From the NCBI RefSeq assembly GCF_004015795.1, contig NZ_ML137219.1, positions 1-64,000 on the forward strand: a stretch of 64,000 bases of DNA. The letters run 5' to 3'. Each line of letters starts with the position of its first letter. Within the stretch, counting starts at the first letter, position 1. The notes beneath the pieces were generated by a model. The model saw only the letters and a program-made list of their open reading frames with translations, ran no database searches and was not told the DNA's origin. A program made the position numbers and the translations under genes. Below are positions 1 to 64,000 of the stretch, piece by piece. This DNA is from Falsirhodobacter deserti. Lineage in GTDB: Bacteria > Pseudomonadota > Alphaproteobacteria > Rhodobacterales > Rhodobacteraceae.

Positions 1-19
1 CAGGATGGTCGTGCCATGC

Positions 20-50
20 AATGTGGGGCTTCCCACCATGGGAAGGTCAA
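20..50 (-). promoter_or_regulatory. Leftward CueR-type promoter
   Basis: On the minus strand a TTGACC -35 element (complement of 45-50) is followed by the dyad CTTCCCATGGTGGGAAG (complement of 29-45) and a weak -10 (CACATT, complement of 20-25), with the 19-bp spacer used by MerR-family activators. It mirrors the copA promoter 17 bp to the right, so a copper-responsive gene probably starts beyond the left edge. The promoter is inferred from its likeness to the known CueR operator; the target gene is not visible. Confidence 0.7.
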
Positions 51-66
51 GCCTTGATTTTGCCGC

Positions 67-97
67 TTGACCTTCCCACCATTGGAAGCCCCACTTG
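67..97 (+). promoter_or_regulatory. CueR-type promoter of copA
   Basis: TTGACC (67-72) and CACTTG (92-97) are 19 bp apart. The spacer holds the dyad CTTCCCACCATTGGAAG (72-88). This is very close to the E. coli copA operator, whose over-long spacer is remodelled by Cu(I)-CueR. The start codon of copA lies 36 bp downstream, and a cueR homologue follows copA, so the circuit is self-contained. Confidence 0.85.
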
Positions 98-133
98 TGA
101 CGGGACTGCACCGAAATCCCGAAAGGCCACGGC

Positions 134-2584
134 ATGTCCACCGCCAGCCCCACCGTCTTCAGCCTGCCCATCACCGGCCTCAGCTGCGCTTCTTGCGTGG
201 GGCGGGCCGAAAGGGCGCTGGCCGCCGTTCCCGGCGTATCTGCCGCCAGCGTCAACCTTGCCACCGAACGGGCCGAGGTGCGGCTTGCCGCGCCCGTGCC
301 CACCGCCACACTGGTCAGGGCCGTGACCGATGCCGGATACGGCGTGCCCACCACCACGACCGAACTGCTGGTGGAGGGGATGAGCTGCGCATCCTGCGTG
401 GGCCGCGTGGAACGGGCGCTGGCAGATACCGCAGGCGTGACGGAAGTGGCCGTGAACCTTGCCACCGAACGCGCCACCGTCACGGGCGTTGCCCCTGCGG
501 CGCAGCTTGTGCAGGCCATCGCCGCCGCAGGCTACCCTGCCCGCCCCGCCACGACCGAAGCCGGGGATGAAACCGCCGCCCGCCGCGATGCCGAACAATC
601 GCACCTGAAGCGCGACCTGATCATGGCCGCCGCACTGGCCGTTCCGGTTTTCGTGCTGGAGATGGGATCGCACGTCATTCCCGGAATGCATGATCTGGTG
701 ATGGCCACACTGGGCGATGCAAGCTGGTATCTGCAATTCGTGCTGACAACGCTGGTGCTGGCGCTGCCGGGGCGGCGCTTTTACCGCAAGGGGATCCCGG
801 CGCTGATGCGGCTGGCGCCCGACATGAACTCTCTTGTCGCGGTGGGCACGCTTGCTGCTTTCGCCTATTCGGTCATGGCCACCTTTGCGCCCGCGCTGCT
901 GCCCGCCGGCACCGTTCACGTCTATTACGAGGCGGCGGCCGTCATCGTCGTGCTGGTCCTGCTTGGCCGCTGGCTGGAGGCGCGGGCAAAGGGCCGCACC
1001 TCGGACGCGATCCGCAGGCTGGTGGGCCTTCAGGCGAAAACCGCGCGGGTGCGCCGGGGCGGCACCCTGTCCGACCTTCCCATCAACGAGGTTGTGGAGG
1101 GCGACATCATCGACCTGCGCCCCGGAGAGCGGGTCCCCGTGGACGGGCTGGTGACGGCGGGCGAAAGCTATGTCGATGAATCCATGATCACGGGCGAACC
1201 CGTTCCCGTGGCGAAATCGGCCCGAAGCCCCGTCGTGGCCGGCACGGTGAACGGCAACGGCGCGCTGACCTTCCGCGCCACCGGCGTGGGCGAGGCGACG
1301 ATGCTGGCCCAGATCATCCGCATGGTGCAGCAGGCGCAGGGGTCAAAGCTGCCGATGCAGGCACTGGTGGACCGGGTGACGATGTGGTTCGTGCCCGCCG
1401 TCATGGCGGCGGCGGCTGTCACCTTTCTTGTCTGGCTGGTTCTGGGTCCGCAGCCCGCACTTGGCCTTGCGCTGGTGAACGCGGTGGCGGTGCTGATCGT
1501 GGCCTGCCCCTGCGCGATGGGTCTTGCCACGCCCACCTCCATCATGGTCGGCACGGGGCGCGGGGCGGAACTGGGCATCCTGTTCCGCAAGGGCGAGGCA
1601 TTGCAGCGCCTGCGCGATGCCCGTGTCGTGGCGCTGGACAAGACCGGCACGCTGACCGGAGGCCGCCCTGCCCTGACCGATCTGGAACCGGCACCGGGAT
1701 TTGACCGCGTTCGCGTCCTGACCCTTGTTGCCGCGGCCGAGGCGGGGTCCGAGCATCCCGTCGCCCGCGCCGTCGTTCGCGCCGCCGAGGCCGAGGGCCG
1801 CCTCCTGCCGCAGGCGCATGGCATGCAAGCCGTCACCGGTTTCGGCATTCGCGCAACGGTGGATGGCCATGCCGTCGCCGTGGGGGCCGCGCGCTTCATG
1901 CGCGATCTGGGGCTGGACGTGTCGGCGCTTGATGACGCCGCCGCCCGCATGGGAACCGACGGCAAGACGCCTTTCTATGCCGCGATCGACGGGCGGCTTG
2001 CCGCCATCATGGCCGTGGCCGATCCCATCCGCGCCACCACCCCGCAGGTGATCGAAGCGCTGCACCGGCAGGGCCTGACCGTCGCGATGATCACCGGCGA
2101 TGCCACCCGCACGGCCGAGGCCATCGCCCGCCGCCTTGGCATCGACACCGTCATGGCCGAGGTTCTGCCCGCCGGCAAGGCCGACGCCATCCGCCAGCTT
2201 CGCGCGCAGCACGGCCCCGTCGCCTTTGTGGGCGACGGCATCAACGACGCCCCTGCACTCGCCGAGGCGGATGTGGGCATCGCCGTCGGCAGTGGCACGG
2301 ACGTGGCCATCGAATCCGCCGATGTGGTGCTGCTGTCGCGCGGGCTGGCCGCGCTTGGGTCTGCGATCGGGCTGTCGCGCGCCACCATCGGCAACATCCG
2401 CCAGAACCTGTTCTGGGCATTCATCTACAACGTCGCGCTGATCCCGGTGGCGGCGGGCCTGCTTTATCCGGCATGGGGCGTGCTGCTGTCGCCGGTCCTT
2501 GCGGCGGGGGCGATGGCGCTGTCCAGCGTGTTCGTGCTGGGCAATGCGCTGCGGTTGAAACGCTTTGGCGGGGGAATGGCATGA
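134..2584 (+). CDS. copA: Cu(I)-exporting P1B-type ATPase
   Basis: 816-residue inner-membrane pump that exports cytoplasmic Cu(I) (or Ag(I)) using ATP. Two N-terminal heavy-metal domains each carry a GMxCxxC-type site (C18/C21 and C85/C88). The transmembrane CPC metal site is at C458-P459-C460, the phosphorylated aspartate is D502 in DKTGT, and the GDGIND hinge is near residue 700. Full length for the family. The start ATG lies just after a CueR-type promoter. The stop overlaps the cueR start (ATGA), so pump and regulator are co-transcribed. Cu(I) is preferred over other metals because of CPC plus the CueR context. Confidence 0.96.
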
Positions 2585-2985
2585 ATATCGGGCAGGCGGC
2601 GAAAGCCTCGGGCGTTTCGGCCAAGATGATCCGCTATTACGAACAGATCGGGCTGATCCCGAAGGCCGATCGCACGCTGTCAGGCTATCGCGATTATGGC
2701 GAGGCCGAGGTGCATATGCTGCGCTTCATCCGGCGCGGTCGGGATCTGGGCTTTTCGGTGGCCGAGATTTCGGACCTTCTCAGCCTGTGGCGCGACGGGT
2801 CTCGCCAAAGCGGCGATGTGAAGCGCATCGCCCTTGGCCATATTGCCGGGCTGAACGAAAAGATCGCCCGCCTGCAACAGATGGCCGACACGCTGCAAAC
2901 GCTGGTGTCGTGCTGTTCGGGCGATCACCGGCCCGATTGCCCGATCCTTGCCGATCTGGAAGGCAGCGCGGAACGCAAGGCCTAG
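2581..2985 (+). CDS. cueR: Cu(I)-responsive MerR-family regulator CueR
   Basis: 134 residues. An N-terminal MerR winged helix (about 1-70; the RYYE motif is at 18-21) is followed by a dimerisation helix and a metal loop with C111, C112 and C120. C112 and C120 sit exactly where CueR binds a single Cu(I) or Ag(I). The start overlaps the copA stop by 4 bp. It should activate the promoter at 67-97 and probably the mirrored one at 20-50. Confidence 0.94.
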
Positions 2986-3018
2986 GCATCCGCGTTGCCA
3001 CGGAAACCGGAGATTGCC

Positions 3019-3423
3019 ATGTCCCTTGACCGCTTCCGCACCGCCCAGGACCGCATCTGGCCCACCCCCCTGACCGAGCTTCGGGCAGGGCACAAGCAAA
3101 GCCACTGGATGTGGTTCGTGTTTCCCCAGCTTCGCGGCCTTGGCCGGTCCGAAACCGCCCGCTTTTACGGTATCGCAGGGCAGACCGAGGCCGCCGCCTA
3201 TCTGGCCGATCCGCTTTTGTCGCAGCGCCTGACCGAGGCGGCCGAAGCGATGCTGGCCAATCGCGGCACCCCCGCCGCCCGTATTTTGGGCGAGGTGGAC
3301 GCGATGAAGTTACGCTCCTCGGCCACGCTGTTCGCGCAGGCGGGGGGCGGCCCTGAATTCACCGCCCTTCTTGATGCCTTCTTCGACGGGCCGGATGACG
3401 CGACGCTGCGCCTTCTGGCCTAG
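3019..3423 (+). CDS. DUF1810 family protein
   Basis: 134 residues from the ATG at 3019, which has GGAG 6 bp upstream; an in-frame ATG at 2995 lacks such a site. The sequence shows the typical DUF1810 opening (LDRFRTAQ) and the SHWMWFVFPQLRGLG block. It is a small soluble protein of unknown biochemical function. It follows cueR by 33 bp, so it may ride on the copper transcript, but nothing in it suggests metal binding. Its last 4 bp overlap the 3' end of the convergent aldehyde dehydrogenase gene. Confidence 0.85.
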   Translation: MSLDRFRTAQDRIWPTPLTELRAGHKQSHWMWFVFPQLRGLGRSETARFYGIAGQTEAAAYLADPLLSQRLTEAAEAMLANRGTPAARILGEVDAMKLRSSATLFAQAGGGPEFTALLDAFFDGPDDATLRLLA

Positions 3424-4859
3424 AGCAGCCCGCCGAAGTGGAAGGCCTTGGTTTCAAGGTATTCCTCGATGCCCTCCTGGGCGCCCTCGCGGCCAAGACC
3501 CGAGGATTTGACCCCCCCGAAAGGTGCCTCGGCATGGCTGACGGCGCCGGTGTTCAGCCCGACGAGGCCAAATTCCAGCGCCTCGCCCACGCGGAAGGCG
3601 CGGGCCATGTCGCGCGTGAAGAAATAGGCCGCAAGGCCGAAGGGCGTTCCGTTGGCGATGGCCAGCGCCTCTTCCTCGGTTTCGAAGCGGAAGATGGGGG
3701 CGACGGGGCCGAACGTTTCCTCCGAGGCCAGCCGCATGTCTGTTCTTGCCCCAACCAGCACCACCGGATCGGCATAGGCATCGCCCAGATCGCGCGCGGC
3801 GGTGGCCCTTGTCGCGCCCTTTGCCAGCGCATCGGCCACATGGGCGTTGATCTTGTCGATGGCGGCGGAATTGATCATCGGGCCGATGGTTGTTCCCTCT
3901 TCGGTTCCGGGGCCGACCTTCAGCGCATCGACGCGCTTTGCCAGCGCCGCGACAAAGGCATCGTGGATGCCGGCCTGCACAAGAATGCGGTTGGCGCAAA
4001 CGCAGGTCTGCCCGCCATTGCGGAACTTCGACACCATCGCCCCTTCAACCGCCGCGTCCAGATCGGCATCGTCGAACACGATGAAGGGGGCGTTGCCGCC
4101 CAGTTCCAGCGACATGCGCTTCAGCGTCGGGGCGCATTGCTGCGCCAGAAGCGCACCCACCCGCGTCGATCCGGTGAAGGACAGCTTGCGGATCACGGGG
4201 CTGGCGGTCAGCGTGGCGCCGATCACCTCGGGCCGGCCGGTCAGGATGTTCAGAACGCCCGCCGGAACGCCCGCCCGTTCGGCCAGAACCGCCATTGCCA
4301 GCGCGGAATAGGGCGTGAAGTCCGACGGCTTGACCACCATCGTGCAGCCCGCCGCCAGCCCCGGTGCCACCTTGCGCGTGATCATCGCGATGGGAAAGTT
4401 CCACGGGGTGATGATCGCGCAAACGCCCACCGGTTCCTTCATCGCGAAGATCTTCTTGCCCGCCACGGGGGACGGGATGATGGACCCGTTGATCCGCCGC
4501 GCCTCTTCGGCGAACCAGCGCAGGAACGACGCGCCATAGACCACCTCGCCCCGCGCCTCGGCCAGGGGCTTGCCCTGTTCGGCGGTCAGGATCTGCGCCA
4601 GATCGTCTGCGTGATCCAGCATCAGGTGGTACCAGCGCATCAGGATGTCGGCGCGGTCGGCATGGCTGCGTGCCTTCCAAACCGTCATCGCATGTTCGGC
4701 GGCGGTGATGGCTTGAGTGGTTTCATCCGCCGTGCAATCGGGCATGGTGCCGATCACTGCGCCGGTGGCGGGGTTTGTCACCTGCATGTCGGCGCGGGCA
4801 ATCCACGTGCCATCGATCAGGGCTGCCTGCCGCAGCAGGTCGGGATCGGCAAGGTTCAT
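3420..4859 (-). CDS. Aldehyde dehydrogenase, succinate-semialdehyde type (GabD-like)
   Basis: 479-residue soluble NAD(P)-dependent aldehyde dehydrogenase. The catalytic base E252 lies in LELGG and the nucleophile C286 in GGQTCVCANR; the second cysteine C288 gives the CxC pair seen in bacterial GabD enzymes. The cofactor-binding block TPWNFP is at 151-156. Likely substrate is succinate semialdehyde or a similar acid aldehyde. The start ATG overlaps the stop of the upstream dehydrogenase (ATGA), so the two are translationally coupled, and the other dehydrogenase of this run precedes them. The same open frame continues well upstream, but that part is antiparallel to conserved coding sequence of the upstream gene and is rejected. 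Confidence 0.9.
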   Translation of the reverse strand: MNLADPDLLRQAALIDGTWIARADMQVTNPATGAVIGTMPDCTADETTQAITAAEHAMTVWKARSHADRADILMRWYHLMLDHADDLAQILTAEQGKPLAEARGEVVYGASFLRWFAEEARRINGSIIPSPVAGKKIFAMKEPVGVCAIITPWNFPIAMITRKVAPGLAAGCTMVVKPSDFTPYSALAMAVLAERAGVPAGVLNILTGRPEVIGATLTASPVIRKLSFTGSTRVGALLAQQCAPTLKRMSLELGGNAPFIVFDDADLDAAVEGAMVSKFRNGGQTCVCANRILVQAGIHDAFVAALAKRVDALKVGPGTEEGTTIGPMINSAAIDKINAHVADALAKGATRATAARDLGDAYADPVVLVGARTDMRLASEETFGPVAPIFRFETEEEALAIANGTPFGLAAYFFTRDMARAFRVGEALEFGLVGLNTGAVSHAEAPFGGVKSSGLGREGAQEGIEEYLETKAFHFGGLL

Positions 4860-5899
4860 GCCAGCTCCTCCATGATAGCTGCGGTGATGGCATCGGTGCC
4901 GTGCGATCCGGGGCGGATGCCGATGCCCCGCGCGGTCACGGCCTGCACCGCCGTCAGGATGGCCGAGGCGGCGACGCCCTCGCCCAGATGTTCCAGCATC
5001 ATCGCGCCCGACCAGATCGCGGCGATGGGGTTCGCGATGTTGCGGCCCGCGATGTCGGGGGCCGATCCGTGAACAGGCTCGAACATCGAAGGAGCACTGC
5101 GGTCGGGGCAGATATTGGCCGATGCGGCAAAGCCGAGGCCACCCTGGATGGCCGCACCCAGATCGGTCAGGATATCGCCGAACAGGTTGGAGGCGACGAC
5201 CACGTCCAGATCCTGCGGTGCCATCACCATCTTGGCCGCCATCGCGTCGATATGCATGTGGCTGACGGTCACGTCCGGATAGTCGGCGGCGAGTTCCGTC
5301 GTCACCTCGTCCCAGAAGACCATGGAATATTTCTGCGCATTCGATTTGGTGACCGAGGTCAGGTGCCCCCGCCGCGCGCGCGCCTGTTCGAACCCGAAGC
5401 GGAGGATGCGCTCCACCCCCTTGCGGGTGAAGATGGCGCTTTCCACCGCCACCTCGTTGTCGCGGCCCTGATGGACGCGCCCGCCCGCGCCGGAATATTC
5501 CCCTTCGGTGTTTTCGCGGATGCACAGGATGTCGAAACCGCTTGCCTTCAGCGGCCCTTCGACACCGGGCAGCAGGCGGTGCGGACGGATGTTCGCATAT
5601 TGGTCGAACGCCTTGCGGATCGGCAGCAGCAGCCCGTGAAGCGAAACGCTGTCGGGCACGGTCGCGGGCCAGCCAACGGCGCCAAGGAAGATGGCGTCGA
5701 AGGCGCGCAACTGGTCGATCCCGTCTTCGGGCATCATGCGGCCGGTCGCCAGATATGTCTCGCACGACCAGTCAAAGCGCGTGGGGGCCAGCGCGAAACC
5801 GTGCTTGGCGGCGGCGGCCTGCAGCACCTGCATCGTCGCATCGGTCACATCCACGCCGATGCCGTCACCGGGAATAAGCGCGATCTTGTGGGCGGGCAT
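4856..5899 (-). CDS. Tartrate/D-malate-type dehydrogenase (isopropylmalate dehydrogenase family)
   Basis: 347-residue beta-decarboxylating dehydrogenase. The N-terminal IALIPGDGIG motif, the RENTEGEYSGAGGR block and the metal-binding SNLFGDILTDL region place it with tartrate dehydrogenase/decarboxylase (TtuC) and D-malate dehydrogenase (DmlA) rather than LeuB. It would oxidise a (2R)-hydroxy diacid with NAD, Mg or Mn. Of two in-frame ATGs, the one at 5899 has GGAG 6 bp upstream and is chosen; 5905 abuts the SD. It sits between two aldehyde dehydrogenase genes with 11-bp and overlapping junctions, so the three form one operon. The exact substrate is not determined by sequence. Confidence 0.85.
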   Translation of the reverse strand: MPAHKIALIPGDGIGVDVTDATMQVLQAAAAKHGFALAPTRFDWSCETYLATGRMMPEDGIDQLRAFDAIFLGAVGWPATVPDSVSLHGLLLPIRKAFDQYANIRPHRLLPGVEGPLKASGFDILCIRENTEGEYSGAGGRVHQGRDNEVAVESAIFTRKGVERILRFGFEQARARRGHLTSVTKSNAQKYSMVFWDEVTTELAADYPDVTVSHMHIDAMAAKMVMAPQDLDVVVASNLFGDILTDLGAAIQGGLGFAASANICPDRSAPSMFEPVHGSAPDIAGRNIANPIAAIWSGAMMLEHLGEGVAASAILTAVQAVTARGIGIRPGSHGTDAITAAIMEELA

Positions 5900-5910
5900 C
5901 GTCATCTCCT

Positions 5911-7374
5911 TCAAAGGTCGATCAGGACGGATTTGGTGCGGCGGTTCGCGGCAAACGCCTCGCGCCCCAGATCCTTGCCAAGGCCAGAGGCCTTCCAGCC
6001 CCCCGTCGGCAGGATATGATCGCGCGAACGGCCATAGCGGTTGACCCAGACCGTCCCCGCCTCCAGCCGCCGCGTGCAGCGCAGGGCGCGCGACAGATCG
6101 CGCGTGAACAGGCCGGCACAAAGGCCATAGGTGGGATGGGCGGCAAGCTGCATCGCCTCGTCCTCGGTCTCGAAGGTCTGGAAGGTGGCGACGGGGCCGA
6201 AAATCTCTTCGGTCACGGCGGGGTTGGTGGCCGAAACGCCCGCAATCAGCGTGGGGCGATAAAAGCTGCCCACGCGATCGAACCGCCCGCCGCCGCAAAG
6301 GATCTCTCCCCCCTGCGCCCGCGCGGCCTGCACGATCCCGTCGATCCGCTGAAGCTGGGGCTCCGAGATGATGGGGGAAAAGCCTGCCTCCTCCTCCCAC
6401 GTTGCGGCCGGGGCGGGGCGGGCGAAACGTTCGGCCAGCTTCGCCGCCAGCGCATCAGCGATGCCCCGCTGCACGAGGATGCGCGAGCCTGCCACGCAGA
6501 ACTGCCCCGCATTGGGCAGGATGCCGCGTTCAAGACAGTCCGCCGCCAGGTCAGGATCGGCATCATCGAACACGACCATCGGGCTTTTTCCCCCAAGCTC
6601 CAGCGTCATGGGCTTGATGCCGGTGCGGGCGATGTTTTCCATGATGGCGGCACCGGCGCGGGTCGATCCGGTGAAGGAAACCTTGTCGATGCCGGGATGG
6701 GCCGTGATGGCCGTGCCCGTCACCGCCCCGTCGCCCAGCACCACGTTCACCAGCCCCGCCGGAATGCCCGCACGCACCGAAAGTTCGGCCATGTAAAGGG
6801 TGGAAAAGGGCGTCATCTCGGACGGCTTCAGAACCACCGCGTTGCCCGCCGCCAGCGCGGGCCCCAGCTTCCAGCCCGCCATGGAGATGGGGAAGTTCCA
6901 CGGTGCGATCGCCCCCACCACGCCGTAAGGTTCGGCGGCGATGAAGCCGAAGCTGCCATCGCCCGTCGGGACCAGATCGCCGCCTTCCTTGTCGGCGAAT
7001 TCGGCAAAGAAGCGGATCTGTTCGGCCGTGACCGCCACATCGCCCGTCAGCGCATGCGAAACGGGCCGGGATGAACAGACGGCCTCCAGCCGGGCAAGCG
7101 TCAGGGCTTCGGCCTCGATCAGGTCGGCCCAGCGGTGCAGCGCGGCCAGCCTTTCGCGCGGCCGCAGCCCGCTCCACCCCGAGACGGCCAGCGCCTGCCG
7201 CGCCGCCCCCACCGCACGATCCACCATCGCGGCATCGGCCACCGGCACCCGCGCAATCACCGCGCCGGTGGAGGGGGCGCGCACCTCCATCGCTGCCGTA
7301 TCGCGCACATATTCGCCGCCGATGAAATGGGCGCAGGGCAGGGTCAGATCAGCGGGGGAAAAGGCAAGCGTCAT
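5911..7374 (-). CDS. Aldehyde dehydrogenase
   Basis: 487-residue NAD(P)-dependent aldehyde dehydrogenase of the broad betaine-aldehyde/gamma-aminobutyraldehyde group. Catalytic E259 is in LELGGKSP and C293 in NAGQFCVAGSR; the APWNFP motif is at 157-162. It shares the operon with a TtuC-type enzyme and a GabD-like enzyme. A role in oxidising an aminoaldehyde made by the neighbouring FAD oxidoreductases is an inference from position. Confidence 0.88.
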   Translation of the reverse strand: MTLAFSPADLTLPCAHFIGGEYVRDTAAMEVRAPSTGAVIARVPVADAAMVDRAVGAARQALAVSGWSGLRPRERLAALHRWADLIEAEALTLARLEAVCSSRPVSHALTGDVAVTAEQIRFFAEFADKEGGDLVPTGDGSFGFIAAEPYGVVGAIAPWNFPISMAGWKLGPALAAGNAVVLKPSEMTPFSTLYMAELSVRAGIPAGLVNVVLGDGAVTGTAITAHPGIDKVSFTGSTRAGAAIMENIARTGIKPMTLELGGKSPMVVFDDADPDLAADCLERGILPNAGQFCVAGSRILVQRGIADALAAKLAERFARPAPAATWEEEAGFSPIISEPQLQRIDGIVQAARAQGGEILCGGGRFDRVGSFYRPTLIAGVSATNPAVTEEIFGPVATFQTFETEDEAMQLAAHPTYGLCAGLFTRDLSRALRCTRRLEAGTVWVNRYGRSRDHILPTGGWKASGLGKDLGREAFAANRRTKSVLIDL

Positions 7375-7494
7375 GGTATCCTCGCGGAAGCGTCGCCATC
7401 AGGATGGCGCGGGGGGCAAAGCGGAAGCTGCCGAAACCGGCGGCTGCACGGCACGGCGCGCGGCAAGCCGTGGCCCGCGCCGAATATCCTGCCG

Positions 7495-8820
7495 TCAGAA
7501 CTTCGCCACCTTACCCCATTGGCTGCTGCGGAACCGGTCCAGCCGGTATTGCGCGGTTGCGGTGATCGGCTTGCGCCCCAGAACCATGTCAGCCACCAGA
7601 TGCCCCACCCCCGGCCCGATGCCGAAGCCGTGGCCCGAAAGGCCCGCCGCCAGAACCAGGCCCGGAATGCCGGTATCGGCATCGATCACCGGCACGCCAT
7701 CGGGCGTGCTGTCGATGAAACCGGCCCAGCTTGCCTGCACCGGAACATCGCGCAGCGCCGGAAGCAGCCGCCGCGCGCGCGCCAGCGTTTCGGCCACAAG
7801 CCGGGCCGAGGGGGCGGGATCCAGCACGCGCATCCGTTCCATCGGCGTGGGGCGGTCCATCGCCCAGTGGCGGCGCGTCTCGAAGCCCGCGCGCCAGCCC
7901 TGCATCCCGCCGGGCGACAGCGCCCGCCAGCGCCGCGCGAACATCGGCAGGAATTGCCGTGCGTGGTGCAGCATTGCCGGCGTCGGGTCCACGTTCGCGC
8001 GTCCGGATATGGCCAGCGTATGCCCGCCATCCCCCCGCCGCGTGACGGAAACGGCGGCCGTGTGCAGGGCGGGCGGCACCCCTTCCGCCCCCGGCGCGAT
8101 GGACAGGATCGAACTGCGGACCGAGGCTTGCGGGAAGGAAATGCCCATCCGGTGCATGAAGCTGCCCGCCCATGCCCCGCCCGCAACCACCACAACGGGG
8201 GTGCGGATCGTGCCGCGTTCGGTGATCACCCCGCATACGCGCCCGCCTGCAAGCTCCACCCCCCGCGCGGCGCAGGACTGGATGACGTGGCCGCCATGCC
8301 GGACGATCCCGCGCGCGATCACGGGCACGGCGCGGGCGGGATCGGCGGTGCCGTCGCTGGGCGACCACACGCCCCCCAGCCACGGCTTGCCGGTGGCCGC
8401 GCCCCGCTCTGCCGCCTCGGCCGCGGTCAGCATCCGCGTGTCGATCCCCTCGCCGCGGGCGAAGCGCCCCCATGTGGCCCAGCCCTCGATCTCGGCCTCG
8501 TTGTCGGAAAGATACAAAAGACCGCAGCGGCGAAAGCCCGTATCCTCGCCCAGATCGGCGGCGATGTTTTCCCAAAGGGCAAGGCTGCGGGTGGAAAGCG
8601 GCAGTTCGCGCGCGTCGCGGTTCTGCTGGCGGCACCAGCCCCAGTTGCGGCTGGACTGTTCGGCCCCCACGCGCCCTTTTTCCAGCAGCACCACCTTCTG
8701 CCCCGCCCGCGCCAGCCAGTAAGCCGCCGAAACGCCCGCGATGCCGCCGCCGATCACCACGCAATCGGCCTCGGGCGGCAGGGCATTATCGGTTTCGATC
8801 TGCAAAAGCGGGGCGGGCAT
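7495..8820 (-). CDS. FAD-dependent amine/amino-acid oxidoreductase (DAO family)
   Basis: 441 residues. The dinucleotide-binding fingerprint VVIGGGIAGVSAAYWLA lies near residues 21-37 and the C-terminal FAD motif GHGFGIGPGVGHLVAD near the end. This is the glycine-oxidase/DadA/sarcosine-oxidase fold, which oxidises a primary or secondary amine to an imine. No signal peptide. GGAG lies 6 bp before the ATG. It is transcribed divergently from the Lrp-type regulator (154 bp apart), which may control it. Substrate unknown. Confidence 0.85.
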   Translation of the reverse strand: MPAPLLQIETDNALPPEADCVVIGGGIAGVSAAYWLARAGQKVVLLEKGRVGAEQSSRNWGWCRQQNRDARELPLSTRSLALWENIAADLGEDTGFRRCGLLYLSDNEAEIEGWATWGRFARGEGIDTRMLTAAEAAERGAATGKPWLGGVWSPSDGTADPARAVPVIARGIVRHGGHVIQSCAARGVELAGGRVCGVITERGTIRTPVVVVAGGAWAGSFMHRMGISFPQASVRSSILSIAPGAEGVPPALHTAAVSVTRRGDGGHTLAISGRANVDPTPAMLHHARQFLPMFARRWRALSPGGMQGWRAGFETRRHWAMDRPTPMERMRVLDPAPSARLVAETLARARRLLPALRDVPVQASWAGFIDSTPDGVPVIDADTGIPGLVLAAGLSGHGFGIGPGVGHLVADMVLGRKPITATAQYRLDRFRSSQWGKVAKF

Positions 8821-8974
8821 GGCACTCTCCGGTCGTTGTTGGGGCCAGCATAGCGGGCATGGCGCAGCGGCATCTGCCGCATCTTCGCGCCAAAGCGGCA
8901 TTTCCTTTCGAACGGCGTGGCTTGGCAAGCCCTTCGATCTGCCGCAGAAAAAGCAAAACAGGAAGGACACTGCC

Positions 8975-9469
8975 ATGACGCCGCGCCTCAAACTCGACCG
9001 TATCGACGTCAAGATCCTGGCCGAGCTGCAGCGGAACGGGCGCATCACCAACGTGGAGCTTGCCGATCTGGTCGCGCTGTCGCCTTCGCCCTGCCTGATG
9101 CGGGTAAAGAAATTGCAGCAGGCGGGATATATCACCGGCTATTCCGCGCTGATCGACGTGGCAAAGCTGGGCGACACGCTGACCGTGTTCACCGAGTTCA
9201 CGCTGAAGAACCACCGGCAGATCGACTTCGCCCGCTTCCAGGAGGCGCTGGAAAAGGTGGACAGTTGCATCGAATGCCACCTCGTTTCGGGGGGCTATGA
9301 TTACCTGGCGAAGTTCGTCACCTCTGGCATCGTGGATTACCAGACCATCATCGAAGGGCTGATCGACCGCGAAGTGGGGATCGACAAGTATTTCAGCTTC
9401 GTCGTCATGAAGACGCCCTTCGTGAAAACCCAGATCCCCCTGACGCGCCTGTTCGCCGACCGCATCTAG
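8975..9469 (+). CDS. Lrp/AsnC-family transcriptional regulator
   Basis: 164 residues. The N-terminal AsnC-type helix-turn-helix (about 8-60: DRIDVKILAELQRNGRITNV) precedes an RAM-type ligand/oligomerisation domain. Such regulators sense an amino acid and often control adjacent amine or amino-acid genes. Divergent from the FAD oxidoreductase at 7495-8820. Its stop overlaps the stop of the convergent ABC ATPase gene (shared CTAG at 9466-9469). Confidence 0.92.
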   Translation: MTPRLKLDRIDVKILAELQRNGRITNVELADLVALSPSPCLMRVKKLQQAGYITGYSALIDVAKLGDTLTVFTEFTLKNHRQIDFARFQEALEKVDSCIECHLVSGGYDYLAKFVTSGIVDYQTIIEGLIDREVGIDKYFSFVVMKTPFVKTQIPLTRLFADRI

Positions 9470-11124
9470 CGGTTGGCGAACTGCGCCACCAGTTCGGGAT
9501 CCTGTTCCAGCCCCTTCAGCCAGCCCGTATCCAGCTTCGGGATGGAGGAGATGAGAAGCCGCGAATAGGGATGCGTTGCATCGGCCGACATGCGGGCGGC
9601 GGGCAGCGCCTCCACCACGCGGCCCTTCAGCATGACCAGAACCTCGTCGCAGATCGCCTCCACGGTGGAAAGATCGTGGCTGATGAACATGTAGGACAGG
9701 CCAAGCTCTCGCTGCAGCTCCTTCAGCAGATCAAGGATTGCCGCCGCCACGACCGTATCCAGCGCCGAGGTGATCTCGTCGCAAAGGATCAGTTCGGGTT
9801 CGGCGGCAAGTGCGCGGGCAAGGTTCACCCGCTGCTTCTGGCCGCCCGAAAGCTCTGACGGAAGGCGGTGGCGCAGGGCGGTGGGCAGGTGCACCATTTC
9901 CAGCAGCTCGGCCACGCGTGCGTCGCGCGCGGCACCCTTCAATCCGTGATAGAAGGTCAGCGGGCGCCCAAGGATCGCCCCCACCGATTGCGCCGGGTTC
10001 AGCGCCGTGTCGGCAAGCTGGAACACGATCTGCACGCGGCGAAGCTGGTCCTTGCTGCGCTGGCGCAGGTCGGGATTCAACACCTCGCCGTCCAGCAGCA
10101 TGTCGCCGCGATAACAGGGAAGAATGCCTGCGATGGCGCGTGCCAGCGTGGATTTGCCCGAACCCGATTCCCCGATCACGCCAAGATTGCGCCCCCGTTC
10201 CAGTTGCAGGCTGACATTCTGCAACACCTTCGCGGCGGGCTTTCCGTCCCGGATCACGCCATATCCGGCACAAAGATCGTCCACACGCAGGATGGGGCGC
10301 GCCCGCTCTGCCGGGGTGGCGGACACGTGCGGCACGGGTTCGAACGCATCCAGAAGCTGGCGGGTATAGGGATGTGCCGGCGCGTTCAGGATCTGCTCGG
10401 TCGTGCCTTCCTCCTGAACCTCGCCGCCGCGCAGAACAATGATGCGGTCGGCGATCTGCGCCACCACGGCCAGATCGTGGCTGACGTAAACCCCCGCCAT
10501 TCCGCCCTTCGCCATGACGGAGCGGAAGGCGCGCAGCACCTCGATCTGGGTGGTCACGTCCAGCGCGGTTGTCGGTTCGTCAAAGATGACAAGCTGCGGA
10601 TCGCCGATCAGCGCCATCGCCGCCGAAAGGCGCTGCAACTGGCCCCCCGAAACCTGGTGCGGATACCTGTTCCCGATCCGGTCGGGATCGGGCAGGGCCA
10701 AGGCGCGGAACAGCTCGCGCGCCTTCGCCTCGGCCTTGGCGCGGGGCATCAGGCGGTGGATGGCCGTCACCTCCACCACCTGGTCCATGATCCGCTGCGA
10801 CGGGTTGAAGGCCGCCGCCGCCGATTGCGGAACATAGGACACCTCGGTCCCGCGCAGGGCGGCGCGCTGGCCTTCGGTCATTCCCGTCACGTCATGGCGG
10901 CCCACGCGGATGGTGCCGCCCTGGATGGCGCAGCCCGTGCGCGCATGCCCCATCAGCGACAGCGCGATGGTTGTCTTGCCCGAACCGGATTCCCCGATCA
11001 GGGCCACGATTTCACCCGGCGCGATATCGAAGCTGACGCCGCGGATGATCTCCACCTTCCGCTTGGCGTCGGTGACGGCGCCGATCCGCAGATCGCGCAC
11101 ACAAACCAGGGGTTCGCTCATCAT
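9466..11124 (-). CDS. Peptide-type ABC importer, fused double ATP-binding subunit
   Basis: 552 residues with two complete nucleotide-binding domains in tandem, as in GsiA: Walker A GESGSGKTT near residue 43 and GESGSGKST near 320, signature motifs VSGGQLQR and LSGGQKQR. It powers the permeases encoded just upstream (11.1-12.9 kb). ATGs at 11124 and 11121 are both possible: the first overlaps the permease stop as ATGA, the second has the better spacing from GGAG. Substrate unknown; the family imports di/oligopeptides, opines, nickel or some oligosaccharides. Confidence 0.92.
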   Translation of the reverse strand: MMSEPLVCVRDLRIGAVTDAKRKVEIIRGVSFDIAPGEIVALIGESGSGKTTIALSLMGHARTGCAIQGGTIRVGRHDVTGMTEGQRAALRGTEVSYVPQSAAAAFNPSQRIMDQVVEVTAIHRLMPRAKAEAKARELFRALALPDPDRIGNRYPHQVSGGQLQRLSAAMALIGDPQLVIFDEPTTALDVTTQIEVLRAFRSVMAKGGMAGVYVSHDLAVVAQIADRIIVLRGGEVQEEGTTEQILNAPAHPYTRQLLDAFEPVPHVSATPAERARPILRVDDLCAGYGVIRDGKPAAKVLQNVSLQLERGRNLGVIGESGSGKSTLARAIAGILPCYRGDMLLDGEVLNPDLRQRSKDQLRRVQIVFQLADTALNPAQSVGAILGRPLTFYHGLKGAARDARVAELLEMVHLPTALRHRLPSELSGGQKQRVNLARALAAEPELILCDEITSALDTVVAAAILDLLKELQRELGLSYMFISHDLSTVEAICDEVLVMLKGRVVEALPAARMSADATHPYSRLLISSIPKLDTGWLKGLEQDPELVAQFANR

Positions 11125-11969
11125 TCGCTCCTGTCGCGTATACGGGTGGGAAGGTTGTCGATGAACATGTTGACCGAGATGGTCAGCGAGGCGATGGCCA
11201 CCGAAGGGAAGATCACGGCGGGGGCGCCAAGGCTCAGCCCCTCGATATTCTCGCGCACAAGGCCACCCCAGTCGGCGTTGGGGGGCTGCACGCCAAGGCC
11301 AAGAAAGGACAGGCCCGACAGAACCAGAACGATGAACACGAACCGCAGGCCAAGATCGGCCAGAACGGGGCCAAGGATGTTGGGAAACACCTCGCGCAGG
11401 ATGATGTGGCCGAAGCCTTCGCCCCGCGCACGGGCCACCGTCACGAAATCCATGGTGTTGACGTTCACCGCCAGCGCCCGCGCAAAGCGATAGGACCCGG
11501 GCAGGTAGATCACGGCCAGCGTCAGGATCAGCACGGGGATGGACGATCCGACCGCCGCCACCACGACCAGCCCGAACAGAAGCGAAGGGATGCCGTTGAA
11601 CGCATCCAGCAGCCGCGACAGAAGCATGTCGAACCAGCCGCCCGTCACCCCCGCGATCATGCCAAGGATCACGCCGCCCGCGCAGGCCAGCACCACCGCC
11701 GCCGCGGCGATGCCGACGGTGTATCGCGCCCCCATGATCACGCGCGAAAGGATGTCGCGGCCAAGATAATCGGTGCCCATCCAGAACTGCCCGTTGACCG
11801 GCCCGAAATAGTTCCAGTCCACCATGTCGCCGGGGGCATAGGGCGTGATCCACGGCCCGATCAGCGCGATCACCACCCAGAACAGGATCACGGCAAGGCC
11901 GATGCGCCCCGCCCAGTTGAAGGAATATCCCAGCCGCGCCGGGGTCGGAATGCGAAGGGGCAAGGACAT
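11121..11969 (-). CDS. Peptide-type ABC importer permease (DppC-like)
   Basis: 282 residues, about six transmembrane segments, with the binding-protein-dependent transport signature around ARGEGFGHIILREVFPNILGP (EAA loop). The N-terminal segment and GTDYLGRDI motif are typical of DppC/OppC. Translation is taken from the ATG at 11969, which overlaps the DppB-like stop by 1 bp; the preceding codon is TTG. Works as a heterodimer with the next gene's product. Confidence 0.92.
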   Translation of the reverse strand: MSLPLRIPTPARLGYSFNWAGRIGLAVILFWVVIALIGPWITPYAPGDMVDWNYFGPVNGQFWMGTDYLGRDILSRVIMGARYTVGIAAAAVVLACAGGVILGMIAGVTGGWFDMLLSRLLDAFNGIPSLLFGLVVVAAVGSSIPVLILTLAVIYLPGSYRFARALAVNVNTMDFVTVARARGEGFGHIILREVFPNILGPVLADLGLRFVFIVLVLSGLSFLGLGVQPPNADWGGLVRENIEGLSLGAPAVIFPSVAIASLTISVNMFIDNLPTRIRDRSE

Positions 11970-12928
11970 CAACGGCGCAACCTCGGGTTCGACAACATTG
12001 CAATGACATCGGCCAGCGTGATCAGCAGCAGATAGCTGATGCAGAAGATCATCGCGCAGCTTTGGATCAGGGGCAGATCGCGCGTGGCCACCGCATCCAC
12101 CATCAGCTTGGCCACGCCGGGATAGTTGAACACCGTTTCCACGATGATCACCCCGCCCACCAGGTATGACAGCGACAGCGCGACAGCGTTCGCGATCGGG
12201 CCAAGCGCGTTCGGCAGCGCATGGCGCAGAACCATCCGCCTGCGCGATGCACCCTTCAGCAGCGCCATTTCAACGTAAGGGGTGTTGATCGTCTCGATCA
12301 CGGCGGCGCGGGTCATGCGGATCATCTGGGCCGAAACGACGAATGTCAGCGTGATGACCGGCATGGCATAGGCGCGCAGCATTGCGCCAAGACTGTCCAC
12401 GTTCACGCCGTAGCTCAGCGCCGGAAGCCAGTCCAGCCAGACCGCGAAGATCAGCACGGCAAGCGTTGCCACCATGAATTCCGGCACCGAGATGACGGAG
12501 ATGGTCAGCATCGACACCGCCCGGTCCAGAAGCGATCCGCGCCACATCGCCGCTGCGATGCCCAGCGTCAGCGCAAGCGGCACGCAAACCAGCGTGACGA
12601 TGCCGGCAAGGCGCAGCGTATTGGCCAGCCGGCCGGCCAGAAGATCGGCCACCGCCATGTTGTTGGCATAGGACATGCCAAGATCGCCCTGCGCCAGCCC
12701 TGCCAGCCATGACAGGAAGCGGGTGAAGGCAGGCTCGTCCAGGCCCATCGCGGTACGCAGGCCGGCCACCGCCTCGGGGGTGGCCGACTGGCCCAGAAGG
12801 ATTTCAGCCACGTCGCCGGGCAGCAGTTCGGTCGCGAAAAACACGGCAAAAGACACGATCACCAGCGTGATGGCGGCGATGCCAAGACGCTGGCCGACCA
12901 GAAGCCATGTGGTTGCGGAGCGTAGCAT
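11969..12928 (-). CDS. Peptide-type ABC importer permease (DppB-like)
   Basis: 319 residues, about six transmembrane helices, DppB/OppB family, with the EAA-type loop near ALLKGASRRRMVLRHALPNA and the terminal VETVFNYPGVAKL block. It forms the membrane channel with the DppC-like partner. A strong hairpin separates it from the binding-protein gene upstream. Confidence 0.92.
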   Translation of the reverse strand: MLRSATTWLLVGQRLGIAAITLVIVSFAVFFATELLPGDVAEILLGQSATPEAVAGLRTAMGLDEPAFTRFLSWLAGLAQGDLGMSYANNMAVADLLAGRLANTLRLAGIVTLVCVPLALTLGIAAAMWRGSLLDRAVSMLTISVISVPEFMVATLAVLIFAVWLDWLPALSYGVNVDSLGAMLRAYAMPVITLTFVVSAQMIRMTRAAVIETINTPYVEMALLKGASRRRMVLRHALPNALGPIANAVALSLSYLVGGVIIVETVFNYPGVAKLMVDAVATRDLPLIQSCAMIFCISYLLLITLADVIAMLSNPRLRR

Positions 12929-12955
12929 GTCGCGCCTCCGTCGGAAGGGAAGTTG

Positions 12956-12978
12956 CCCCGCGCGGCACCCGCGCGGGG
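12956..12978 (-). terminator. Intercistronic hairpin between binding-protein and permease genes
   Basis: Perfect 10-bp stem CCCCGCGCGG / CCGCGCGGGG with a 3-nt loop and no T-run. Located between the substrate-binding gene and the permease genes of the same operon, where such hairpins commonly stabilise the upstream message and lower downstream expression. The function is inferred. Confidence 0.6.
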
Positions 12979-12985
12979 ATCGGCA

Positions 12986-14596
12986 TCAGGCTTCCAGCCA
13001 GACATTCTCGGCGAAGGCGTAACCCATCTGCCCGCCCAGCGGGTTCGGCCGCAACCCTTTCAGCTTGCTGGAAAGCCCGTCCACGTTGGACAGATAGGCC
13101 GGGATGACGGTGCCCGCCTCGTTCGCGACCATTTCCTGCATGTCCCAGTAGATGTCGCGCCGCAGGTTTTCATCCAGCGATCCGCGCGCCTCCGTCAGCA
13201 TGGCGTCGAACTTTTCGGACTTGTACTGGCTTTCGTTCCAGGGCGCGTCCGATGCGTAAAGAAGCGAGAACAGGATGTCGGGCGTGGGGCGCGGGTTGAT
13301 GTTGCCGAAATGGACCGGCGATTTCAGCCAGTAATTGGACCAGTACCCGTCCGAGGGCACGCGCTGCACATCAAAGCGCATGCCGATCTGCGCCCCTGCC
13401 TGCTGCACCACCATCGCGTAATCCACGCCCGATGTGGGGGCATCCGACGTGACGATGGGGATTGCCTGCCCCATCAGCCCGGCCTGTTTGAACAGGTCCG
13501 CCGCGCGTTCGGGATCGTATTCGCGGGCCGCAAGTTCGGTGTTGCGATACCGGTCGGCGGGGGAAACGGGCTGGTCGTTGCCCACCTCTGCCAGCCCGCG
13601 CAGGACCGAATTCACGATCGCCTCGCGGTTCATCAGGTATTTCATGCCTTCGACGAAATGCGCCTTGTCGCCCGGGGACATGTCCAGCCGGATGTTCAGG
13701 TTGGTATAGTTGCCCGAGGTGGTGACCGATGTCTGCACATGGTTCTGCCCTTCCAGCATCCGCATGGATCGCGGGTTGATGGAGGCCGCAAGATGGATGT
13801 CGCCCGAAAGCAGCGCGTTCACCCGCGCATTGTTGTCCGAAATGGCGAAGTATTCGAAGCTGTCGACATAAGGGCCGTTTGCCTTGAAATAGTTCGGGTT
13901 GCGCGTGCCGATGGACCGCACGCCCGGCTCGAACACCTCGCAGATGAAGGCGCCGGTGCCATTGGCCTTGGTAAAATCGGTGGTGCCATCCGCGATGATC
14001 ATGAAATGGTGCAGCGCAAGGATCGTCGGCAGGTCGGCATTGGCGGCGGCCAGAACGATCTGCACGGTCCGGTCGTCCACCGCCGTCACCTCGGTGATCT
14101 GTTCGGCGATTGCGGCGGCCTTGGACCCGACGGCAGGATCGTGATGGCGCTTCAGCGAATAAACGACATCGGTGGCCGTCAGCGTCTTGCCGTCATGGAA
14201 CGTCACGTCCGGCTTCAGCACCACCTGCCAGGTGCGGGCGTCATCGCTCGTCACCTCGTCGGCCAATTCCATCTGCACCTGCCCGTGTTCGTCAAGGAAG
14301 GTCAGGCGGTTATAAAAGGCGCAGCAGCGCACATAGTCGGTGGCATGCGAGGCCTTGGCCGGATCCAGCGTATCGGCGGTGGAGGCCGACCAGCTTGCCG
14401 CCTTCAGCGCCCCGCCCGTCACCGGCGTTTGCGCCGCCGCCTGCCCCGCGCGAAGCAGCAACGAGCCGCCCGCCGAAACGGCCACGCCCGAAGCCATCAG
14501 CATCTTCAGCAGGTCCCTGCGCGAGGCGCCGCGGCGGATCGCGGCCTCCACCATCGCATCGTCCCGCCCCGTCCAGTTCGTCGGCTTGTTTGTCAT
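12986..14596 (-). CDS. Peptide-type ABC importer substrate-binding protein (Tat-exported)
   Basis: 536 residues, SBP family 5 (DppA/OppA fold). An N-terminal SRRDLLKMLMASG segment near residue 25 followed by a hydrophobic stretch and AQAAAQ looks like a twin-arginine signal, so it is probably folded before export to the periplasm. The block LTFLDEHGQVQMELADE and the later YRNTELAAREYDPERA are family landmarks. It supplies substrate to the 9.5-12.9 kb transporter. AGGGG lies 9 bp before the ATG. Ligand not predictable. Confidence 0.92.
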   Translation of the reverse strand: MTNKPTNWTGRDDAMVEAAIRRGASRRDLLKMLMASGVAVSAGGSLLLRAGQAAAQTPVTGGALKAASWSASTADTLDPAKASHATDYVRCCAFYNRLTFLDEHGQVQMELADEVTSDDARTWQVVLKPDVTFHDGKTLTATDVVYSLKRHHDPAVGSKAAAIAEQITEVTAVDDRTVQIVLAAANADLPTILALHHFMIIADGTTDFTKANGTGAFICEVFEPGVRSIGTRNPNYFKANGPYVDSFEYFAISDNNARVNALLSGDIHLAASINPRSMRMLEGQNHVQTSVTTSGNYTNLNIRLDMSPGDKAHFVEGMKYLMNREAIVNSVLRGLAEVGNDQPVSPADRYRNTELAAREYDPERAADLFKQAGLMGQAIPIVTSDAPTSGVDYAMVVQQAGAQIGMRFDVQRVPSDGYWSNYWLKSPVHFGNINPRPTPDILFSLLYASDAPWNESQYKSEKFDAMLTEARGSLDENLRRDIYWDMQEMVANEAGTVIPAYLSNVDGLSSKLKGLRPNPLGGQMGYAFAENVWLEA

Positions 14597-14654
14597 CTTT
14601 ATTTCCCCTGTTGCTGGCCCGCCCGTTCTTCCGACGGCTCGGGCAAAGATCGTG

Positions 14655-15347
14655 TCAGGCGCGGTCCACCGCGTCGGCAAGTTCGGCAAGGCTGCGGAAG
14701 TGGTAATCGGGCCGCGTATGTTCGCGCGGCGCGATCGTGCCGCCATGGCCCGCATCATCCGCGCGCCGCTGGATCCACACGTTCGTCATCCCCAGTTCCC
14801 GAGAGATGCCGATGTCATGATACTGGCTTTGCGCGACATGCAGGATGCGCGCGGGATCGTCGCCTTCAGCCGCCACATGGTCGAACACCTGCCGGAAGAA
14901 GGCGGGATCGGGTTTTTCAGTCCCCGTTTCATCCGTCGTGAACGAGGCGTGGAAGGGATGTCCCAGCTTCGCCTCGTATTTCTCGAACGCCCAGCGGCGG
15001 GCATTGGTCATCGCGATCAGCCGGAAGCGCGTCTTCAGCCGTGCCAGCGCTTCCACGCTGTCGGCAAAGGGCTCGGCCTCGGCGGCGGCGTCGATCAGCG
15101 CGCGGCGGGCGGCGGGCGTGTCGGGCAGGCCCAGCCGGGCGGCGATATGGCCATAGCAGCGGCCCAGGTCATCGGGAAAGCGCTGCGCCTCGGGCTGGCG
15201 CCGTGCGTCGCGATAGGCGTCAAGCGCGGCTTCGCGGTCGACCCGCGCGATGGCTTCCAGCCCCGCCGTGATGGCGCTTTCGAAATCGATCAGCGTGCCC
15301 ACCACGTCGAAGCTGGCATGGCTGAAGGCGGCAAGAGGTTTCGGCAT
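14655..15347 (-). CDS. HAD-superfamily hydrolase, haloacid dehalogenase type II-like
   Basis: 230 residues. Motif I is FDVVGTL with the nucleophile D14; the second motif-I aspartate is replaced by V16, as in 2-haloacid dehalogenases, which have no acid there. Motif II is MTNAR and motif III KPDPAFF. Start at 15347 has GGAAGGA 6 bp upstream. A second HAD of the same class lies at 20391-21056. Such genes occur beside FAD oxidoreductases in amine catabolic clusters. The real substrate is unknown and dehalogenation is not implied. Confidence 0.82.
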   Translation of the reverse strand: MPKPLAAFSHASFDVVGTLIDFESAITAGLEAIARVDREAALDAYRDARRQPEAQRFPDDLGRCYGHIAARLGLPDTPAARRALIDAAAEAEPFADSVEALARLKTRFRLIAMTNARRWAFEKYEAKLGHPFHASFTTDETGTEKPDPAFFRQVFDHVAAEGDDPARILHVAQSQYHDIGISRELGMTNVWIQRRADDAGHGGTIAPREHTRPDYHFRSLAELADAVDRA

Positions 15348-15496
15348 CGAAGATCCTTCCGTTCCGCAGCGAAGGCCCATCAGGCCTCCACATCGCTGTT
15401 ACATCCAGCTTTTCCTGTTCGGGCCCGCGCGGAACGCCGAAAGGTTGCGATCCGGCGGCAGATTATTCTGTATTCCAACCGCCGGCAGCATAACGT

Positions 15497-16408
15497 TCAA
15501 TAACCCTTCGCGCGGTCCACAAGCCCCGGCACCGGCTGGCCGTTTCGGGTGGCACGGATCACGGCAAGGGCGTGGCGGGCCCCTTCCTCGGGATCGGTCT
15601 GCGAGGCGATGTGCGGCGTGACGATGATCCGCGGGTCGGACCATGCCCAGTGATCGGCGGGCAGGGGCTCGGGATCGGTCACGTCCAGCATGGCGGCCGC
15701 AAGCTGGCCGCCATCCAAGGCAGCCCGCAGCGCCGCCATGTCCAGATGTGCGCCGCGCCCCGCATGAACCAGCCGCGCACCCTGCGGCAGGCAGGCCAGA
15801 AGCCTTGCGTTCAGGATGCCGCGCGTTTCGTCCGTCAGCGGCAGAAGGCAGATCAGCAGGTCGGTGCGGGCAAGAAACCCGTCCAGCCCGGATGCGCCAT
15901 GCACCTCTATTCCCGCAACGGGGGTGCCGGACCTGCTCCATCCCGCGACGGGGAAGCCCATGGCGCCAAGGGTTCCGGCCACCTCGCGGCCGATGCGGCC
16001 CATGCCCATGATGCCGATACGGCGATCGCGGGCAAGGCAGGTGGTGTGGGTGCGCCATTCCCCCCGCGCCGCCTGATCCAGATAGGCTGGCAGATCGCGG
16101 TGCAGCGCCAGCGCCGCCATCACCACCCAGTCGCGGACCATCCCTTCGATTCCCGGGGCCAGTGTGCGCGAAAGCGCGACCCCCTCGGGCAGCGGCGGCA
16201 TATGATCCACCCCCGCCCCCACCCCGATCACGACCTGCAGCGAGGGATAGCGGGACAGGTCGCGCGGCGGCATCCAGCAGGCGATATGCGTGACAGCGGC
16301 GGGATCGTCCACCGCATCCTCACCCAGAAAGATGCGCTCCCCCTCCTGCTGGAAGACGCGCTGCCAGATCGCGCCCCGTTCGGGGGTGGACCGGAACAGC
16401 AGGGCCAT
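15497..16408 (-). CDS. ghrA: Glyoxylate/hydroxypyruvate reductase, GhrA-like
   Basis: 303 residues, D-2-hydroxyacid dehydrogenase family. NAD(P)-binding GMGRIG at 135-140 and the catalytic set R218 (HAGRGAH), E247 (DPEP) and H266 (TPHIAS). Reduces glyoxylate or a related 2-oxo acid in the cytoplasm. The start overlaps the aminotransferase stop, so it may remove a 2-oxo acid made by that enzyme. GhrA subfamily by overall pattern; exact substrate not proven. Confidence 0.86.
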   Translation of the reverse strand: MALLFRSTPERGAIWQRVFQQEGERIFLGEDAVDDPAAVTHIACWMPPRDLSRYPSLQVVIGVGAGVDHMPPLPEGVALSRTLAPGIEGMVRDWVVMAALALHRDLPAYLDQAARGEWRTHTTCLARDRRIGIMGMGRIGREVAGTLGAMGFPVAGWSRSGTPVAGIEVHGASGLDGFLARTDLLICLLPLTDETRGILNARLLACLPQGARLVHAGRGAHLDMAALRAALDGGQLAAAMLDVTDPEPLPADHWAWSDPRIIVTPHIASQTDPEEGARHALAVIRATRNGQPVPGLVDRAKGY

Positions 16409-17778
16409 CAGCGTACCATCCCGCGCAGTTCGGGATCTTCCAGCGTCAGGTCCAGAACCGCGCGGGTGCGGGCGACGATCTGGTCGATCTCCTCCTCGGT
16501 GCAGCACAGCGGCGGGGCATAGCCGAAGATCCCCTGCGGGAAGGATCGCACCACCAGCCCGTGTTCCCATGCCCGGTCGAACAGGCGGGTTGCGGGCTGA
16601 AGCGCGGCGGGAAGCGGCGTTTTCGCGGCCTTGTCGGTCACAAGCTCCACCGCGGCCAGCATGCCGCGCCCGCGCACATCGCCCACCAGCGGATGATCGC
16701 GCAGCGTTTCCAGACCTGCCTGAAGCCGCGCACCCGCACGGCGGCCGTTTTCCAGCAGCCCGCCTTCATAAAGCGCCAGCACCTCCAGCGCGACCGCGGC
16801 GGAAACGGGATGCGCGGAATAGGTGAAGCCATGCCCCACCGCCTTGGCCCCCGCACCATCCGCGATGGTCTGGTAAACGTGATCGCGCATCAGCACCGCC
16901 CCCATCGGCGCATAGCCCGAGGTGAGGCCCTTCGCCACCGTCATCAGGTCCGGCACGATGCCTTCGTCTTCGCAGGCGAAAAGCGGGCCGGTGCGGCCGA
17001 AACCGGTGATCACCTCGTCGGCAACGAACAGCACGCCGTATTCGGCGCAAAGGTCGCGCATCGCCTTCACCCAGCCCTTCGGCGGCACAAGCACCCCACC
17101 CGATCCCTGGATGGGTTCGACATAGAAGGCGGCCACGCGTTCGGGCCCCAGCCCTTCGATCTTGGCGCGCAATTCGGCCACCGAGGCGTCGATGATCGCC
17201 TGATCGCCCTGCACCGCGTTGCGATAGACATAGTGCGACGCGATCTTGTGCTGCCAGTCATAGGGCACGCCGAACCCGTCGTGAAAGCCCGGCAGCGCCG
17301 TCAGCCCCGCCCCCATGGTGGTGGAACCGTGATACCCGCTTGCGACCGAGATGAACTGGTCGCGCCCCGGCTGCCCCTTCGAATGCCAGTAATAGCGGAT
17401 GAAGCGGATCGTGCTGTCCACCGCGTCGGACCCGCCAAGCGTGAAATAGACATGGTCCAGATCGCCGGGGCTGCGTTCGGCCAGCGCGGCGGCCAGCCGG
17501 ATCGGCGCCTCGGCCCCCAGATCGAAATAGCCGGTGGCATAAGGCAGGCGGCGCATCTGGTCGGCGGCTGCCTGCACGATGCTTTCATGGCCGTAACCTG
17601 CGTTCACGCACCAAAGGCCCGCGAACCCGTCGATCAGGCTGCGCCCTTCGGCATCGGTGACGGTCGCGCCCTTTCCGCCCGTCAGCACGCGCACGCCGCG
17701 CGCTTCGTGCCCGCGGAAGGAGGATACGGGATGGATCAGGTGCCGCCGGTCAAGTTCGGCAAGGGAGTTGGTCAGCAT
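16408..17778 (-). CDS. Class III PLP aminotransferase (omega-amino acid:pyruvate type)
   Basis: 456 residues. PLP lysine K283 in VAKGLTSGYAPMGA and D254 in FVADEVITGFGR mark a class III (subgroup II) aminotransferase; opening residues RRHLIHPV are usual for this branch. It moves a terminal amino group from an omega-amino acid, amine or polyamine to pyruvate. The chosen ATG at 17778 has GGAG 6 bp upstream. Coupled to ghrA downstream (ATGA overlap) and 13 bp from a GNAT gene upstream. Confidence 0.9.
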   Translation of the reverse strand: MLTNSLAELDRRHLIHPVSSFRGHEARGVRVLTGGKGATVTDAEGRSLIDGFAGLWCVNAGYGHESIVQAAADQMRRLPYATGYFDLGAEAPIRLAAALAERSPGDLDHVYFTLGGSDAVDSTIRFIRYYWHSKGQPGRDQFISVASGYHGSTTMGAGLTALPGFHDGFGVPYDWQHKIASHYVYRNAVQGDQAIIDASVAELRAKIEGLGPERVAAFYVEPIQGSGGVLVPPKGWVKAMRDLCAEYGVLFVADEVITGFGRTGPLFACEDEGIVPDLMTVAKGLTSGYAPMGAVLMRDHVYQTIADGAGAKAVGHGFTYSAHPVSAAVALEVLALYEGGLLENGRRAGARLQAGLETLRDHPLVGDVRGRGMLAAVELVTDKAAKTPLPAALQPATRLFDRAWEHGLVVRSFPQGIFGYAPPLCCTEEEIDQIVARTRAVLDLTLEDPELRGMVR

Positions 17779-17791
17779 GGAAGTCTCCGGT

Positions 17792-18613
17792 TCAGCCAAG
17801 GGCCTGCGAGATCAGGGCATAAGTCGTCGCCCCCTTCAATGGGGCGGCCTGCGGATCGCGCACCATCGCGGTGCCGCCTCCCGCCCGCGCAAGGCCAAGC
17901 GAGGCGGCAAGATCGGCCAGCCCCTCGTGCCGCAGGTCGGTCCGCAGGAAGGTGCCGGCGCAGCGGGTGGCAGCGTCCGACAGAAGGGAACGGGCGGCGG
18001 CGTCATCACGCGCCACGATGGGGCCAACCACGCGCCCGCGTCCGAAGGGGCGCAGCAGGGCAAACCCGCCATCCGTCAGCAGAACCTCCCCGCCCTCGGC
18101 GATGCGGCGCAGGATCTGCTCGCGCTTCAGCCCGCTTGCGGCGTGATCCAGCGCCGCCATGTCCGCCACATCGGCAGGGCCGCCGGTGCGGACGGCGCGT
18201 TCGGGGGCGCCGGCCAGCGCGATGCCCTGATGCTGCATGATCTGCCCCGTGGCCACGAATCCCAGCTTTTCATAAAGCGGCAGGCCATCGGTGGTGGCGA
18301 CCAGGCGCATCTCGTGTCCTGCCGCGCGCTGCATCGCCGCATCCATCAGCATCCGGCCAAGGCCGCGCCCGCGCATCGCCTGATCCACGATGATCATCGA
18401 CAGCGCCGCCGCCTGCCCCATCACCGCACACAGCGCCGTGCCCACCACGCGCCCTTCGTCCATCGCGACCACCCCGTCCGAGGCGAAAAGCGTCAGCGCC
18501 CAATCCTCGATCCGGTGGGGCCATCCCGTCTGCTGCGACAAGCGCAGCGCGTCGTCCAGATGCGCCGGTGTGAACGGAACAAGGCGCGGCTTGGCAAGGG
18601 TTTGCGTGGTCAT
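17792..18613 (-). CDS. Two-part GNAT acetyltransferase (paralogue 1)
   Basis: 273 residues. The acetyl-CoA-binding segment is QAMRGRGLGRMLMDAA (about 98-113), followed by a second GNAT-like half with the block GFALLRPFGRGRVVGPI and a C-terminus ending TTYALISQALG. The gene at 22337-23233 has the same architecture, block and ending. Likely acetylates an amine or amino acid. Thirteen bp before the aminotransferase gene. Substrate unknown. Confidence 0.85.
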   Translation of the reverse strand: MTTQTLAKPRLVPFTPAHLDDALRLSQQTGWPHRIEDWALTLFASDGVVAMDEGRVVGTALCAVMGQAAALSMIIVDQAMRGRGLGRMLMDAAMQRAAGHEMRLVATTDGLPLYEKLGFVATGQIMQHQGIALAGAPERAVRTGGPADVADMAALDHAASGLKREQILRRIAEGGEVLLTDGGFALLRPFGRGRVVGPIVARDDAAARSLLSDAATRCAGTFLRTDLRHEGLADLAASLGLARAGGGTAMVRDPQAAPLKGATTYALISQALG

Positions 18614-18720
18614 GATCCTGTCCTCTTTGCCCCAGCCTAGCGTGCGGGCGGCGGCATGATAATCGCGTTCGGGGCCGCGGGCGGCAGTTTGCTGCGGGCG
18701 GTACGGGGGCCTGCCGCAGA

Positions 18721-19836
18721 TTATGCCGCCCCCGTGCAAAGCGTCCGGCCAAGGGCGCGGATCATCCGGCCCGCGCCTTCCAGTTCGGTTCGCGTCAGGT
18801 ATTCCTCGGGGCGGTGGGCGCGGGCGATATCCCCCGGCCCGCAGATCACGGAAGGGATGCCGGCGGCCTGGAACAGCCCCGCCTCGGTTCCGAAGCTGAC
18901 GGCGCCAAGCGGCGCATGCCCCGAGATTTCCGCAGCCAGCGCCGCCAGCGGATGATCGGGCGGCAGGGCCAGCGCGGGATACGAGGACAGCCATTCGGCC
19001 CGCAACCCGCCCGCGGCGGCGATCACCGGCGCCAGAACCTCCTTCGGGTCCACGCCCGCGATGGCGCGGGCCTCGATCTCGGCCTCGGCATGGTCGGGGA
19101 TGATGTTTATCGCCTGCCCGCCTTTCACCGTGCCGATCTGAAGGCTGGACCATGGCGGCGCAAAGCGCGCATCCTGCGGGCCCGATTGCAGGGCCGCCGC
19201 CTGATCCGCCGCCGCCGAAAGCGCGGGCAGAAGCGCATGGATCGCGTTCATCCCCAGATCGGGGCGCGAGCTGTGGCCCGCCCGTCCCTGCGCCACCAGC
19301 CGCAGCGCCGCCTTGCCCTTGTGGGCCAGCACGGGAACCAGGCCAGTCGGCTCCCCCACGATGCAGCCTGCGGGCGGCGCGCAAAGATCGGGAAGCGCGG
19401 CGATCAGGTGGGGCACGCCGCGGCAGCCCGCCTCCTCGTCATAGGACAGGGCGATATGGATCGGCGCGGCCAGCGGCATCGCGGCCAGATCCGGCACCGC
19501 CGCCAGAACGGCGGCAACAAAGCCCTTCATGTCGCAGGCCCCGCGCCCGATCAGACGGTCCCCTTCGGCCCGCAGGGTGAAGGGATCTGCGTGCCAGTCA
19601 GGCTCTGCCGCCGGAACAACATCGACATGCCCCGAAAGCACATAGCCCGCGCGGGACGGATCGCCGATCGTGGCGAACAGGTTCAGCCGGTCGCCCTCCG
19701 GCCCCTTCAGCAGGCGCGCGGCGATGCCGTGGCCGCGCAGGTAATCCTGCACGAACCCCATGATCGCCCCGTTCGGCGTGCCGACGACACTGGGAAACCC
19801 GACAAGCCGCGAAAGGATCTCAATCGGCGAAGACAT
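18721..19836 (-). CDS. ArgE/DapE-family deacetylase (acetylornithine deacetylase-like)
   Basis: 371 residues, M20 zinc hydrolase. Metal and catalytic motifs are SGHVDVVP (His and Asp), GRGACDMKG (bridging Asp), YDEEAGCRG (catalytic Glu pair) and a C-terminal region with RAHRPEEYL. It would remove an N-acetyl group. Overlaps the upstream cupin gene by 17 bp, so translation is coupled. Placed near two acetyltransferases, it suggests a catabolic N-acetylated intermediate rather than arginine synthesis (inference). Confidence 0.87.
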   Translation of the reverse strand: MSSPIEILSRLVGFPSVVGTPNGAIMGFVQDYLRGHGIAARLLKGPEGDRLNLFATIGDPSRAGYVLSGHVDVVPAAEPDWHADPFTLRAEGDRLIGRGACDMKGFVAAVLAAVPDLAAMPLAAPIHIALSYDEEAGCRGVPHLIAALPDLCAPPAGCIVGEPTGLVPVLAHKGKAALRLVAQGRAGHSSRPDLGMNAIHALLPALSAAADQAAALQSGPQDARFAPPWSSLQIGTVKGGQAINIIPDHAEAEIEARAIAGVDPKEVLAPVIAAAGGLRAEWLSSYPALALPPDHPLAALAAEISGHAPLGAVSFGTEAGLFQAAGIPSVICGPGDIARAHRPEEYLTRTELEGAGRMIRALGRTLCTGAA

Positions 19837-20182
19837 AGATCTTCCGCACCGTTTCGATCGTTTTCCAGATGCCCCTGAAGCCGGGCTTCATCAGGAAGGT
19901 ATCGCCCGCGGTGAAGCGGCGCGTTTCCCCGCCCTCTTCGGTCAGCTCCACGATGCCCGAAAGGATGTGGCAGATCTCCAGCGCCTCGCCCTTGACGGAT
20001 CGGGTGGTGCCGGGGGTCGCTTCCCAGATGCCGGTGCGGATCTTCGACCAGTTGCCCAGCGGCACCTCGTCCAGCGCCCATGTCTTGAAGGCGGGCGCAC
20101 CTTCGATCAGCCGGTCGGGCGCGGCGACATCCTCGCGCGGGGGGAAATCGGGGGCGGTGTCGATCGGCTTCAACAAGGTCAT
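19820..20182 (-). CDS. Cupin_3 (DUF861) family protein
   Basis: 120 residues, single cupin barrel: the core blocks WSKIRTGIWEATPG, EICHILSGIVELTEEGG and GDTFLMKPGFRGIWKT match the DUF861 (EutQ/ureidoglycolate-type) cupins. These proteins often accompany polyamine and amine oxidation genes, but their reaction is unresolved. First gene of the leftward run with argE. Confidence 0.85.
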   Translation of the reverse strand: MTLLKPIDTAPDFPPREDVAAPDRLIEGAPAFKTWALDEVPLGNWSKIRTGIWEATPGTTRSVKGEALEICHILSGIVELTEEGGETRRFTAGDTFLMKPGFRGIWKTIETVRKIYVFAD

Positions 20183-20390
20183 CGGCGTGTTCCGTTTTGT
20201 GAAATGCGTATGGCCTCAAGCATGGCGCGCACAGCACCCGCGCGGGCACCGTTCTGACGGGCATGGCGGCATCCCCTGCCGCCGGACATGCGCGATACGC
20301 AATTTCGTGCGCCAAAAGCCGCATCTGCGGCAATCCCTGTCGCGCCGCGCGGCGGATGCTGATGGGGCAAGGATACCTCCGGAGAACGCG

Positions 20391-21056
20391 ATGACCTTCC
20401 GCCCCAAATTCATCACCTTCGACTGCCACGGCACGATGATCTTCTTCGACATGGCCGGCGCCGCGCGCGACCATTACGCGGCCCAGCTGCCCGGCGCGAA
20501 GATGGACGCCTTCATCGCCGACTTTTCCGCCTTCCGCCTGGACGAGGTTCTGGGCGCGTGGAAACCCTATGCCGAGGTGGTGCACAACGCGCTGGAACGC
20601 ACCTGCAAGCGCAACGGCATCGCCTTCGATCCGGCCGTGGCGCAGGACATCTATGCTCGCGTGCCCACATGGGGGCCGCATCCGGACGTGCCGGAAGGGC
20701 TGGCAAAGGTGGCGGACAAGATCCCGCTGGTCGCGCTGACCAATTCCATGAACGCGCAGATCCCGCACAACATCGCCCGGCTGGGCGCGCCCATCGCCCA
20801 TACCTTCACCGCCGAAAGCGCAGGGGCCTACAAGCCGCAGATGCGCCCGTTCGAATACATGTTCGACGAACTTGGCTGCGGGCCCGAGGATGTGCTGCAC
20901 GTCTCCTCCTCGTTCCGGTACGACCTGATGACGGCGCATGATCTGGGCATCCGCAACAAGGTCTGGGTCAACCGGGGGCATGAACCGGCCAACCCCTATT
21001 ACGGATACGTGGAGATTGCGGACATCTCGGGCCTTGCCGGCACCGTCGGGCTGTAG
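20391..21056 (+). CDS. HAD-superfamily hydrolase, haloacid dehalogenase type II-like
   Basis: 221 residues. Motif I FDCHGTM with nucleophile D10, motif II LTNSMN and motif III YKPQMRPFEYM. Start at 20391 has GGAG 6 bp upstream; the open frame extends further left but without a site. It is followed 3 bp later by an FAD oxidoreductase, with which it must be co-translated. Divergent from the cupin/argE pair across a 208-bp gap that should hold both promoters. Confidence 0.85.
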   Translation: MTFRPKFITFDCHGTMIFFDMAGAARDHYAAQLPGAKMDAFIADFSAFRLDEVLGAWKPYAEVVHNALERTCKRNGIAFDPAVAQDIYARVPTWGPHPDVPEGLAKVADKIPLVALTNSMNAQIPHNIARLGAPIAHTFTAESAGAYKPQMRPFEYMFDELGCGPEDVLHVSSSFRYDLMTAHDLGIRNKVWVNRGHEPANPYYGYVEIADISGLAGTVGL

Positions 21057-21059
21057 GCG

Positions 21060-22340
21060 ATGGAATACGCATCCTATTGGCATGCAAGCGCCCCGCCCTT
21101 CGTGCATGGTGCGGCGGGGCCGGTCGACGGGCAGGTTGACGTGGCCGTGGTGGGCGCAGGCTTCACCGGCCTGTCGGCCGCGCTTGCGCTGGCCCGCGAA
21201 GGCGTGCGCGTCGCCGTGCTGGAGGCGGGCCATGTCGGATCGGGCGCTTCGGGGCGCAATGGCGGGCATCTGAACAACGGCATCGCCCACGGCTTTGCCG
21301 CTGCCAAGGCGCATCTGGGCGATGCGCGCGCCCATGCGCTTTACCGCGCCTATGACCGTTCCATCGACATGATCGAGGCGCTGGTGGCGGATGAAGGCAT
21401 CGACTGCGACTTCCGCCGCGCGGGCAAGCTGAAGCTGGCCTCCAAGGAAAGCCACGTCGCCGGCCTTCGCGCCAATCACGAGCTGATCCGCCGCGAGGTG
21501 GACCCCGAGACCCGCTGGCTGGACAAGCGTGACCTTGCGGCAGAAATCGGCGGCACCGGCTTTCACGGCGCGATCCTGTATGAAAAGTCGGCCATGATGC
21601 ATATGGGCCGCTATGTCACCGGCCTTGCGCAGGCGGCGCAGCGCCATGGCGCGACGATCTGGGAAAACGCCCGCGTCACCGCCCGCACCAAGCTGGCCGA
21701 GGGGTGGGAGCTGACCACCCCCCGCGGCCGCATCCGCGCCAGCCGCGTGATCGCCGCAACGGGCGCTTATGGCCGCACGCCCCCCTTTGCGTGGTTCCGC
21801 CGCCGCATCATCCCCGTGGGATCGTTCATCATCGCCACCCGCCCCCTGACCGAGGCCGAGGTTGCCGCAACCCTTCCGGGCGACCGGACCTGCGTCACGT
21901 CACTGAACATCGGCAACTATTTCCGCCTTTCGCCCGACAGGCGCCTGATCTTCGGCGGGCGGGCGCGGTTTTCGGCCAGTTCGGACCAAAGCTCGGACGC
22001 GAAATCGGGCCGTATCCTGCGCCGGTCGATGGCGGCGATCTTCCCGCATCTGGCCGATGTGCGGATCGATTACTGCTGGGGCGGGCTGGTGGACATGACG
22101 AAGGACCGCTTCCCCCGTGCGGGGCAGGCCGATGGCATGATCTTCGGCATGGGATATTCGGGCCACGGGGCGCAGATGTCCACCCTGCTGGGGCATGCGC
22201 TGGCCGATCTGGCACTGGGGCGCAAGGGCACGAATCCGCTTGAAGGGCTGGACTGGCCTGCCATCCCGGCCCACAGCGGCAAGCCTTGGTTCCTGCCGCT
22301 GGTCGGGATGTGGTTCGGGCTGAAGGATCGCCTGTCCTAG
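21060..22340 (+). CDS. FAD-dependent oxidoreductase, gamma-glutamylputrescine oxidase-like
   Basis: 426 residues. FAD fingerprint VVGAGFTGLSAALALA begins at residue 30; GSGASGRNGGHLNNG (about 60-74) and the C-terminal GMGYSGHGAQMSTLLG block are typical of PuuB-type amine oxidoreductases. It would oxidise an amine to an aldehyde with release of ammonia and H2O2 or via quinones. The rest of the Puu pathway (glutamylputrescine synthetase) is not in this window, so the substrate is open. Confidence 0.86.
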   Translation: MEYASYWHASAPPFVHGAAGPVDGQVDVAVVGAGFTGLSAALALAREGVRVAVLEAGHVGSGASGRNGGHLNNGIAHGFAAAKAHLGDARAHALYRAYDRSIDMIEALVADEGIDCDFRRAGKLKLASKESHVAGLRANHELIRREVDPETRWLDKRDLAAEIGGTGFHGAILYEKSAMMHMGRYVTGLAQAAQRHGATIWENARVTARTKLAEGWELTTPRGRIRASRVIAATGAYGRTPPFAWFRRRIIPVGSFIIATRPLTEAEVAATLPGDRTCVTSLNIGNYFRLSPDRRLIFGGRARFSASSDQSSDAKSGRILRRSMAAIFPHLADVRIDYCWGGLVDMTKDRFPRAGQADGMIFGMGYSGHGAQMSTLLGHALADLALGRKGTNPLEGLDWPAIPAHSGKPWFLPLVGMWFGLKDRLS

Positions 22341-23233
22341 CCCAGGGAGTGGGCGGCGAGCGCATAGGTCACGGCCCCTTCCGCCGCGCGGCGGTGGGGG
22401 CCGATCCGCATCTCCGTCACCGTGTCGTAATCGGCAAGGCCGGCGCCGCGCAGGAACGCAACGAAACGCTCGCTGTCCACGGGTGTATCAAGACGAACGA
22501 ACCGCCCTTCGGACTGCCGGATCAGGGGGGCGGCAAGGCGGATCGCCATCGCATCATCCTCTGCCGCCATCGGGCCGATCACCACGCCTTTTCCGAAGGG
22601 GCGCAGCAGGGCGAAGCCGCAAGGCTTTCCGTCCCGCTCGGCCACGACGCCGGTCGAAAGCGCCAGCAGCGCATCCACCACCGCACCCCGCGGCGCACCG
22701 AAGGCATGGGCATCCAGCGCGTGCAGGGCCGGAGTGTCGGCCTGCGTCAACGGCCGGATCGTCAGGCCGGGCAGGTCGGCGGGTGCATCGAACGGCACCG
22801 CGATGCCCTGCTGCTGCCGGATCGTGGCCACCGGCACAAAGCCCGCCGCCTGATACAGCCGGTATCCCGACCGCGTCGCGCTGAGGCGCAGATCCCGCCC
22901 CGCGCAATCCTGCATCATCCCCGCCAGAAGCGCCCGCCCCGCCCCCTGCGCCTGCAATCGCGGCACCGTCACCATCATGCCCAGCATGGCGAAATCTTCC
23001 CCCATCGGGAAATACATCCCCGAGGCAAGCGGGCGGCCGATCTCGTCCACCGCCAGCCGGCCCTTGCCCAGCGAAAGGAACAGGTCCAGATCATCGGGGC
23101 GATGGGGCCACAGAACGCCCACCGTCAGTTCATGCAGCAGGTGACGCTGCCCAAGGCCAAGCGGCCCGACGCTGGCCTCATAGGAATCCACCTTCAGCGG
23201 CGGAAACGTTCCGATAGCGCCCAGATTTTCCAT
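22337..23233 (-). CDS. Two-part GNAT acetyltransferase (paralogue 2)
   Basis: 298 residues. Acetyl-CoA site LQAQGAGRALLAGMMQ (about 93-108), then a second half with GFALLRPFGKGVVIGPM and the ending GAVTYALAAHSLG, matching the gene at 17792-18613. Start taken at 23233, the ATG preceded by a GGGGCAGGGCGG purine-rich stretch. Its stop overlaps the convergent FAD oxidoreductase stop by 4 bp. Function as for its paralogue: acetylation of an unidentified amine. Confidence 0.82.
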   Translation of the reverse strand: MENLGAIGTFPPLKVDSYEASVGPLGLGQRHLLHELTVGVLWPHRPDDLDLFLSLGKGRLAVDEIGRPLASGMYFPMGEDFAMLGMMVTVPRLQAQGAGRALLAGMMQDCAGRDLRLSATRSGYRLYQAAGFVPVATIRQQQGIAVPFDAPADLPGLTIRPLTQADTPALHALDAHAFGAPRGAVVDALLALSTGVVAERDGKPCGFALLRPFGKGVVIGPMAAEDDAMAIRLAAPLIRQSEGRFVRLDTPVDSERFVAFLRGAGLADYDTVTEMRIGPHRRAAEGAVTYALAAHSLG

Positions 23234-23432
23234 TCCGCCCTGCCCCTGATGCATGCTGTCGGCCCACCCTATACCAGCGGTGCCGCCACATCGTGCCGAA
23301 TGACGAAGTGGCCAAGGAAGATTATGCTGCACATCCGCCGCCCCGTCATATCTTCGCAAACCGCCTGCGCCTTGGGCAATGCGGCGGGCGGTTCGGCATC
23401 CGGCACGCCGCGACATGCGCCACCTTCATCAT

Positions 23433-23451
23433 CTTCATGAAAATTATGAAG
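23433..23451. promoter_or_regulatory. Dyad in the divergent promoter gap
   Basis: The 319-bp gap 23234-23552 separates a leftward GNAT gene from the MetE-like gene. It holds the inverted repeat CTTCAT-N7-ATGAAG (23433-23451) and, 11 bp further, a TTGACA that could be a -35 element for the rightward gene. A LysR-type (possibly MetR-like) operator is possible. Nothing else is recognisable in the gap. Confidence 0.35.
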
Positions 23452-23552
23452 GGCAAAGCAAATTGACATCACGCGCCCGCGCGTGGATGGTTGCCGCAGC
23501 TTCGGGGCGGCCACTGCCCGTCCCGCCATGTTCCAAGACCGAAGGCCTGCCA

Positions 23553-24680
23553 ATGACCGCTTCCGCAAACCGTCCCGCCCGCACCGCGCCGTTCCGCGCC
23601 GATCACGTCGGCTCGCTCCTGCGGCCCAAGAACGTGGCGGTCGCCCGCGCGGCCAACGTTCCCGCCGCCGATCTGCGGATCGAGGAAGACAAGGGCATCC
23701 GCGATCTGGTGCAGCTTCAGCGCGAGGCGGGCATGAAGGTGGTGACCGACGGCGAAGCCCGCCGCGCCTTCTGGCACTATGATTTCATGGGCATGCTGAC
23801 CGGTCTGGACATGAAACCCTCCAGCCGCAGCCTGCCCTTCAAGACCGAACACAAGACCCCCCCGATCGAGGCGCACCTGACCGGACCGCTGGATTTTCCC
23901 GCCGATCACCCGATGATCGAGCATTTCACCTTCGTGAAGAACCTTGCCCAGGCGGGCGAGGCGCCGAAAATCTCCATCCCCGGCCCGTCGGCCTGCCACT
24001 TCCGGATGGAGCCGGAGAACATCGAGTACGATGCCTACAAGGACGCCGACAAGCTGTTCGAGGATATCGCCGCAACCTACAAGAAAGCCGTGCAGGCATT
24101 CTATGACGCGGGCTGCCGCTATCTTCAGCTGGACGACATCTTCTTCGCCTATCTGGGCGATGCCAACCAGCGCGAGCAGCGCAAGGCGATGGGTCAGGAT
24201 CCCGACTGGCTGATCGACCGCTATTCCTGGATGCTTGAAGAATCCATCAAGGACCGCCCCGAGGACATGGTCATCGGCATGCACATGTGCCGGGGCAACT
24301 TCCGCTCCTCGCACGTGGCCGAAGGCGGCTATGACGTGGCGGCGGATGCGATCTTCAACCGCACCTCGGTCGATGTGTATTTCATGGAATACGACACCGA
24401 ACGCGCCGGCGGGCTGGAGCCGCTGAAGCTGCTGCCCAAGGGCCACAAGCGCGTCATGGCCGGTTTCATCACCACCAAGACGGGCGAGCTGGAAAGCGCC
24501 GACTGGCTGAAATCGAAATTCGACGAGGCTTCGAAATTCGTGGATCTGGACCAGCTGGGCATCGCGCCCCAATGCGGCTTCGCCTCGACCGAGCATGGCA
24601 ACGCCATCACCGAGGACGACCAGAAGCGCAAGCTGGAGCTGGTGGTCAACACCGCACAGGCCATCTGGAACGAGAACTGA
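23553..24680 (+). CDS. MetE-like zinc-dependent methyltransferase
   Basis: 375 residues, homologous to the catalytic barrel of cobalamin-independent methionine synthase but half its length. The zinc ligands are present as H244-M-C246 (GMHMCRGN), E279 (YFMEYD) and C341 (PQCGFAS). The N-terminal half that in MetE helps bind the folate is missing, so it is a stand-alone member of COG0620, whose methyl donor and acceptor are unknown; demethylating a catabolic substrate is as likely as making methionine. Start at 23553 is preceded by GAAGG. A terminator follows at once. Confidence 0.85.
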   Translation: MTASANRPARTAPFRADHVGSLLRPKNVAVARAANVPAADLRIEEDKGIRDLVQLQREAGMKVVTDGEARRAFWHYDFMGMLTGLDMKPSSRSLPFKTEHKTPPIEAHLTGPLDFPADHPMIEHFTFVKNLAQAGEAPKISIPGPSACHFRMEPENIEYDAYKDADKLFEDIAATYKKAVQAFYDAGCRYLQLDDIFFAYLGDANQREQRKAMGQDPDWLIDRYSWMLEESIKDRPEDMVIGMHMCRGNFRSSHVAEGGYDVAADAIFNRTSVDVYFMEYDTERAGGLEPLKLLPKGHKRVMAGFITTKTGELESADWLKSKFDEASKFVDLDQLGIAPQCGFASTEHGNAITEDDQKRKLELVVNTAQAIWNEN

Positions 24681-24713
24681 TCCTTCCGGAAGCGTTTCCG
24701 GACCTATCAGACA

Positions 24714-24738
24714 GGGCAGCCGAACGGCTGCCCTTTTT
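24714..24738 (+). terminator. Rho-independent terminator after the MetE-like gene
   Basis: Stem GGGCAGCC / GGCTGCCC, loop GAAC, then five T. Another hairpin (TCCGGAA/TTCCGGA, 24685-24702) lies just before it. The dctP start is only 12 bp further on, leaving no room for a normal promoter, so it may act as an attenuator. Confidence 0.85.
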
Positions 24739-24749
24739 CAAAGGATATC

Positions 24750-25730
24750 ATGATGCCGAAGCTGTTCAAACCGGCGCTGGCCGCCGCTGCCCTGTTCCTT
24801 GCCGCCCCCGCGATGGCCGAAACGATGAAGTTCGCTCATTTCGTGGCCCCCACCCACACGCTGACCGAAGCCATCGTGCAGCCGCTGACCGAGGCCGCCG
24901 CGCCCACGGGGCTGGTGATCGAAACCTATCCCGCGGGCAAGCTGGGCGCCGGGCCGGCCGATCAGTATGTGCGCGTGGTTCAGGGCGTGGCGGATATCGC
25001 CTGGGGCATCCAGGGCTATACCTCCTCGCAGTTTCCGCTGTCGATGCTGACGGAACTGCCGGGCGCGCTGCCCGAAGGCATGACGGGGGCCGACTTCCTG
25101 TGGAACGGCTGGGATGCGGGGCTGCTGGCACGGGAATATCCCGCAACCGAACCGCTGGCGCTGTGGACGGCCGAACCCGCCGTGCTGATCCTGCGCAGCA
25201 AGGTGGTGCGCACGCCCGCCGACCTGCGCGGCCTGAAGATCCGCGTGTCGGGCGCAACGACTGCCCGCGCGGTGGAAGCGCTTGGCGCGGTGCCGGTGCA
25301 GCTTTCGGCCGGTGACGTTTACAACGCGATGCAGACGGGCCTTGTGGACGGGCTGATCACCGGGTCCAGCGCCATCGCCGATTTCCGCTTTGACGAGGTT
25401 CTGGGCCACGTGACGCTGGGCATCCCGCTGGGCAACCAGTCCTTCTTCGTCGTGGCCAGTGCCGCGAAGATGAAGGCGCTGCCGCAGGACCAGCGGGATG
25501 CTCTGGTCGGCGCGTCGGGCCGTGAACTTTCGCGGCAGGCCGAGGCGGCATGGAATGCCAAGGGCGAGGCCGCCATCGCCGCGCTGCGCGAACGCGATCC
25601 GGCCATCGTGACCGACCTGACAGAGGCAGAGATCGCGGCCTTTAACGACATCCTGCTGCCGCTGACCGAAAAGATGGTTGCGGATGCGGGCGCAGCCAAG
25701 GCACTGGCCACGATGCAGGGCGGCGAATGA
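24750..25730 (+). CDS. dctP: TRAP transporter substrate-binding protein DctP
   Basis: 326 residues. Signal peptide of about 23 residues ending AAPAMA, so periplasmic. DctP-family core: MKFAHFVAPTHTLTEAI, then LRGLKIRVSGATTARAVEALGAVPV (arginine at about residue 170, the usual carboxylate-binding residue), and MQTGLVDGL. It captures an organic acid for the Na+-driven permease DctQM encoded next. AAGGA precedes two ATGs (24750, 24753). The ligand is unknown. Confidence 0.92.
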   Translation: MMPKLFKPALAAAALFLAAPAMAETMKFAHFVAPTHTLTEAIVQPLTEAAAPTGLVIETYPAGKLGAGPADQYVRVVQGVADIAWGIQGYTSSQFPLSMLTELPGALPEGMTGADFLWNGWDAGLLAREYPATEPLALWTAEPAVLILRSKVVRTPADLRGLKIRVSGATTARAVEALGAVPVQLSAGDVYNAMQTGLVDGLITGSSAIADFRFDEVLGHVTLGIPLGNQSFFVVASAAKMKALPQDQRDALVGASGRELSRQAEAAWNAKGEAAIAALRERDPAIVTDLTEAEIAAFNDILLPLTEKMVADAGAAKALATMQGGE

Positions 25731-26185
25731 TGGCCTGGCTGTCGCGCATAAGCGCCGCGCTGTCGGGCGCGGTGCTGCTGGCGGTGACGGCCATGCTGCT
25801 GATCGACGTGCTGGGCCGAGCGGCGGGCCATCCGCTGTTCGGTGCGCAGGATGTGGCGCAGATGGCGATGGTGCTGATCACCTTCGGCACCGTTGCCGCG
25901 CTGGACCGGCAGAACGGGCAGATCCGCGTGGACCTTCTGAAACCTGCGATGCCCCGCGCGGTGCGCCGCGCCGTCAGCCGCCTGTCGCTGCTGCTGGGGG
26001 CCGCGATCTATGCCACGCTGGCATGGACGCTTTGGGATGCGGCGGCGCTGTCCTCGATGCTGTCGCTGGGCACCAACATCCTTGGGCTGCCGCGCGCGCC
26101 GTTCCAGTATGCGCTGGCCGCCTTTGCCCTGATCGCCGCGCTGAACGCCGTTCTGCTTGCGGCCACCGGAGATCACGATGACTGA
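25727..26185 (+). CDS. dctQ: TRAP transporter small permease DctQ
   Basis: 152 residues, four predicted membrane helices, with the DctQ-type DVLGRAAGHPLFGAQDVAQMA block. Overlaps dctP (ATGA) and dctM by 8 bp. A second ATG at 25730 is also possible. Confidence 0.9.
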   Translation: MMAWLSRISAALSGAVLLAVTAMLLIDVLGRAAGHPLFGAQDVAQMAMVLITFGTVAALDRQNGQIRVDLLKPAMPRAVRRAVSRLSLLLGAAIYATLAWTLWDAAALSSMLSLGTNILGLPRAPFQYALAAFALIAALNAVLLAATGDHDD

Positions 26186-27476
26186 AACCCTTGCCGGCCT
26201 TTCCGGCATCGTGGCGCTTCTGGCGCTGATCCTGCTGCGCGTGCCCGTTGCCTTTGCCATGTTCGCGGTGGGCTTTGCGGGCATTTCCTTCCTGTCCGGC
26301 CCGCAGGCGGCGCTTGGGCTTCTGGCCTCGGAAACCTTCGCCCTCGCCTCGCAGTTCGACCTGCTGGTCATTCCGCTGTTCATCCTGATGGGCAACCTCG
26401 CCTCCCGCTCGGGGATGAGTGCGCAGCTTTACGCAGCCGCCTATGCGCTGGTGGGGCGCTTCCGTGGCGGGCTTGCCATGTCCACGCTGGTGGGCTGCGG
26501 GGCATTCGCGGCGCTGTGCGGATCGTCCATCGCATCGGCGCTGACGATGGGACGCGTGTCGATGGACGAGATGGCCCGCTACCGCTATTCCCCGCGCCTT
26601 GCCACGGCCACGGTCGCGGCGGGCGGCACGCTGGGCATCCTGATCCCGCCCTCCACCGGGCTTGTGATCTATGCGCTGCTGACGGAACAATCCATCGGGC
26701 GGCTGTTTCTTGCGGGCTTTCTGCCGGGGCTGATGCTGTTGTCGCTGTTCATGCTGACGGTGGCGATCCTGTGCTGGCTGAACCCCGCCGCCGGCCCCGC
26801 GGGCGAGCGTACCGCCGATATGCGCGGCGCGCTGGTGGCCGCGCTGCCGGGGCTGGCGATCATCGCCATCACCATCGGCGGCCTTTACCTCGGGATCTTC
26901 TCGCCCGTGGAATCGGCGGCGGTGGGCGCCGGTCTGCTGGCGCTTCTGGGCCTTGCCCGGCACGAGATCGGGCTGAAAACCCTGTGGACCTGCGGGCGCG
27001 ACAGCGCCATGACCTCGGCCAGCGTGATGCTGATCCTGATCGCGGCGCATCTGGTGAACCCGTTCCTTGCCCTCAGCCATATTCCGCAATGGGTGGGCGA
27101 TGCGCTGACGGCCAGCGGGCTGCCGCCCTTCGGCATCCTTGCACTGATCGTCCTGTGCTATCTGCTGCTGGGCATGTTCATGGACGGTTTTGCCATGCTG
27201 GTGCTGACGCTGCCGATCTTCTTCCCCGTCATCGTGGCGCAGGGCTTCGATCCGATCTGGTTCGGCGTGATCGTGATGATCGTGCTGGAAATGGGGCTGC
27301 TTTCACCGCCCGTGGGCATGAACGTGTTCATCGTCCATTCGGTGGCCCGCCACGTTCCGCAGGCCGAGATTTATCGTGGTGTCCTGCCGTTCTGGCTGGC
27401 GATGATCGCGGCGCTGGTGATCCTGTCGCTGGTGCCGGAAATCGCGACCGCCCTGCCCGACTGGATGATGGGCTGA
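26178..27476 (+). CDS. dctM: TRAP transporter large permease DctM
   Basis: 432 residues and about 12 membrane helices, the transport channel of the TRAP system. Typical stretches are FDLLVIPLFILMGNLASRSG and the repeat signatures AGGTLGILIPPSTGLVIYA and MGLLSPPVGMNVFIV. Start at 26178 has GGAG 6 bp upstream. Imports the DctP ligand with sodium. Confidence 0.92.
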   Translation: MTETLAGLSGIVALLALILLRVPVAFAMFAVGFAGISFLSGPQAALGLLASETFALASQFDLLVIPLFILMGNLASRSGMSAQLYAAAYALVGRFRGGLAMSTLVGCGAFAALCGSSIASALTMGRVSMDEMARYRYSPRLATATVAAGGTLGILIPPSTGLVIYALLTEQSIGRLFLAGFLPGLMLLSLFMLTVAILCWLNPAAGPAGERTADMRGALVAALPGLAIIAITIGGLYLGIFSPVESAAVGAGLLALLGLARHEIGLKTLWTCGRDSAMTSASVMLILIAAHLVNPFLALSHIPQWVGDALTASGLPPFGILALIVLCYLLLGMFMDGFAMLVLTLPIFFPVIVAQGFDPIWFGVIVMIVLEMGLLSPPVGMNVFIVHSVARHVPQAEIYRGVLPFWLAMIAALVILSLVPEIATALPDWMMG

Positions 27477-27495
27477 GGTTTTTTGCCATGCCGGC

Positions 27496-27521
27496 GGAAC
27501 GAGGCGATCCCGCATCACGTT
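27496..27521 (+). promoter_or_regulatory. EcfG-type general stress promoter
   Basis: GGAAC (27496-27500), 17-bp spacer, CGTT (27518-27521). This matches the alphaproteobacterial general-stress sigma factor consensus. It lies 31 bp before the 28-codon membrane microprotein gene. Confidence 0.7.
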
Positions 27522-27552
27522 GAAAAGGGAAAGCTGCAACCGCGAGGATACC

Positions 27553-27639
27553 ATGTTCAAGTTCATCGGCGGCACCATCGGCGTGATCTTCCTGATCGGC
27601 CTTCTGGTGGTTATCGGGCTTCTGGCCCTGATCTTCTGA
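27553..27639 (+). CDS. 28-residue single-span membrane microprotein
   Basis: ATG at 27553, GAGG 7 bp upstream, TGA at 27637. It begins MFKFIGG, has one continuous hydrophobic helix rich in Ile, Leu, Gly and Val, and ends LALIF; there is one charged residue (K3). An EcfG-type promoter lies just upstream and a strong terminator just downstream, so it forms its own transcription unit. No family is recognised; a small stress-induced membrane peptide that partners a larger membrane protein is the natural guess. Its reality rests on promoter, ribosome site, composition and terminator agreeing. Confidence 0.65.
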   Translation: MFKFIGGTIGVIFLIGLLVVIGLLALIF

Positions 27640-27644
27640 TCTGA

Positions 27645-27674
27645 AAAGGCCCGCCGATCCGGCGGGCCTTTCTT
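27645..27674. terminator. Bidirectional terminator
   Basis: Stem AAAGGCCCGCC / GGCGGGCCTTT (11 bp) with loop GATCC, then TTCTTC on the plus strand and A-rich on the other side. It serves both the microprotein gene and the convergent alcohol dehydrogenase gene. Confidence 0.9.
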
Positions 27675-27676
27675 CT

Positions 27677-28726
27677 TCAGGCGGCGTCCAGCGACGCCAT
27701 GTCGATCACGAAACGATAGCGGACGTCGGCGCGGTCCATCCGTTCGAACGCTTCGTTGATCTGGTCCATGCGGATCATCTCGCATTCGGGCAGGATGTTC
27801 ATGCGGCCGCAGAAATCCAGCATTTCCTGCGTTTCGGCGATCCCGCCGATCAGCGACCCTGCAACGCGGCGGCGGCCCATCAGCATCGGCACGGTCACCA
27901 TCTCGTCCATCGGGCCAACCTGGCCGACGATGCACAGCGTGCCATCCACGTCCAGCAGCGGCAGATAGGGGTTCAGGTCGTGCTTCACGGGCACAGTGTC
28001 GATGATGACGTCAAAGCCCGAAGCTGCCTGCGCCATCGCATCCGCGTCCGAGGAGATGAGGAAAGCATGTGCGCCCAGTTCCAGCGCATCCCCTTCCTTG
28101 GACGGAGAGCGCGAGATCACCGTGACATGCGCGCCAAGCGCGACGGCCAGCTTGATCGCCATGTGGCCAAGCCCGCCCATGCCCACAACGGCCACGCGGC
28201 TGCCCGGACCCACGCCAAAGGTGCGCAGCGGCGAATAGGTGGTGATGCCGGCGCACAGCAGCGGCGCGGCGCGGGCAAGGTCCAGCCCCTCGGGCAGGCG
28301 CAGAACGAACTCCTCGCGGACGATCAGGTGCTTGGCATAGCCGCCCATCGTGATCTCGCCCGATTGGCGGTCGGGGCTGCCATAGGTCTGGGTCATGCCC
28401 TCGCGGCAATATTGTTCTTCGCCCGAATTGCACTGGTCGCAATGCAGGCAGCTGTCGACCATGCAGCCGACGGCAACGTGATCGCCCACCTTGTAGTCCG
28501 TCACGGCTGCGCCCACCTCGGTCACGCGGCCGACGATTTCATGGCCCGGCACGATGGGATAGGTATCGCCGCCCCAGTCGTTGCGGGCGGTGTGCAGGTC
28601 CGAATGGCACACGCCGCAATACAGGATCTCCATTGCCACATCCTCGGGGCGCAGGGCGCGCCGCTCGAATGTGTAGGGTTCAAGCGGGGCCGTGCTGCTT
28701 TTCGCGGCATATCCGATTGTTTGCAT
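27677..28726 (-). CDS. Zinc-dependent NAD(P) alcohol/aldehyde reductase (YahK/CAD-type)
   Basis: 349 residues, medium-chain dehydrogenase. Catalytic zinc ligands C40 (CGVCHSD) and H62 (GHE); structural zinc cysteines C93, C96, C99 and C107; nucleotide-binding GMGGLGHMA. The pattern is that of cinnamyl-alcohol-dehydrogenase-like enzymes such as YahK/AdhC, which reduce diverse aldehydes with NADPH. Start at 28726 has AAAGGA upstream. Gene order suggests aldehyde detoxification in the stress island (inference). Confidence 0.9.
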   Translation of the reverse strand: MQTIGYAAKSSTAPLEPYTFERRALRPEDVAMEILYCGVCHSDLHTARNDWGGDTYPIVPGHEIVGRVTEVGAAVTDYKVGDHVAVGCMVDSCLHCDQCNSGEEQYCREGMTQTYGSPDRQSGEITMGGYAKHLIVREEFVLRLPEGLDLARAAPLLCAGITTYSPLRTFGVGPGSRVAVVGMGGLGHMAIKLAVALGAHVTVISRSPSKEGDALELGAHAFLISSDADAMAQAASGFDVIIDTVPVKHDLNPYLPLLDVDGTLCIVGQVGPMDEMVTVPMLMGRRRVAGSLIGGIAETQEMLDFCGRMNILPECEMIRMDQINEAFERMDRADVRYRFVIDMASLDAA

Positions 28727-29016
28727 CGTGGTATCCTTTTCCGTCAGGGGCTGCATGCCCTGAATGCCAGCATATGGGGGCGCCGCGGCGCGATGCCAAC
28801 AGCCCGGCCAACAGCCCGGCGGCAGTGTCGCGGGCACGCAAGCGCTGCGATCGCCGTGCGTCGCGCTGCAGTTCCATCAGAAGGCGTGATGCCCTCCAGC
28901 GGAAAGCTCATGCCGGGCGGGGGCGGAAACGGGAGGCATGGCTTCTCCTGTCCCGGGATGCGGGCCTGTTCCATCAGGTTCCTCCCCCACCGGCAAGGGG
29001 ATGTTCGGGGCGCGGC
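28727..29016. other. Divergent gap between adh and the stress operon
   Basis: About 290 bp before the EcfG-type promoter. It contains a tandem GGCCAACAGCCC repeat (about 28795-28822) and GC-rich DNA but no convincing reading frame or RNA gene. The adh promoter must lie here on the minus strand. Confidence 0.5.
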
Positions 29017-29042
29017 GGAACAAGCCAGCCCCTGCAACCGTT
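29017..29042 (+). promoter_or_regulatory. EcfG-type general stress promoter
   Basis: GGAAC (29017-29021), 17-bp spacer, CGTT (29039-29042), 49 bp before the first gene of the four-gene small-protein operon. Confidence 0.75.
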
Positions 29043-29091
29043 TACCTGCCACCAGCGCAATCAACCGCGCCCGTCAAGACAGGAGTGGACG

Positions 29092-29409
29092 ATGAAGACC
29101 CCCACGACCGACCGGCTGCGCAGCGACATCGATTCAGGCCGCTCCGGCGATAAGGTGAATTTCTCCGATCCCGCGATGTCCCCGCTGGGCACGGATGACG
29201 AAGCCGCAGGCACGCCGAACACGCCCGAACAGATCCGCATGGCAGCACAGCACGAAACCACCCGCGGCGATGATCCGTCGGCCGGGCGCAAGGATCGCAA
29301 CCCCGAACTGCGTCAGCGCGACAAGGGGCGCTTCCTCTTCGCGATTGCCGGAATCATCCTTCTGGCACTGATCCTTGCATGGATTTTCGGCGCGATGGGC
29401 AACGGATGA
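29092..29409 (+). CDS. Small tail-anchored membrane protein
   Basis: 105 residues. The first 75 are polar and probably disordered; a single hydrophobic helix (FLFAIAGIILLALILAWIFG) lies at the C-terminus, so it is tail-anchored with the N-terminus likely cytoplasmic. AGGAG stands 6 bp before the ATG. First gene of an operon with three more small membrane-associated proteins, behind an EcfG-type promoter. No named family is recognised. Confidence 0.78.
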   Translation: MKTPTTDRLRSDIDSGRSGDKVNFSDPAMSPLGTDDEAAGTPNTPEQIRMAAQHETTRGDDPSAGRKDRNPELRQRDKGRFLFAIAGIILLALILAWIFGAMGNG

Positions 29410-29465
29410 ACAAGGCGACGGAACACGGGACCGTGAATCCCGTTGTGCCCCGGAAGGAGACGACG

Positions 29466-30347
29466 ATGGCCACCCCGACCGACCGGTCCCCGCTGCCGAA
29501 AGATCCGGAAAACCGCGCCAACGTTTTTTCCGACGCGCCGCCGAAACCGGACCGGGCGGCCCCCGGCGCCAAAACGACAACTGGCCCGGAGGGCCACCGA
29601 TCCAACAACGGAAAGGAAGAAGAAATGACCTATTCTGACACACCGGATCATTCGACCGACAAGCTGAAGAACCGCGCCCAGCACGAATACCAGGACGCGA
29701 AGGAACGCCTGCATGACAGCAGCGCCCGCCTGCGCCAGAATGCCAGCAGCAACCTGATGAACGCCGTTACGAGCGAGCTGGAGCGCCGCAAGTCCGGCAT
29801 GGGAGACGAGCTGCGCACCATCGCCAAGTCCCTGCGCCACGCTTCGGAAGAACAGGAATCCGAAGGCGTCACGGCACCTGCCGGCCTTATCTCCAAGGGC
29901 GCCGACCTGATCGAGGATCTGAGCGAGGAGCTGGAGAACCGTTCGGTCGATGACATGGGCCGTGCCGTTTCCGATTACGCCCGCGCCAACCCGGCGATCT
30001 TTGTCGGCGGCTGCCTGATTGCGGGCCTTGCCCTTGGCCGCGTGCTGACCGCCTCGACAAAGAACGTGCGTTCGGACCGCGAGCCGCAGTCGACATATGG
30101 CGCATCGCCCTATGCCGCGCCGGTACCCGCGCCGATGTCCACCTCCACGCCGAAGCCGCCGGCCCCCGCGACACCCGCCCCGACCACGGCAACACCCGCA
30201 TCCAGCACGCCGGCATCCGCAGGCATGGGCGCAACCCCTTCGGTCCGTACGGCTGGCGTGACGGAACCGTCGCCTGTCAAGCCCGCCACTTCGGCCACGC
30301 CGGGCTATGTTTCCCCGAAAAAGGAGACGGATAATGGCAAGCTTTGA
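29466..30347 (+). CDS. DUF883/ElaB-like membrane-associated protein
   Basis: 293 residues from the ATG at 29466, which has AAGGAG 6 bp upstream. Other in-frame starts are 29406 (ATGA overlap with the previous gene) and 29625 (GGAAAGGAAG upstream). Polar charged helices (about 55-150), one membrane segment (NPAIFVGGCLIAGLALGRVL), then a long Pro/Ala/Thr-rich tail. This layout recalls ElaB/YqjD-type inner-membrane stress proteins. Overlaps the next gene by 14 bp. Confidence 0.72.
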   Translation: MATPTDRSPLPKDPENRANVFSDAPPKPDRAAPGAKTTTGPEGHRSNNGKEEEMTYSDTPDHSTDKLKNRAQHEYQDAKERLHDSSARLRQNASSNLMNAVTSELERRKSGMGDELRTIAKSLRHASEEQESEGVTAPAGLISKGADLIEDLSEELENRSVDDMGRAVSDYARANPAIFVGGCLIAGLALGRVLTASTKNVRSDREPQSTYGASPYAAPVPAPMSTSTPKPPAPATPAPTTATPASSTPASAGMGATPSVRTAGVTEPSPVKPATSATPGYVSPKKETDNGKL

Positions 30348-30741
30348 CCAACGTCCCCCGCAGGACAACCGGTCGCTGACGGATCTGATTGCGGATCTGG
30401 TCCATGACCTGTCCGACCTGGTCCGAAGCGAAGGCCGTCTTGTCCGTGCCGAGATCACCGAAGCAGGCCGCCGCGTGGCCCATGGCGCCGAGATGGTCGT
30501 TGCCGGCGGGATCATCCTGCTGCTGGCCGCAATCGTCCTGCTTCAGGCCCTGGTCGTTGCGCTGGCGCATTGGGTCGGGCCGGGCTGGGCCTCGGTCATC
30601 GTCGGTGTCGTGCTGTTCGTGATCGGCGGGCTGCTGATCACCCGCGGCCGCAAGGACCTGTCCACCAAAGCGCTGATGCCCGAACGCAGCCTCGAGCAGA
30701 CCAGCCGCGATACCCGTCTTGTGAAGGAGCAGTTGAAATGA
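30334..30741 (+). CDS. Phage holin superfamily III / DUF1469 (YqjE-like) protein
   Basis: 135 residues. An N-terminal amphipathic segment (LTDLIADLVHDLSDLVRSEGRL) precedes two membrane helices (about 50-72 and 79-103), the standard DUF1469 layout. Despite the name, chromosomal members are not lytic holins but stress-associated membrane proteins. AAGGAG lies 7 bp before the ATG; the stop overlaps the next start. Confidence 0.85.
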   Translation: MASFDQRPPQDNRSLTDLIADLVHDLSDLVRSEGRLVRAEITEAGRRVAHGAEMVVAGGIILLLAAIVLLQALVVALAHWVGPGWASVIVGVVLFVIGGLLITRGRKDLSTKALMPERSLEQTSRDTRLVKEQLK

Positions 30742-31637
30742 GCGAGTCCCCCAAATCCATCGAAGCAGAGGTCGAAGCCAACCGCGCCAATGTCGAGGGC
30801 ACGCTGAACGCGCTGCGCGACAAGGCCTCGGTGCAAGGCATCATGAACGATGTCAGCCGCTATGTCGGCATCAACGATGCGCGCGGCACGCTGGAAGCGG
30901 CCGGCCGGCAGGTCAATGCGAACCCGGTGGCCTTCGGGCTGATCGGCCTGGGCCTTGCCTGCCTTGCAACGGGCATCGCACGCCGCCATCCCGACAATTA
31001 CGGCCCGCAGGATTCCATGAACAGCTCTTCCGTGGCCGGTGGCCGTTCGGGCGTGGGCGCACGGGTGCGCGAGTACAAGGGGCGGGTTCAGGGCTTTGCC
31101 GGTCAGGCGCAGCAGGGCGCGCATGATTACAGCGACAAGGCGAAGGACGGCGTAAACCAGTACACGAACGCCGCTTCCGAAAAGCTGCACGCCGCGCGCG
31201 ACAACCTGTCCGAGCGCTATGACAACACGCGTCATTCGCTGGCGGATCGCTACGAAAGCACCCGCACGCGCGTTTCGGACCTGTCCAGCCGCGCCTCCCA
31301 GCAGGTCAGCGCGCAACCGTTGATCTTCGGCGCTGTCGCCCTGGTTGCCGGTGCCGTTCTGGGTGCCGCACTGCCCAAGTCCAACGCCGAGAACCGCTGG
31401 CTTGGCCCGAGCCATGACCGCCTTGCCGAAGGCGCCCGCGACATGGCGAGCGAGCTGAAGGAACGCGCCACCGCCGCGGCCGAGGCCGGCCTGAACGCCG
31501 CCTCGCACACGGCGCAGGACGAAGGTCTGGTTCCCGACGAGAAGGGCAGCACCGTTGCCGAAAAAGTCCAGCACGTTGCCGAAGCCGCCGTCGAAGGCGC
31601 CAAGGAAGAGCTGAAGAAAGACAACAAGAACGCCTGA
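30738..31637 (+). CDS. DUF3618 domain protein
   Basis: 299 residues. The N-terminal DUF3618 motif (SIEAEVEANRANVEGTLNALRDK) is followed by a short hydrophobic segment near 65-82, a long charged Ala/Gln-rich helical middle, a second membrane segment (PLIFGAVALVAGAVLGAALP) and a Lys/Glu-rich tail. Last gene of the EcfG-type operon. Probably a membrane-anchored rod-like protein; function unknown. Confidence 0.83.
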   Translation: MSESPKSIEAEVEANRANVEGTLNALRDKASVQGIMNDVSRYVGINDARGTLEAAGRQVNANPVAFGLIGLGLACLATGIARRHPDNYGPQDSMNSSSVAGGRSGVGARVREYKGRVQGFAGQAQQGAHDYSDKAKDGVNQYTNAASEKLHAARDNLSERYDNTRHSLADRYESTRTRVSDLSSRASQQVSAQPLIFGAVALVAGAVLGAALPKSNAENRWLGPSHDRLAEGARDMASELKERATAAAEAGLNAASHTAQDEGLVPDEKGSTVAEKVQHVAEAAVEGAKEELKKDNKNA

Positions 31638-31641
31638 TCCG

Positions 31642-31665
31642 GGGCCGTTCGCGCGGCCCTTTCCC
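31642..31665 (+). terminator. Terminator of the small-protein operon
   Basis: Stem GGGCCG / CGGCCC with loop TTCGCG, followed by TTTCCCTT. It closes the 29.1-31.6 kb operon. Confidence 0.65.
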
Positions 31666-31792
31666 TTCGCGCCGGTTTCGCCAGGCCCAGCTTGGCGATC
31701 CGGCGCGAATTTGTTTGTGCCCCTCCCGCCGCAAGCTTGCGCAGGGTCCGCTTCTCCGCTAGGCGGTGCGGCCCATTTGCAGGAAAAGCGGC

Positions 31793-33022
31793 ATGACGAA
31801 CATTCTCGGAATCGATTTCGGGACCTCAAACTCGGCGGCTGCGATCGCCCATGATGGTCACGTGTTCCGCATTCCGGTGGAGGCGGGAACCGAAACGCTG
31901 CCAACGGCCGTGTTCTTTCCCGTGGGCGGCGGCATGCGCATCGGCGCCGCGGCGGGCCGCGCGCTGGTTGATGGCACCGAGGGGCGATACATGCGCGCGC
32001 TTAAAAGCGTGCTCGGCACCTCGCTTTTGCATGAATCACGGCTGATCGGCGGGCGCCGCCGGTCGGTTGCCGATATCATCGCCGCCTTTCTGACCGAACT
32101 TCGCACAAAGGCCGAAGCGCAGGCGGGCCGGCGCTTCACCCGCGTGCTTTCGGGCCGCCCGGTGCATTTCCACGCCGATCCCGCCCGTGACGCGCAGGCC
32201 GAAGCCGATCTTCGTGCCTGCTATCTTGCCGCCGGGTTCGAGGAGGTCAGCTTCATGGCCGAACCCGAGGCAGCGGCCGTGGCCGCCCAGGGCTTGGGCG
32301 GGGCGAACGATCTGGGGCTGATCGTCGATATCGGGGGCGGCACGTCGGATTTCACGGTGTTCCGCACGCAGAACGCCGCGCCGGAAATCCTTGCCAGCCA
32401 CGGCATCCGGCTGGGCGGCACGGATTTCGACCATGCCGTCTCGATGGCCCATGCCATGCCCGCCTTGGGCCATGGCAGCCAGCTGCGCCGCGAAATGGGC
32501 GACGGGCTTCTGCCCGTTCCCGTCGGCATCTTCAACGATCTGGCCACATGGGCGAAGATCCCGTTCCTTTACACCCCCGACACGCGGCGCATGGTGGCGG
32601 GCATGGTCAAGCTGGCCACCGATCAGCAGGCCATCACCCGCCTTGCCACCGTACTGGAGGATGAATCCGGCCACGATCTGGCCTTCGCGGTGGAACGGGC
32701 CAAGATCGCGGCCAACGGTGGCGCAGCCGACGCCCGGATCGAGATGGGGTTCATCGAACGCGGCCTGCGTCCGGGCGTCACCCCCGAAACGCTGGACGCC
32801 GCCCTTGCCGCCTTCAGGTCCGACCTGCGCCGCGCCGCCGCCGAAACGCTGGACCGGGCAGGCCTTCCGGCCAGCCGCATCGGGCGGGTGATCCTTGTCG
32901 GCGGTTCCAGCCTGATGGGGCTGGTGGCGGATGAAGCGGCAGCGCTTTGCCCGGGCGCCCGCATCCTGCGCAGCGAGGCGTTCACCGCGGTGGTGGACGG
33001 GCTGGCGCTGGCCGCGCGCTGA
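31793..33022 (+). CDS. Hsp70-like ATPase lacking a substrate-binding domain (YegD-like)
   Basis: 409 residues. The actin/Hsp70 ATPase signatures are clear: GIDFGTSNSAAAI near the start, IVDIGGGTSDFTVF in the middle and VILVGGSSLMG near the C-terminus. The protein ends right after the ATPase fold, so the usual peptide-binding domain and lid are absent, as in E. coli YegD. A chaperone-like role in the stress island is plausible; the partner is unknown. Start at 31793 is preceded by AGGAAAAG. Confidence 0.88.
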   Translation: MTNILGIDFGTSNSAAAIAHDGHVFRIPVEAGTETLPTAVFFPVGGGMRIGAAAGRALVDGTEGRYMRALKSVLGTSLLHESRLIGGRRRSVADIIAAFLTELRTKAEAQAGRRFTRVLSGRPVHFHADPARDAQAEADLRACYLAAGFEEVSFMAEPEAAAVAAQGLGGANDLGLIVDIGGGTSDFTVFRTQNAAPEILASHGIRLGGTDFDHAVSMAHAMPALGHGSQLRREMGDGLLPVPVGIFNDLATWAKIPFLYTPDTRRMVAGMVKLATDQQAITRLATVLEDESGHDLAFAVERAKIAANGGAADARIEMGFIERGLRPGVTPETLDAALAAFRSDLRRAAAETLDRAGLPASRIGRVILVGGSSLMGLVADEAAALCPGARILRSEAFTAVVDGLALAAR

Positions 33023-33063
33023 TCACGCCATAGGTATGGGCGGGCCTGCAACACGGACCGTCC

Positions 33064-34875
33064 ATGCCCCACACTCCGCTTCCCCCCCGCCGCGACGATG
33101 ACGGCTTTGTTCCCCTTGACGCCTATGGCGCGCTTGGCGAAGGCCGATCGGTCGCGCTTTCGGCCGAGGATGGCGGCATTGACTGGTGGTGCGTGCCCAA
33201 CATGGACAGCCCGCCCCTGTTCGACCGGCTGCTGATCGGTTCGGCCGAATTGCCCGACGGCACATATGCCGGCCATTTCACCATCACGCCGACCGATCCC
33301 TTCCGCGTGTCCCGCACCTATCGCGATCACAGCAATGTTCTGGAAACCCGCTTCATCACCGATGGGGGGGAGGCGGTGCTGACGGAATCGCTGAACAGCG
33401 GCACCGCCGGCCGCATGCCATGGGCCGAACTGGGCCGGCGGCTGGATTGCGTGCGCGGCCGGATGGGATTTCAGCTGACGTTGCGGCTTGGCCATCGTGC
33501 GGGGCGGTGCAGCCCTTATCTTTCGCATGCGGGCAAGCACTGCCTGTTCCATGTGGGCGAAGTTCTGGGAGTCTTCCTTTACGACAGCGACGCCACCGAC
33601 CTGGCGGTGCAGGATGACAAAACCGAGGGCCGGTTCGAGATGACGGAAGGCCAGCGGCACACTTTCGGCATCGTGGCCGGGGCCGCCGAACCGCTGGTCG
33701 TGCCGAAGCTGGAGGCGGTGGACAGCCGCATCGACCTGTCCGACAAGGAATGGCGGGACTGGGCGGTGCTGTTCCATGACGGGCAGGATCTGTCCAGTTT
33801 CATGCTGCGGCAGGCGCTGGCGCTGAAGATCCTGCTTTATTCGCCCAGCGGGGCGATCGCCGCGGCGGCGACATCCTCGCTTCCCGAACGCATCGGCGGC
33901 GACAAGAACTATGACTACCGCTATGCTTGGGTGCGCGATGCGGGCCATACGATCGTGTCGTTTCTTGACCTTGGCGCGGATGCCGAGGCGAAGGCCGCGA
34001 TGACATGGCTGCTGAACCAGCTGGCGGCCCACGGCTCGCAGGTGTGTTTCAGCCTTGATGGCGGCGTTTACAAGAACCTGGAGGAGGTTCCGCTTCCCGG
34101 CTATCGCGGCAGCCGCCCCGTGCTGCTGGGCAACCAGGCGGCGGGCCAGCACCAGCATGGCACCTATGGCGACATCTTCGAAACGGTGGGCGCCTTCACG
34201 CGGCAGGGGCACGTGATCGATGCCGGAAGCGCCGAAACCCTGTCCCATCTGGCCGACGAATGCGCCGACATGTGGCGCCAGCCCGACAGTGGCATCTGGG
34301 AACTGCCGCAGATCGAACATTACACCATGTCCAAGATAAACTGCTGGCAGGCCCTGTCCCGCGCGGTGGAAATGGCCGACCACGGCCACCTGCCCACCAC
34401 CTGCCGCGACCGCTGGGACCGTGAACGCCTGCGGATCGCCGACTGGATCCAGACGCGCTGCTGGAACGAAAAGCTGGGCGCCTACACGATGGTGCCGGAT
34501 TCCGACAAGCTGGACGCCTCTGTCGCGCTGGCGGTCCGGTTCGGCTTCGACGGAAAGGACCGGCTGGAACGCACGCTGGATGCGATCGACCGGCATCTGG
34601 GCGCGGGGCCGTTCCATTACCGCTATTCCGGGATGGAGGAGGAGGAGGGCTGTTTCCTTGCCTGTTCGTTCTGGATGGTGGATGCGCGGCTTCGGCTGGG
34701 CCAGAAAGACCGCGCGCGCAAGGCGTTCGATGCGCTGCGGGCGGGCCTTGACCGCGGCGTCGGCACCCTGCCCGAAATGGTGGATCCCAAGGATGGCTCG
34801 TGGTTGGGCAACATGCCGCAGGGGCTGACGCATCTGGCCGCGCTGCAGGCTGCGGCAGGGCTTCTGCGCGCCTGA
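33064..34875 (+). CDS. Glycoside hydrolase family 15 (glucoamylase/trehalase-like)
   Basis: 603 residues, no signal peptide, so cytoplasmic. An N-terminal beta-sandwich (about 15-240) precedes an (alpha/alpha)6 barrel with the NYDYRYAWVRDAGHTI motif, the proposed general acid E413 in GIWELP and the general base in the MEEEEG run near 525-528. Bacterial GH15 enzymes without a leader usually cleave trehalose or alpha-glucans. 41 bp after the Hsp70-like gene, so probably co-transcribed. Confidence 0.9.
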   Translation: MPHTPLPPRRDDDGFVPLDAYGALGEGRSVALSAEDGGIDWWCVPNMDSPPLFDRLLIGSAELPDGTYAGHFTITPTDPFRVSRTYRDHSNVLETRFITDGGEAVLTESLNSGTAGRMPWAELGRRLDCVRGRMGFQLTLRLGHRAGRCSPYLSHAGKHCLFHVGEVLGVFLYDSDATDLAVQDDKTEGRFEMTEGQRHTFGIVAGAAEPLVVPKLEAVDSRIDLSDKEWRDWAVLFHDGQDLSSFMLRQALALKILLYSPSGAIAAAATSSLPERIGGDKNYDYRYAWVRDAGHTIVSFLDLGADAEAKAAMTWLLNQLAAHGSQVCFSLDGGVYKNLEEVPLPGYRGSRPVLLGNQAAGQHQHGTYGDIFETVGAFTRQGHVIDAGSAETLSHLADECADMWRQPDSGIWELPQIEHYTMSKINCWQALSRAVEMADHGHLPTTCRDRWDRERLRIADWIQTRCWNEKLGAYTMVPDSDKLDASVALAVRFGFDGKDRLERTLDAIDRHLGAGPFHYRYSGMEEEEGCFLACSFWMVDARLRLGQKDRARKAFDALRAGLDRGVGTLPEMVDPKDGSWLGNMPQGLTHLAALQAAAGLLRA

Positions 34876-34883
34876 CCCGCGCC

Positions 34884-34909
34884 GCGCAGGCGGGGCTTTC
34901 CGCCTGCGC
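34884..34909 (+). terminator. Hairpin after the GH15 gene
   Basis: Perfect 10-bp stem GCGCAGGCGG / CCGCCTGCGC with a GGCTTT loop. No T-run follows, so it may end transcription only with help from Rho or protect the message. Confidence 0.55.
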
Positions 34910-34921
34910 GCAACCCTTGCG

Positions 34922-34946
34922 GGAACATCGTCCCCTTGCCCCCGTT
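34922..34946 (+). promoter_or_regulatory. EcfG-type general stress promoter
   Basis: GGAAC (34922-34926), 16-bp spacer, CGTT (34943-34946), 29 bp before the SDR gene start. Confidence 0.68.
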
Positions 34947-34975
34947 GATGCCGGGCAACGCAATGGAGGCGACCG

Positions 34976-35833
34976 ATGAAAGATTTTCCCAAACCGCCCT
35001 TCCCCGAACAGCAGCAGGACATGCCGGGCAGCACGGACAAGATGGATCCGCGCCCCGACCACGGCGAAGACAGCTACAAGGGTTCGGGCAAGCTGGAGGG
35101 GATGAAGGCGATCATCACCGGCGGCGACAGCGGCATTGGCCGTGCCGTGGCCATTGCCTATGCCCGCGAAGGGGCGGACGTTCTTATCGCCTATCATTCC
35201 GAACACGAGGAAGCGGCCGAAACCAAGCGCCTGATCGAAGCCGCGGGCCGCAAGGGTGTCGCGCTGGCCTGCGATCTGAAGCGCCCCGACGAATGCCGCC
35301 GCGTGGTTGAAACTGCGGTGAAGGAACTGGGCGGGCTGGACATCCTTGTGAACAATGCCGCCCATCAGGCCAACATCACCGAATTCACCGATATCCCCGA
35401 CGAGGAGTGGGAGATCACCTTCGCCACCAACATCCATTCGATGTTCTACCTGTCGAAGGCCGCCGTTCCGCACATGAAGCCGGGATCGTCGATCATCAAC
35501 ACGACCTCGGTCAATGCCGACACGCCGCGCCCCACGCTGCTGGCCTATGCCACCACGAAAGGCGCGATCCACAACTTCACCGGCGGGCTGGCGCAGTTGC
35601 TGGGCGAAAAGGGCATCCGCGTGAACTGCGTGGCCCCCGGCCCGTTCTGGACGCCGCTGATCCCGTCGACCATGCCCGCAGAAAAGGTCAAGACCTTCGG
35701 CCAGCAGGTGCCGATGGGCCGTCCGGGCCAGCCGGCGGAAATCGCACCGGCCTATGTCATGCTGGCCGATCCGGTTTCCAGCTACACCTCGGGTGCGACG
35801 ATCGCCGTCACCGGCGGCGCGCCCTTCATCTGA
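34976..35833 (+). CDS. SDR-family oxidoreductase (YghA/general stress protein 39-like)
   Basis: 285 residues. A polar N-terminal extension (about 40 residues, rich in Pro, Gln and Asp) precedes the Rossmann core [20 protein letters not shown] motif, catalytic serine region TTSVNADTP and YATTKGA (Tyr-x-x-x-Lys). This extended form is typical of YghA and Gsp39, glucose/alcohol dehydrogenase-like enzymes induced by general stress, which agrees with the promoter in front. First gene of a three-gene operon. Confidence 0.88.
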
Positions 35834-35855
35834 TCGCGAAAAACAGGAGGACACC

Positions 35856-37025
35856 ATGAAAGCCATCACATGGCACGGCAAAAGCGACATGCGTTGCGAC
35901 AACGTCCCCGACCCCAAGATCGAGGACGGGCGCGACGCGATCATCAAGGTGTCCTCCTGCGCGATCTGCGGGTCGGACCTGCACATCTATGACGGGGTGA
36001 TCCCGCATGTGCACCACGGCGACATCATCGGCCACGAAGCCATGGGCGAGGTGGTCGAGGTGGGCCGCGACAACAAGGCCCTTTCGGTGGGCGACCGCGT
36101 GGTCGTGCCCTTCACCATCGCCTGCGGCGAGTGCTTCTTCTGCAAGCGGGGCTTCTTCTCTGGCTGCGAACGGTCCAACCGCAACCACGATCAGGCGCGC
36201 AAGCTGTGGGGCAATTCCCCAGCCGGCCTGTTCGGCTATTCGCACATTCTGGGCGGCTATGCGGGCGGTCAGGCCGAATTCCTGCGGGTGCCCTTTGCCG
36301 ATGCCGGCCCGATCAAGGTGCCCGACAACCTGACCGACGATCAGGCGCTGTTCCTGTCCGACATCTTCCCCACCGGATACATGGCGGCAGAGTTCTGCGA
36401 TCTGAAGGGCGGTGAAACCGTCGCGATCTGGGGCTGCGGTCCTGTCGGCCAGATGGCGATCCGCTCGGCCTTCATGCTGGGGGCGGAACGCGTCATCGCG
36501 ATCGACACCGTGCCCGAGCGGCTGGCGCTGGCGGCGCAGGGGGGCGCCGAAACGCTCGATTTCCGCGATGTGGACATTTACGACGAGATCATGGCCCGCA
36601 CCGAAGGGCGCGGCGCGGATGCCTGCATCGACGCAGTCGGCACCGAGGCCGACATGCTTTCGGGCTTCAGCGCCGTGATCGACCGCGTGAAGATGGCCAC
36701 CTTCATGGGCACGGACCGTCCCTTCGTGCTGCGCCAGGCCATCATGTGCTGCCGCAACTTCGGCACCGTCTCCATCGTGGGTATCTATGGCGGGTTGCTG
36801 GACAAGATCCCCATGGGTTCGGCCATCAACCGCGGGCTGACCTTCCGCATGGCGCAAACGCCGGTGCAGCGGTATCTGCCGAAGCTGCTGGATCACATCC
36901 AGGAAGGGCGGATCGATCCGTCATTCGTGATCACCCACAAGGGAAGCCTTGAAGACGGGCCCGAGCTTTACAAGACCTTCCGTGACAAGAAAGACGGATG
37001 CATCAAGGTGGTGCTGAACCCATGA
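35856..37025 (+). CDS. Zinc-dependent alcohol dehydrogenase, formaldehyde-dehydrogenase-like
   Basis: 389 residues. Zinc ligands C38 and H60/E61, structural cysteines C90, C93, C96 and C104, and nucleotide-binding GCGPVGQMA. Length and the inserted [16 protein letters not shown] region resemble the glutathione-independent formaldehyde dehydrogenase branch; the substrate is otherwise unknown. AGGAGG 5 bp upstream of the ATG; 22 bp after the SDR gene and overlapping the next gene. Confidence 0.88.
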
Positions 37026-37771
37026 CACTTGCAGTCGTAACCGGAGCGTCCAGCGGGATCGGGCTGGAAATGGCGCGCATCTGCGTGGCTGAGGGGGACG
37101 ATCTGATCATGATCGCGAACGAGCCCGAGATCCACACCGCCGCGGGCGAATTGCGCGCCGAAGGAATTCACGCCGATCAGGCCACGGCCGAAGGATGCGC
37201 CACAATTCTTGACGCCATCGGCGGGCGCGAGGTGGACCTTCTGTTCCTGAACGCCGGCACCAGCCTTGTGGGCACCGTCCAGCAGCAGGAGATGGAGGAG
37301 ATCGAGCGGATCATCCAGACCAACATCCTTGGCACCGTGCGCCTTGCCCATCCGCTGTGCCGGCGCATGGTGGCGCGTGGCAGCGGGCGGATCCTGATCA
37401 CCGGCTCCATCATGGGATACATGGCGGGAAGCTGGCAAACCGTCTATGCGGGCACCAAGGCGTTCCTGAACACCTTCGCGGTCGCCCTTGGGCACGAGTT
37501 GCAGGATACCGGCGTTTCCGTCACCTGCCTGATGCCGGGCGCCACGGAAACCAGCTTCTTCACCCGCGCGGGCCTTGACGATACCGCCATAGGAAAAATG
37601 AAGAAGGACGATCCCGCGATGGTGGCCCGTGCAGGCTATGACGCGATGATCGCCGGCCGGGCGCAGATCACGCCCACGCTGAAGAACAAGCTGCAGGGCG
37701 CCGCGTCAGAGGTGATGCCCGCCCCGCTTGTTGCAGGGCTGAGCGAGCGGATGTTCAAGCCGCGCGACTGA
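37022..37771 (+). CDS. SDR-family oxidoreductase
   Basis: 249 residues. Rossmann motif [15 protein letters not shown] motif (LFLNAGTS), catalytic Ser in ITGSIMG and YAGTKAF. Classical short-chain dehydrogenase with no subfamily-specific feature. Third gene of the stress-promoter operon, overlapping the preceding stop (ATGA). A terminator follows. Confidence 0.86.
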
Positions 37772-37778
37772 TCGCATC

Positions 37779-37810
37779 AAGGGGGCAGCACTGCGGGCTG
37801 GCCCCTTCTT
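37779..37810 (+). terminator. Terminator of the SDR operon
   Basis: Stem AAGGGG-x-CAGC / GCTG-x-CCCCTT with one G-G mismatch, followed by CTTCTT. Confidence 0.6.
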
Positions 37811-37898
37811 CGCAACTGCCGGTTGTGTGACGGGATTTTCCCGAACCGATACGATTTTGCAGGTTGACCTGCCCCCCTTCCAAGGCAGATCAGGCCAG

Positions 37899-37918
37899 AC
37901 CGGCCGGTACTGGCCGGT
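37899..37918 (+). promoter_or_regulatory. Dyad in front of the sugar porter gene
   Basis: Inverted repeat ACCGGCC-N6-GGCCGGT, 23 bp upstream of the porter's ATG. Its position between promoter and start suggests an operator or an mRNA hairpin near the ribosome site; no regulator is identified. Confidence 0.4.
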
Positions 37919-37941
37919 TACGGAAGAAGGACCACGGAAAC

Positions 37942-39360
37942 ATGCAAGAAGATCACGATCAGGACGGCACGTTGTCGCGCCGCCTGATGCTTGTCACGGG
38001 CACAGCGGCCCTTGGCGGGTTCCTGTTCGGCTATGACAGCTCGATCATCAACGGCACGGTTGATGCCATCCGCAACGAATTCGGGCTGTCGGCGGCGGCG
38101 ATCGGCTTCACCGTATCCTGCGCCCTGCTGGGGGCCATGATCGGCGCATGGTATGCCGGTGTCTGCGCTGAAAAGTTCGGGCGCGTGCGCACGATGGTCA
38201 TCGCCTCGGTCCTGCTGACGGTCAGCGCCATCGGCTCTGCGCTGGCCTTCGGCGCGACGGACCTGATCATCTGGCGCTTCGTGGGCGGGGTTGGCGTCGG
38301 CTTTGCCTCGGTCATCGCGCCGGCCTATATCGCCGAGGTGTCGCCCGCGGGCAGCCGCGGACGCCTTGGAACCCTGCAGCAGATGGCGATCGTGTTCGGC
38401 ATCTTCCTGTCGCTTCTGGTCAGCGCGATCCTTGCCGGCATGGCGGGCGGCGCGGCGCAGGCGCTTTGGGGCGGCACGGCATGGCGCTGGATGTTCCTGA
38501 CCGAGGTCGTGCCCTCGGCCATTTACGGCCTTCTGGCGATGCGCCTGCCCGAATCTCCCCGCTATCTGGTGGAACGCAACCGCATCGACGAGGCGCGGAC
38601 CGTGCTGGACAAGGTCGTGGGCATCAGGAACCCGGACCGTCTGAGTGCCAAGATCGAGGAGATCCGCGGCACCGTCGGTGCCGAGGCGCGCAAGTCGTTC
38701 GCCGACCTGAGGGGCGGCAGCTTCGTGTTCCACGGGGTCGTCTGGATCGGGATCATCCTGTCGGTGTTCCAGCAATTCGTCGGCATCAACGTGATCTTCT
38801 ATTACTCCACGACGCTGTGGCAGTCGGTGGGCTTCCAGGAATCGGATTCGTTCATGATCTCGGTCATCATGTCGATCACGAACATCGTGGCCACCTTCAT
38901 CGCCATCGCGCTGATCGACACCGTGGGCCGGCGCAAGCTGCTGATGGGTGGGTCGGCGCTGATGGCGCTGTCGCTGGCGGTGATGGCCATCTCGTTCAAC
39001 CATGCCGAGATCGTGGACGGCGCGCTGTCCCTGCCCGATCCGTGGGGGCCCGTTGCACTGGTGGCGGCCAACGTGTTCATCGTGGGCTTCGGCGCCAGCT
39101 GGGGCCCCGCCGTCTGGGTCCTTCTGGGAGAGATGTTCCCCAACCGCATCCGCGGCATGGCGCTCGGCCTTGCCGGCGCGGCGCAGTGGCTGGCCAACTT
39201 CGTGGTCAGCACCACCTTCCCGATCCTGTCGGGCATCGGGCTGGACTTCGCCTACAGCCTTTACGCCTTCTTCGCCCTGCTGTCGCTGTTCTTCATCTGG
39301 CGCGCGGTTCAGGAAACCAAGGGCCGCTCGCTGGAGCAGATGGTGACCGGGCGGCGCTGA
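37942..39360 (+). CDS. Sugar porter family MFS transporter
   Basis: 472 residues, 12 membrane helices. Sugar-porter signatures: GFLFGYDSSIINGT (helix 1), the RxGR-type KFGRVRT loop, PESPRYL, FQQFVGINVIFYYS (helix 7) and the DTVGRRKLLM loop. Likely H+/hexose or pentose symporter (GalP/XylE/GlcP group). No partner genes in the same transcription unit. Confidence 0.9.
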   Translation: MQEDHDQDGTLSRRLMLVTGTAALGGFLFGYDSSIINGTVDAIRNEFGLSAAAIGFTVSCALLGAMIGAWYAGVCAEKFGRVRTMVIASVLLTVSAIGSALAFGATDLIIWRFVGGVGVGFASVIAPAYIAEVSPAGSRGRLGTLQQMAIVFGIFLSLLVSAILAGMAGGAAQALWGGTAWRWMFLTEVVPSAIYGLLAMRLPESPRYLVERNRIDEARTVLDKVVGIRNPDRLSAKIEEIRGTVGAEARKSFADLRGGSFVFHGVVWIGIILSVFQQFVGINVIFYYSTTLWQSVGFQESDSFMISVIMSITNIVATFIAIALIDTVGRRKLLMGGSALMALSLAVMAISFNHAEIVDGALSLPDPWGPVALVAANVFIVGFGASWGPAVWVLLGEMFPNRIRGMALGLAGAAQWLANFVVSTTFPILSGIGLDFAYSLYAFFALLSLFFIWRAVQETKGRSLEQMVTGRR

Positions 39361-39408
39361 CCCCGCCTGCCTTGGGGCGTGCCATGCGCCCCGAACCCCG
39401 AACGAAAG

Positions 39409-39439
39409 AAGCCGCGCAGGAAGATCCCTGCGCGGCTTT
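39409..39439. terminator. Bidirectional terminator
   Basis: Perfect 12-bp stem AAGCCGCGCAGG / CCTGCGCGGCTT with loop AAGATC, T-rich on both strands' 3' sides. It sits between the convergent porter and PRC-barrel genes. Confidence 0.88.
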
Positions 39440-39459
39440 CCGGTTTCATGGAAAACGGA

Positions 39460-39894
39460 TCATTCCCAGAAGTTGCGGTCCAGCTCCGGCAGGTCGCGCA
39501 GTTCTTCCTGCGACAGGCGCGTCACATAGGAAAAGTCGCGGTTCTTGCCGGCAACCAGTGCAAGATCGGACACGGGCAGCAGGACATGGCGATCGCCAAG
39601 GCCAAGGAAGCCGCCGATCTCGGCCTCGATCGCGACCAGCTTGCCTTCGCTGTCCAGAACCACGTCCTCGATCTCGCCCACCTTTTCCCATTCGGATTCG
39701 ACGGTGGTATAGGTTGCGCCCTCGAACGACTGCTGGTCGATGCCGGTGGCGACGCTGTAAACGGTGCCGTCTTCCAACTCATCCCCGCTGACAAGGTTCG
39801 CCGACGAGGTAAGGTCGACGGTGCCCGCATCCTGCGCATGGGCAGCGCCGGCAGCAAGCATCAGGGCGATAAGCGAAGGGGTCACGATCTTCAT
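39460..39894 (-). CDS. Secreted PRC-barrel domain protein
   Basis: 144 residues. Signal peptide of about 20 residues ending AGAAHA, so periplasmic. The following VGEIEDVVLDSEGKLVAIEAEIGGFLGLGDRHVLLP is a classic PRC-barrel. These proteins are common in alphaproteobacterial stress regulons with no known activity. GAGGAG lies 6 bp before the ATG, and an EcfG-type promoter lies 29 bp upstream. Confidence 0.86.
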   Translation of the reverse strand: MKIVTPSLIALMLAAGAAHAQDAGTVDLTSSANLVSGDELEDGTVYSVATGIDQQSFEGATYTTVESEWEKVGEIEDVVLDSEGKLVAIEAEIGGFLGLGDRHVLLPVSDLALVAGKNRDFSYVTRLSQEELRDLPELDRNFWE

Positions 39895-39922
39895 GGTGGT
39901 CTCCTCTTGGGTTGCCATGCCC

Positions 39923-39947
39923 AACGTGACAGCCCCCCGGCAGTTCC
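39923..39947 (-). promoter_or_regulatory. EcfG-type general stress promoter
   Basis: On the minus strand GGAAC (complement of 39943-39947), 16-bp spacer, CGTT (complement of 39923-39926), 29 bp before the PRC-barrel ATG. Confidence 0.68.
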
Positions 39948-39999
39948 CGCCGGAAAATCCCGCCGATACGCCCGCTTGGAGGTGGACGCGGAAACGCAT

Positions 40000-40012
40000 A
40001 CTTGTATGATAA
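40000..40012 (+). promoter_or_regulatory. Uronate-regulon motif upstream of udh
   Basis: ACTTGTATGATAA, 31 bp before the udh start. It shares its first 11 bases with the motif in front of kdgD and fits ACWTGTATRAYRN, found also at 46924 and 54224. Probable operator of one of the GntR regulators at 45.4-46.9 kb. Confidence 0.65.
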
Positions 40013-40043
40013 CTGCATCACCAGCACGTAGGGGGAGACCGTA

Positions 40044-40838
40044 GTGCAACGAATACTGATCACTGGCGCGGCAGGGGGGCTGGGCCGCGTGATGCGCGAA
40101 AAGCTGAAACCCCTGGCCGAAACCATCCGGCTGTCCGACATATCCGACATGGGCGAGGCCGGCCCGAACGAAGAAATCGTGCGCTGCGATCTGGGCGATG
40201 AAGCCGCGGTTCTGGACCTTGTGGAAGGGTGCGACGCCATCATCCACCTTGGCGGCGTTTCGGTCGAACAAAGCTTCGACAAGATCCTGAACGGCAACAT
40301 CAAGGGCGTCTACAACCTTTACGAGGCGGCGCGCGCCCATGGCCATCCGCGCATCGTCTTTGCCAGTTCGAACCACACCATCGGCTTTTACACGCAAGAC
40401 CAGCGCCTGACCCCGGACATGCCGATGAAGCCCGACGGCCTTTACGGCGTGTCCAAGTGTTTCGGCGAGGCGATGGCCAGCCTTTACCATTCGAAGTTCG
40501 GGCAGGAAACGGCGATCGTCCGCATCGGATCATGCTTCCCCGAACCCGCGAATTACCGGATGCTGTCCACGTGGATGTCGTTCGATGACTTCACCGCCCT
40601 GATCGGGCGCTGCCTGTCCGTGCCGCGCCTTGGCTGCCCCATCATCTGGGGCGCGTCCGACAACGATCGCGGCTGGTGGGACAACTCTGCAGCCGGCTTC
40701 CTGGGCTGGCGGCCAAAAGACAACGCCGAGGTTTACGCAGCCTCGGTGCTGGCGAAGGACGGCCCGCTTGCGGCCGATGATCCCAACGCCATCTATCAGG
40801 GTGGCATGTTCACCCGTGATCCCATCCACAAGACCTGA
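40044..40838 (+). CDS. udh: Uronate dehydrogenase
   Basis: 264 residues, NAD-dependent extended SDR fold that oxidises D-galacturonate or D-glucuronate to the aldaro-lactone. It shows ITGAAGGLGRVMREKL, GPNEE, HLGGVSVEQSF, NLYEAARAHGHPRIVFASSNHTIG and DGLYGVSKCFGE, nearly as in Agrobacterium Udh, including the catalytic YxxxK (YGVSK). The start codon is GTG with GGGGGAG 6 bp upstream. First enzyme of the oxidative route; the aldehyde dehydrogenase gene follows 12 bp later. Confidence 0.95.
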   Translation: MQRILITGAAGGLGRVMREKLKPLAETIRLSDISDMGEAGPNEEIVRCDLGDEAAVLDLVEGCDAIIHLGGVSVEQSFDKILNGNIKGVYNLYEAARAHGHPRIVFASSNHTIGFYTQDQRLTPDMPMKPDGLYGVSKCFGEAMASLYHSKFGQETAIVRIGSCFPEPANYRMLSTWMSFDDFTALIGRCLSVPRLGCPIIWGASDNDRGWWDNSAAGFLGWRPKDNAEVYAASVLAKDGPLAADDPNAIYQGGMFTRDPIHKT

Positions 40839-40850
40839 AAGGACCACGAC

Positions 40851-42365
40851 ATGAGCTTTACTCCGCATGGCAAGCATCTGATCGCAGGCGAATGGGTCGC
40901 CACCGACACCAAATTCTCTTCGGAACCTGCAACGGGGCCGGTGCACAGCTTCTCGGTCGGGACGGTCGAACTGGTCAACCGCGCCTGCGAGGCCGCCGAA
41001 GAGGCGTTCTGGACCTATGCCTACACCACCCGCGAAGAGCGCGCGAAGTTCCTTGCAACCATCGCCGACGAGATGGAGGCCCGCGCCGATGCCATCACGG
41101 AAATCGGCAGCCAGGAAACCGGCTTGCCCACCGCCCGCCTGCAGGGCGAACGTGGCCGCACCACGGGCCAGCTGCGCCTGTTCGCAAGCCACATCCGGGA
41201 CGGCGCCTACCTTGACCGCCGCACGGACGCGGCCATGCCCGACCGCCAGCCCGCACCGCGCCCGGAAATCCGCATGATCCAGCGCCCGATCGGCCCGGTT
41301 GCCGTGTTCGGTGCGTCGAACTTCCCGCTCGCCTTCTCCACCGCAGGTGGCGACACGGCGGCGGCGCTGGCCGCAGGCTGCCCGGTCGTGGTCAAGGGCC
41401 ACTCCGCCCACCCCGGCACCGGAGAGATCGTGGCAGAAGCGATCCACGCCGCGATCGAAAAGACCGGCATGCCGAAGGGCGTGTTCAGCCTGATCCAGGG
41501 CGGCAAGCGCGACGTTGGCACCAGCCTCGTCCAGCACCCGAACATCAAGGCCGTCGGCTTCACGGGCAGCCTTGGCGGTGGCCGCGCGCTGTTCGACCTG
41601 TGCGCCCAACGCCCCGAGCCGATCCCCTTCTTCGGCGAGCTGGGCTCGGTCAACCCGATGTTCATGCTGCCCGAGGCGCTGGCCGCGCGCGGTGAAGCAC
41701 TGGGCCAGGGCTGGGCCGGTTCGCTGACCATGGGCGCGGGCCAGTTCTGCACCAACCCCGGCATTGCCGTGGTTCCGCAGGGCGCCGAGGGTGACGCCTT
41801 CATCGCCGCCACCGCCAAGGCGCTGGAAGCCGTCGCACCGCAGGTCATGCTGACCAATGGCATCGCCGACGCCTATCACAAGGGCAAGGACCGCTTCGAC
41901 AGCCGCAACTCGGTCCGTCCGGTCGTGTCCAAGCAAAGCACGGGCCGCGAGGTCAGCCCGAACCTTTACGAGGTTTCCTCGGAAGCGTTTCTTGCAGATC
42001 ACTCGCTGGGCGAAGAAGTGTTCGGCCCGCTGGGCGTTGTCGTCCGCACCCGCACCCCTGAAGAAATGGTGCAACTGGCCAAGGGTCTGGAAGGTCAGCT
42101 GACCATCACGATCCACATGGACAAGGGTGACACCGAAGCCGCGCGCAAACTGCTGCCGGTGGTGGAACGCAAGGCCGGACGCGTGCTGATCAACGGCTTC
42201 CCGACGGGTGTGGAAGTGGTGGATTCGATGGTTCATGGCGGGCCGTACCCGGCATCGACCAACTTCGGCGCCACCTCGGTCGGCACCATGTCGATCCGCC
42301 GGTTCCTGCGCCCCGTGGCGTTCCAGAACCTGCCGGCCGAACTGATCGAAGGCGATCTGGCCTGA
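40851..42365 (+). CDS. Alpha-ketoglutarate semialdehyde dehydrogenase (NADP type)
   Basis: 504 residues, aldehyde dehydrogenase of the AldH/KGSADH branch that ends the aldarate and pentose oxidation routes (2,5-dioxovalerate to alpha-ketoglutarate). Features: VFGASNFPLAFS, catalytic FFGELGSVNP (Glu) and GAGQFCTNPG (Cys), and the C-terminal GFPTGVEV. Last enzyme of the uronate pathway, co-transcribed with udh and closed by a terminator. Assignment is from family pattern plus pathway context. Confidence 0.92.
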   Translation: MSFTPHGKHLIAGEWVATDTKFSSEPATGPVHSFSVGTVELVNRACEAAEEAFWTYAYTTREERAKFLATIADEMEARADAITEIGSQETGLPTARLQGERGRTTGQLRLFASHIRDGAYLDRRTDAAMPDRQPAPRPEIRMIQRPIGPVAVFGASNFPLAFSTAGGDTAAALAAGCPVVVKGHSAHPGTGEIVAEAIHAAIEKTGMPKGVFSLIQGGKRDVGTSLVQHPNIKAVGFTGSLGGGRALFDLCAQRPEPIPFFGELGSVNPMFMLPEALAARGEALGQGWAGSLTMGAGQFCTNPGIAVVPQGAEGDAFIAATAKALEAVAPQVMLTNGIADAYHKGKDRFDSRNSVRPVVSKQSTGREVSPNLYEVSSEAFLADHSLGEEVFGPLGVVVRTRTPEEMVQLAKGLEGQLTITIHMDKGDTEAARKLLPVVERKAGRVLINGFPTGVEVVDSMVHGGPYPASTNFGATSVGTMSIRRFLRPVAFQNLPAELIEGDLA

Positions 42366-42372
42366 TCAAAAA

Positions 42373-42405
42373 GGGACGCCGCCCGAAAGGGCGGCGTCCT
42401 TGCCT
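42373..42405. terminator. Terminator after the semialdehyde dehydrogenase gene
   Basis: Perfect 11-bp stem GGACGCCGCCC / GGGCGGCGTCC with a GAAA loop, preceded by AAAAAG and followed by TTGCCTTT. It separates the convergent udh and kdgD transcription units. Confidence 0.9.
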
Positions 42406-43269
42406 TTACATCGGCTTGAAGCCGAACAGCGCCTCGGGCGTGGTGACAAGCGCCTGATGCCGCGCCTCATCCGACGGCAGCCATGACAGCACCGTATCCG
42501 TCAGCGCACGATCATCGGGGTAATCCGCTGTCGTTTTCGCAAGGTTGTGCGGCCAGTTGGTGCCCCAGACGATCCGGTCGGGCGCATAGGCCGCGATTTC
42601 GCGCGCAACCTCGGCAACGTCGGCATAATCGGGCCCGCCCGTGCGGCTGGATTCGTAAACGCCCGCGAACTTGAACCAGCAATTGCCGCCATCGATCAGC
42701 CGCTTCACAGCGTCGATCTGCGCGCGGCCCGCGCCGGAAAAGAACTTGCCGTGATGATCAAGGATCCAGCGGCTTTTCACCTTTGCCAGCCGCGGTTCAT
42801 GATCAAGGATGTTGCTGCCGTCAAACTGCACGGCCATCGCCCAGCCGGCGGCATGGGCACGGGCATCCACCCCTTCCAGCCCCGCAAGGCCGACCGCGCC
42901 GCCCGGCAGGTCCATGATGCGCGCGCCGGTCACACCCGCCTGCGCCAGACGCTCGATCTCGGCATCGGGCGTGTCGGGATGAATCACCGCGACGCCGCGG
43001 GCAATGTCCCCCATCTCGGCCAGGCAGGCCAGAAGGTTCGAATTGTCGGACTGGTGCGCGTTGCCTTGCGTGATCACCACCCGGTCGATGCCGATCCAGC
43101 GCATGAATTCGCGGTATTGTTCGGCATCGGGCAGCGCGCCGGGGGGAAGCGGGGGGCCGCCCTCCTGCGCCTCGTATCCGGGAAGATACATGTGCATCTG
43201 CGTGTCGATCGTGCCCTTGGGCAACACGGTGTCCGGCTTTGCGCCGGACAGGGTGCGGATCATCTCCAT
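42406..43269 (-). CDS. gli: D-galactarolactone isomerase
   Basis: 287 residues, amidohydrolase superfamily. The blocks VDTQMHMYLPGY-like DTQMHMYLPGYEAQEGG, VVITQGNAHQSDN, GARIMDLPGGAVGL, DHHGKFF, WFKFAGVYESSR and VWGTNWPHN follow the Agrobacterium enzyme (Atu3138), which converts galactaro-1,4-lactone to the 1,5-lactone or supports its use. AAGGAGG lies before the ATG, which directly abuts the gci stop. Third gene of the kdgD-gci-gli operon. Confidence 0.92.
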   Translation of the reverse strand: MEMIRTLSGAKPDTVLPKGTIDTQMHMYLPGYEAQEGGPPLPPGALPDAEQYREFMRWIGIDRVVITQGNAHQSDNSNLLACLAEMGDIARGVAVIHPDTPDAEIERLAQAGVTGARIMDLPGGAVGLAGLEGVDARAHAAGWAMAVQFDGSNILDHEPRLAKVKSRWILDHHGKFFSGAGRAQIDAVKRLIDGGNCWFKFAGVYESSRTGGPDYADVAEVAREIAAYAPDRIVWGTNWPHNLAKTTADYPDDRALTDTVLSWLPSDEARHQALVTTPEALFGFKPM

Positions 43270-45356
<2,087 letters not shown>

Positions 45357-45381
45357 CTACCCCACACAACAGACATGTGTC

Positions 45382-45400
45382 AACACTTGTATGATGTGTT
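45382..45400 (-). promoter_or_regulatory. Uronate-regulon operator upstream of kdgD
   Basis: AACAC-N9-GTGTT dyad with ACTTGTATGATGT (45385-45397) inside. It lies in the 78-bp gap between kdgD and the end of the GntR gene, overlapping that gene's stop codon, so the kdgD operon has its own promoter. Confidence 0.65.
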
Positions 45401-46109
45401 ATCCGCGAAGCAAGGCACGGTACCGGTTCCGCGATCCGCGAAGATGCACGCGCATTGCCTGGCGGGCCGCTTCCTCATCCCCCGCAAGGATGGCGGAAAC
45501 GATGCGGTCGTGCTCCTCCTGGATCTGCGCCAGATAGGTTCTGGGCGCTGCATCGGCCGCGTCCTGCATCGCGCGGCGGGGGATCACGCTGCCGCCGACC
45601 ATCGCCAGAAACTCGGCAAAGCGGGGGTTGTTCGTCGCCTCGGCGATGGCGATGTGCAGGTCGTAATCGGCCGCGGTGGTGGGCTCGCCGGCCGCGATTG
45701 CCGCATCGACGGCGCGGAACGCCTCGATGATGCGTTCTTCCTGCTGCGCGCTGCGGCGCTGTGCGGCAAGGCCCGCGGCCTCCACCTCCACCGCGGTGCG
45801 CAGTTCAAGCATTTCGATCATGGAGGAAAGGCGGACATAGTCGATGTTCTGGAACGGCGCGGGTTCCGGCTCGGCGGCTTCCAGCACGAACACGCCCGCG
45901 CCCTGCCGCGCCTCCACCAGCCGGTCGGCGCGCAGCGCGGCGATCGCCTCGCGCACCACGGTGCGGCTGACGCCATGCGCCTCGGTCAGCTTTGCCTCGG
46001 ACGGCAGGCGGTCACCGGGCTTCAGATGGCCTTCGGTGATTTCGGCACGCAAGGCCTCGCTGACACGGGCAACAAGGTTGCCTCGGGGCCGGGCTGGGGA
46101 GGTGGTCAT
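45399..46109 (-). CDS. FadR/GntR-family regulator (paralogue 1)
   Basis: 236 residues. N-terminal winged helix (about 12-75; GDRLPSEAKLTEAHGVSRTVVREA) and a C-terminal FCD effector domain with the metal-binding Asp/His set (DYDLHIAIAEATNN, QEEHDRI, RVHLRG). Controls of this kind sense uronates or keto-deoxy sugar acids. Divergent from a paralogue of the same length across 102 bp. Probably represses the kdgD and udh units (inference). Confidence 0.9.
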   Translation of the reverse strand: MTTSPARPRGNLVARVSEALRAEITEGHLKPGDRLPSEAKLTEAHGVSRTVVREAIAALRADRLVEARQGAGVFVLEAAEPEPAPFQNIDYVRLSSMIEMLELRTAVEVEAAGLAAQRRSAQQEERIIEAFRAVDAAIAAGEPTTAADYDLHIAIAEATNNPRFAEFLAMVGGSVIPRRAMQDAADAAPRTYLAQIQEEHDRIVSAILAGDEEAARQAMRVHLRGSRNRYRALLRG

Positions 46110-46211
46110 CTTTCTGTCCTTCTTCTGCCCGCCTATGATACAGGAGCCACCGTTATTTGCCATCCTTGCGCTGATCTGTATACCCGATGTTGGACAGCCG
46201 GAGGGGGAGCG
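46110..46211. promoter_or_regulatory. Divergent promoter gap between the two GntR genes
   Basis: 102 bp with CCTATGATACAGG (46132-46144; on the minus strand TGTATCATA) and TGTATAC (46177-46183). Both resemble the TGTATRA core of the uronate-regulon motif, so the regulators probably control themselves or each other. Confidence 0.45.
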
Positions 46212-46922
46212 ATGACTGGACCAAGGGAAAGGCTGGCAACGCGCGTGGCCGATCTGCTGCGCGCAGAGATCACCGAAGGGCGCGTGAAGCCGGGGGAGCG
46301 GCTTCCTTCGGAAACGCGGCTGGCCGAAATTCACGGCGTCAGCCGCACCGTTGTGCGCGAGGCAGTGGCAACGCTGGCCTTCGAAGGACTGGTGCTGGCC
46401 CGCAAGGGCGCTGGCATCTTTGCGCAGGAAGCGCCGCAAGGCCCGTTCCTGAACCTTGATCCGGGGCGCGTTTCCTCGGTGATCGAACTGCTGGAACTGC
46501 GCCGCGCGGTGGAGATCGAGGCCGCGGGCCTTGCCGCACAGCGCCGCAGCGCCCTTCAGGAAGAACGCATCCTTTCGGCGCATCGCGAGGTTCTGGCCTG
46601 TCTGGAGGCGGGCAAACCCACGCGCGATGCCGATCTGGATTTCCATCATGCCATCGCCGAGGCGACAAACAATTCCCGCTTCGCCGAATTCCTGACCCTG
46701 ATCCGCATCGGCATCATTCCCCGCGGCACGCTGCAAACCGGCCGCGACAACGTGCGCCCCGCCGATTACAACCGCTATCTTCGCGAGGAGCACGAGGCGA
46801 TCTGCCGCGCCATTCTGGACGGCGATGAAGCTGCCGCGCGCCTTGCGATGCGGGACCACCTGAAGGGCAGCCTTGCGCGTTATCGCGTCCTGCTTCGGGA
46901 AAATCAGCACACAAGTTATTGA
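46212..46922 (+). CDS. FadR/GntR-family regulator (paralogue 2)
   Basis: 236 residues, clearly related to the divergent regulator: GERLPSETRLAEIHGVSRTVVREAVATL in the winged helix, AVEIEAAGLAAQRRSALQEERI in the linker, and FHHAIAEATNNSRFAEFL in the FCD domain. GGAG lies 5 bp before the ATG. Its 3' end carries part of the operator region of the following enolase-superfamily gene, 49 bp away. Confidence 0.9.
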   Translation: MTGPRERLATRVADLLRAEITEGRVKPGERLPSETRLAEIHGVSRTVVREAVATLAFEGLVLARKGAGIFAQEAPQGPFLNLDPGRVSSVIELLELRRAVEIEAAGLAAQRRSALQEERILSAHREVLACLEAGKPTRDADLDFHHAIAEATNNSRFAEFLTLIRIGIIPRGTLQTGRDNVRPADYNRYLREEHEAICRAILDGDEAAARLAMRDHLKGSLARYRVLLRENQHTSY

Positions 46923-46947
46923 CACTTGTATAACAGGTTGACATTCT
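46911..46947 (+). promoter_or_regulatory. Promoter/operator of the enolase-superfamily gene
   Basis: TTGACA (46919-46924), 17-bp spacer, CATTCT (46942-46947). ACTTGTATAACAG (46924-46936) fills the spacer, and ACAAGT-N7-ACTTGT (46911-46929) forms a dyad. Binding here would block RNA polymerase. It overlaps the end of the upstream GntR gene. Confidence 0.6.
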
Positions 46948-46971
46948 CCCCTCCGTCACAGGGAGGACAGC

Positions 46972-48120
46972 ATGATCATCACCGACGTTCAGGTGCGCCA
47001 TTTCCTTTCAACCACGCGCCGTCATTCCGACAGCGCCGGCCACGCGCATCCCGGCCCGCCCCATCAGGTCAAGACCTCGATCATCACCATCCGGACCGAG
47101 GACGGGCATGAAGGCCATTCCTTCACGGTGCCCGAGATCGTGCGGCCGCACCTGATCGACAAGTTCGTCAAGAAGGTGCTGATCGGGCAGGATCACCGCG
47201 ACCGCGAACGGCTGTGGCACGATCTGGCCCATTGGCAGCGCGGATCGGCCGCACAGCTGACGGACCGTACGCTGGCCGCCGTGGACGTGGCGCTGTGGGA
47301 TCTGGCAGGGCGCGCGCTGAACACGCCCACCTACAAGCTGATCGGGGCATATCGCGACAAGATCCGCGCCTATGGCTCCATCATGTGCGGGGACGAGCTT
47401 GAGGGCGGCCTTGCCACGCCCGAGGATTATGGCCGCTTCGCCGAAAAGCTGGTTGCGCGCGGCTATAAGGGGATCAAGCTGCACACGTGGATGCCGCCCG
47501 TCAGCTGGGCGCCCGATGTGAAGATGGACCTGAAGGCCTGCGCCGCCGTGCGCGAGGCGGTCGGCCCCGATATCCATCTGATGATCGATGCCTTCCACTG
47601 GTATTCCCGCATGGATTCGCTGGAACTGGGGCGCGGCCTTGAAAAGCTGGGCTTCGACTGGATCGAGGAGCCGATGGACGAACAATCCATGTCCTCCTAC
47701 AAGTGGCTGGCGGACAATCTGGACATCCCGGTGGTCGGCCCCGAAAGCGCGGCGGGCAAGCACTGGCACCGCGCGGAATGGGTCAAGCACGGCGCCTGCG
47801 ATATCCTGCGCACGGGCGTGAACGATGTGGGCGGCATCACGCCTGCGCTGAAAACCATGCGCATGGCCGAAAGCTTCGGGATGGAGTGCGAGGTTCATGG
47901 CAACACGGCGATGAACCTTGTCGTCACCGCCACCTCCAAGAACTGCCGCTGGTATGAACGCGGGCTGCTGCACCCGTTCCTGAAATACGATGACGGGTTC
48001 GATTACCTGAAGCAGCTGTCGGACCCGATGGATGCCGATGGCTATGTCCACGTTCCGGACCGTCCGGGCATCGGCGAGGATATCGATTTCGACTTCATCG
48101 AGAACAACCGCGTCAACTAA
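46972..48120 (+). CDS. Enolase-superfamily (mandelate racemase type) sugar-acid dehydratase-like enzyme
   Basis: 382 residues. Mg ligands D206 (MIDAFH), E232 (WIEEP) and E258 (VGPES), plus H309 (EVHGN). The second-strand motif is K169-L-H171 rather than the KxK of Gci. It should abstract a proton alpha to a carboxylate and lose water, that is, act as an aldonate, aldarate or unsaturated-uronate dehydratase; the substrate cannot be named. The regulon motif in front ties it to uronate use. Overlaps the convergent hydrolase gene by 8 bp. Confidence 0.85.
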   Translation: MIITDVQVRHFLSTTRRHSDSAGHAHPGPPHQVKTSIITIRTEDGHEGHSFTVPEIVRPHLIDKFVKKVLIGQDHRDRERLWHDLAHWQRGSAAQLTDRTLAAVDVALWDLAGRALNTPTYKLIGAYRDKIRAYGSIMCGDELEGGLATPEDYGRFAEKLVARGYKGIKLHTWMPPVSWAPDVKMDLKACAAVREAVGPDIHLMIDAFHWYSRMDSLELGRGLEKLGFDWIEEPMDEQSMSSYKWLADNLDIPVVGPESAAGKHWHRAEWVKHGACDILRTGVNDVGGITPALKTMRMAESFGMECEVHGNTAMNLVVTATSKNCRWYERGLLHPFLKYDDGFDYLKQLSDPMDADGYVHVPDRPGIGEDIDFDFIENNRVN

Positions 48121-49021
48121 GGAAGGCCAGCGCCTCCTTCTGCACTTCGGGCGGGCAGACATGCCCGCCGTCGAAGATCGCGGCATCGACATTCCAGATG
48201 GCGCGCAGATCGTCGAAGGCGGGTTCCACCGCCGCCAGCGGCAGGTGCCGGTCGGCGCTTCCAGATCGCAGGAACAGCGGCCTTGGCGCGGCCGCGCCCG
48301 CCAGATCCGGCAGATCGGCCAACGCGGCCAGTGACGGGTGCAGCATCCAGAACGCCGCCTGCCCCGCCGTGATCGGCGCGCCAAGGCGCAACAACTCCCG
48401 CCGCCGCGCCATCCACGACAGCGATACCGCCGATCCGACAGAGGGGGTGGTGGCAAGGCATTGCCATGCCCGGAAGCCCCCGAAGGAAAAGCCCCATACG
48501 GCAAGGCCATGCCGCGCCTCGGGCAACCCCGCGGCCCATGTGGCGATGTCGCGATCCTCGCCCGCGACCAGCCCGGCAAGCGAGGTGCCAAGACCCATCG
48601 CCGTGCAGGCCAGCGCCTGCTGATCCCCCGGCATCTGCCGGTCGCCCCAGCCAAGCGCATCGAAGCACAGCACCGGATGCCCCGCATCCAGAAGGCGCTG
48701 CGCGGGCGGGCCGGAATAAAAGCCCTGCGGATCCTCGGTCATCTTGCGCCAGCCCATGTCGAACCGGCCGCCGTGATCGTGCAGCATCAGAACGGCCCGG
48801 CCGGTGATCCGGGCCGGGTGCTGGATCACCCCGCCTGCCCGCTTGCCGCTGGCGAAATGCAGCGCGGTGCCGTCGAAACAAAGAACGGGATCCGGCGGGG
48901 GCAAGGCGGCATCCCATGCGGCGCGGATCTGCGCCCTGCCCGTTTCGGTCCGTGCCGAAAGCGGCAGCGGCGCATCCAGCCGCCGCCGCCAGTCGGCAGG
49001 CCAGTCACATGGCGCGGTCAT
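48113..49021 (-). CDS. Alpha/beta-hydrolase (esterase) in the ABC operon
   Basis: 302 residues. Nucleophile S179 in GFSFGG, acid D257 (SADRH) and H287 (GGHVCP) form the triad; an HDHGG oxyanion-type motif is near 81-85. No signal peptide, so cytoplasmic. Similar to acetyl-ester or dienelactone-type hydrolases. Overlaps the upstream ABC ATPase gene by 17 bp, so it is the last gene of the importer operon and may deacylate the imported compound (inference). Confidence 0.8.
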   Translation of the reverse strand: MTAPCDWPADWRRRLDAPLPLSARTETGRAQIRAAWDAALPPPDPVLCFDGTALHFASGKRAGGVIQHPARITGRAVLMLHDHGGRFDMGWRKMTEDPQGFYSGPPAQRLLDAGHPVLCFDALGWGDRQMPGDQQALACTAMGLGTSLAGLVAGEDRDIATWAAGLPEARHGLAVWGFSFGGFRAWQCLATTPSVGSAVSLSWMARRRELLRLGAPITAGQAAFWMLHPSLAALADLPDLAGAAAPRPLFLRSGSADRHLPLAAVEPAFDDLRAIWNVDAAIFDGGHVCPPEVQKEALAFLS

Positions 49022-49760
49022 AAGCGATGGAGGCGTCTATCAGCTCGCGCGCATAAGGATCCTTCGCTTCTTCGCCCGGAACGCCGGTCAGCGCGCCGCG
49101 GCCCAGAACCTCCACCAGACGGCCCTTCTGCATCACGGCGAAACGGTCGCACATGTGATCCACCACCGCCAGATCATGGCTGACCATGACATAGGTGAAG
49201 CCCCGCCTTTCGCGCAGATCGGCCAGCAGGTTAAGGATCTCGGCCTGAACGGACACATCCAGCGCACTGGTCGGTTCGTCCAGCAGCAGCACGTCGGGTT
49301 CAAGGATCAGCGCGCGGGCAATGGCAACGCGCTGGCGCTGCCCGCCCGAAAGCTGGTGCGGATACCGGTCCAGAAAGGCGGTGGGCAGGCCCACCTCCGT
49401 CATGGCGCGTTCCATCCGCCCGTCGCGATCGTCCAGACCGTGAATGCGCAGCGGTTCGGACAGCACCGTCCGCACCGACTGGCGCGGGTGGAGCGAGCCG
49501 TAGGGGTCCTGGAACACCATCTGCATCGTGCGGCACCGTTCGACCAGCGGCATCTGGCGCACATCCTGCCCACCAATGGTCACGCGGCCCTCCCACGTCT
49601 TCATCAGCAGGGACATGCAACGCAGGATCGTGGACTTGCCCGAACCGCTTTCCCCGACCAGCCCGAAACATTCACCGGCCCGCACGTCAAAGCCGATGTC
49701 GTGAAGAATGCGCGCCTCTCCCAGCGTGATCGACAGATCGCGGATGCTGATGTTCTTCAT
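49005..49760 (-). CDS. Peptide-family ABC importer ATP-binding subunit (DppF-like)
   Basis: 251 residues. Walker A GESGSGKST, signature LSGGQRQRVAIARAL, Walker B VLLLDEPTSALD. Start at 49760 has GGAGG 7 bp upstream and overlaps the DppD-like stop. It lacks the C-terminal extension of most DppF proteins but is otherwise complete. Confidence 0.92.
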   Translation of the reverse strand: MKNISIRDLSITLGEARILHDIGFDVRAGECFGLVGESGSGKSTILRCMSLLMKTWEGRVTIGGQDVRQMPLVERCRTMQMVFQDPYGSLHPRQSVRTVLSEPLRIHGLDDRDGRMERAMTEVGLPTAFLDRYPHQLSGGQRQRVAIARALILEPDVLLLDEPTSALDVSVQAEILNLLADLRERRGFTYVMVSHDLAVVDHMCDRFAVMQKGRLVEVLGRGALTGVPGEEAKDPYARELIDASIAYDRAM

Positions 49761-50593
49761 GTGCGTGCCTCCTCGGCCCATTCGGGGCGGCGTTGCAGCA
49801 CGGGCAATGGCTGGCGCGGCCCGCCGATGCGCGGCTGCGCGGCCAGAAGCCCGCGGGTATAGGGGTGCTGCGCGCGGTCCAGCTCGCTCGCCTTCAGCGT
49901 TTCCACCACCCGGCCGGCATACATGATCAGGACGCGGTCGCAGAAGTTGCGCACAAGGTTCAGGTCGTGGCTGATCACGACCAGCCCGATGCCGCGATCG
50001 CGCACCAGCCCGTCAAGGATCGACAGCACCTGCATGCGAACCGTCACGTCCAGCGCGGATGTCGGCTCGTCGGCGATGACCAGCTCCGGCTCGGTCAGCA
50101 GCATCATCGCGATCATGATGCGCTGGCCCATGCCGCCGGAAACCTGGTGGGGGTAAAGATCGTAAACCCGTTCCACGTCGCGGATCGCAACGGCGGAAAG
50201 CATCTGCAGCGCCTTTGCCTTGGCTTCCGCGGCAGAGCATTTCATGTGCACGCGCCACGCCTCGGCCACCTGGTCGCCGACCTTGCGGATCGGGTTCAGG
50301 CTGAACTTCGGATCCTGCAGGATCATGGAGATGCGCTTGCCGCGCACCTCCAGCATGCGCTTTTCGGGAAGGGCCAGAAGGTCCGTGTCCTGAAACTGCA
50401 TCTTGTCGGCCGTGATATCGGCAGATGGCAGCAGCTTCAGGATGGCGCGTCCTACCGTGGATTTGCCGGAGCCGCTTTCGCCCACGATGCCAAGGCGTTC
50501 ACGCCCCAGCTGGAAGGACACGCCCCGCACGGCGGGCGCGGGCGAGCCCCGGTAATGGACGGTCAGGTTCTGGATATCGAGGATCGTGTCCAT
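49757..50593 (-). CDS. Peptide-family ABC importer ATP-binding subunit (DppD-like)
   Basis: 278 residues. Walker A GESGSGKST, signature VSGGMGQRIMIAMML, Walker B LVIADEPTSALD, and the C-terminal oligopeptide-type tail (RAQHPYTRGLLAAQPRIGG). Pairs with the DppF-like subunit. One bp separates it from the DppC-like gene. Confidence 0.92.
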   Translation of the reverse strand: MDTILDIQNLTVHYRGSPAPAVRGVSFQLGRERLGIVGESGSGKSTVGRAILKLLPSADITADKMQFQDTDLLALPEKRMLEVRGKRISMILQDPKFSLNPIRKVGDQVAEAWRVHMKCSAAEAKAKALQMLSAVAIRDVERVYDLYPHQVSGGMGQRIMIAMMLLTEPELVIADEPTSALDVTVRMQVLSILDGLVRDRGIGLVVISHDLNLVRNFCDRVLIMYAGRVVETLKASELDRAQHPYTRGLLAAQPRIGGPRQPLPVLQRRPEWAEEART

Positions 50594-50594
50594 C

Positions 50595-51488
50595 TCACCT
50601 CCGGTTCATCTGCTTGGGATCGAGCGCGTCGCGCAGCCCGTCACCCACGAGGTTGAAGGCAAGGCTGACGCACAGGATCGCGATGCCGGGGAAGGTGACC
50701 AGCCACCAGCTGTCGATCATGTAGCGGCGCCCCGTGGCGATCATCGCGCCCCATTCGGGCAGCGGCGGTTGCGCGCCAAGACCCAGAAAGCCAAGGCCGG
50801 CTGCCGTCAGGATCACCGTGGCCATGTTCAGCGTCAGCCGGATCAGGACTGAAGGCAGGCACATCGGCACGATGGATTTCATGATGATGCGGAAATCCGA
50901 TGCCCCCTGAAGGCGCGCGGCAGAAACGTAATCCTCGGCGCGGAAGGTCAGGGTTTCGGCCCGCGCCAGCCGCGCGATGGGCGGCCACGATGTCAGCGCG
51001 ATGGCGATGATGGCATTTGACAGGCTTGGCCCAAGCGCGGCCACGAAGGCCAGCGACAGGATCAGCGAGGGGAAGGACAGGAAGATGTCGGTGATGCGCA
51101 TCATCACCGTGTCGACCGCGCCCCCGTAATATCCCGCGATCGTGCCCACGGCGAGGCCGATCGGCCCCACCACCACCGTGACCAGCGCGATGATGGTCAG
51201 CGTGATGCGCGTGCCATGGACAAGGCGGCTCCAGATATCGCGGCCAAGTTCGTCCGTGCCGAACCAGTGGCCATTGCCGGGCGGGGCCAGCGTGTTGGTC
51301 AGATCCTGCGCGTAAGGGTTGTGCGTGGCCAGCAGCGGCGCGAAGATGGCGCCGATCACCAGCAGCGCGATCACGGCCAGCCCGAAGGCCGAAGTGGGTT
51401 GCCGCATCAGGAAACGCAGGATGCGGCCCAGTGGGGCGAGGCCCGGAAGCGTCATGCTGCGGCCTTTCTTCAGGGTTTCGGTCTGCAT
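50595..51488 (-). CDS. Peptide-family ABC importer permease (DppC-like)
   Basis: 297 residues, about six membrane helices, HWFGTDELGRDIWSR and the EAA-type loop ARLQGASDFRIIMKSIVP. The ATG overlaps the DppB-like stop by 1 bp; a second ATG at 51455, with AAAGG upstream, is an alternative start. Confidence 0.92.
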   Translation of the reverse strand: MQTETLKKGRSMTLPGLAPLGRILRFLMRQPTSAFGLAVIALLVIGAIFAPLLATHNPYAQDLTNTLAPPGNGHWFGTDELGRDIWSRLVHGTRITLTIIALVTVVVGPIGLAVGTIAGYYGGAVDTVMMRITDIFLSFPSLILSLAFVAALGPSLSNAIIAIALTSWPPIARLARAETLTFRAEDYVSAARLQGASDFRIIMKSIVPMCLPSVLIRLTLNMATVILTAAGLGFLGLGAQPPLPEWGAMIATGRRYMIDSWWLVTFPGIAILCVSLAFNLVGDGLRDALDPKQMNRR

Positions 51489-52507
51489 CAGCGGGTCCTC
51501 GGATCGAAGACGCGGTAAAGCACGTCGGACAGAAGGTTCAGCGCGATGAAGATGACGCCGACCAGCAGCACGCAGGTCATCACCGCGTTCATGTCACCGA
51601 TCATCAGGTTCGATGTCAGGTATTGCCCGAAGCCCGGCCAGGAAAACACCGTCTCGATCAGGACGGCCCCTTCCAGCAGCGCGCCATAGGCCAGCGCCAC
51701 GATGGTGACCAGCTGCACCCGGATGTTCAGGAAGGCATGGCGCCAGATGGTCTGGCGGACGGACAGGCCCTTCACCCGCGCGGTGGTGATATACTCCTGG
51801 TTGATCTGGTCCAGCATGAAGCTGCGCGTCATCCGCGTGATATAGGCCGACGAGGAATAGCCCAGCAGGCTGGCAGGAAGGATCAGGTGGTTCAGGGCAG
51901 ACCAGAACACCTCCCACTCCCCAGCAAGGGCGGCGTCGATCAGGATGAAGTTCGTCACCTCGGGAACAAGGCCGATGAAATAGTCCTCCATCCGGCCGCC
52001 GCCGCCAACCCAGCCAAGCGCGGCATAGAAGATCAGAAGCGCGATCATCCCCGTCCAGAAGATCGGCATCGAGTGGCCCATCAGGCTGAACACGCGGATT
52101 ACCTGATCCTGCCAGCGATCCTTCTTCACCGCCGCGATGACGCCAAGCGTGATGCCAAGGGTCGCGCCGATCAGGATGGCCAGCGTTGCCAGTTCCAGCG
52201 TTGCCGGCATCACGGTCAGGATGTCGTTGAGGACAGGCTGGCCGGTGCGGATGGAGGTTCCGAAATCCCCCGTCAGCACATCGCGCAGATACATCAGGAA
52301 CTGCATCGGCAGGGGCCGGTCCAGCCCCAGTTCCTGGTAAACCTGCATATAGGTGTCCTGCGTCGCCTCTTCGCCCACGATGGCGCGGACGGGATCGGCC
52401 GGCATCAGCCGTCCGATGGCGAAGGTCAGGACCAAAAGCCCCAGCAGCGTGACGGCAATGGTGCCGGCCTGGCGCAGCAGGCCGCGTGTTCGGGATCGTG
52501 TCAGCAT
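51488..52507 (-). CDS. Peptide-family ABC importer permease (DppB-like)
   Basis: 339 residues, about six membrane helices; EAA loop TTARVKGLSVRQTIWRHAFLN and the VLIETVFSWPGFGQYL block. Follows the binding-protein gene after a 50-bp gap with a hairpin. Confidence 0.92.
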   Translation of the reverse strand: MLTRSRTRGLLRQAGTIAVTLLGLLVLTFAIGRLMPADPVRAIVGEEATQDTYMQVYQELGLDRPLPMQFLMYLRDVLTGDFGTSIRTGQPVLNDILTVMPATLELATLAILIGATLGITLGVIAAVKKDRWQDQVIRVFSLMGHSMPIFWTGMIALLIFYAALGWVGGGGRMEDYFIGLVPEVTNFILIDAALAGEWEVFWSALNHLILPASLLGYSSSAYITRMTRSFMLDQINQEYITTARVKGLSVRQTIWRHAFLNIRVQLVTIVALAYGALLEGAVLIETVFSWPGFGQYLTSNLMIGDMNAVMTCVLLVGVIFIALNLLSDVLYRVFDPRTR

Positions 52508-52532
52508 CGGTTCCCCGTGAGGGTTGGGGCGG

Positions 52533-52551
52533 AGGGGGCGCGTGGCCCCCT
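52533..52551 (-). terminator. Intercistronic hairpin after the binding-protein gene
   Basis: Stem AGGGGGC / GCCCCCT with a 5-nt loop between the binding-protein and permease genes, in the same place as the hairpin of the first ABC operon (12956-12978). Probably sets the protein ratio. Confidence 0.5.
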
Positions 52552-52557
52552 GCCCTT

Positions 52558-54162
52558 TCAGCGGTTTTTCGTGACGGTCGAAAGATCGGTCGACCAGGAC
52601 GGGTTCACCACGAAGCCTTCCAGATCGGCGCGATAGGCCGCCGAGGTCACGACCTCGGAGAACGGGATCAGCGGGGGGACGACCTCGTCGATGCGGTTCT
52701 GGATGTCGGCATAGATCTGGCGGCGCGTTTCAAGGTCCGCCTCGGAGGCGCCGGCATCGATCAGGTTGTTCAGCTCCTCGTCCATGAAGCTGGTGCGCCA
52801 GCCCTGGAAGTTGGTCAGCCGCGCCTCGTCCGAGTTGTCGGGGTTGTAGATCAGCGCGCGCATGTTGCTGTCCGGGTCGGGCAGCTGCCCGCCGCCGCCG
52901 CGGCCCACGATCATCTCGAAGTTCCGCTCGCGCATTGCGCCATAGATCTGGTCACCCGATCCGGTGATCACCTCGGCCCGGACCCCCCCTTGGGCCAGAG
53001 AGCCTTGAAGCGCGGTGGCAAGATTCAGGAAGGGATCGTCCGACAGCGCGCGCAGCGTCACGTCCATGCCGTTGGGGAAACCACCCTCGGCCAGAAGCTG
53101 CTTGGCGCGTTCGGGATCGAAGGTATAGCCGGGATCGTCCAGCAGCCCGAAGAACCCGCCCGAGATGGGGCGTTGGTGCATCTTGCCGAAGAAGGGCAGG
53201 ATCGCGTCGTTCAGGCCCTTGTAATCGATAAGGTAGCGCATCGCTTCGCGCACCTTGGGGTTCTGGAACCGTTCATCCGCCATCGACATGGCAAGATAAT
53301 AGAAGCCGGCCGACGGGGTGGTCTGGATCTCGATCCCGTCCTTGTTCTGCAGCGCGTTCAGATCGGCGGGGGCAAGCTGGAAGGCGATGTCCAGATCCTG
53401 GCGTTCCAGTTGCAGCCGCTGGCTTTGGCTTTCGGGAACGTGGCGCCAGATGATGCGGCGCATCGCCGGCTCCTCGCCCCAGAAATTGTCGTTGCGCGTC
53501 AGAAGCACGAGGTTGTTGGACTTCCACTGCTGCAGCGCGAAGGCCGCCGATCCGGCGGAATTCTGCGACAGCCACGCGGTGCCCATGTCGCCGTCCCGCT
53601 CATTCTCCATCACCAGCTTGCTGTCGAGGATGGAGCCGGGCCCCACGATCCCGAGGGTGGAGATGATAAGCTGCGGGTTCACCTTCTGCGGCAGCGTCAC
53701 GACGACCGTGCGGTCATCGGGCGCGGTGAACGCGGTTTCGGCCGCCTCGGCAGTGAAGCCATAGGTTTTCAGGAAGCTGGCCTGTGCAAGGTTCAGTTCC
53801 ATCAGGCGGCGGAACGACCAGACCACATCCTCGGCCCGGACGGGGTTGCCCGAAGCGAATTCCGCCTCGCGCAGATGGAAGGTGATGGACATTCCGTCCT
53901 CGGCCACGTCCCAGCTTTCGGCAAGGTCGGGCTGCACCTCGGACCGGTTCACCGGGTCCAGCTGGACAAGGCCGTCATAAACGTTGGCCAGCACCTGCAC
54001 CGTTTCCTTGCCCGTGATGGCAGCAGGATCGAGCGTCAGGATGTTTGTCATGGAAAAGCCGATGACAAGCTGGTCGTCTGGCGTCTTGGCCAGGGCCGGT
54101 CCGGCGGCAAGGGCAAGAAGCGAAGCGGCGGCCAAAGGCCGGACGCAGGCATGCATGATCAT
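52558..54162 (-). CDS. Peptide-family ABC importer substrate-binding protein
   Basis: 534 residues, SBP family 5. A Sec signal peptide of about 25 residues ends AGPALA. Landmarks: NVYDGLVQLDP, SITFHLREAEFASGNPVRAEDVVWSF and the C-terminal PPLIPFSEVV. Some members of this family bind oligosaccharides rather than peptides. The uronate-regulon motif lies 62 bp upstream, so a pectin-derived sugar acid or oligomer is a reasonable candidate ligand. GGGAGG is 5 bp before the ATG. Confidence 0.9.
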   Translation of the reverse strand: MIMHACVRPLAAASLLALAAGPALAKTPDDQLVIGFSMTNILTLDPAAITGKETVQVLANVYDGLVQLDPVNRSEVQPDLAESWDVAEDGMSITFHLREAEFASGNPVRAEDVVWSFRRLMELNLAQASFLKTYGFTAEAAETAFTAPDDRTVVVTLPQKVNPQLIISTLGIVGPGSILDSKLVMENERDGDMGTAWLSQNSAGSAAFALQQWKSNNLVLLTRNDNFWGEEPAMRRIIWRHVPESQSQRLQLERQDLDIAFQLAPADLNALQNKDGIEIQTTPSAGFYYLAMSMADERFQNPKVREAMRYLIDYKGLNDAILPFFGKMHQRPISGGFFGLLDDPGYTFDPERAKQLLAEGGFPNGMDVTLRALSDDPFLNLATALQGSLAQGGVRAEVITGSGDQIYGAMRERNFEMIVGRGGGGQLPDPDSNMRALIYNPDNSDEARLTNFQGWRTSFMDEELNNLIDAGASEADLETRRQIYADIQNRIDEVVPPLIPFSEVVTSAAYRADLEGFVVNPSWSTDLSTVTKNR

Positions 54163-54223
54163 GGTGTCCTCCCAGAACTGAAGAGATCCCGCCCCTCACG
54201 GGATGTCCGACAGCATGATTTAT

Positions 54224-54250
54224 TTGTTATACATGTTGGCGCCTTGTCAA
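54224..54250 (-). promoter_or_regulatory. Promoter region and uronate-regulon motif of the ABC operon
   Basis: On the minus strand a TTGACA -35 (complement of 54245-54250) is followed by ACATGTATAACAA (complement of 54224-54236), which fits the motif found at 40000, 45385 and 46924. The -10 is not clear. Confidence 0.6.
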
Positions 54251-54261
54251 TCGCCTTTCTG

Positions 54262-54942
54262 TCAGCCGGCCACCAAAATCCGCAGGCTGCCGATCTGGGG
54301 GGCGGCAACACGGCAGGCGGTCAGGATGCGAAGCGCCAGATGCGTTTCCACATAGTTGGCGTGAAAGCGGGTGGGCGCTTCAAGGGTCAGCCCGCCGCCA
54401 GTCTCCTCCAGCGGACGAAGCTGGCGCAGCCAGGTCGCGTAAACAGTGGGCGCCTCTTGCGCGATGTGCTGCATGACGCGGTCCCAGGGGCTTTGGCCGT
54501 CGGGCTGGGGAAAGGCGATGATGTTGGGCGTCCCTGCGGGGACAGGTGGGGCATCATCGGGTGCAAGGCGCGCCTCCAGATCCCGACCAACGGCGGCCCA
54601 ATGGGGCGCGGTGTCGGCAAGGATGCGATCAAGGCCCAAGGCGTATTCGGCCACCCGGCCCCGTCCACCCTGACGGCGCAGCACGAGCCAGCCTTTTTCC
54701 CGAAGCCGCGCCATTTCCCGCTTCACCGTCCGTTCATCAACCGACCAAAGGGCCGCGATCTCGCGCTGGCCGGTGGCAAGGCGGTCGGCCCGCCAGTCGT
54801 AGCGGGCCGTGATCAGCACGATCAGCCGAAGGGCAAGGCGCTGCGCCATTGCCTCCCCTGCCAGTCCTGCCGCGCCGATGGCCGTCAGAACATCATATTT
54901 CCTCGACGAGGCTCCCTGCCCCGCCAATCGTGCCACTGCCAT
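54262..54942 (-). CDS. DnaA-like plasmid replication initiator
   Basis: 226 residues from the ATG at 54942, which has GAAGG 6 bp upstream; an upstream in-frame ATG at 54960 is also possible. The N-terminal half holds a winged-helix segment (about 55-92: REIAALWSVDERTVKREMARL). The C-terminal part (about 151-207) resembles domain I of chromosomal DnaA: PWDRVMQHIAQEAPTVYATWLRQLRPLEE, then LEAPTRFHANYVE. No ATPase domain. This is the layout of the DnaA-like replicases of Rhodobacterales plasmids, next to parAB. Replicon copy control and specificity should lie here. Confidence 0.82.
   Translation of the reverse strand: MAVARLAGQGASSRKYDVLTAIGAAGLAGEAMAQRLALRLIVLITARYDWRADRLATGQREIAALWSVDERTVKREMARLREKGWLVLRRQGGRGRVAEYALGLDRILADTAPHWAAVGRDLEARLAPDDAPPVPAGTPNIIAFPQPDGQSPWDRVMQHIAQEAPTVYATWLRQLRPLEETGGGLTLEAPTRFHANYVETHLALRILTACRVAAPQIGSLRILVAG
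54529..54544. repeat. parS-like palindrome, copy 1
   Basis: CGTCCCTGCGGGGACA, inside the replication initiator gene; 14 of 16 bases match the perfect copy at 56707. Confidence 0.6.
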
Positions 54943-55042
54943 CTTCTGCCTTCCCCGCATCCTGACGGGATATTGATAGATCCGGGGTATCTTCCCCGGC
55001 TTAACGAACCGCGCGCTGCCACCGTGGTTCCGGCAACACAAC

Positions 55043-55358
55043 GCTTTTCATTTCCCGACCACCATTTGCGTTGAGTGGGGCGATTCTGTCAAGGGCCGCC
55101 CTCATTCCCTCCTCTTCAGGATCTGAAGAAGGGTCTTATAGGTATTGGGGGACACCCTAGGCGTCCCTTTAAGAGGTGTGAAATGTCCCCTTAATGCTGG
55201 ATAAAGCCGCAAGATGTCCCCTGATCGGGGGCAGAGGGCCCTAGCCTGTCCCTGCGGGGACGCTTTTGCATCTCTTTATATACATAATCTTTGCGCCTTT
55301 CGCAAATCCGGCGTAAACCGAATATATAAAGTGAAGAGCGTTGCCTTTCGGAGAAATG
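55043..55358. other. Candidate replication origin and control region
   Basis: 316-bp non-coding gap between the divergent initiator and parA genes, less GC-rich than the rest. It holds TCTTCAG-GAT-CTGAAGA (55113-55129), the half-sites GGGGGACA (55147), TGTCCCC (55184) and TGTCCCC (55215), one parS-like palindrome (55247), TTTGCG-N5-CGCAAA (55290-55306) and the inverted AT blocks CTTTATATA (55274) / TATATAAAG (55323). No reading frame is convincing. Origin and parAB promoter function are inferred from position. Confidence 0.6.
55247..55262. repeat. parS-like palindrome, copy 2
   Basis: TGTCCCTGCGGGGACG, about 95 bp before the parA start. Confidence 0.65.
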
Positions 55359-56663
55359 ATGTTCACCCATGACGACCTTGCGCGGCTTCAGGCGCAATCG
55401 CTGAAGATGCAGGGCTGGATCCGCCAGCAGACCTACTCCCCCGAGATGGAGAAGACGCTGCGCCGCTTTTCCAGCTGGGAACTGGCCGAACTGATCTTCC
55501 GCGTGAACCAGTCGACCCTGCGGGGACGCATGGCCACCGAACCCTCCCTCCCCCAGGGGCTGGTGGAGGAGGATGGCCGCCAGCGCTGGTATACGCTGGA
55601 GGAGATCAACGAGATCCGCCGCAAGCTGAAGATCAACCGCAAGTCCCTGCTGCCGCCCCGCCCTGCCGGCAAGCGGGCCATTCGCGCCGCCATCGCCAAC
55701 TTCAAGGGCGGTGCGGGCAAGTCGACCGTGGCCCTGCACTTCGCCCATGCCGCGGCACTGGACGGCTATCGGGTGCTGGCGGTGGATTTCGACCCGCAGG
55801 CCACCCTGTCCCATTCCATGGGTCTGTCGGACGTGGCCGAGGAGTTCACGGTCTGGGGCATTATGGCGCGGGACCTGATCCGCGAAACCGAACGGATGAA
55901 CAGCGCCGCCCGCGGCGCGGAATCCGGCGCGGCCCTGCCCCAACGAAAGCTGCCTTCCGCCATCACCGGGATGGGTCTGACCGATCTGCGCACGATGGAC
56001 TTCATCAAGCAGACATCCTGGCCGACGGTGGATGTCATCCCCTCCTGTGCCAACTCTGCCTTCGTGGAATTTGCCTCGGCCCAGTACCGGAACCTGAACC
56101 CCGAATGGTCCTTCTTCGCCGCCGTGTCCCGCTATCTCGATACGTTGCCGGATGATGCCTATGACATCGTGATCTTCGACTGCCCGCCGGCCATCGGTTA
56201 TCAGTCCATGAATGCGGTGTTTGCGGCTGATGTTCTTTATGTGCCCTCGGGTCCCGGCTATTGGGAATATGACTCCACCACCTCTTTTATCGGTCAGCTG
56301 GCCGAGGCGCTTGGCGATCTGAGCCAGTTCCAGGGGATCGTCCCCGCGGGGACAATGACGCTCCCCAAGGCGTTTCTGGATCTGCGCTTCCTGCTGACGC
56401 GGTATGAGCCGAACAACGAATTGCACCGCGCGATGCATCAAGCCTTCCGTAAGGTGTTCGAGGGTAGGGTCGCCGAACACCCGATCGAGATGACGCGGGC
56501 GGTGGAACAATCAGGCCGGTTCCTGTCCTCGATCTATGAAACCGATTATCGCGAAATGACGCGCGAAACATGGCGCCGCGCCCGCGCCTCGTTCGACAGG
56601 GCGTATATGGAGTTCCGCGACAACCTTGTTGCGGCATGGGACAAGCTGGAGGATGAAGCATGA
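55359..56663 (+). CDS. parA: Plasmid partition ATPase ParA (RepA-like)
   Basis: 434 residues. An N-terminal DNA-binding extension (about 1-100, with a helix-turn-helix region YTLEEINEIRRKL) precedes the ParA/MinD ATPase with the deviant Walker A KGGAGKST at 116-123, VDFDPQATL and Walker B IVIFDCPP. This long form (type Ia) also binds its own promoter. Start at 55359 has GGAG 5 bp upstream; ATG 55356 is too close. Overlaps parB (ATGA). Confidence 0.93.
   Translation: MFTHDDLARLQAQSLKMQGWIRQQTYSPEMEKTLRRFSSWELAELIFRVNQSTLRGRMATEPSLPQGLVEEDGRQRWYTLEEINEIRRKLKINRKSLLPPRPAGKRAIRAAIANFKGGAGKSTVALHFAHAAALDGYRVLAVDFDPQATLSHSMGLSDVAEEFTVWGIMARDLIRETERMNSAARGAESGAALPQRKLPSAITGMGLTDLRTMDFIKQTSWPTVDVIPSCANSAFVEFASAQYRNLNPEWSFFAAVSRYLDTLPDDAYDIVIFDCPPAIGYQSMNAVFAADVLYVPSGPGYWEYDSTTSFIGQLAEALGDLSQFQGIVPAGTMTLPKAFLDLRFLLTRYEPNNELHRAMHQAFRKVFEGRVAEHPIEMTRAVEQSGRFLSSIYETDYREMTRETWRRARASFDRAYMEFRDNLVAAWDKLEDEA
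55513..55528. repeat. parS-like palindrome, copy 3 (degenerate)
   Basis: CGACCCTGCGGGGACG, inside the parA coding sequence; the most divergent copy. Confidence 0.4.
56339..56354. repeat. parS-like palindrome, copy 4
   Basis: CGTCCCCGCGGGGACA inside parA; its 14-bp core GTCCCCGCGGGGAC is a perfect palindrome. Confidence 0.65.
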
Positions 56664-57733
56664 TCAAGCGCCGCACTTTCGATATCGACTTCCCCTCCGA
56701 AGAGCCTGTCCCCGCGGGGACAGAGCGCGAGGCCCGTCGCGGCCCCATGGCCGCTGCCATCAGTGAGAACGCCGAAGCACTGCGGGAACGCCAGCAGGCC
56801 GAGGCCGCGATCCGGGCCGAAAATGACCGTCTGGCCCATGAACTGGTGCGGTTGAAGAAGCTTGGCCTCGTCACCGACCTGATCCCGCTGGACAAGATCC
56901 GCGCCACGAAGCTGACCCGCGACCGAGCCCCTGACCGAGACCCCGAGCTTGATGAGCTGAAAGAATCCATCCGCGGCGTGGGCCTGTCGAACCCGATCCG
57001 CGTGGAGGCTGCGGCCGATGGCAATTTTGAACTGATTCAGGGCTTCCGCCGCCTTGCCGCCTATCGCGAACTGTTCGAAGAAACGGGGGAGGAGCGGTTC
57101 GCTGCCATCCCCGCCGGGATGGTCGCGCAAGGGGAGACCTTGGAAAGTCTGTACCGGCGCATGGTCGATGAAAACCTTGTTCGGCGGGATATCAGTTTTG
57201 CGGAAATGGCGATTCTGGCGCGCAGCTATCTTCAGGATCCTGAGACATCCGCCTTCTCAATCGATCAGGCAATTGCCACGCTGTTCCAATCGGCGGGGCG
57301 GCAGAAGCGCGTCTATATCCGCAACTTCGCTACGCTGCTGGATCGGATCGGGATGCACCTTCTGCACCCGCACTCCATCCCCCGTGCCCTTGGTCTGGAC
57401 GTTTTGAAACGGGTGGAGCGGGAGCCGGGCGCGGCCACCATGCTGGGCCGCCTGTTGATGGCGCAGCCCGAACGGTCGGACACGGACGAACTTGCTGTCC
57501 TGCGCGATTTTGCCGCCGGCGCAGGCAAGGTAACGCCGCCACGTCCGGCGCGCGGTCCGGGCAATCCCGGTGCCAAGACAACCCTGCGCGTTGCGCGCGG
57601 TGAAGATGTTGCCCGCTGCACTGCAACCCACGGTCGTGTGGAACTGCGGATGGAGCGTGACTTCAGCGCCGTCGACCGGCACCGTCTTGAACAGGCGATC
57701 GAAGCGTTCCTTGCCTCGCTGGACGATAACTGA
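56660..57733 (+). CDS. parB: Plasmid partition protein ParB (RepB-like)
   Basis: 357 residues. A ParB N-terminal domain follows a coiled-coil-like lead: LIPLDKIRATKL, then NPIRVE and ELIQGFRRLAAYREL (the GxRR-type nucleotide-binding box), ENLVRRDIS, and a helix-turn-helix region near FSIDQAIATLFQSAGRQKRVYIRNF. Binds parS sites and loads on DNA. Coupled to parA by a 4-bp overlap. Confidence 0.92.
   Translation: MIKRRTFDIDFPSEEPVPAGTEREARRGPMAAAISENAEALRERQQAEAAIRAENDRLAHELVRLKKLGLVTDLIPLDKIRATKLTRDRAPDRDPELDELKESIRGVGLSNPIRVEAAADGNFELIQGFRRLAAYRELFEETGEERFAAIPAGMVAQGETLESLYRRMVDENLVRRDISFAEMAILARSYLQDPETSAFSIDQAIATLFQSAGRQKRVYIRNFATLLDRIGMHLLHPHSIPRALGLDVLKRVEREPGAATMLGRLLMAQPERSDTDELAVLRDFAAGAGKVTPPRPARGPGNPGAKTTLRVARGEDVARCTATHGRVELRMERDFSAVDRHRLEQAIEAFLASLDDN
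56707..56722. repeat. parS-like palindrome, copy 5 (perfect)
   Basis: TGTCCCCGCGGGGACA; with one more base each side (56706-56723, CTGTCCCCGCGGGGACAG) it is an 18-bp perfect palindrome, within codons 16-22 of parB. Confidence 0.75.
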
Positions 57734-57781
57734 CCGGAACCTGCGGGGCGGGTCGCGCATTTTCGCCAGAAGGAGATGCCG

Positions 57782-58129
57782 ATGACCCGCCTTGCCCGTG
57801 ACGCCGAGATTGCGCGACTTGATCGTCTTGCCCATCAGCTTGACGCGCGGTTCAAAGTCCTTGGTTTCCGCTTCGGGTGGGACGGGCTGCTGGGTCTGAT
57901 CCCCGGCGTGGGCGATGTGGCTGCGGCCATTCCTTCGGCACTTATCCTTCACCGCGCTTATTCGCTTGGGGTGCCGAACAGCCTTCTGGTGCGGATGGGG
58001 GTGAATGTCGCGCTGGATACCGTGATCGGATCGGTTCCGCTGCTGGGCAGCGTGTTCGACATCGCCTACAAGTCGAACCTTCGCAACGTGGCGATGCTGC
58101 GCCGCCACCTGGAGCAGCGCGACCCTTGA
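57782..58129 (+). CDS. DUF4112 membrane protein
   Basis: 115 residues. The core FRFGWDGLLGLIPGVGDVAAAIPSALILHRAYSLG and the second hydrophobic half NVALDTVIGSVPLLGSVFDIAYKSN are the DUF4112 signature; two short membrane segments. Start at 57782 has AAGGAG 6 bp upstream; the ATG at 57776 touches the SD. Function unknown. The 48-bp gap after parB contains GGAAC-N17-CATT, a weak stress-promoter look-alike. Confidence 0.85.
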   Translation: MTRLARDAEIARLDRLAHQLDARFKVLGFRFGWDGLLGLIPGVGDVAAAIPSALILHRAYSLGVPNSLLVRMGVNVALDTVIGSVPLLGSVFDIAYKSNLRNVAMLRRHLEQRDP

Positions 58130-58178
58130 CCCCGCCGCGCACCGCGTCATCCTGCGCGGCGCAACGACGGAGGTATGA

Positions 58179-59411
58179 ATGGCAATCGATCCCGTGAAAC
58201 TTGACCGGCTGGCGCAGGTGGCCGTGAAGGTGGGCCTTAACTTGCAGGAAGGTCAGGACCTGCTGCTGACCGCACCGGCCGAGGCGTTGCCGCTGGTGCG
58301 CCGGATTGCGGCCCATGCCTATGCGGCCGGGGCAGGGGTCGTTACGCCGATCCTGTCGGATCCGCAGGTGACGCTGGCCCGCTATGCCCATGCCCGCGAC
58401 GAAAGCTTCGATAGTGCGCCGGACTGGTTGTTCGAAGGGATGGCGAAGGCATTTGATGCCAACACAGCGCGGCTGGCCATCGCGGGCGACGACCCGCTGA
58501 TGCTGTCGTCGGCCGATCCGGCGAAGGTGGCCCGTGCCAACCGCGCCCAGTCCCGTGCCTATAAACCCGCGCTGAAAAAGATCGCGGGGTTCGACATCAA
58601 CTGGAACATCGTCAGCTATCCCAATCCTGACTGGGCCCGCCGCGTCTTCCCCGACCTGCCGGAGGAGGAGGCCGTCGCCCGCCTGGCCGATGCAATCTTC
58701 GCAGCTTCGCGCGTGGAAGGGGACGATCCGGTTGCCGCATGGGCCACGCACAATGCCCAGCTTCACGCCCGCTGCGCATGGCTGGACGGACAGGCGTTCC
58801 GCTCGTTGCACTTCACGGGGCCGGGCACGGATCTGACGGTCGGGCTGGCTGACGGGCATCGCTGGCAGGGCGGCGCGTCGGTGGCCCGCAACGGCATCAC
58901 CTGCAATCCGAACATCCCGACCGAGGAGGTGTTCACCACGCCGCACGCCCTGCGCGTTGACGGACATGTCAGCGCGACAAAGCCGCTGTCACATCAGGGC
59001 ACGCTGATCGAGGATATTCGCGTGACCTTTGCCGGTGGCGCGATCACCGAGGCACATGCCAGCAGGGGACAGGACGTGCTGCGCCAGCTGATCGATACTG
59101 ATGACGGCGCGCGGCGGTTGGGGGAGGTGGCGCTGGTGCCACATTCCTCGCCCATCTCGGCCTCGGGGTTGCTGTTCCTGAACACGTTGTATGATGAAAA
59201 CGCAGCTTGTCATATTGCATTGGGTCAGTGCTATGCCAAGTGCTTCCATGGCGATCCCACGCCAGAACAGATTCAGGCACAAGGCGGCAATTCCAGCCTG
59301 ATCCACGTGGACTGGATGATCGGTTCCGATCAGGTGGATATCGACGGCATCAAGCCGGATGGCGAACGCGTCGCCGTGTTCCGCAAGGGGGAATGGGCGC
59401 AGGCCGTCTGA
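58179..59411 (+). CDS. M29-family metalloaminopeptidase
   Basis: 410 residues, thermophilic aminopeptidase (AmpS/PepS) family. The N-terminal DRLAQVAVKVGLNLQEGQDLLLTAP and the metal-site regions NIPTEEVFTTPH, LGEVALVPHSSPIS, LFLNTLYDENAACHIALG and SSLIHVDWMIGSDQVDIDG are diagnostic. Cytoplasmic; releases N-terminal amino acids from peptides with Zn or Co. GGAGG 5 bp before the ATG. Confidence 0.92.
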   Translation: MAIDPVKLDRLAQVAVKVGLNLQEGQDLLLTAPAEALPLVRRIAAHAYAAGAGVVTPILSDPQVTLARYAHARDESFDSAPDWLFEGMAKAFDANTARLAIAGDDPLMLSSADPAKVARANRAQSRAYKPALKKIAGFDINWNIVSYPNPDWARRVFPDLPEEEAVARLADAIFAASRVEGDDPVAAWATHNAQLHARCAWLDGQAFRSLHFTGPGTDLTVGLADGHRWQGGASVARNGITCNPNIPTEEVFTTPHALRVDGHVSATKPLSHQGTLIEDIRVTFAGGAITEAHASRGQDVLRQLIDTDDGARRLGEVALVPHSSPISASGLLFLNTLYDENAACHIALGQCYAKCFHGDPTPEQIQAQGGNSSLIHVDWMIGSDQVDIDGIKPDGERVAVFRKGEWAQAV

Positions 59412-59426
59412 CCTGCGCTCCGCGGG

Positions 59427-60752
59427 TTATTCGGCAGCCAGCAGATCGGCCACGTCAAGCAGGATGAACTCGTTATCCGCCGCCTGGCCGATCTCCCGCC
59501 CGCCCGAGAAGGGAAGGTTGTTGTCATCCGCCACAAGGATGTGGGTGTCGTCCATGCGGATCACGTCTTCGATCGTCTGGAACGGGAAGGTGAACACGCC
59601 GTCCTGCGAATGGGGCGAAAGGCCGTCGGGATCCTGGATGTCCAGCAGGTCCACATGGCCGATGCGGCGCATGAAACCGTCCTCGTCGGTATCGGCAGTA
59701 TCCACCAGCACGATGTTCTTCACGCGGGCAGGGCGGGGATAGCAGGCGGCGGGGTCCGCGCCGTCCTCGCAGGCGGCCATGCCTTCGCCGGCGTCGCGTT
59801 CGATCACCAGCGCGCGGTGATCGTCGATGAAGTTGAAATCGCCGATGGCCACCGCACCCTCGGCAAGGCGGAAGCGATGGGTGTCGCCCGTCCACTTACG
59901 CTCGGCGGGATCGAACACCAGCACGCGCAGGAAGTCGCCCTCTGTCCCGTCTTCGGTCAGCAGGGGTTTTTCCAGCATGGCCCAAAGCTCGTTTGTTCGG
60001 GGATGCAGCGCCATGCCTTCATAACCGCCCGAACGCTGAACCCGGTAATCCTTGCCCGCAACCGCAGGAACCGTCACGCCGGGGGTGTCGGGGCCTTTCA
60101 GCCGTTCGCCCTCCAGCATGGTCGGGTGGACGTTCAGCACGCGGCCATCCGTCGTCGCCTCGATCAGGTAGGGTCCGAATTCGTCGCCGATCCAGATCGT
60201 GTCGTCCAGAAGCTGGATGGATTCGGGATCGAAATCCGCCCCCGTCAGATAGCGGCCATCCGTGCCTTCATAGGCGATGCGGAACGGAACCTTGTGATCG
60301 GGATCGTGCAGGAAGACGGACTCCAGCCGTTCCACCTTGCCGGTTTCGAAGTCGGGCAACAGGCGGTGGAACACCAGCAGTGCATCGGGGCTGTTGCCCT
60401 TCGATCCGAACCCGTTATCGGCCAGCGTGAAGATGGAGCCGTCTTCGGCCCGGTTCATCGCAAATCCCGACATGCCTTGGAAGGGTTGGCCAAGGAAGGG
60501 CAGGGACAGGCCGGTGGGATGGCTGCCGAAAGCGGGGCCGGTATCACCCGGAACGCTCATCGGGGTGTCGTTGCGCCCATCCCCGGTGAACTTGCCCGAG
60601 ATCCACGCATCGCGCGGCGCATCGGCCGGCGGGGCGATCATCGTGTTGGCGGGGATGACAGCAAAGCCTGCCAGTTTGGCGGGAAGGGTCTCCTCTGCCA
60701 GCACGGCAGAGGAGGAGCAGAGAAGCGCGGCAAACGTGACGCGAAGAAGCAT
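59427..60752 (-). CDS. Secreted esterase-like phytase-family protein
   Basis: 441 residues. A signal peptide of about 19 residues ends AVLA, so periplasmic or outside. Phytase-like beta-propeller features: QGMSGFAMNRAEDGSIFTLADNGFGSK, DPESIQLLDDTIWIGDEFGPYLIEA, YEGMALHP and DDNNLPFSGGR. The acidic loops probably bind calcium. Activity may be phosphoesterase or esterase; the family is not well characterised. Confidence 0.88.
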   Translation of the reverse strand: MLLRVTFAALLCSSSAVLAEETLPAKLAGFAVIPANTMIAPPADAPRDAWISGKFTGDGRNDTPMSVPGDTGPAFGSHPTGLSLPFLGQPFQGMSGFAMNRAEDGSIFTLADNGFGSKGNSPDALLVFHRLLPDFETGKVERLESVFLHDPDHKVPFRIAYEGTDGRYLTGADFDPESIQLLDDTIWIGDEFGPYLIEATTDGRVLNVHPTMLEGERLKGPDTPGVTVPAVAGKDYRVQRSGGYEGMALHPRTNELWAMLEKPLLTEDGTEGDFLRVLVFDPAERKWTGDTHRFRLAEGAVAIGDFNFIDDHRALVIERDAGEGMAACEDGADPAACYPRPARVKNIVLVDTADTDEDGFMRRIGHVDLLDIQDPDGLSPHSQDGVFTFPFQTIEDVIRMDDTHILVADDNNLPFSGGREIGQAADNEFILLDVADLLAAE

Positions 60753-60813
60753 GTGTCCGGACCCTTCGGTTGCAATATCGCCCCCGATAACGCGCCCGTG
60801 AAACAGCTTCGTG

Positions 60814-61239
60814 TCAGACGACAGTCAGGCCGACATCGATGTTTCCGCGCGTGGCGTTGGAATAGGGGCAGACCTGATGCGCCTGTTCCACCAGCGCCCG
60901 CGCGGCTTCCGGATCGACGCCGGGAAGCGAAACCTCAAGCGCGACGGTCAGCCCGAAGCCGCCCTCGCTGCGCGGACCGATGCCAACCTGCGCCGAAACC
61001 TTGGCATCCGCTGGCACCTTCGTCGGGCCTTTGGCGGCAACGGCCTTCATCGCGCCAAGAAAGCAGGCGGAATAACCCGCAGCGAACAGCTGTTCGGGGT
61101 TCACGCCGTCGCCGCCCGCGCCGCCAAGTTCACGCGGAGTGGACAGTTTCACATCGACCGCACCGTCTTCGGTGGTTGCATGGCTGTCACGCCCGCCCGT
61201 GGCCGTGGCGGAGGTGGAGTAAAGGACGTTGACGCTCAT
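60814..61239 (-). CDS. ohr: Organic hydroperoxide resistance protein
   Basis: 141 residues, OsmC/Ohr fold. The reactive cysteines C59 (GYSACF) and C124 (QVCPYS) with R17 and E49 match the Ohr active site, which reduces organic peroxides with lipoylated partner proteins. Divergent from its MarR-type regulator, with OhrR-like palindromes between. Confidence 0.95.
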
Positions 61240-61266
61240 GAAGAACTCCCATTGCTGTTTGATAAA

Positions 61267-61295
61267 GCGATTAAATCGCGAGCGATATAAATATC
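61267..61295. promoter_or_regulatory. OhrR-type operator region
   Basis: Two palindromes lie between ohr and ohrR: GCGATTAAATCGC (61267-61279) and GATATAAATATC (61284-61295). A further half-site GCGATTTAAA overlaps the first codons of ohrR (61326-61335). AT-rich dyads between divergent ohr/ohrR genes are where OhrR binds. Confidence 0.7.
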
Positions 61296-61322
61296 AAGAG
61301 GTCTTGCCCTTTTTCACGCACC

Positions 61323-61784
61323 ATGCGATTTAAAGTCATGGCCCACACGCATGCACCCACAGAACTGCTTTGCTTCACCGTGCATGCCGCGGATCAGGCT
61401 TTTGCGCAGGTGTACCGGCATGCCTTGTCCGAAATGGGCGTGACCTATCCGCAGTTCCTTGTGCTTGGCCTTCTTTGGCAATGCGATGACCGGACGGTGG
61501 GCGAATTGGGGCAAATGCTTCGCCTGCAATCGAATACATTGACGCCGCTGCTGAAACGGCTGGAGGCGATGGGCTTGCTGAGCCGACGCCGCGATCCGCA
61601 GGATGAACGCACGGTCCGCATCCGGCTGACCGATGCCGGCCGCGCCTTGGCCGACAAGGCGCCCGACGTGATGAGCTGCGTTTCGCGGGCCATCGGCATG
61701 ACGGCCGAGGAACAGGACACGCTGACCACCCTGCTGCGCCGCCTTCAGGACAGCCTGCGCGCCAGCACCACGCCCGCCGCATAA
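61323..61784 (+). CDS. ohrR: MarR-family organic peroxide sensor
   Basis: 153 residues from 61323, or 148 from the in-frame ATG at 61338; neither has a clear ribosome site. The sensing cysteine of OhrR is present in LLCFTVHAADQAF (C17), followed by a winged helix (TVGELGQMLRLQSNTLTPLLKRLEAMGLLSRRRDPQDER). Oxidation of C17 by organic peroxide should release ohr. Confidence 0.92.
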   Translation: MRFKVMAHTHAPTELLCFTVHAADQAFAQVYRHALSEMGVTYPQFLVLGLLWQCDDRTVGELGQMLRLQSNTLTPLLKRLEAMGLLSRRRDPQDERTVRIRLTDAGRALADKAPDVMSCVSRAIGMTAEEQDTLTTLLRRLQDSLRASTTPAA

Positions 61785-61879
61785 CGAAACTTTCGCAGTT
61801 TGTGCAAATGTCTGGCATGCCGCCGCGTTTCGGCACGCTATATCGGTCGATGAACCGGAACCGACAGAAGGAGAATGCG

Positions 61880-62362
61880 ATGCATGAACGTTACGCAAGC
61901 GGGCTCAGCGACGAGGCGGCCAAAACCTCGATCGAGACGCTGGACAAGAACCTGTCGCTGGTGATCGACCTGTCGCTGATCGTGAAGCAGGCGCACTGGA
62001 ACATGAAGGGCAGCAACTTCATCGGCGTGCACAAGCTTCTGGATGATGCGGTCGACAACCTGCGCGACATTCTGGACAAGATGGCCGAACGCGCCGTGAT
62101 CCTTGGCGGATCGCCCGACGGGCGCAGCCAGAACGTTGCCGCCGCCACCACGCTGCCCGAATATCCCGCCGGCTTCATGCTGGTGAAGGATCATGTGCGC
62201 GAACTGGTGGAGCGTTACAAGATCGTCGCCGCTTCGCTGCGTGAAGCGATCGACATCGTGGACGAGGGCGGCGATCAGGATACTGCCGATCTGTTCACCG
62301 AGGCCAGCCGCATCGTGGACAAGGATGCGTGGTTCATCGGGTCCAACGCCGAAGGCAACTGA
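61880..62362 (+). CDS. dps: Dps DNA-protecting ferritin-like protein
   Basis: 160 residues. The ferroxidase set H39, H51, D55, D66 and E70 is in the hallmark KQAHWNMKGSNFIGVHKLLDD...MAERAVILGG, so it should form 12-subunit shells that oxidise and store iron and shield DNA. AAGGAG 6 bp before the ATG. CGAAACTTTCG (61785-61795), a small palindrome, lies upstream. Follows ohrR in the same direction. Confidence 0.95.
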   Translation: MHERYASGLSDEAAKTSIETLDKNLSLVIDLSLIVKQAHWNMKGSNFIGVHKLLDDAVDNLRDILDKMAERAVILGGSPDGRSQNVAAATTLPEYPAGFMLVKDHVRELVERYKIVAASLREAIDIVDEGGDQDTADLFTEASRIVDKDAWFIGSNAEGN

Positions 62363-62433
62363 CGTAACCTAGCACGATCCGTCAAGGACTGTTCCGTACA
62401 ACGAAGCATGTTGACCAGTGCCATGTTGCATCG

Positions 62434-62867
62434 TTGTTCGGGGCCGTTTGCCTGCTGCTTGCAGCGGCACTTCTGACGGCTTGGAAAGAGTTTCGCCCAG
62501 GTCGGCACGTGCTGGTCTGGGCGTTTTCGTTCGCGGCGGCGGCGGCCCACGCCATCATCGCCGCGCCAACGCAGGGTGTTCTTTGGCAGGCGGCGGGCTC
62601 CGCGCTTCTTTCGCTTGTCATCTCCGCCGGCTTTGCTTCCGCTGGCCGGTGGGGTGGATCGGTTTGAACGCATCCGCCGCGCCGTGCCGGCAGCCTTGCA
62701 GGATCTGGCGGGTGACGGCCAGTTTCGGCATCGCGAGCCTGCGCCCGAACGAGGGTCTTGCGGCGGCGCTGGTGCGGGCCGATGTCGCGCTCTGCCGCTC
62801 CAAGAACGAAGGGCAGGATCGCATCACGGCGAAGCTGCCTGATTTCGCCCCGCACACTGGCTTTTGA
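62434..62867 (+). pseudogene. Remnant of a membrane diguanylate cyclase (GGDEF)
   Basis: Two pieces in different frames. 62434-62667 encodes a 77-residue hydrophobic start (CLLLAAALLTAWKEFRPGR) like the membrane part of many GGDEF proteins. 62712-62867, in another frame, encodes the last part of a GGDEF domain: VTASFGIASLRPNE, then ADVALCRSKNEGQDRI. The region between, including the GGDEF active site, is missing. I read this as a gene broken by an internal deletion and frameshift. Confidence 0.65.
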
Positions 62868-62919
62868 TCGCGTGCGACTTATCCTGTGGCCGAAGCGGTC
62901 AGAGCAAGGAGCCTCTCGC

Positions 62920-63822
62920 ATGTTCAATTTCCGTGTCGCCGCACTGGCAATGATGCTTGGCGCGGGCAGCGCAGGGGCGCAGGTGGTCGTATCCTCCAAG
63001 ATCGATACGGAGGGTGGGGTAATCGGCAACATCATCGTTCAGGTGCTTGAACAGAACGGGATCGGGACGCAGAATCGCCTGCAACTGGGCGGCACGCCCG
63101 TGGTCCGCCAGGCGCTGCTGGCCGGAGAGATTGATCTCTATCCCGAATATACCGGCAATGCCGCGTTCTTCTTCAACCGCGCCGAAGATCCTGTCTGGAA
63201 GGATGCCGATGCCGCATGGCAGACCGCGCGCGATCTGGACGAAGCGAACGGCCTTGTCTGGCTGGACCCGGCGCCCGCGAACAACACCTGGGGCATCGCG
63301 CTGCGGGATGATGTGGCCGATGCCAACCGCGTCGGCACGCTGTCGGATTTCGGCGAATGGATCTCGGGTGGCGGGGCGGTGAAGCTGGCGGCCTCGTCCG
63401 AATTCGTGAACTCCGCCGCCGCGCTGCCGTCCTTCCAGAAAACCTATGGCTTCCAGCTTTCCACCGACCAGATGGTCGTGCTGTCGGGCGGCGACACGGC
63501 GGCAACCATCCAGGCGGCCGCCAATGGCACCAGCGGCGTGAATGCGGCGATGGTTTATGGCACCGACGGCGCGATCCCCTTCGCGGGCCTGCGTGTTCTG
63601 GCCGATGACAAGCAGGTGCAGCCCGTCTACCAGCCCGCCCCCGTCATCCGCGCCGAGGTGCTGGCAGAATATCCGCAGATCGAGGAGCTTCTTTCCCCCG
63701 TTTTCGAGGCGCTGACGCTTGAAACCCTGCAAACGCTGAACGGGCGCGTGCAGGTGGAAGGTGTTCCCGCCGCCGATGTCGCCCGCCAGTTTCTGACGGA
63801 AGGCGGGTTCATCGAGGGGTGA
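62920..63822 (+). CDS. Glycine betaine/choline-type ABC importer substrate-binding protein (OsmF/ProX-like)
   Basis: 300 residues. Signal peptide of about 20 residues ending GSAGA. OpuAC/OsmF fold: VVVSSKIDTEGGVIGNIIVQVLEQNG, LLAGEIDLYPEYTGNAAFFF and the C-terminal LETLQTLNGRVQVEGVPAADVA. Periplasmic receptor for a quaternary amine or similar osmolyte. AGGAG 8 bp before the ATG. The permease gene follows with an overlapping GTG start. Confidence 0.9.
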   Translation: MFNFRVAALAMMLGAGSAGAQVVVSSKIDTEGGVIGNIIVQVLEQNGIGTQNRLQLGGTPVVRQALLAGEIDLYPEYTGNAAFFFNRAEDPVWKDADAAWQTARDLDEANGLVWLDPAPANNTWGIALRDDVADANRVGTLSDFGEWISGGGAVKLAASSEFVNSAAALPSFQKTYGFQLSTDQMVVLSGGDTAATIQAAANGTSGVNAAMVYGTDGAIPFAGLRVLADDKQVQPVYQPAPVIRAEVLAEYPQIEELLSPVFEALTLETLQTLNGRVQVEGVPAADVARQFLTEGGFIEG

Positions 63823-64000
63823 GGTATGCTGACCGCCTCGGCCTTGTTCTTGCGCTGCCGCTGATCGCAGGTTTCGCGCTGCCCTTTGCGGGGCTGCGCC
63901 CGAACCGGATCGCGGCCCCCGTCGCCGAATGGCTGCCCCATATCTTCGGCTGGCCGGCCGCTGCGGGCGTGGCGCTGGTGGCGGTGGCCGCGCTGGCCCG
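63819..64000 (+). CDS. ABC importer permease, N-terminal part (cut by window edge)
   Basis: GTG at 63819 overlaps the binding-protein stop (GTGA). The visible 60 codons read ADRLGLVLALPLIAGFALP, then a second hydrophobic stretch AAGVALVAVAALA, without a stop, fitting a YehW/YehY-type osmolyte permease. The nearby ATG at 63826 is in a frame that stops after 12 codons, so it is not the start. Product inferred from operon order. Confidence 0.7.
   Translation, partial: MRYADRLGLVLALPLIAGFALPFAGLRPNRIAAPVAEWLPHIFGWPAAAGVALVAVAALA

Follow-up and report, generated by a model that had tools for sequence, protein, structure and literature searches.

Probable EcfG-type promoters precede a yohP gene and four further transcription units on a plasmid-like replicon of Falsirhodobacter deserti

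The window analysed here is a 64-kb stretch of contig NZ_ML137219.1 of Falsirhodobacter deserti. The contig is a plasmid-like replicon (C2 below) distinct from main contig C1, and a profile search places a replication and partition module at positions 54265..57733, comprising a DnaA_N-domain protein on the minus strand and RepA/ParA-like and RepB-like proteins on the plus strand, although RepA and RepB score below the respective NCBIfam cut-offs. Five exact matches to the sequence GGAAC-N16/17-CGTT are present in the window, four on the plus strand and one on the minus strand, compared with a chance level of 0.81 matches (100 dinucleotide shuffles; highest shuffle 4). The initial annotation had listed four such sites near gene starts, all of which are present with a start codon 28-49 bp downstream, and it had overlooked a fifth site at 29420.

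The first site (27496..27521, plus strand, N17, found by pattern match like the other four) ends 31 bp before the ATG of a gene of 28 codons (27553..27639, plus strand), which the initial annotation had not reported. This gene encodes a hydrophobic 28-amino-acid protein that was considered, as an early working idea, to represent a new miniprotein family, a view overturned by its match to the Pfam YohP family (PF25659; 46.1 bits, curated cut-off 27), which is shared by 12 of 12 members of set A2. The protein scores 14.3 bits against the NCBIfam equivalog PRK14762, below the 58-bit cut-off. Judged from these profile matches, the product is a member of the YohP family, and strict equivalog status is not called. 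Its sequence identity is 82-93% in all six other congeners examined, and a pooled pN/pS of 0.17 indicates constraint on the coding sequence. Given that a terminator-like inverted repeat, recognised by eye, lies directly 3' of the gene (27645..27671, plus strand), yohP looks monocistronic. When the flanks of yohP were compared across loci, the neighbours listed were common to near relatives and open-frame noise was dominant. A search of plasmid records gave no match, but this result carries no information, owing to the simple-sequence filter and the highly hydrophobic query. Genes as short as yohP are easily overlooked by gene callers, and regulon lists may omit them.

The second site (29017..29042, plus strand, N17) is located 49 bp before the gene for a 105-amino-acid protein (29092..29409, plus strand) that carries a hydrophobic C-terminus and matches no Pfam family in a profile search. 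The exact site is retained in three of three genus genomes with a clear orthologue, the present genome counted. Close behind, the previously overlooked site (29420..29444, plus strand, N16) ends 21 bp before a triad of plus-strand genes, which code for a 293-amino-acid protein with no Pfam family (29466..30347; an internal ATG at 29625 is an alternative start), a DUF1469-type protein (30334..30741; PF07332) and a DUF3618-like protein (30738..31637; PF12277, 23.4 bits, just under the cut-off of 24.9). A homologous triad occurs in all seven genomes of the genus, in two of them at only 25-37% identity, and the exact site precedes the 293-amino-acid orthologue in only two of the seven, including the present one. 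The plus-strand genes that follow, for an Hsp70-family protein (31793..33022; PF00012) and a GH15 or trehalase-like glycoside hydrolase (33064..34875; PF00723), are possibly cotranscribed, as we infer.

A fourth plus-strand site (34922..34946, N16) lies 29 bp upstream of an SDR oxidoreductase gene (34976..35833, plus strand; PF13561), whose product had been labelled ‘Gsp39-like’. Among 15 examined homologues of this gene, nine have GGAAC-N16-NGTT within 60 bp. A zinc alcohol dehydrogenase gene identified by profile search (35856..37025, plus strand) probably belongs to the same operon, given the gap of 22 bp between the two genes, and its end is overlapped by the start of a second SDR gene (37022..37771, plus strand), recognised by eye and by similarity to SDR proteins. 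The only minus-strand site (39923..39947, N16) precedes by 28 bp a gene for a PRC-barrel protein (39460..39894, minus strand; PF05239) with a start that resembles a signal peptide by eye; GGAAC-N16-[C/T]GTT is found 28-32 bp before this gene in six of seven genomes of the genus. The earlier proposal that stress-type genes stand behind the promoters is supported. The DUF1469 and DUF3618 genes follow the overlooked site, and the first site precedes yohP.

Both GGAAC and CGTT are short elements, and the pattern is mimicked by terminator hairpins built as AACGCC...GGCGTT; in one congener (G004), the yohP site overlaps such a hairpin. The genome-wide count recommended in the initial annotation gave no enrichment, with 74 exact sites compared with 86 for the reversed pattern, and we have dropped this count as evidence for EcfG. 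The case for promoters is made by placement and conservation. In the genome, 31 of the 74 sites stand 15-60 bp before a gene start; on the opposite strand the figure is six of 74, and at sampled positions the rate is 3.2%. The motif also precedes further stress-type genes in this genome, including those for DUF892, DJ-1/PfpI, DUF3072 and PRC proteins. In the window, all five sites precede gene starts, and the spacers are centred on 16-17 nucleotides. When GGAAC-N(k)-CGTT was searched there with k from 8 to 26, matches before a credible gene start numbered three of three for k=16, two of two for k=17, one of one for k=18, and one of two for both k=20 and k=21, with none for the remaining lengths. 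Together with the retention of sites at non-syntenic loci, these observations make it extremely improbable that the sites are chance matches.

EcfG runs the general stress response of Alphaproteobacteria. The initial annotation had called for a search for ecfG, nepR and phyR in the rest of the genome, and these genes were found together on C1 rather than on the window's contig C2, along with one for an HWE/HisKA_2 kinase. PhyR, wherein a sigma-like domain is joined to a receiver domain, scores 363 bits (cut-off 240) in a profile search, and NepR (C1:96217-96315; PF18557, 58 bits, E 3e-15) adjoins ecfG. The sigma factor scores 332 bits against NCBIfam model NF009198 (cut-off 270); this model is named merely ‘RNA polymerase sigma factor’, and the protein is therefore identified as EcfG by its position beside nepR and phyR. 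The kinase exceeds the cut-offs of PF07568 and PF07536 and falls below that of the PhyK model. Two divergent exact motifs occupy the region between phyR and nepR-ecfG. The suggestion that the presence of EcfG would be notable in Rhodobacterales is not upheld, as NepR was detected in 188 of the 394 Rhodobacteraceae genomes searched, and Rhodobacter sphaeroides also carries a PhyR-EcfG locus, as reported in a published study (PMC5830050).

With these core genes present, we consider it highly probable that the five sites are EcfG promoters of the alphaproteobacterial general stress response, driving yohP and four further units. A second EcfG-type sigma factor, encoded on C1 near 287.5 kb, could instead be their main reader, in which case the EcfG encoded beside phyR would not drive them directly. 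This 166-amino-acid ECF sigma factor has an exact motif 35 bp before its own gene, its best NCBIfam model is the one that EcfG also matches (here with a score below the cut-off), and EcfG paralogues are described as common in one report (PMC3892343). However, it is to be expected that paralogues recognise one and the same motif, and nothing in the present data separates them. The motif upstream of nepR-ecfG is exact in all seven genomes of the genus. We regard a leading role for the second factor as unlikely.

Combining what was observed (sites that are conserved in placement and spacing to differing degrees, the set of core genes, and the assignment of the small protein to the YohP family) with an order of signalling steps drawn from the literature, we propose that under stress the HWE/HisKA_2 kinase would phosphorylate PhyR, which in this form would bind NepR and release EcfG. 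RNA polymerase carrying EcfG would then initiate at GGAAC/CGTT and turn on yohP, the 105-amino-acid protein gene, the 293-aa/DUF1469/DUF3618 operon, the SDR-alcohol dehydrogenase operon and the PRC-barrel gene. YohP is a membrane protein made by Escherichia coli under stress, where it is reported to lower the proton motive force and to quiet metabolism; in the present organism it is predicted to insert into the inner membrane and to have these effects. Stress induction, dependence on EcfG and the effect of YohP in this genus are predictions from sequence.

The initial annotation had further described the genes as a general-stress island. Clustering of the sites is indeed improbable by chance (P = 0.018 for the 74 sites; P = 0.0002 for the 31 promoter-placed sites), but C1 holds two additional five-site clusters, and in most congeners the majority of the genes lie apart; the term ‘island’ holds in part, for a local cluster. 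Joint movement of the genes as one mobile stress cassette might be suspected from their location on a replicon that encodes partition functions of its own, and from a congener (G006) in which about 9 kb contain the triad together with the genes for alcohol dehydrogenase, the second SDR and the PRC protein. Yet yohP, the 105-amino-acid protein gene and the SDR gene are located elsewhere in congeners, and the exact sites are kept there by yohP (seven of seven) and the 105-amino-acid protein gene (three of three), and in part by SDR homologues. We regard such a cassette as quite improbable; it is more likely that genes with separate regulatory wiring have collected at one place.

The most telling of the probable EcfG targets in the window is yohP. 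In all seven genus genomes examined, the exact site lies 20-31 bp before yohP, at differing loci. A wider set, the best 80 of 133 relatives, comprises 54 alphaproteobacterial and 26 gammaproteobacterial loci. GGAAC-N16/17-NGTT precedes yohP at 32 of the former, compared with 0.36 expected, and at none of the latter. The spacer at the alphaproteobacterial loci is 16 in 27 cases and 17 in five, and each other length from 8 to 26 occurs once or not at all. The remaining 22 alphaproteobacterial loci have no site within 80 bp, although at three of these a site precedes a csbD gene directly upstream. NepR was detected in 38 of 40 YohP-bearing alphaproteobacterial genomes searched. Geminicoccus flavidas has the yohP site and no NepR match, and Azospirillum halopraeferens and one further genome (G051) have yohP and no NepR match.

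Salmonella YohP, which like that of E. coli has 27 amino acids, is RpoS-dependent according to a published study (PMC5437024). None of the 26 gammaproteobacterial relatives has a strict RpoS-like −10 element (CTAYAMT; random rate 0.07%) in the 120 bp before yohP, and for the RpoS side our reading draws on the Salmonella paper. Two general-stress sigma factors that belong to different groups thus appear to control the same small protein. It is probable that YohP is an output common to bacterial general stress responses, with EcfG as its regulator in many alphaproteobacteria and RpoS in enterobacteria. If this is true, its quieting of membrane and metabolism would be a core stress function and not an enterobacterial oddity. 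The finding also provides a second stress context for a small protein of debated function, and offers clear promoters and many non-pathogenic hosts in which to test it.

The EcfG part of this arrangement is textbook wiring. Among the literature matches listed, we found no study of stress regulation in Falsirhodobacter, none that links YohP to EcfG, and none that names yohP as an EcfG target, as it appears to be here; a search for papers containing both YohP and EcfG gave no match. The system resembles other alphaproteobacterial PhyR-NepR-EcfG systems in its core proteins, its divergent phyR and nepR-ecfG promoters, the GGAAC-N16/17-CGTT motif and its stress-type targets, but differs in having five probable targets clustered on a second replicon. 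The PhyR system of R. sphaeroides, for which the published study reports a role in membrane stress (PMC5830050), belongs to the same bacterial order and has a similar gene layout, but that genus is a different one, and its NepR-like protein is described there as 25% identical to NepR. With YohP of E. coli and Salmonella, the protein encoded in the window shares PF25659, its length, its hydrophobic character and a link to a general stress sigma factor; unlike in those species, the gene is preceded here by an EcfG-type promoter.

A pattern scan of the 64-kb window for GGAAC-N16/17-CGTT, the exact EcfG-type promoter motif, returned five matches, a number never reached in shuffled versions of the window (mean 0.81). 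All four sites listed in the initial annotation (27496, 29017, 34922 and, on the minus strand, 39923) are present, an additional one lies at 29420, and the location claimed for them, shortly before start codons, holds for each of the five (21-49 bp). The genome-wide count that had also been proposed gave no excess (74 matches vs 86 for the reversed pattern), and therefore the position of the sites was examined instead. To pass, a site needed a start codon 15-60 bp downstream together with a Shine-Dalgarno-like element and codons of coding type; 31 of the 74 genome sites pass this test on their own strand, compared with 6/74 on the opposite strand and a background of 905 of 27,944 sampled positions (3.2%), by a strict measure that rejects the nepR site and likewise the sites before a second sigma factor gene and rpoH. 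Five of five window sites pass, somewhat favoured by a codon model trained on 16 genes from the window region. When the window, one further extracted locus (L009) and ten regions from relatives are taken together, the test is passed at spacers of 16 (7/8), 17 (3/4), 18 (2/2), 20 (1/3) and 21 (1/4) nucleotides and at no other length from 8 to 26. The window promoters are in all likelihood real EcfG-type elements. By eye, terminator-like hairpins (AACGCC...GGCGTT) can imitate GGAAC-N-CGTT and thereby inflate motif counts, as seen upstream of yohP in loci L071, L072, L073 and L075 and at sites of this genome such as C1:288342.

The ecfG, nepR and phyR genes, which the initial annotation had suggested seeking elsewhere in the genome, are all found on the main contig (C1, 2.29 Mb), where phyR (minus strand) comes first, followed by two divergent exact motifs and then by nepR, ecfG and the gene of a HisKA_2/HWE kinase; the motif before nepR-ecfG is exact in all seven genus genomes examined. 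The expectation that EcfG would be notable here is not borne out, given that NepR is ordinary in the family (188/394 genomes; 76/387 in the class sample). In our proposed mechanism the signalling steps follow the order of the current model described in PMC5830050. A second EcfG-like ECF sigma factor gene (L189:852-1349, C1 near 287.5 kb), which scores highest in NCBIfam against the model matched by EcfG, though below the cut-off, has an exact motif 35 bp ahead, less strictly placed. An exact motif ahead of an RpoH gene (L191:912-1784, C1 near 388.8 kb; PRK07500, 450 bits vs 315), likewise less strictly placed at 94 bp from the chosen ATG, suggests an EcfG-to-RpoH cascade.

The genome comprises 2.98 Mb in seven contigs, and the window is the beginning of C2 (257,933 bases), which is probably an extrachromosomal replicon because it encodes a DnaA_N-domain protein and RepA- and RepB-like partition proteins, the latter two scoring below curated cut-offs. 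Calling the region an island is a fair local description, as sites cluster more than uniform placement over the five largest contigs would predict (P = 0.018 with all 74 sites included and 0.0002 with the 31 promoter-placed sites), but C1 carries two further clusters of five sites, one of which is the ecfG region. In the five-site cluster at C1:1428000-1447900 (L216), motifs stand ahead of a DUF892 gene and of divergently oriented PRC and DJ-1/PfpI genes. Elsewhere in the genome, exact motifs precede genes for DUF892, DJ-1/PfpI, PRC, DUF3072 and OmpA-type proteins, as well as an entericidin-like gene (family score just below the cut-off), and none of three patterns tried found an EcfG-type site in front of the window's Dps gene (61850-62362).

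Retention of the window sites in relatives varies. The minus-strand site at 39947 precedes a PRC-barrel gene, and GGAAC-N16-[C/T]GTT is kept at 28-32 bp in six of seven genus genomes (four CGTT, two TGTT), with one in-frame TGA in the G003 match; the seventh, G004, has a weak match only, which lacks the site. Behind 29017 is a gene whose 105-aa product belongs to no Pfam family, and the exact site is found in each of the three genomes having a clear orthologue. The 34922 site is followed by an SDR gene, an alcohol dehydrogenase gene and another SDR gene; among the 15 homologues of the first SDR that were inspected, some of them paralogues, nine carry an NGTT-type site no more than 60 bp away (CGTT in three). 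An SDR homologue in this genome (C3:64164-65009, L047) contains one in-frame TGA and is possibly decayed. Genes for a 293-aa protein and DUF1469 and DUF3618-like proteins lie behind 29420, and a homologous triad occurs in 7/7 genus genomes, with the exact site before it in only two.

The remaining site, at 27496, lies 31 bp ahead of a 28-codon open frame (27553-27639, plus strand; MFKF...LIF) followed by a terminator-like repeat. This yohP gene is present in 7/7 genus genomes, at differing places and with 82-93% identity in the other six, and each carries an exact site 20-31 bp upstream, although that of G004 falls on a hairpin and may have arisen by chance. The yohP and NepR places in G005 and G001 coincide with those of the congeners Falsirhodobacter xinxiangensis and F. 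flavus. Synonymous change far exceeds non-synonymous change (pN/pS 0.17), and the Pfam YohP model matches 12/12 members; the cut-off of NCBIfam's stricter YohP model is not reached.

A scan of a genome contig collection yielded 133 yohP relatives, and the best 80 comprise what we take, from organism names, to be 54 alphaproteobacterial and 26 gammaproteobacterial loci. In these 80 the aligned start is ATG in 77 and GTG in one, and L146 and L149 require a start slightly upstream. GGAAC-N16/17-NGTT occurs 10-80 bp upstream in 32 of the 54 alphaproteobacterial loci (18 with CGTT), where positions elsewhere in those loci would predict 0.36 (CGTT: 0.21), and in 0/26 of the gammaproteobacterial loci. 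These loci cannot be counted as independent: many are from Paracoccus, and at least four (L107, L134, L142 and L168) repeat genomes already examined. The spacer is 16 in 27 loci and 17 in five, with zero or one locus at each other length from 8 to 26. In three further alphaproteobacterial loci (L132, L142, L154) an exact site instead precedes the gene directly upstream of yohP, which is CsbD by Pfam (61-64 bits vs 40). L100 likewise has csbD directly before yohP and an EcfG-type site before csbD; it is very probably from the same genome as L142, because their NepR places are equal.

NepR was found in 38 of 40 alphaproteobacterial YohP-bearing genomes searched and in 0/8 gammaproteobacterial ones, and in the family sample YohP occurs in 6/394 genomes, all six with NepR. 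We give no P value because the class and family samples were drawn otherwise than the YohP set. YohP-bearing exceptions lacking a NepR match are Geminicoccus flavidas, which has the site, Azospirillum halopraeferens and G051.

As described in PMC5437024, tagged YohP is almost undetectable in Salmonella without rpoS. According to PMC12719787, early-made YohP in E. coli reduces the proton motive force and triggers the stringent response, an effect its authors term metabolic silencing while cautioning that native conditions may differ; homologues beyond gammaproteobacteria are noted there. Our literature search found no papers that contain both YohP and EcfG. The link to yohP is the part of the finding worth following; the regulon itself is a new instance of an already known system.
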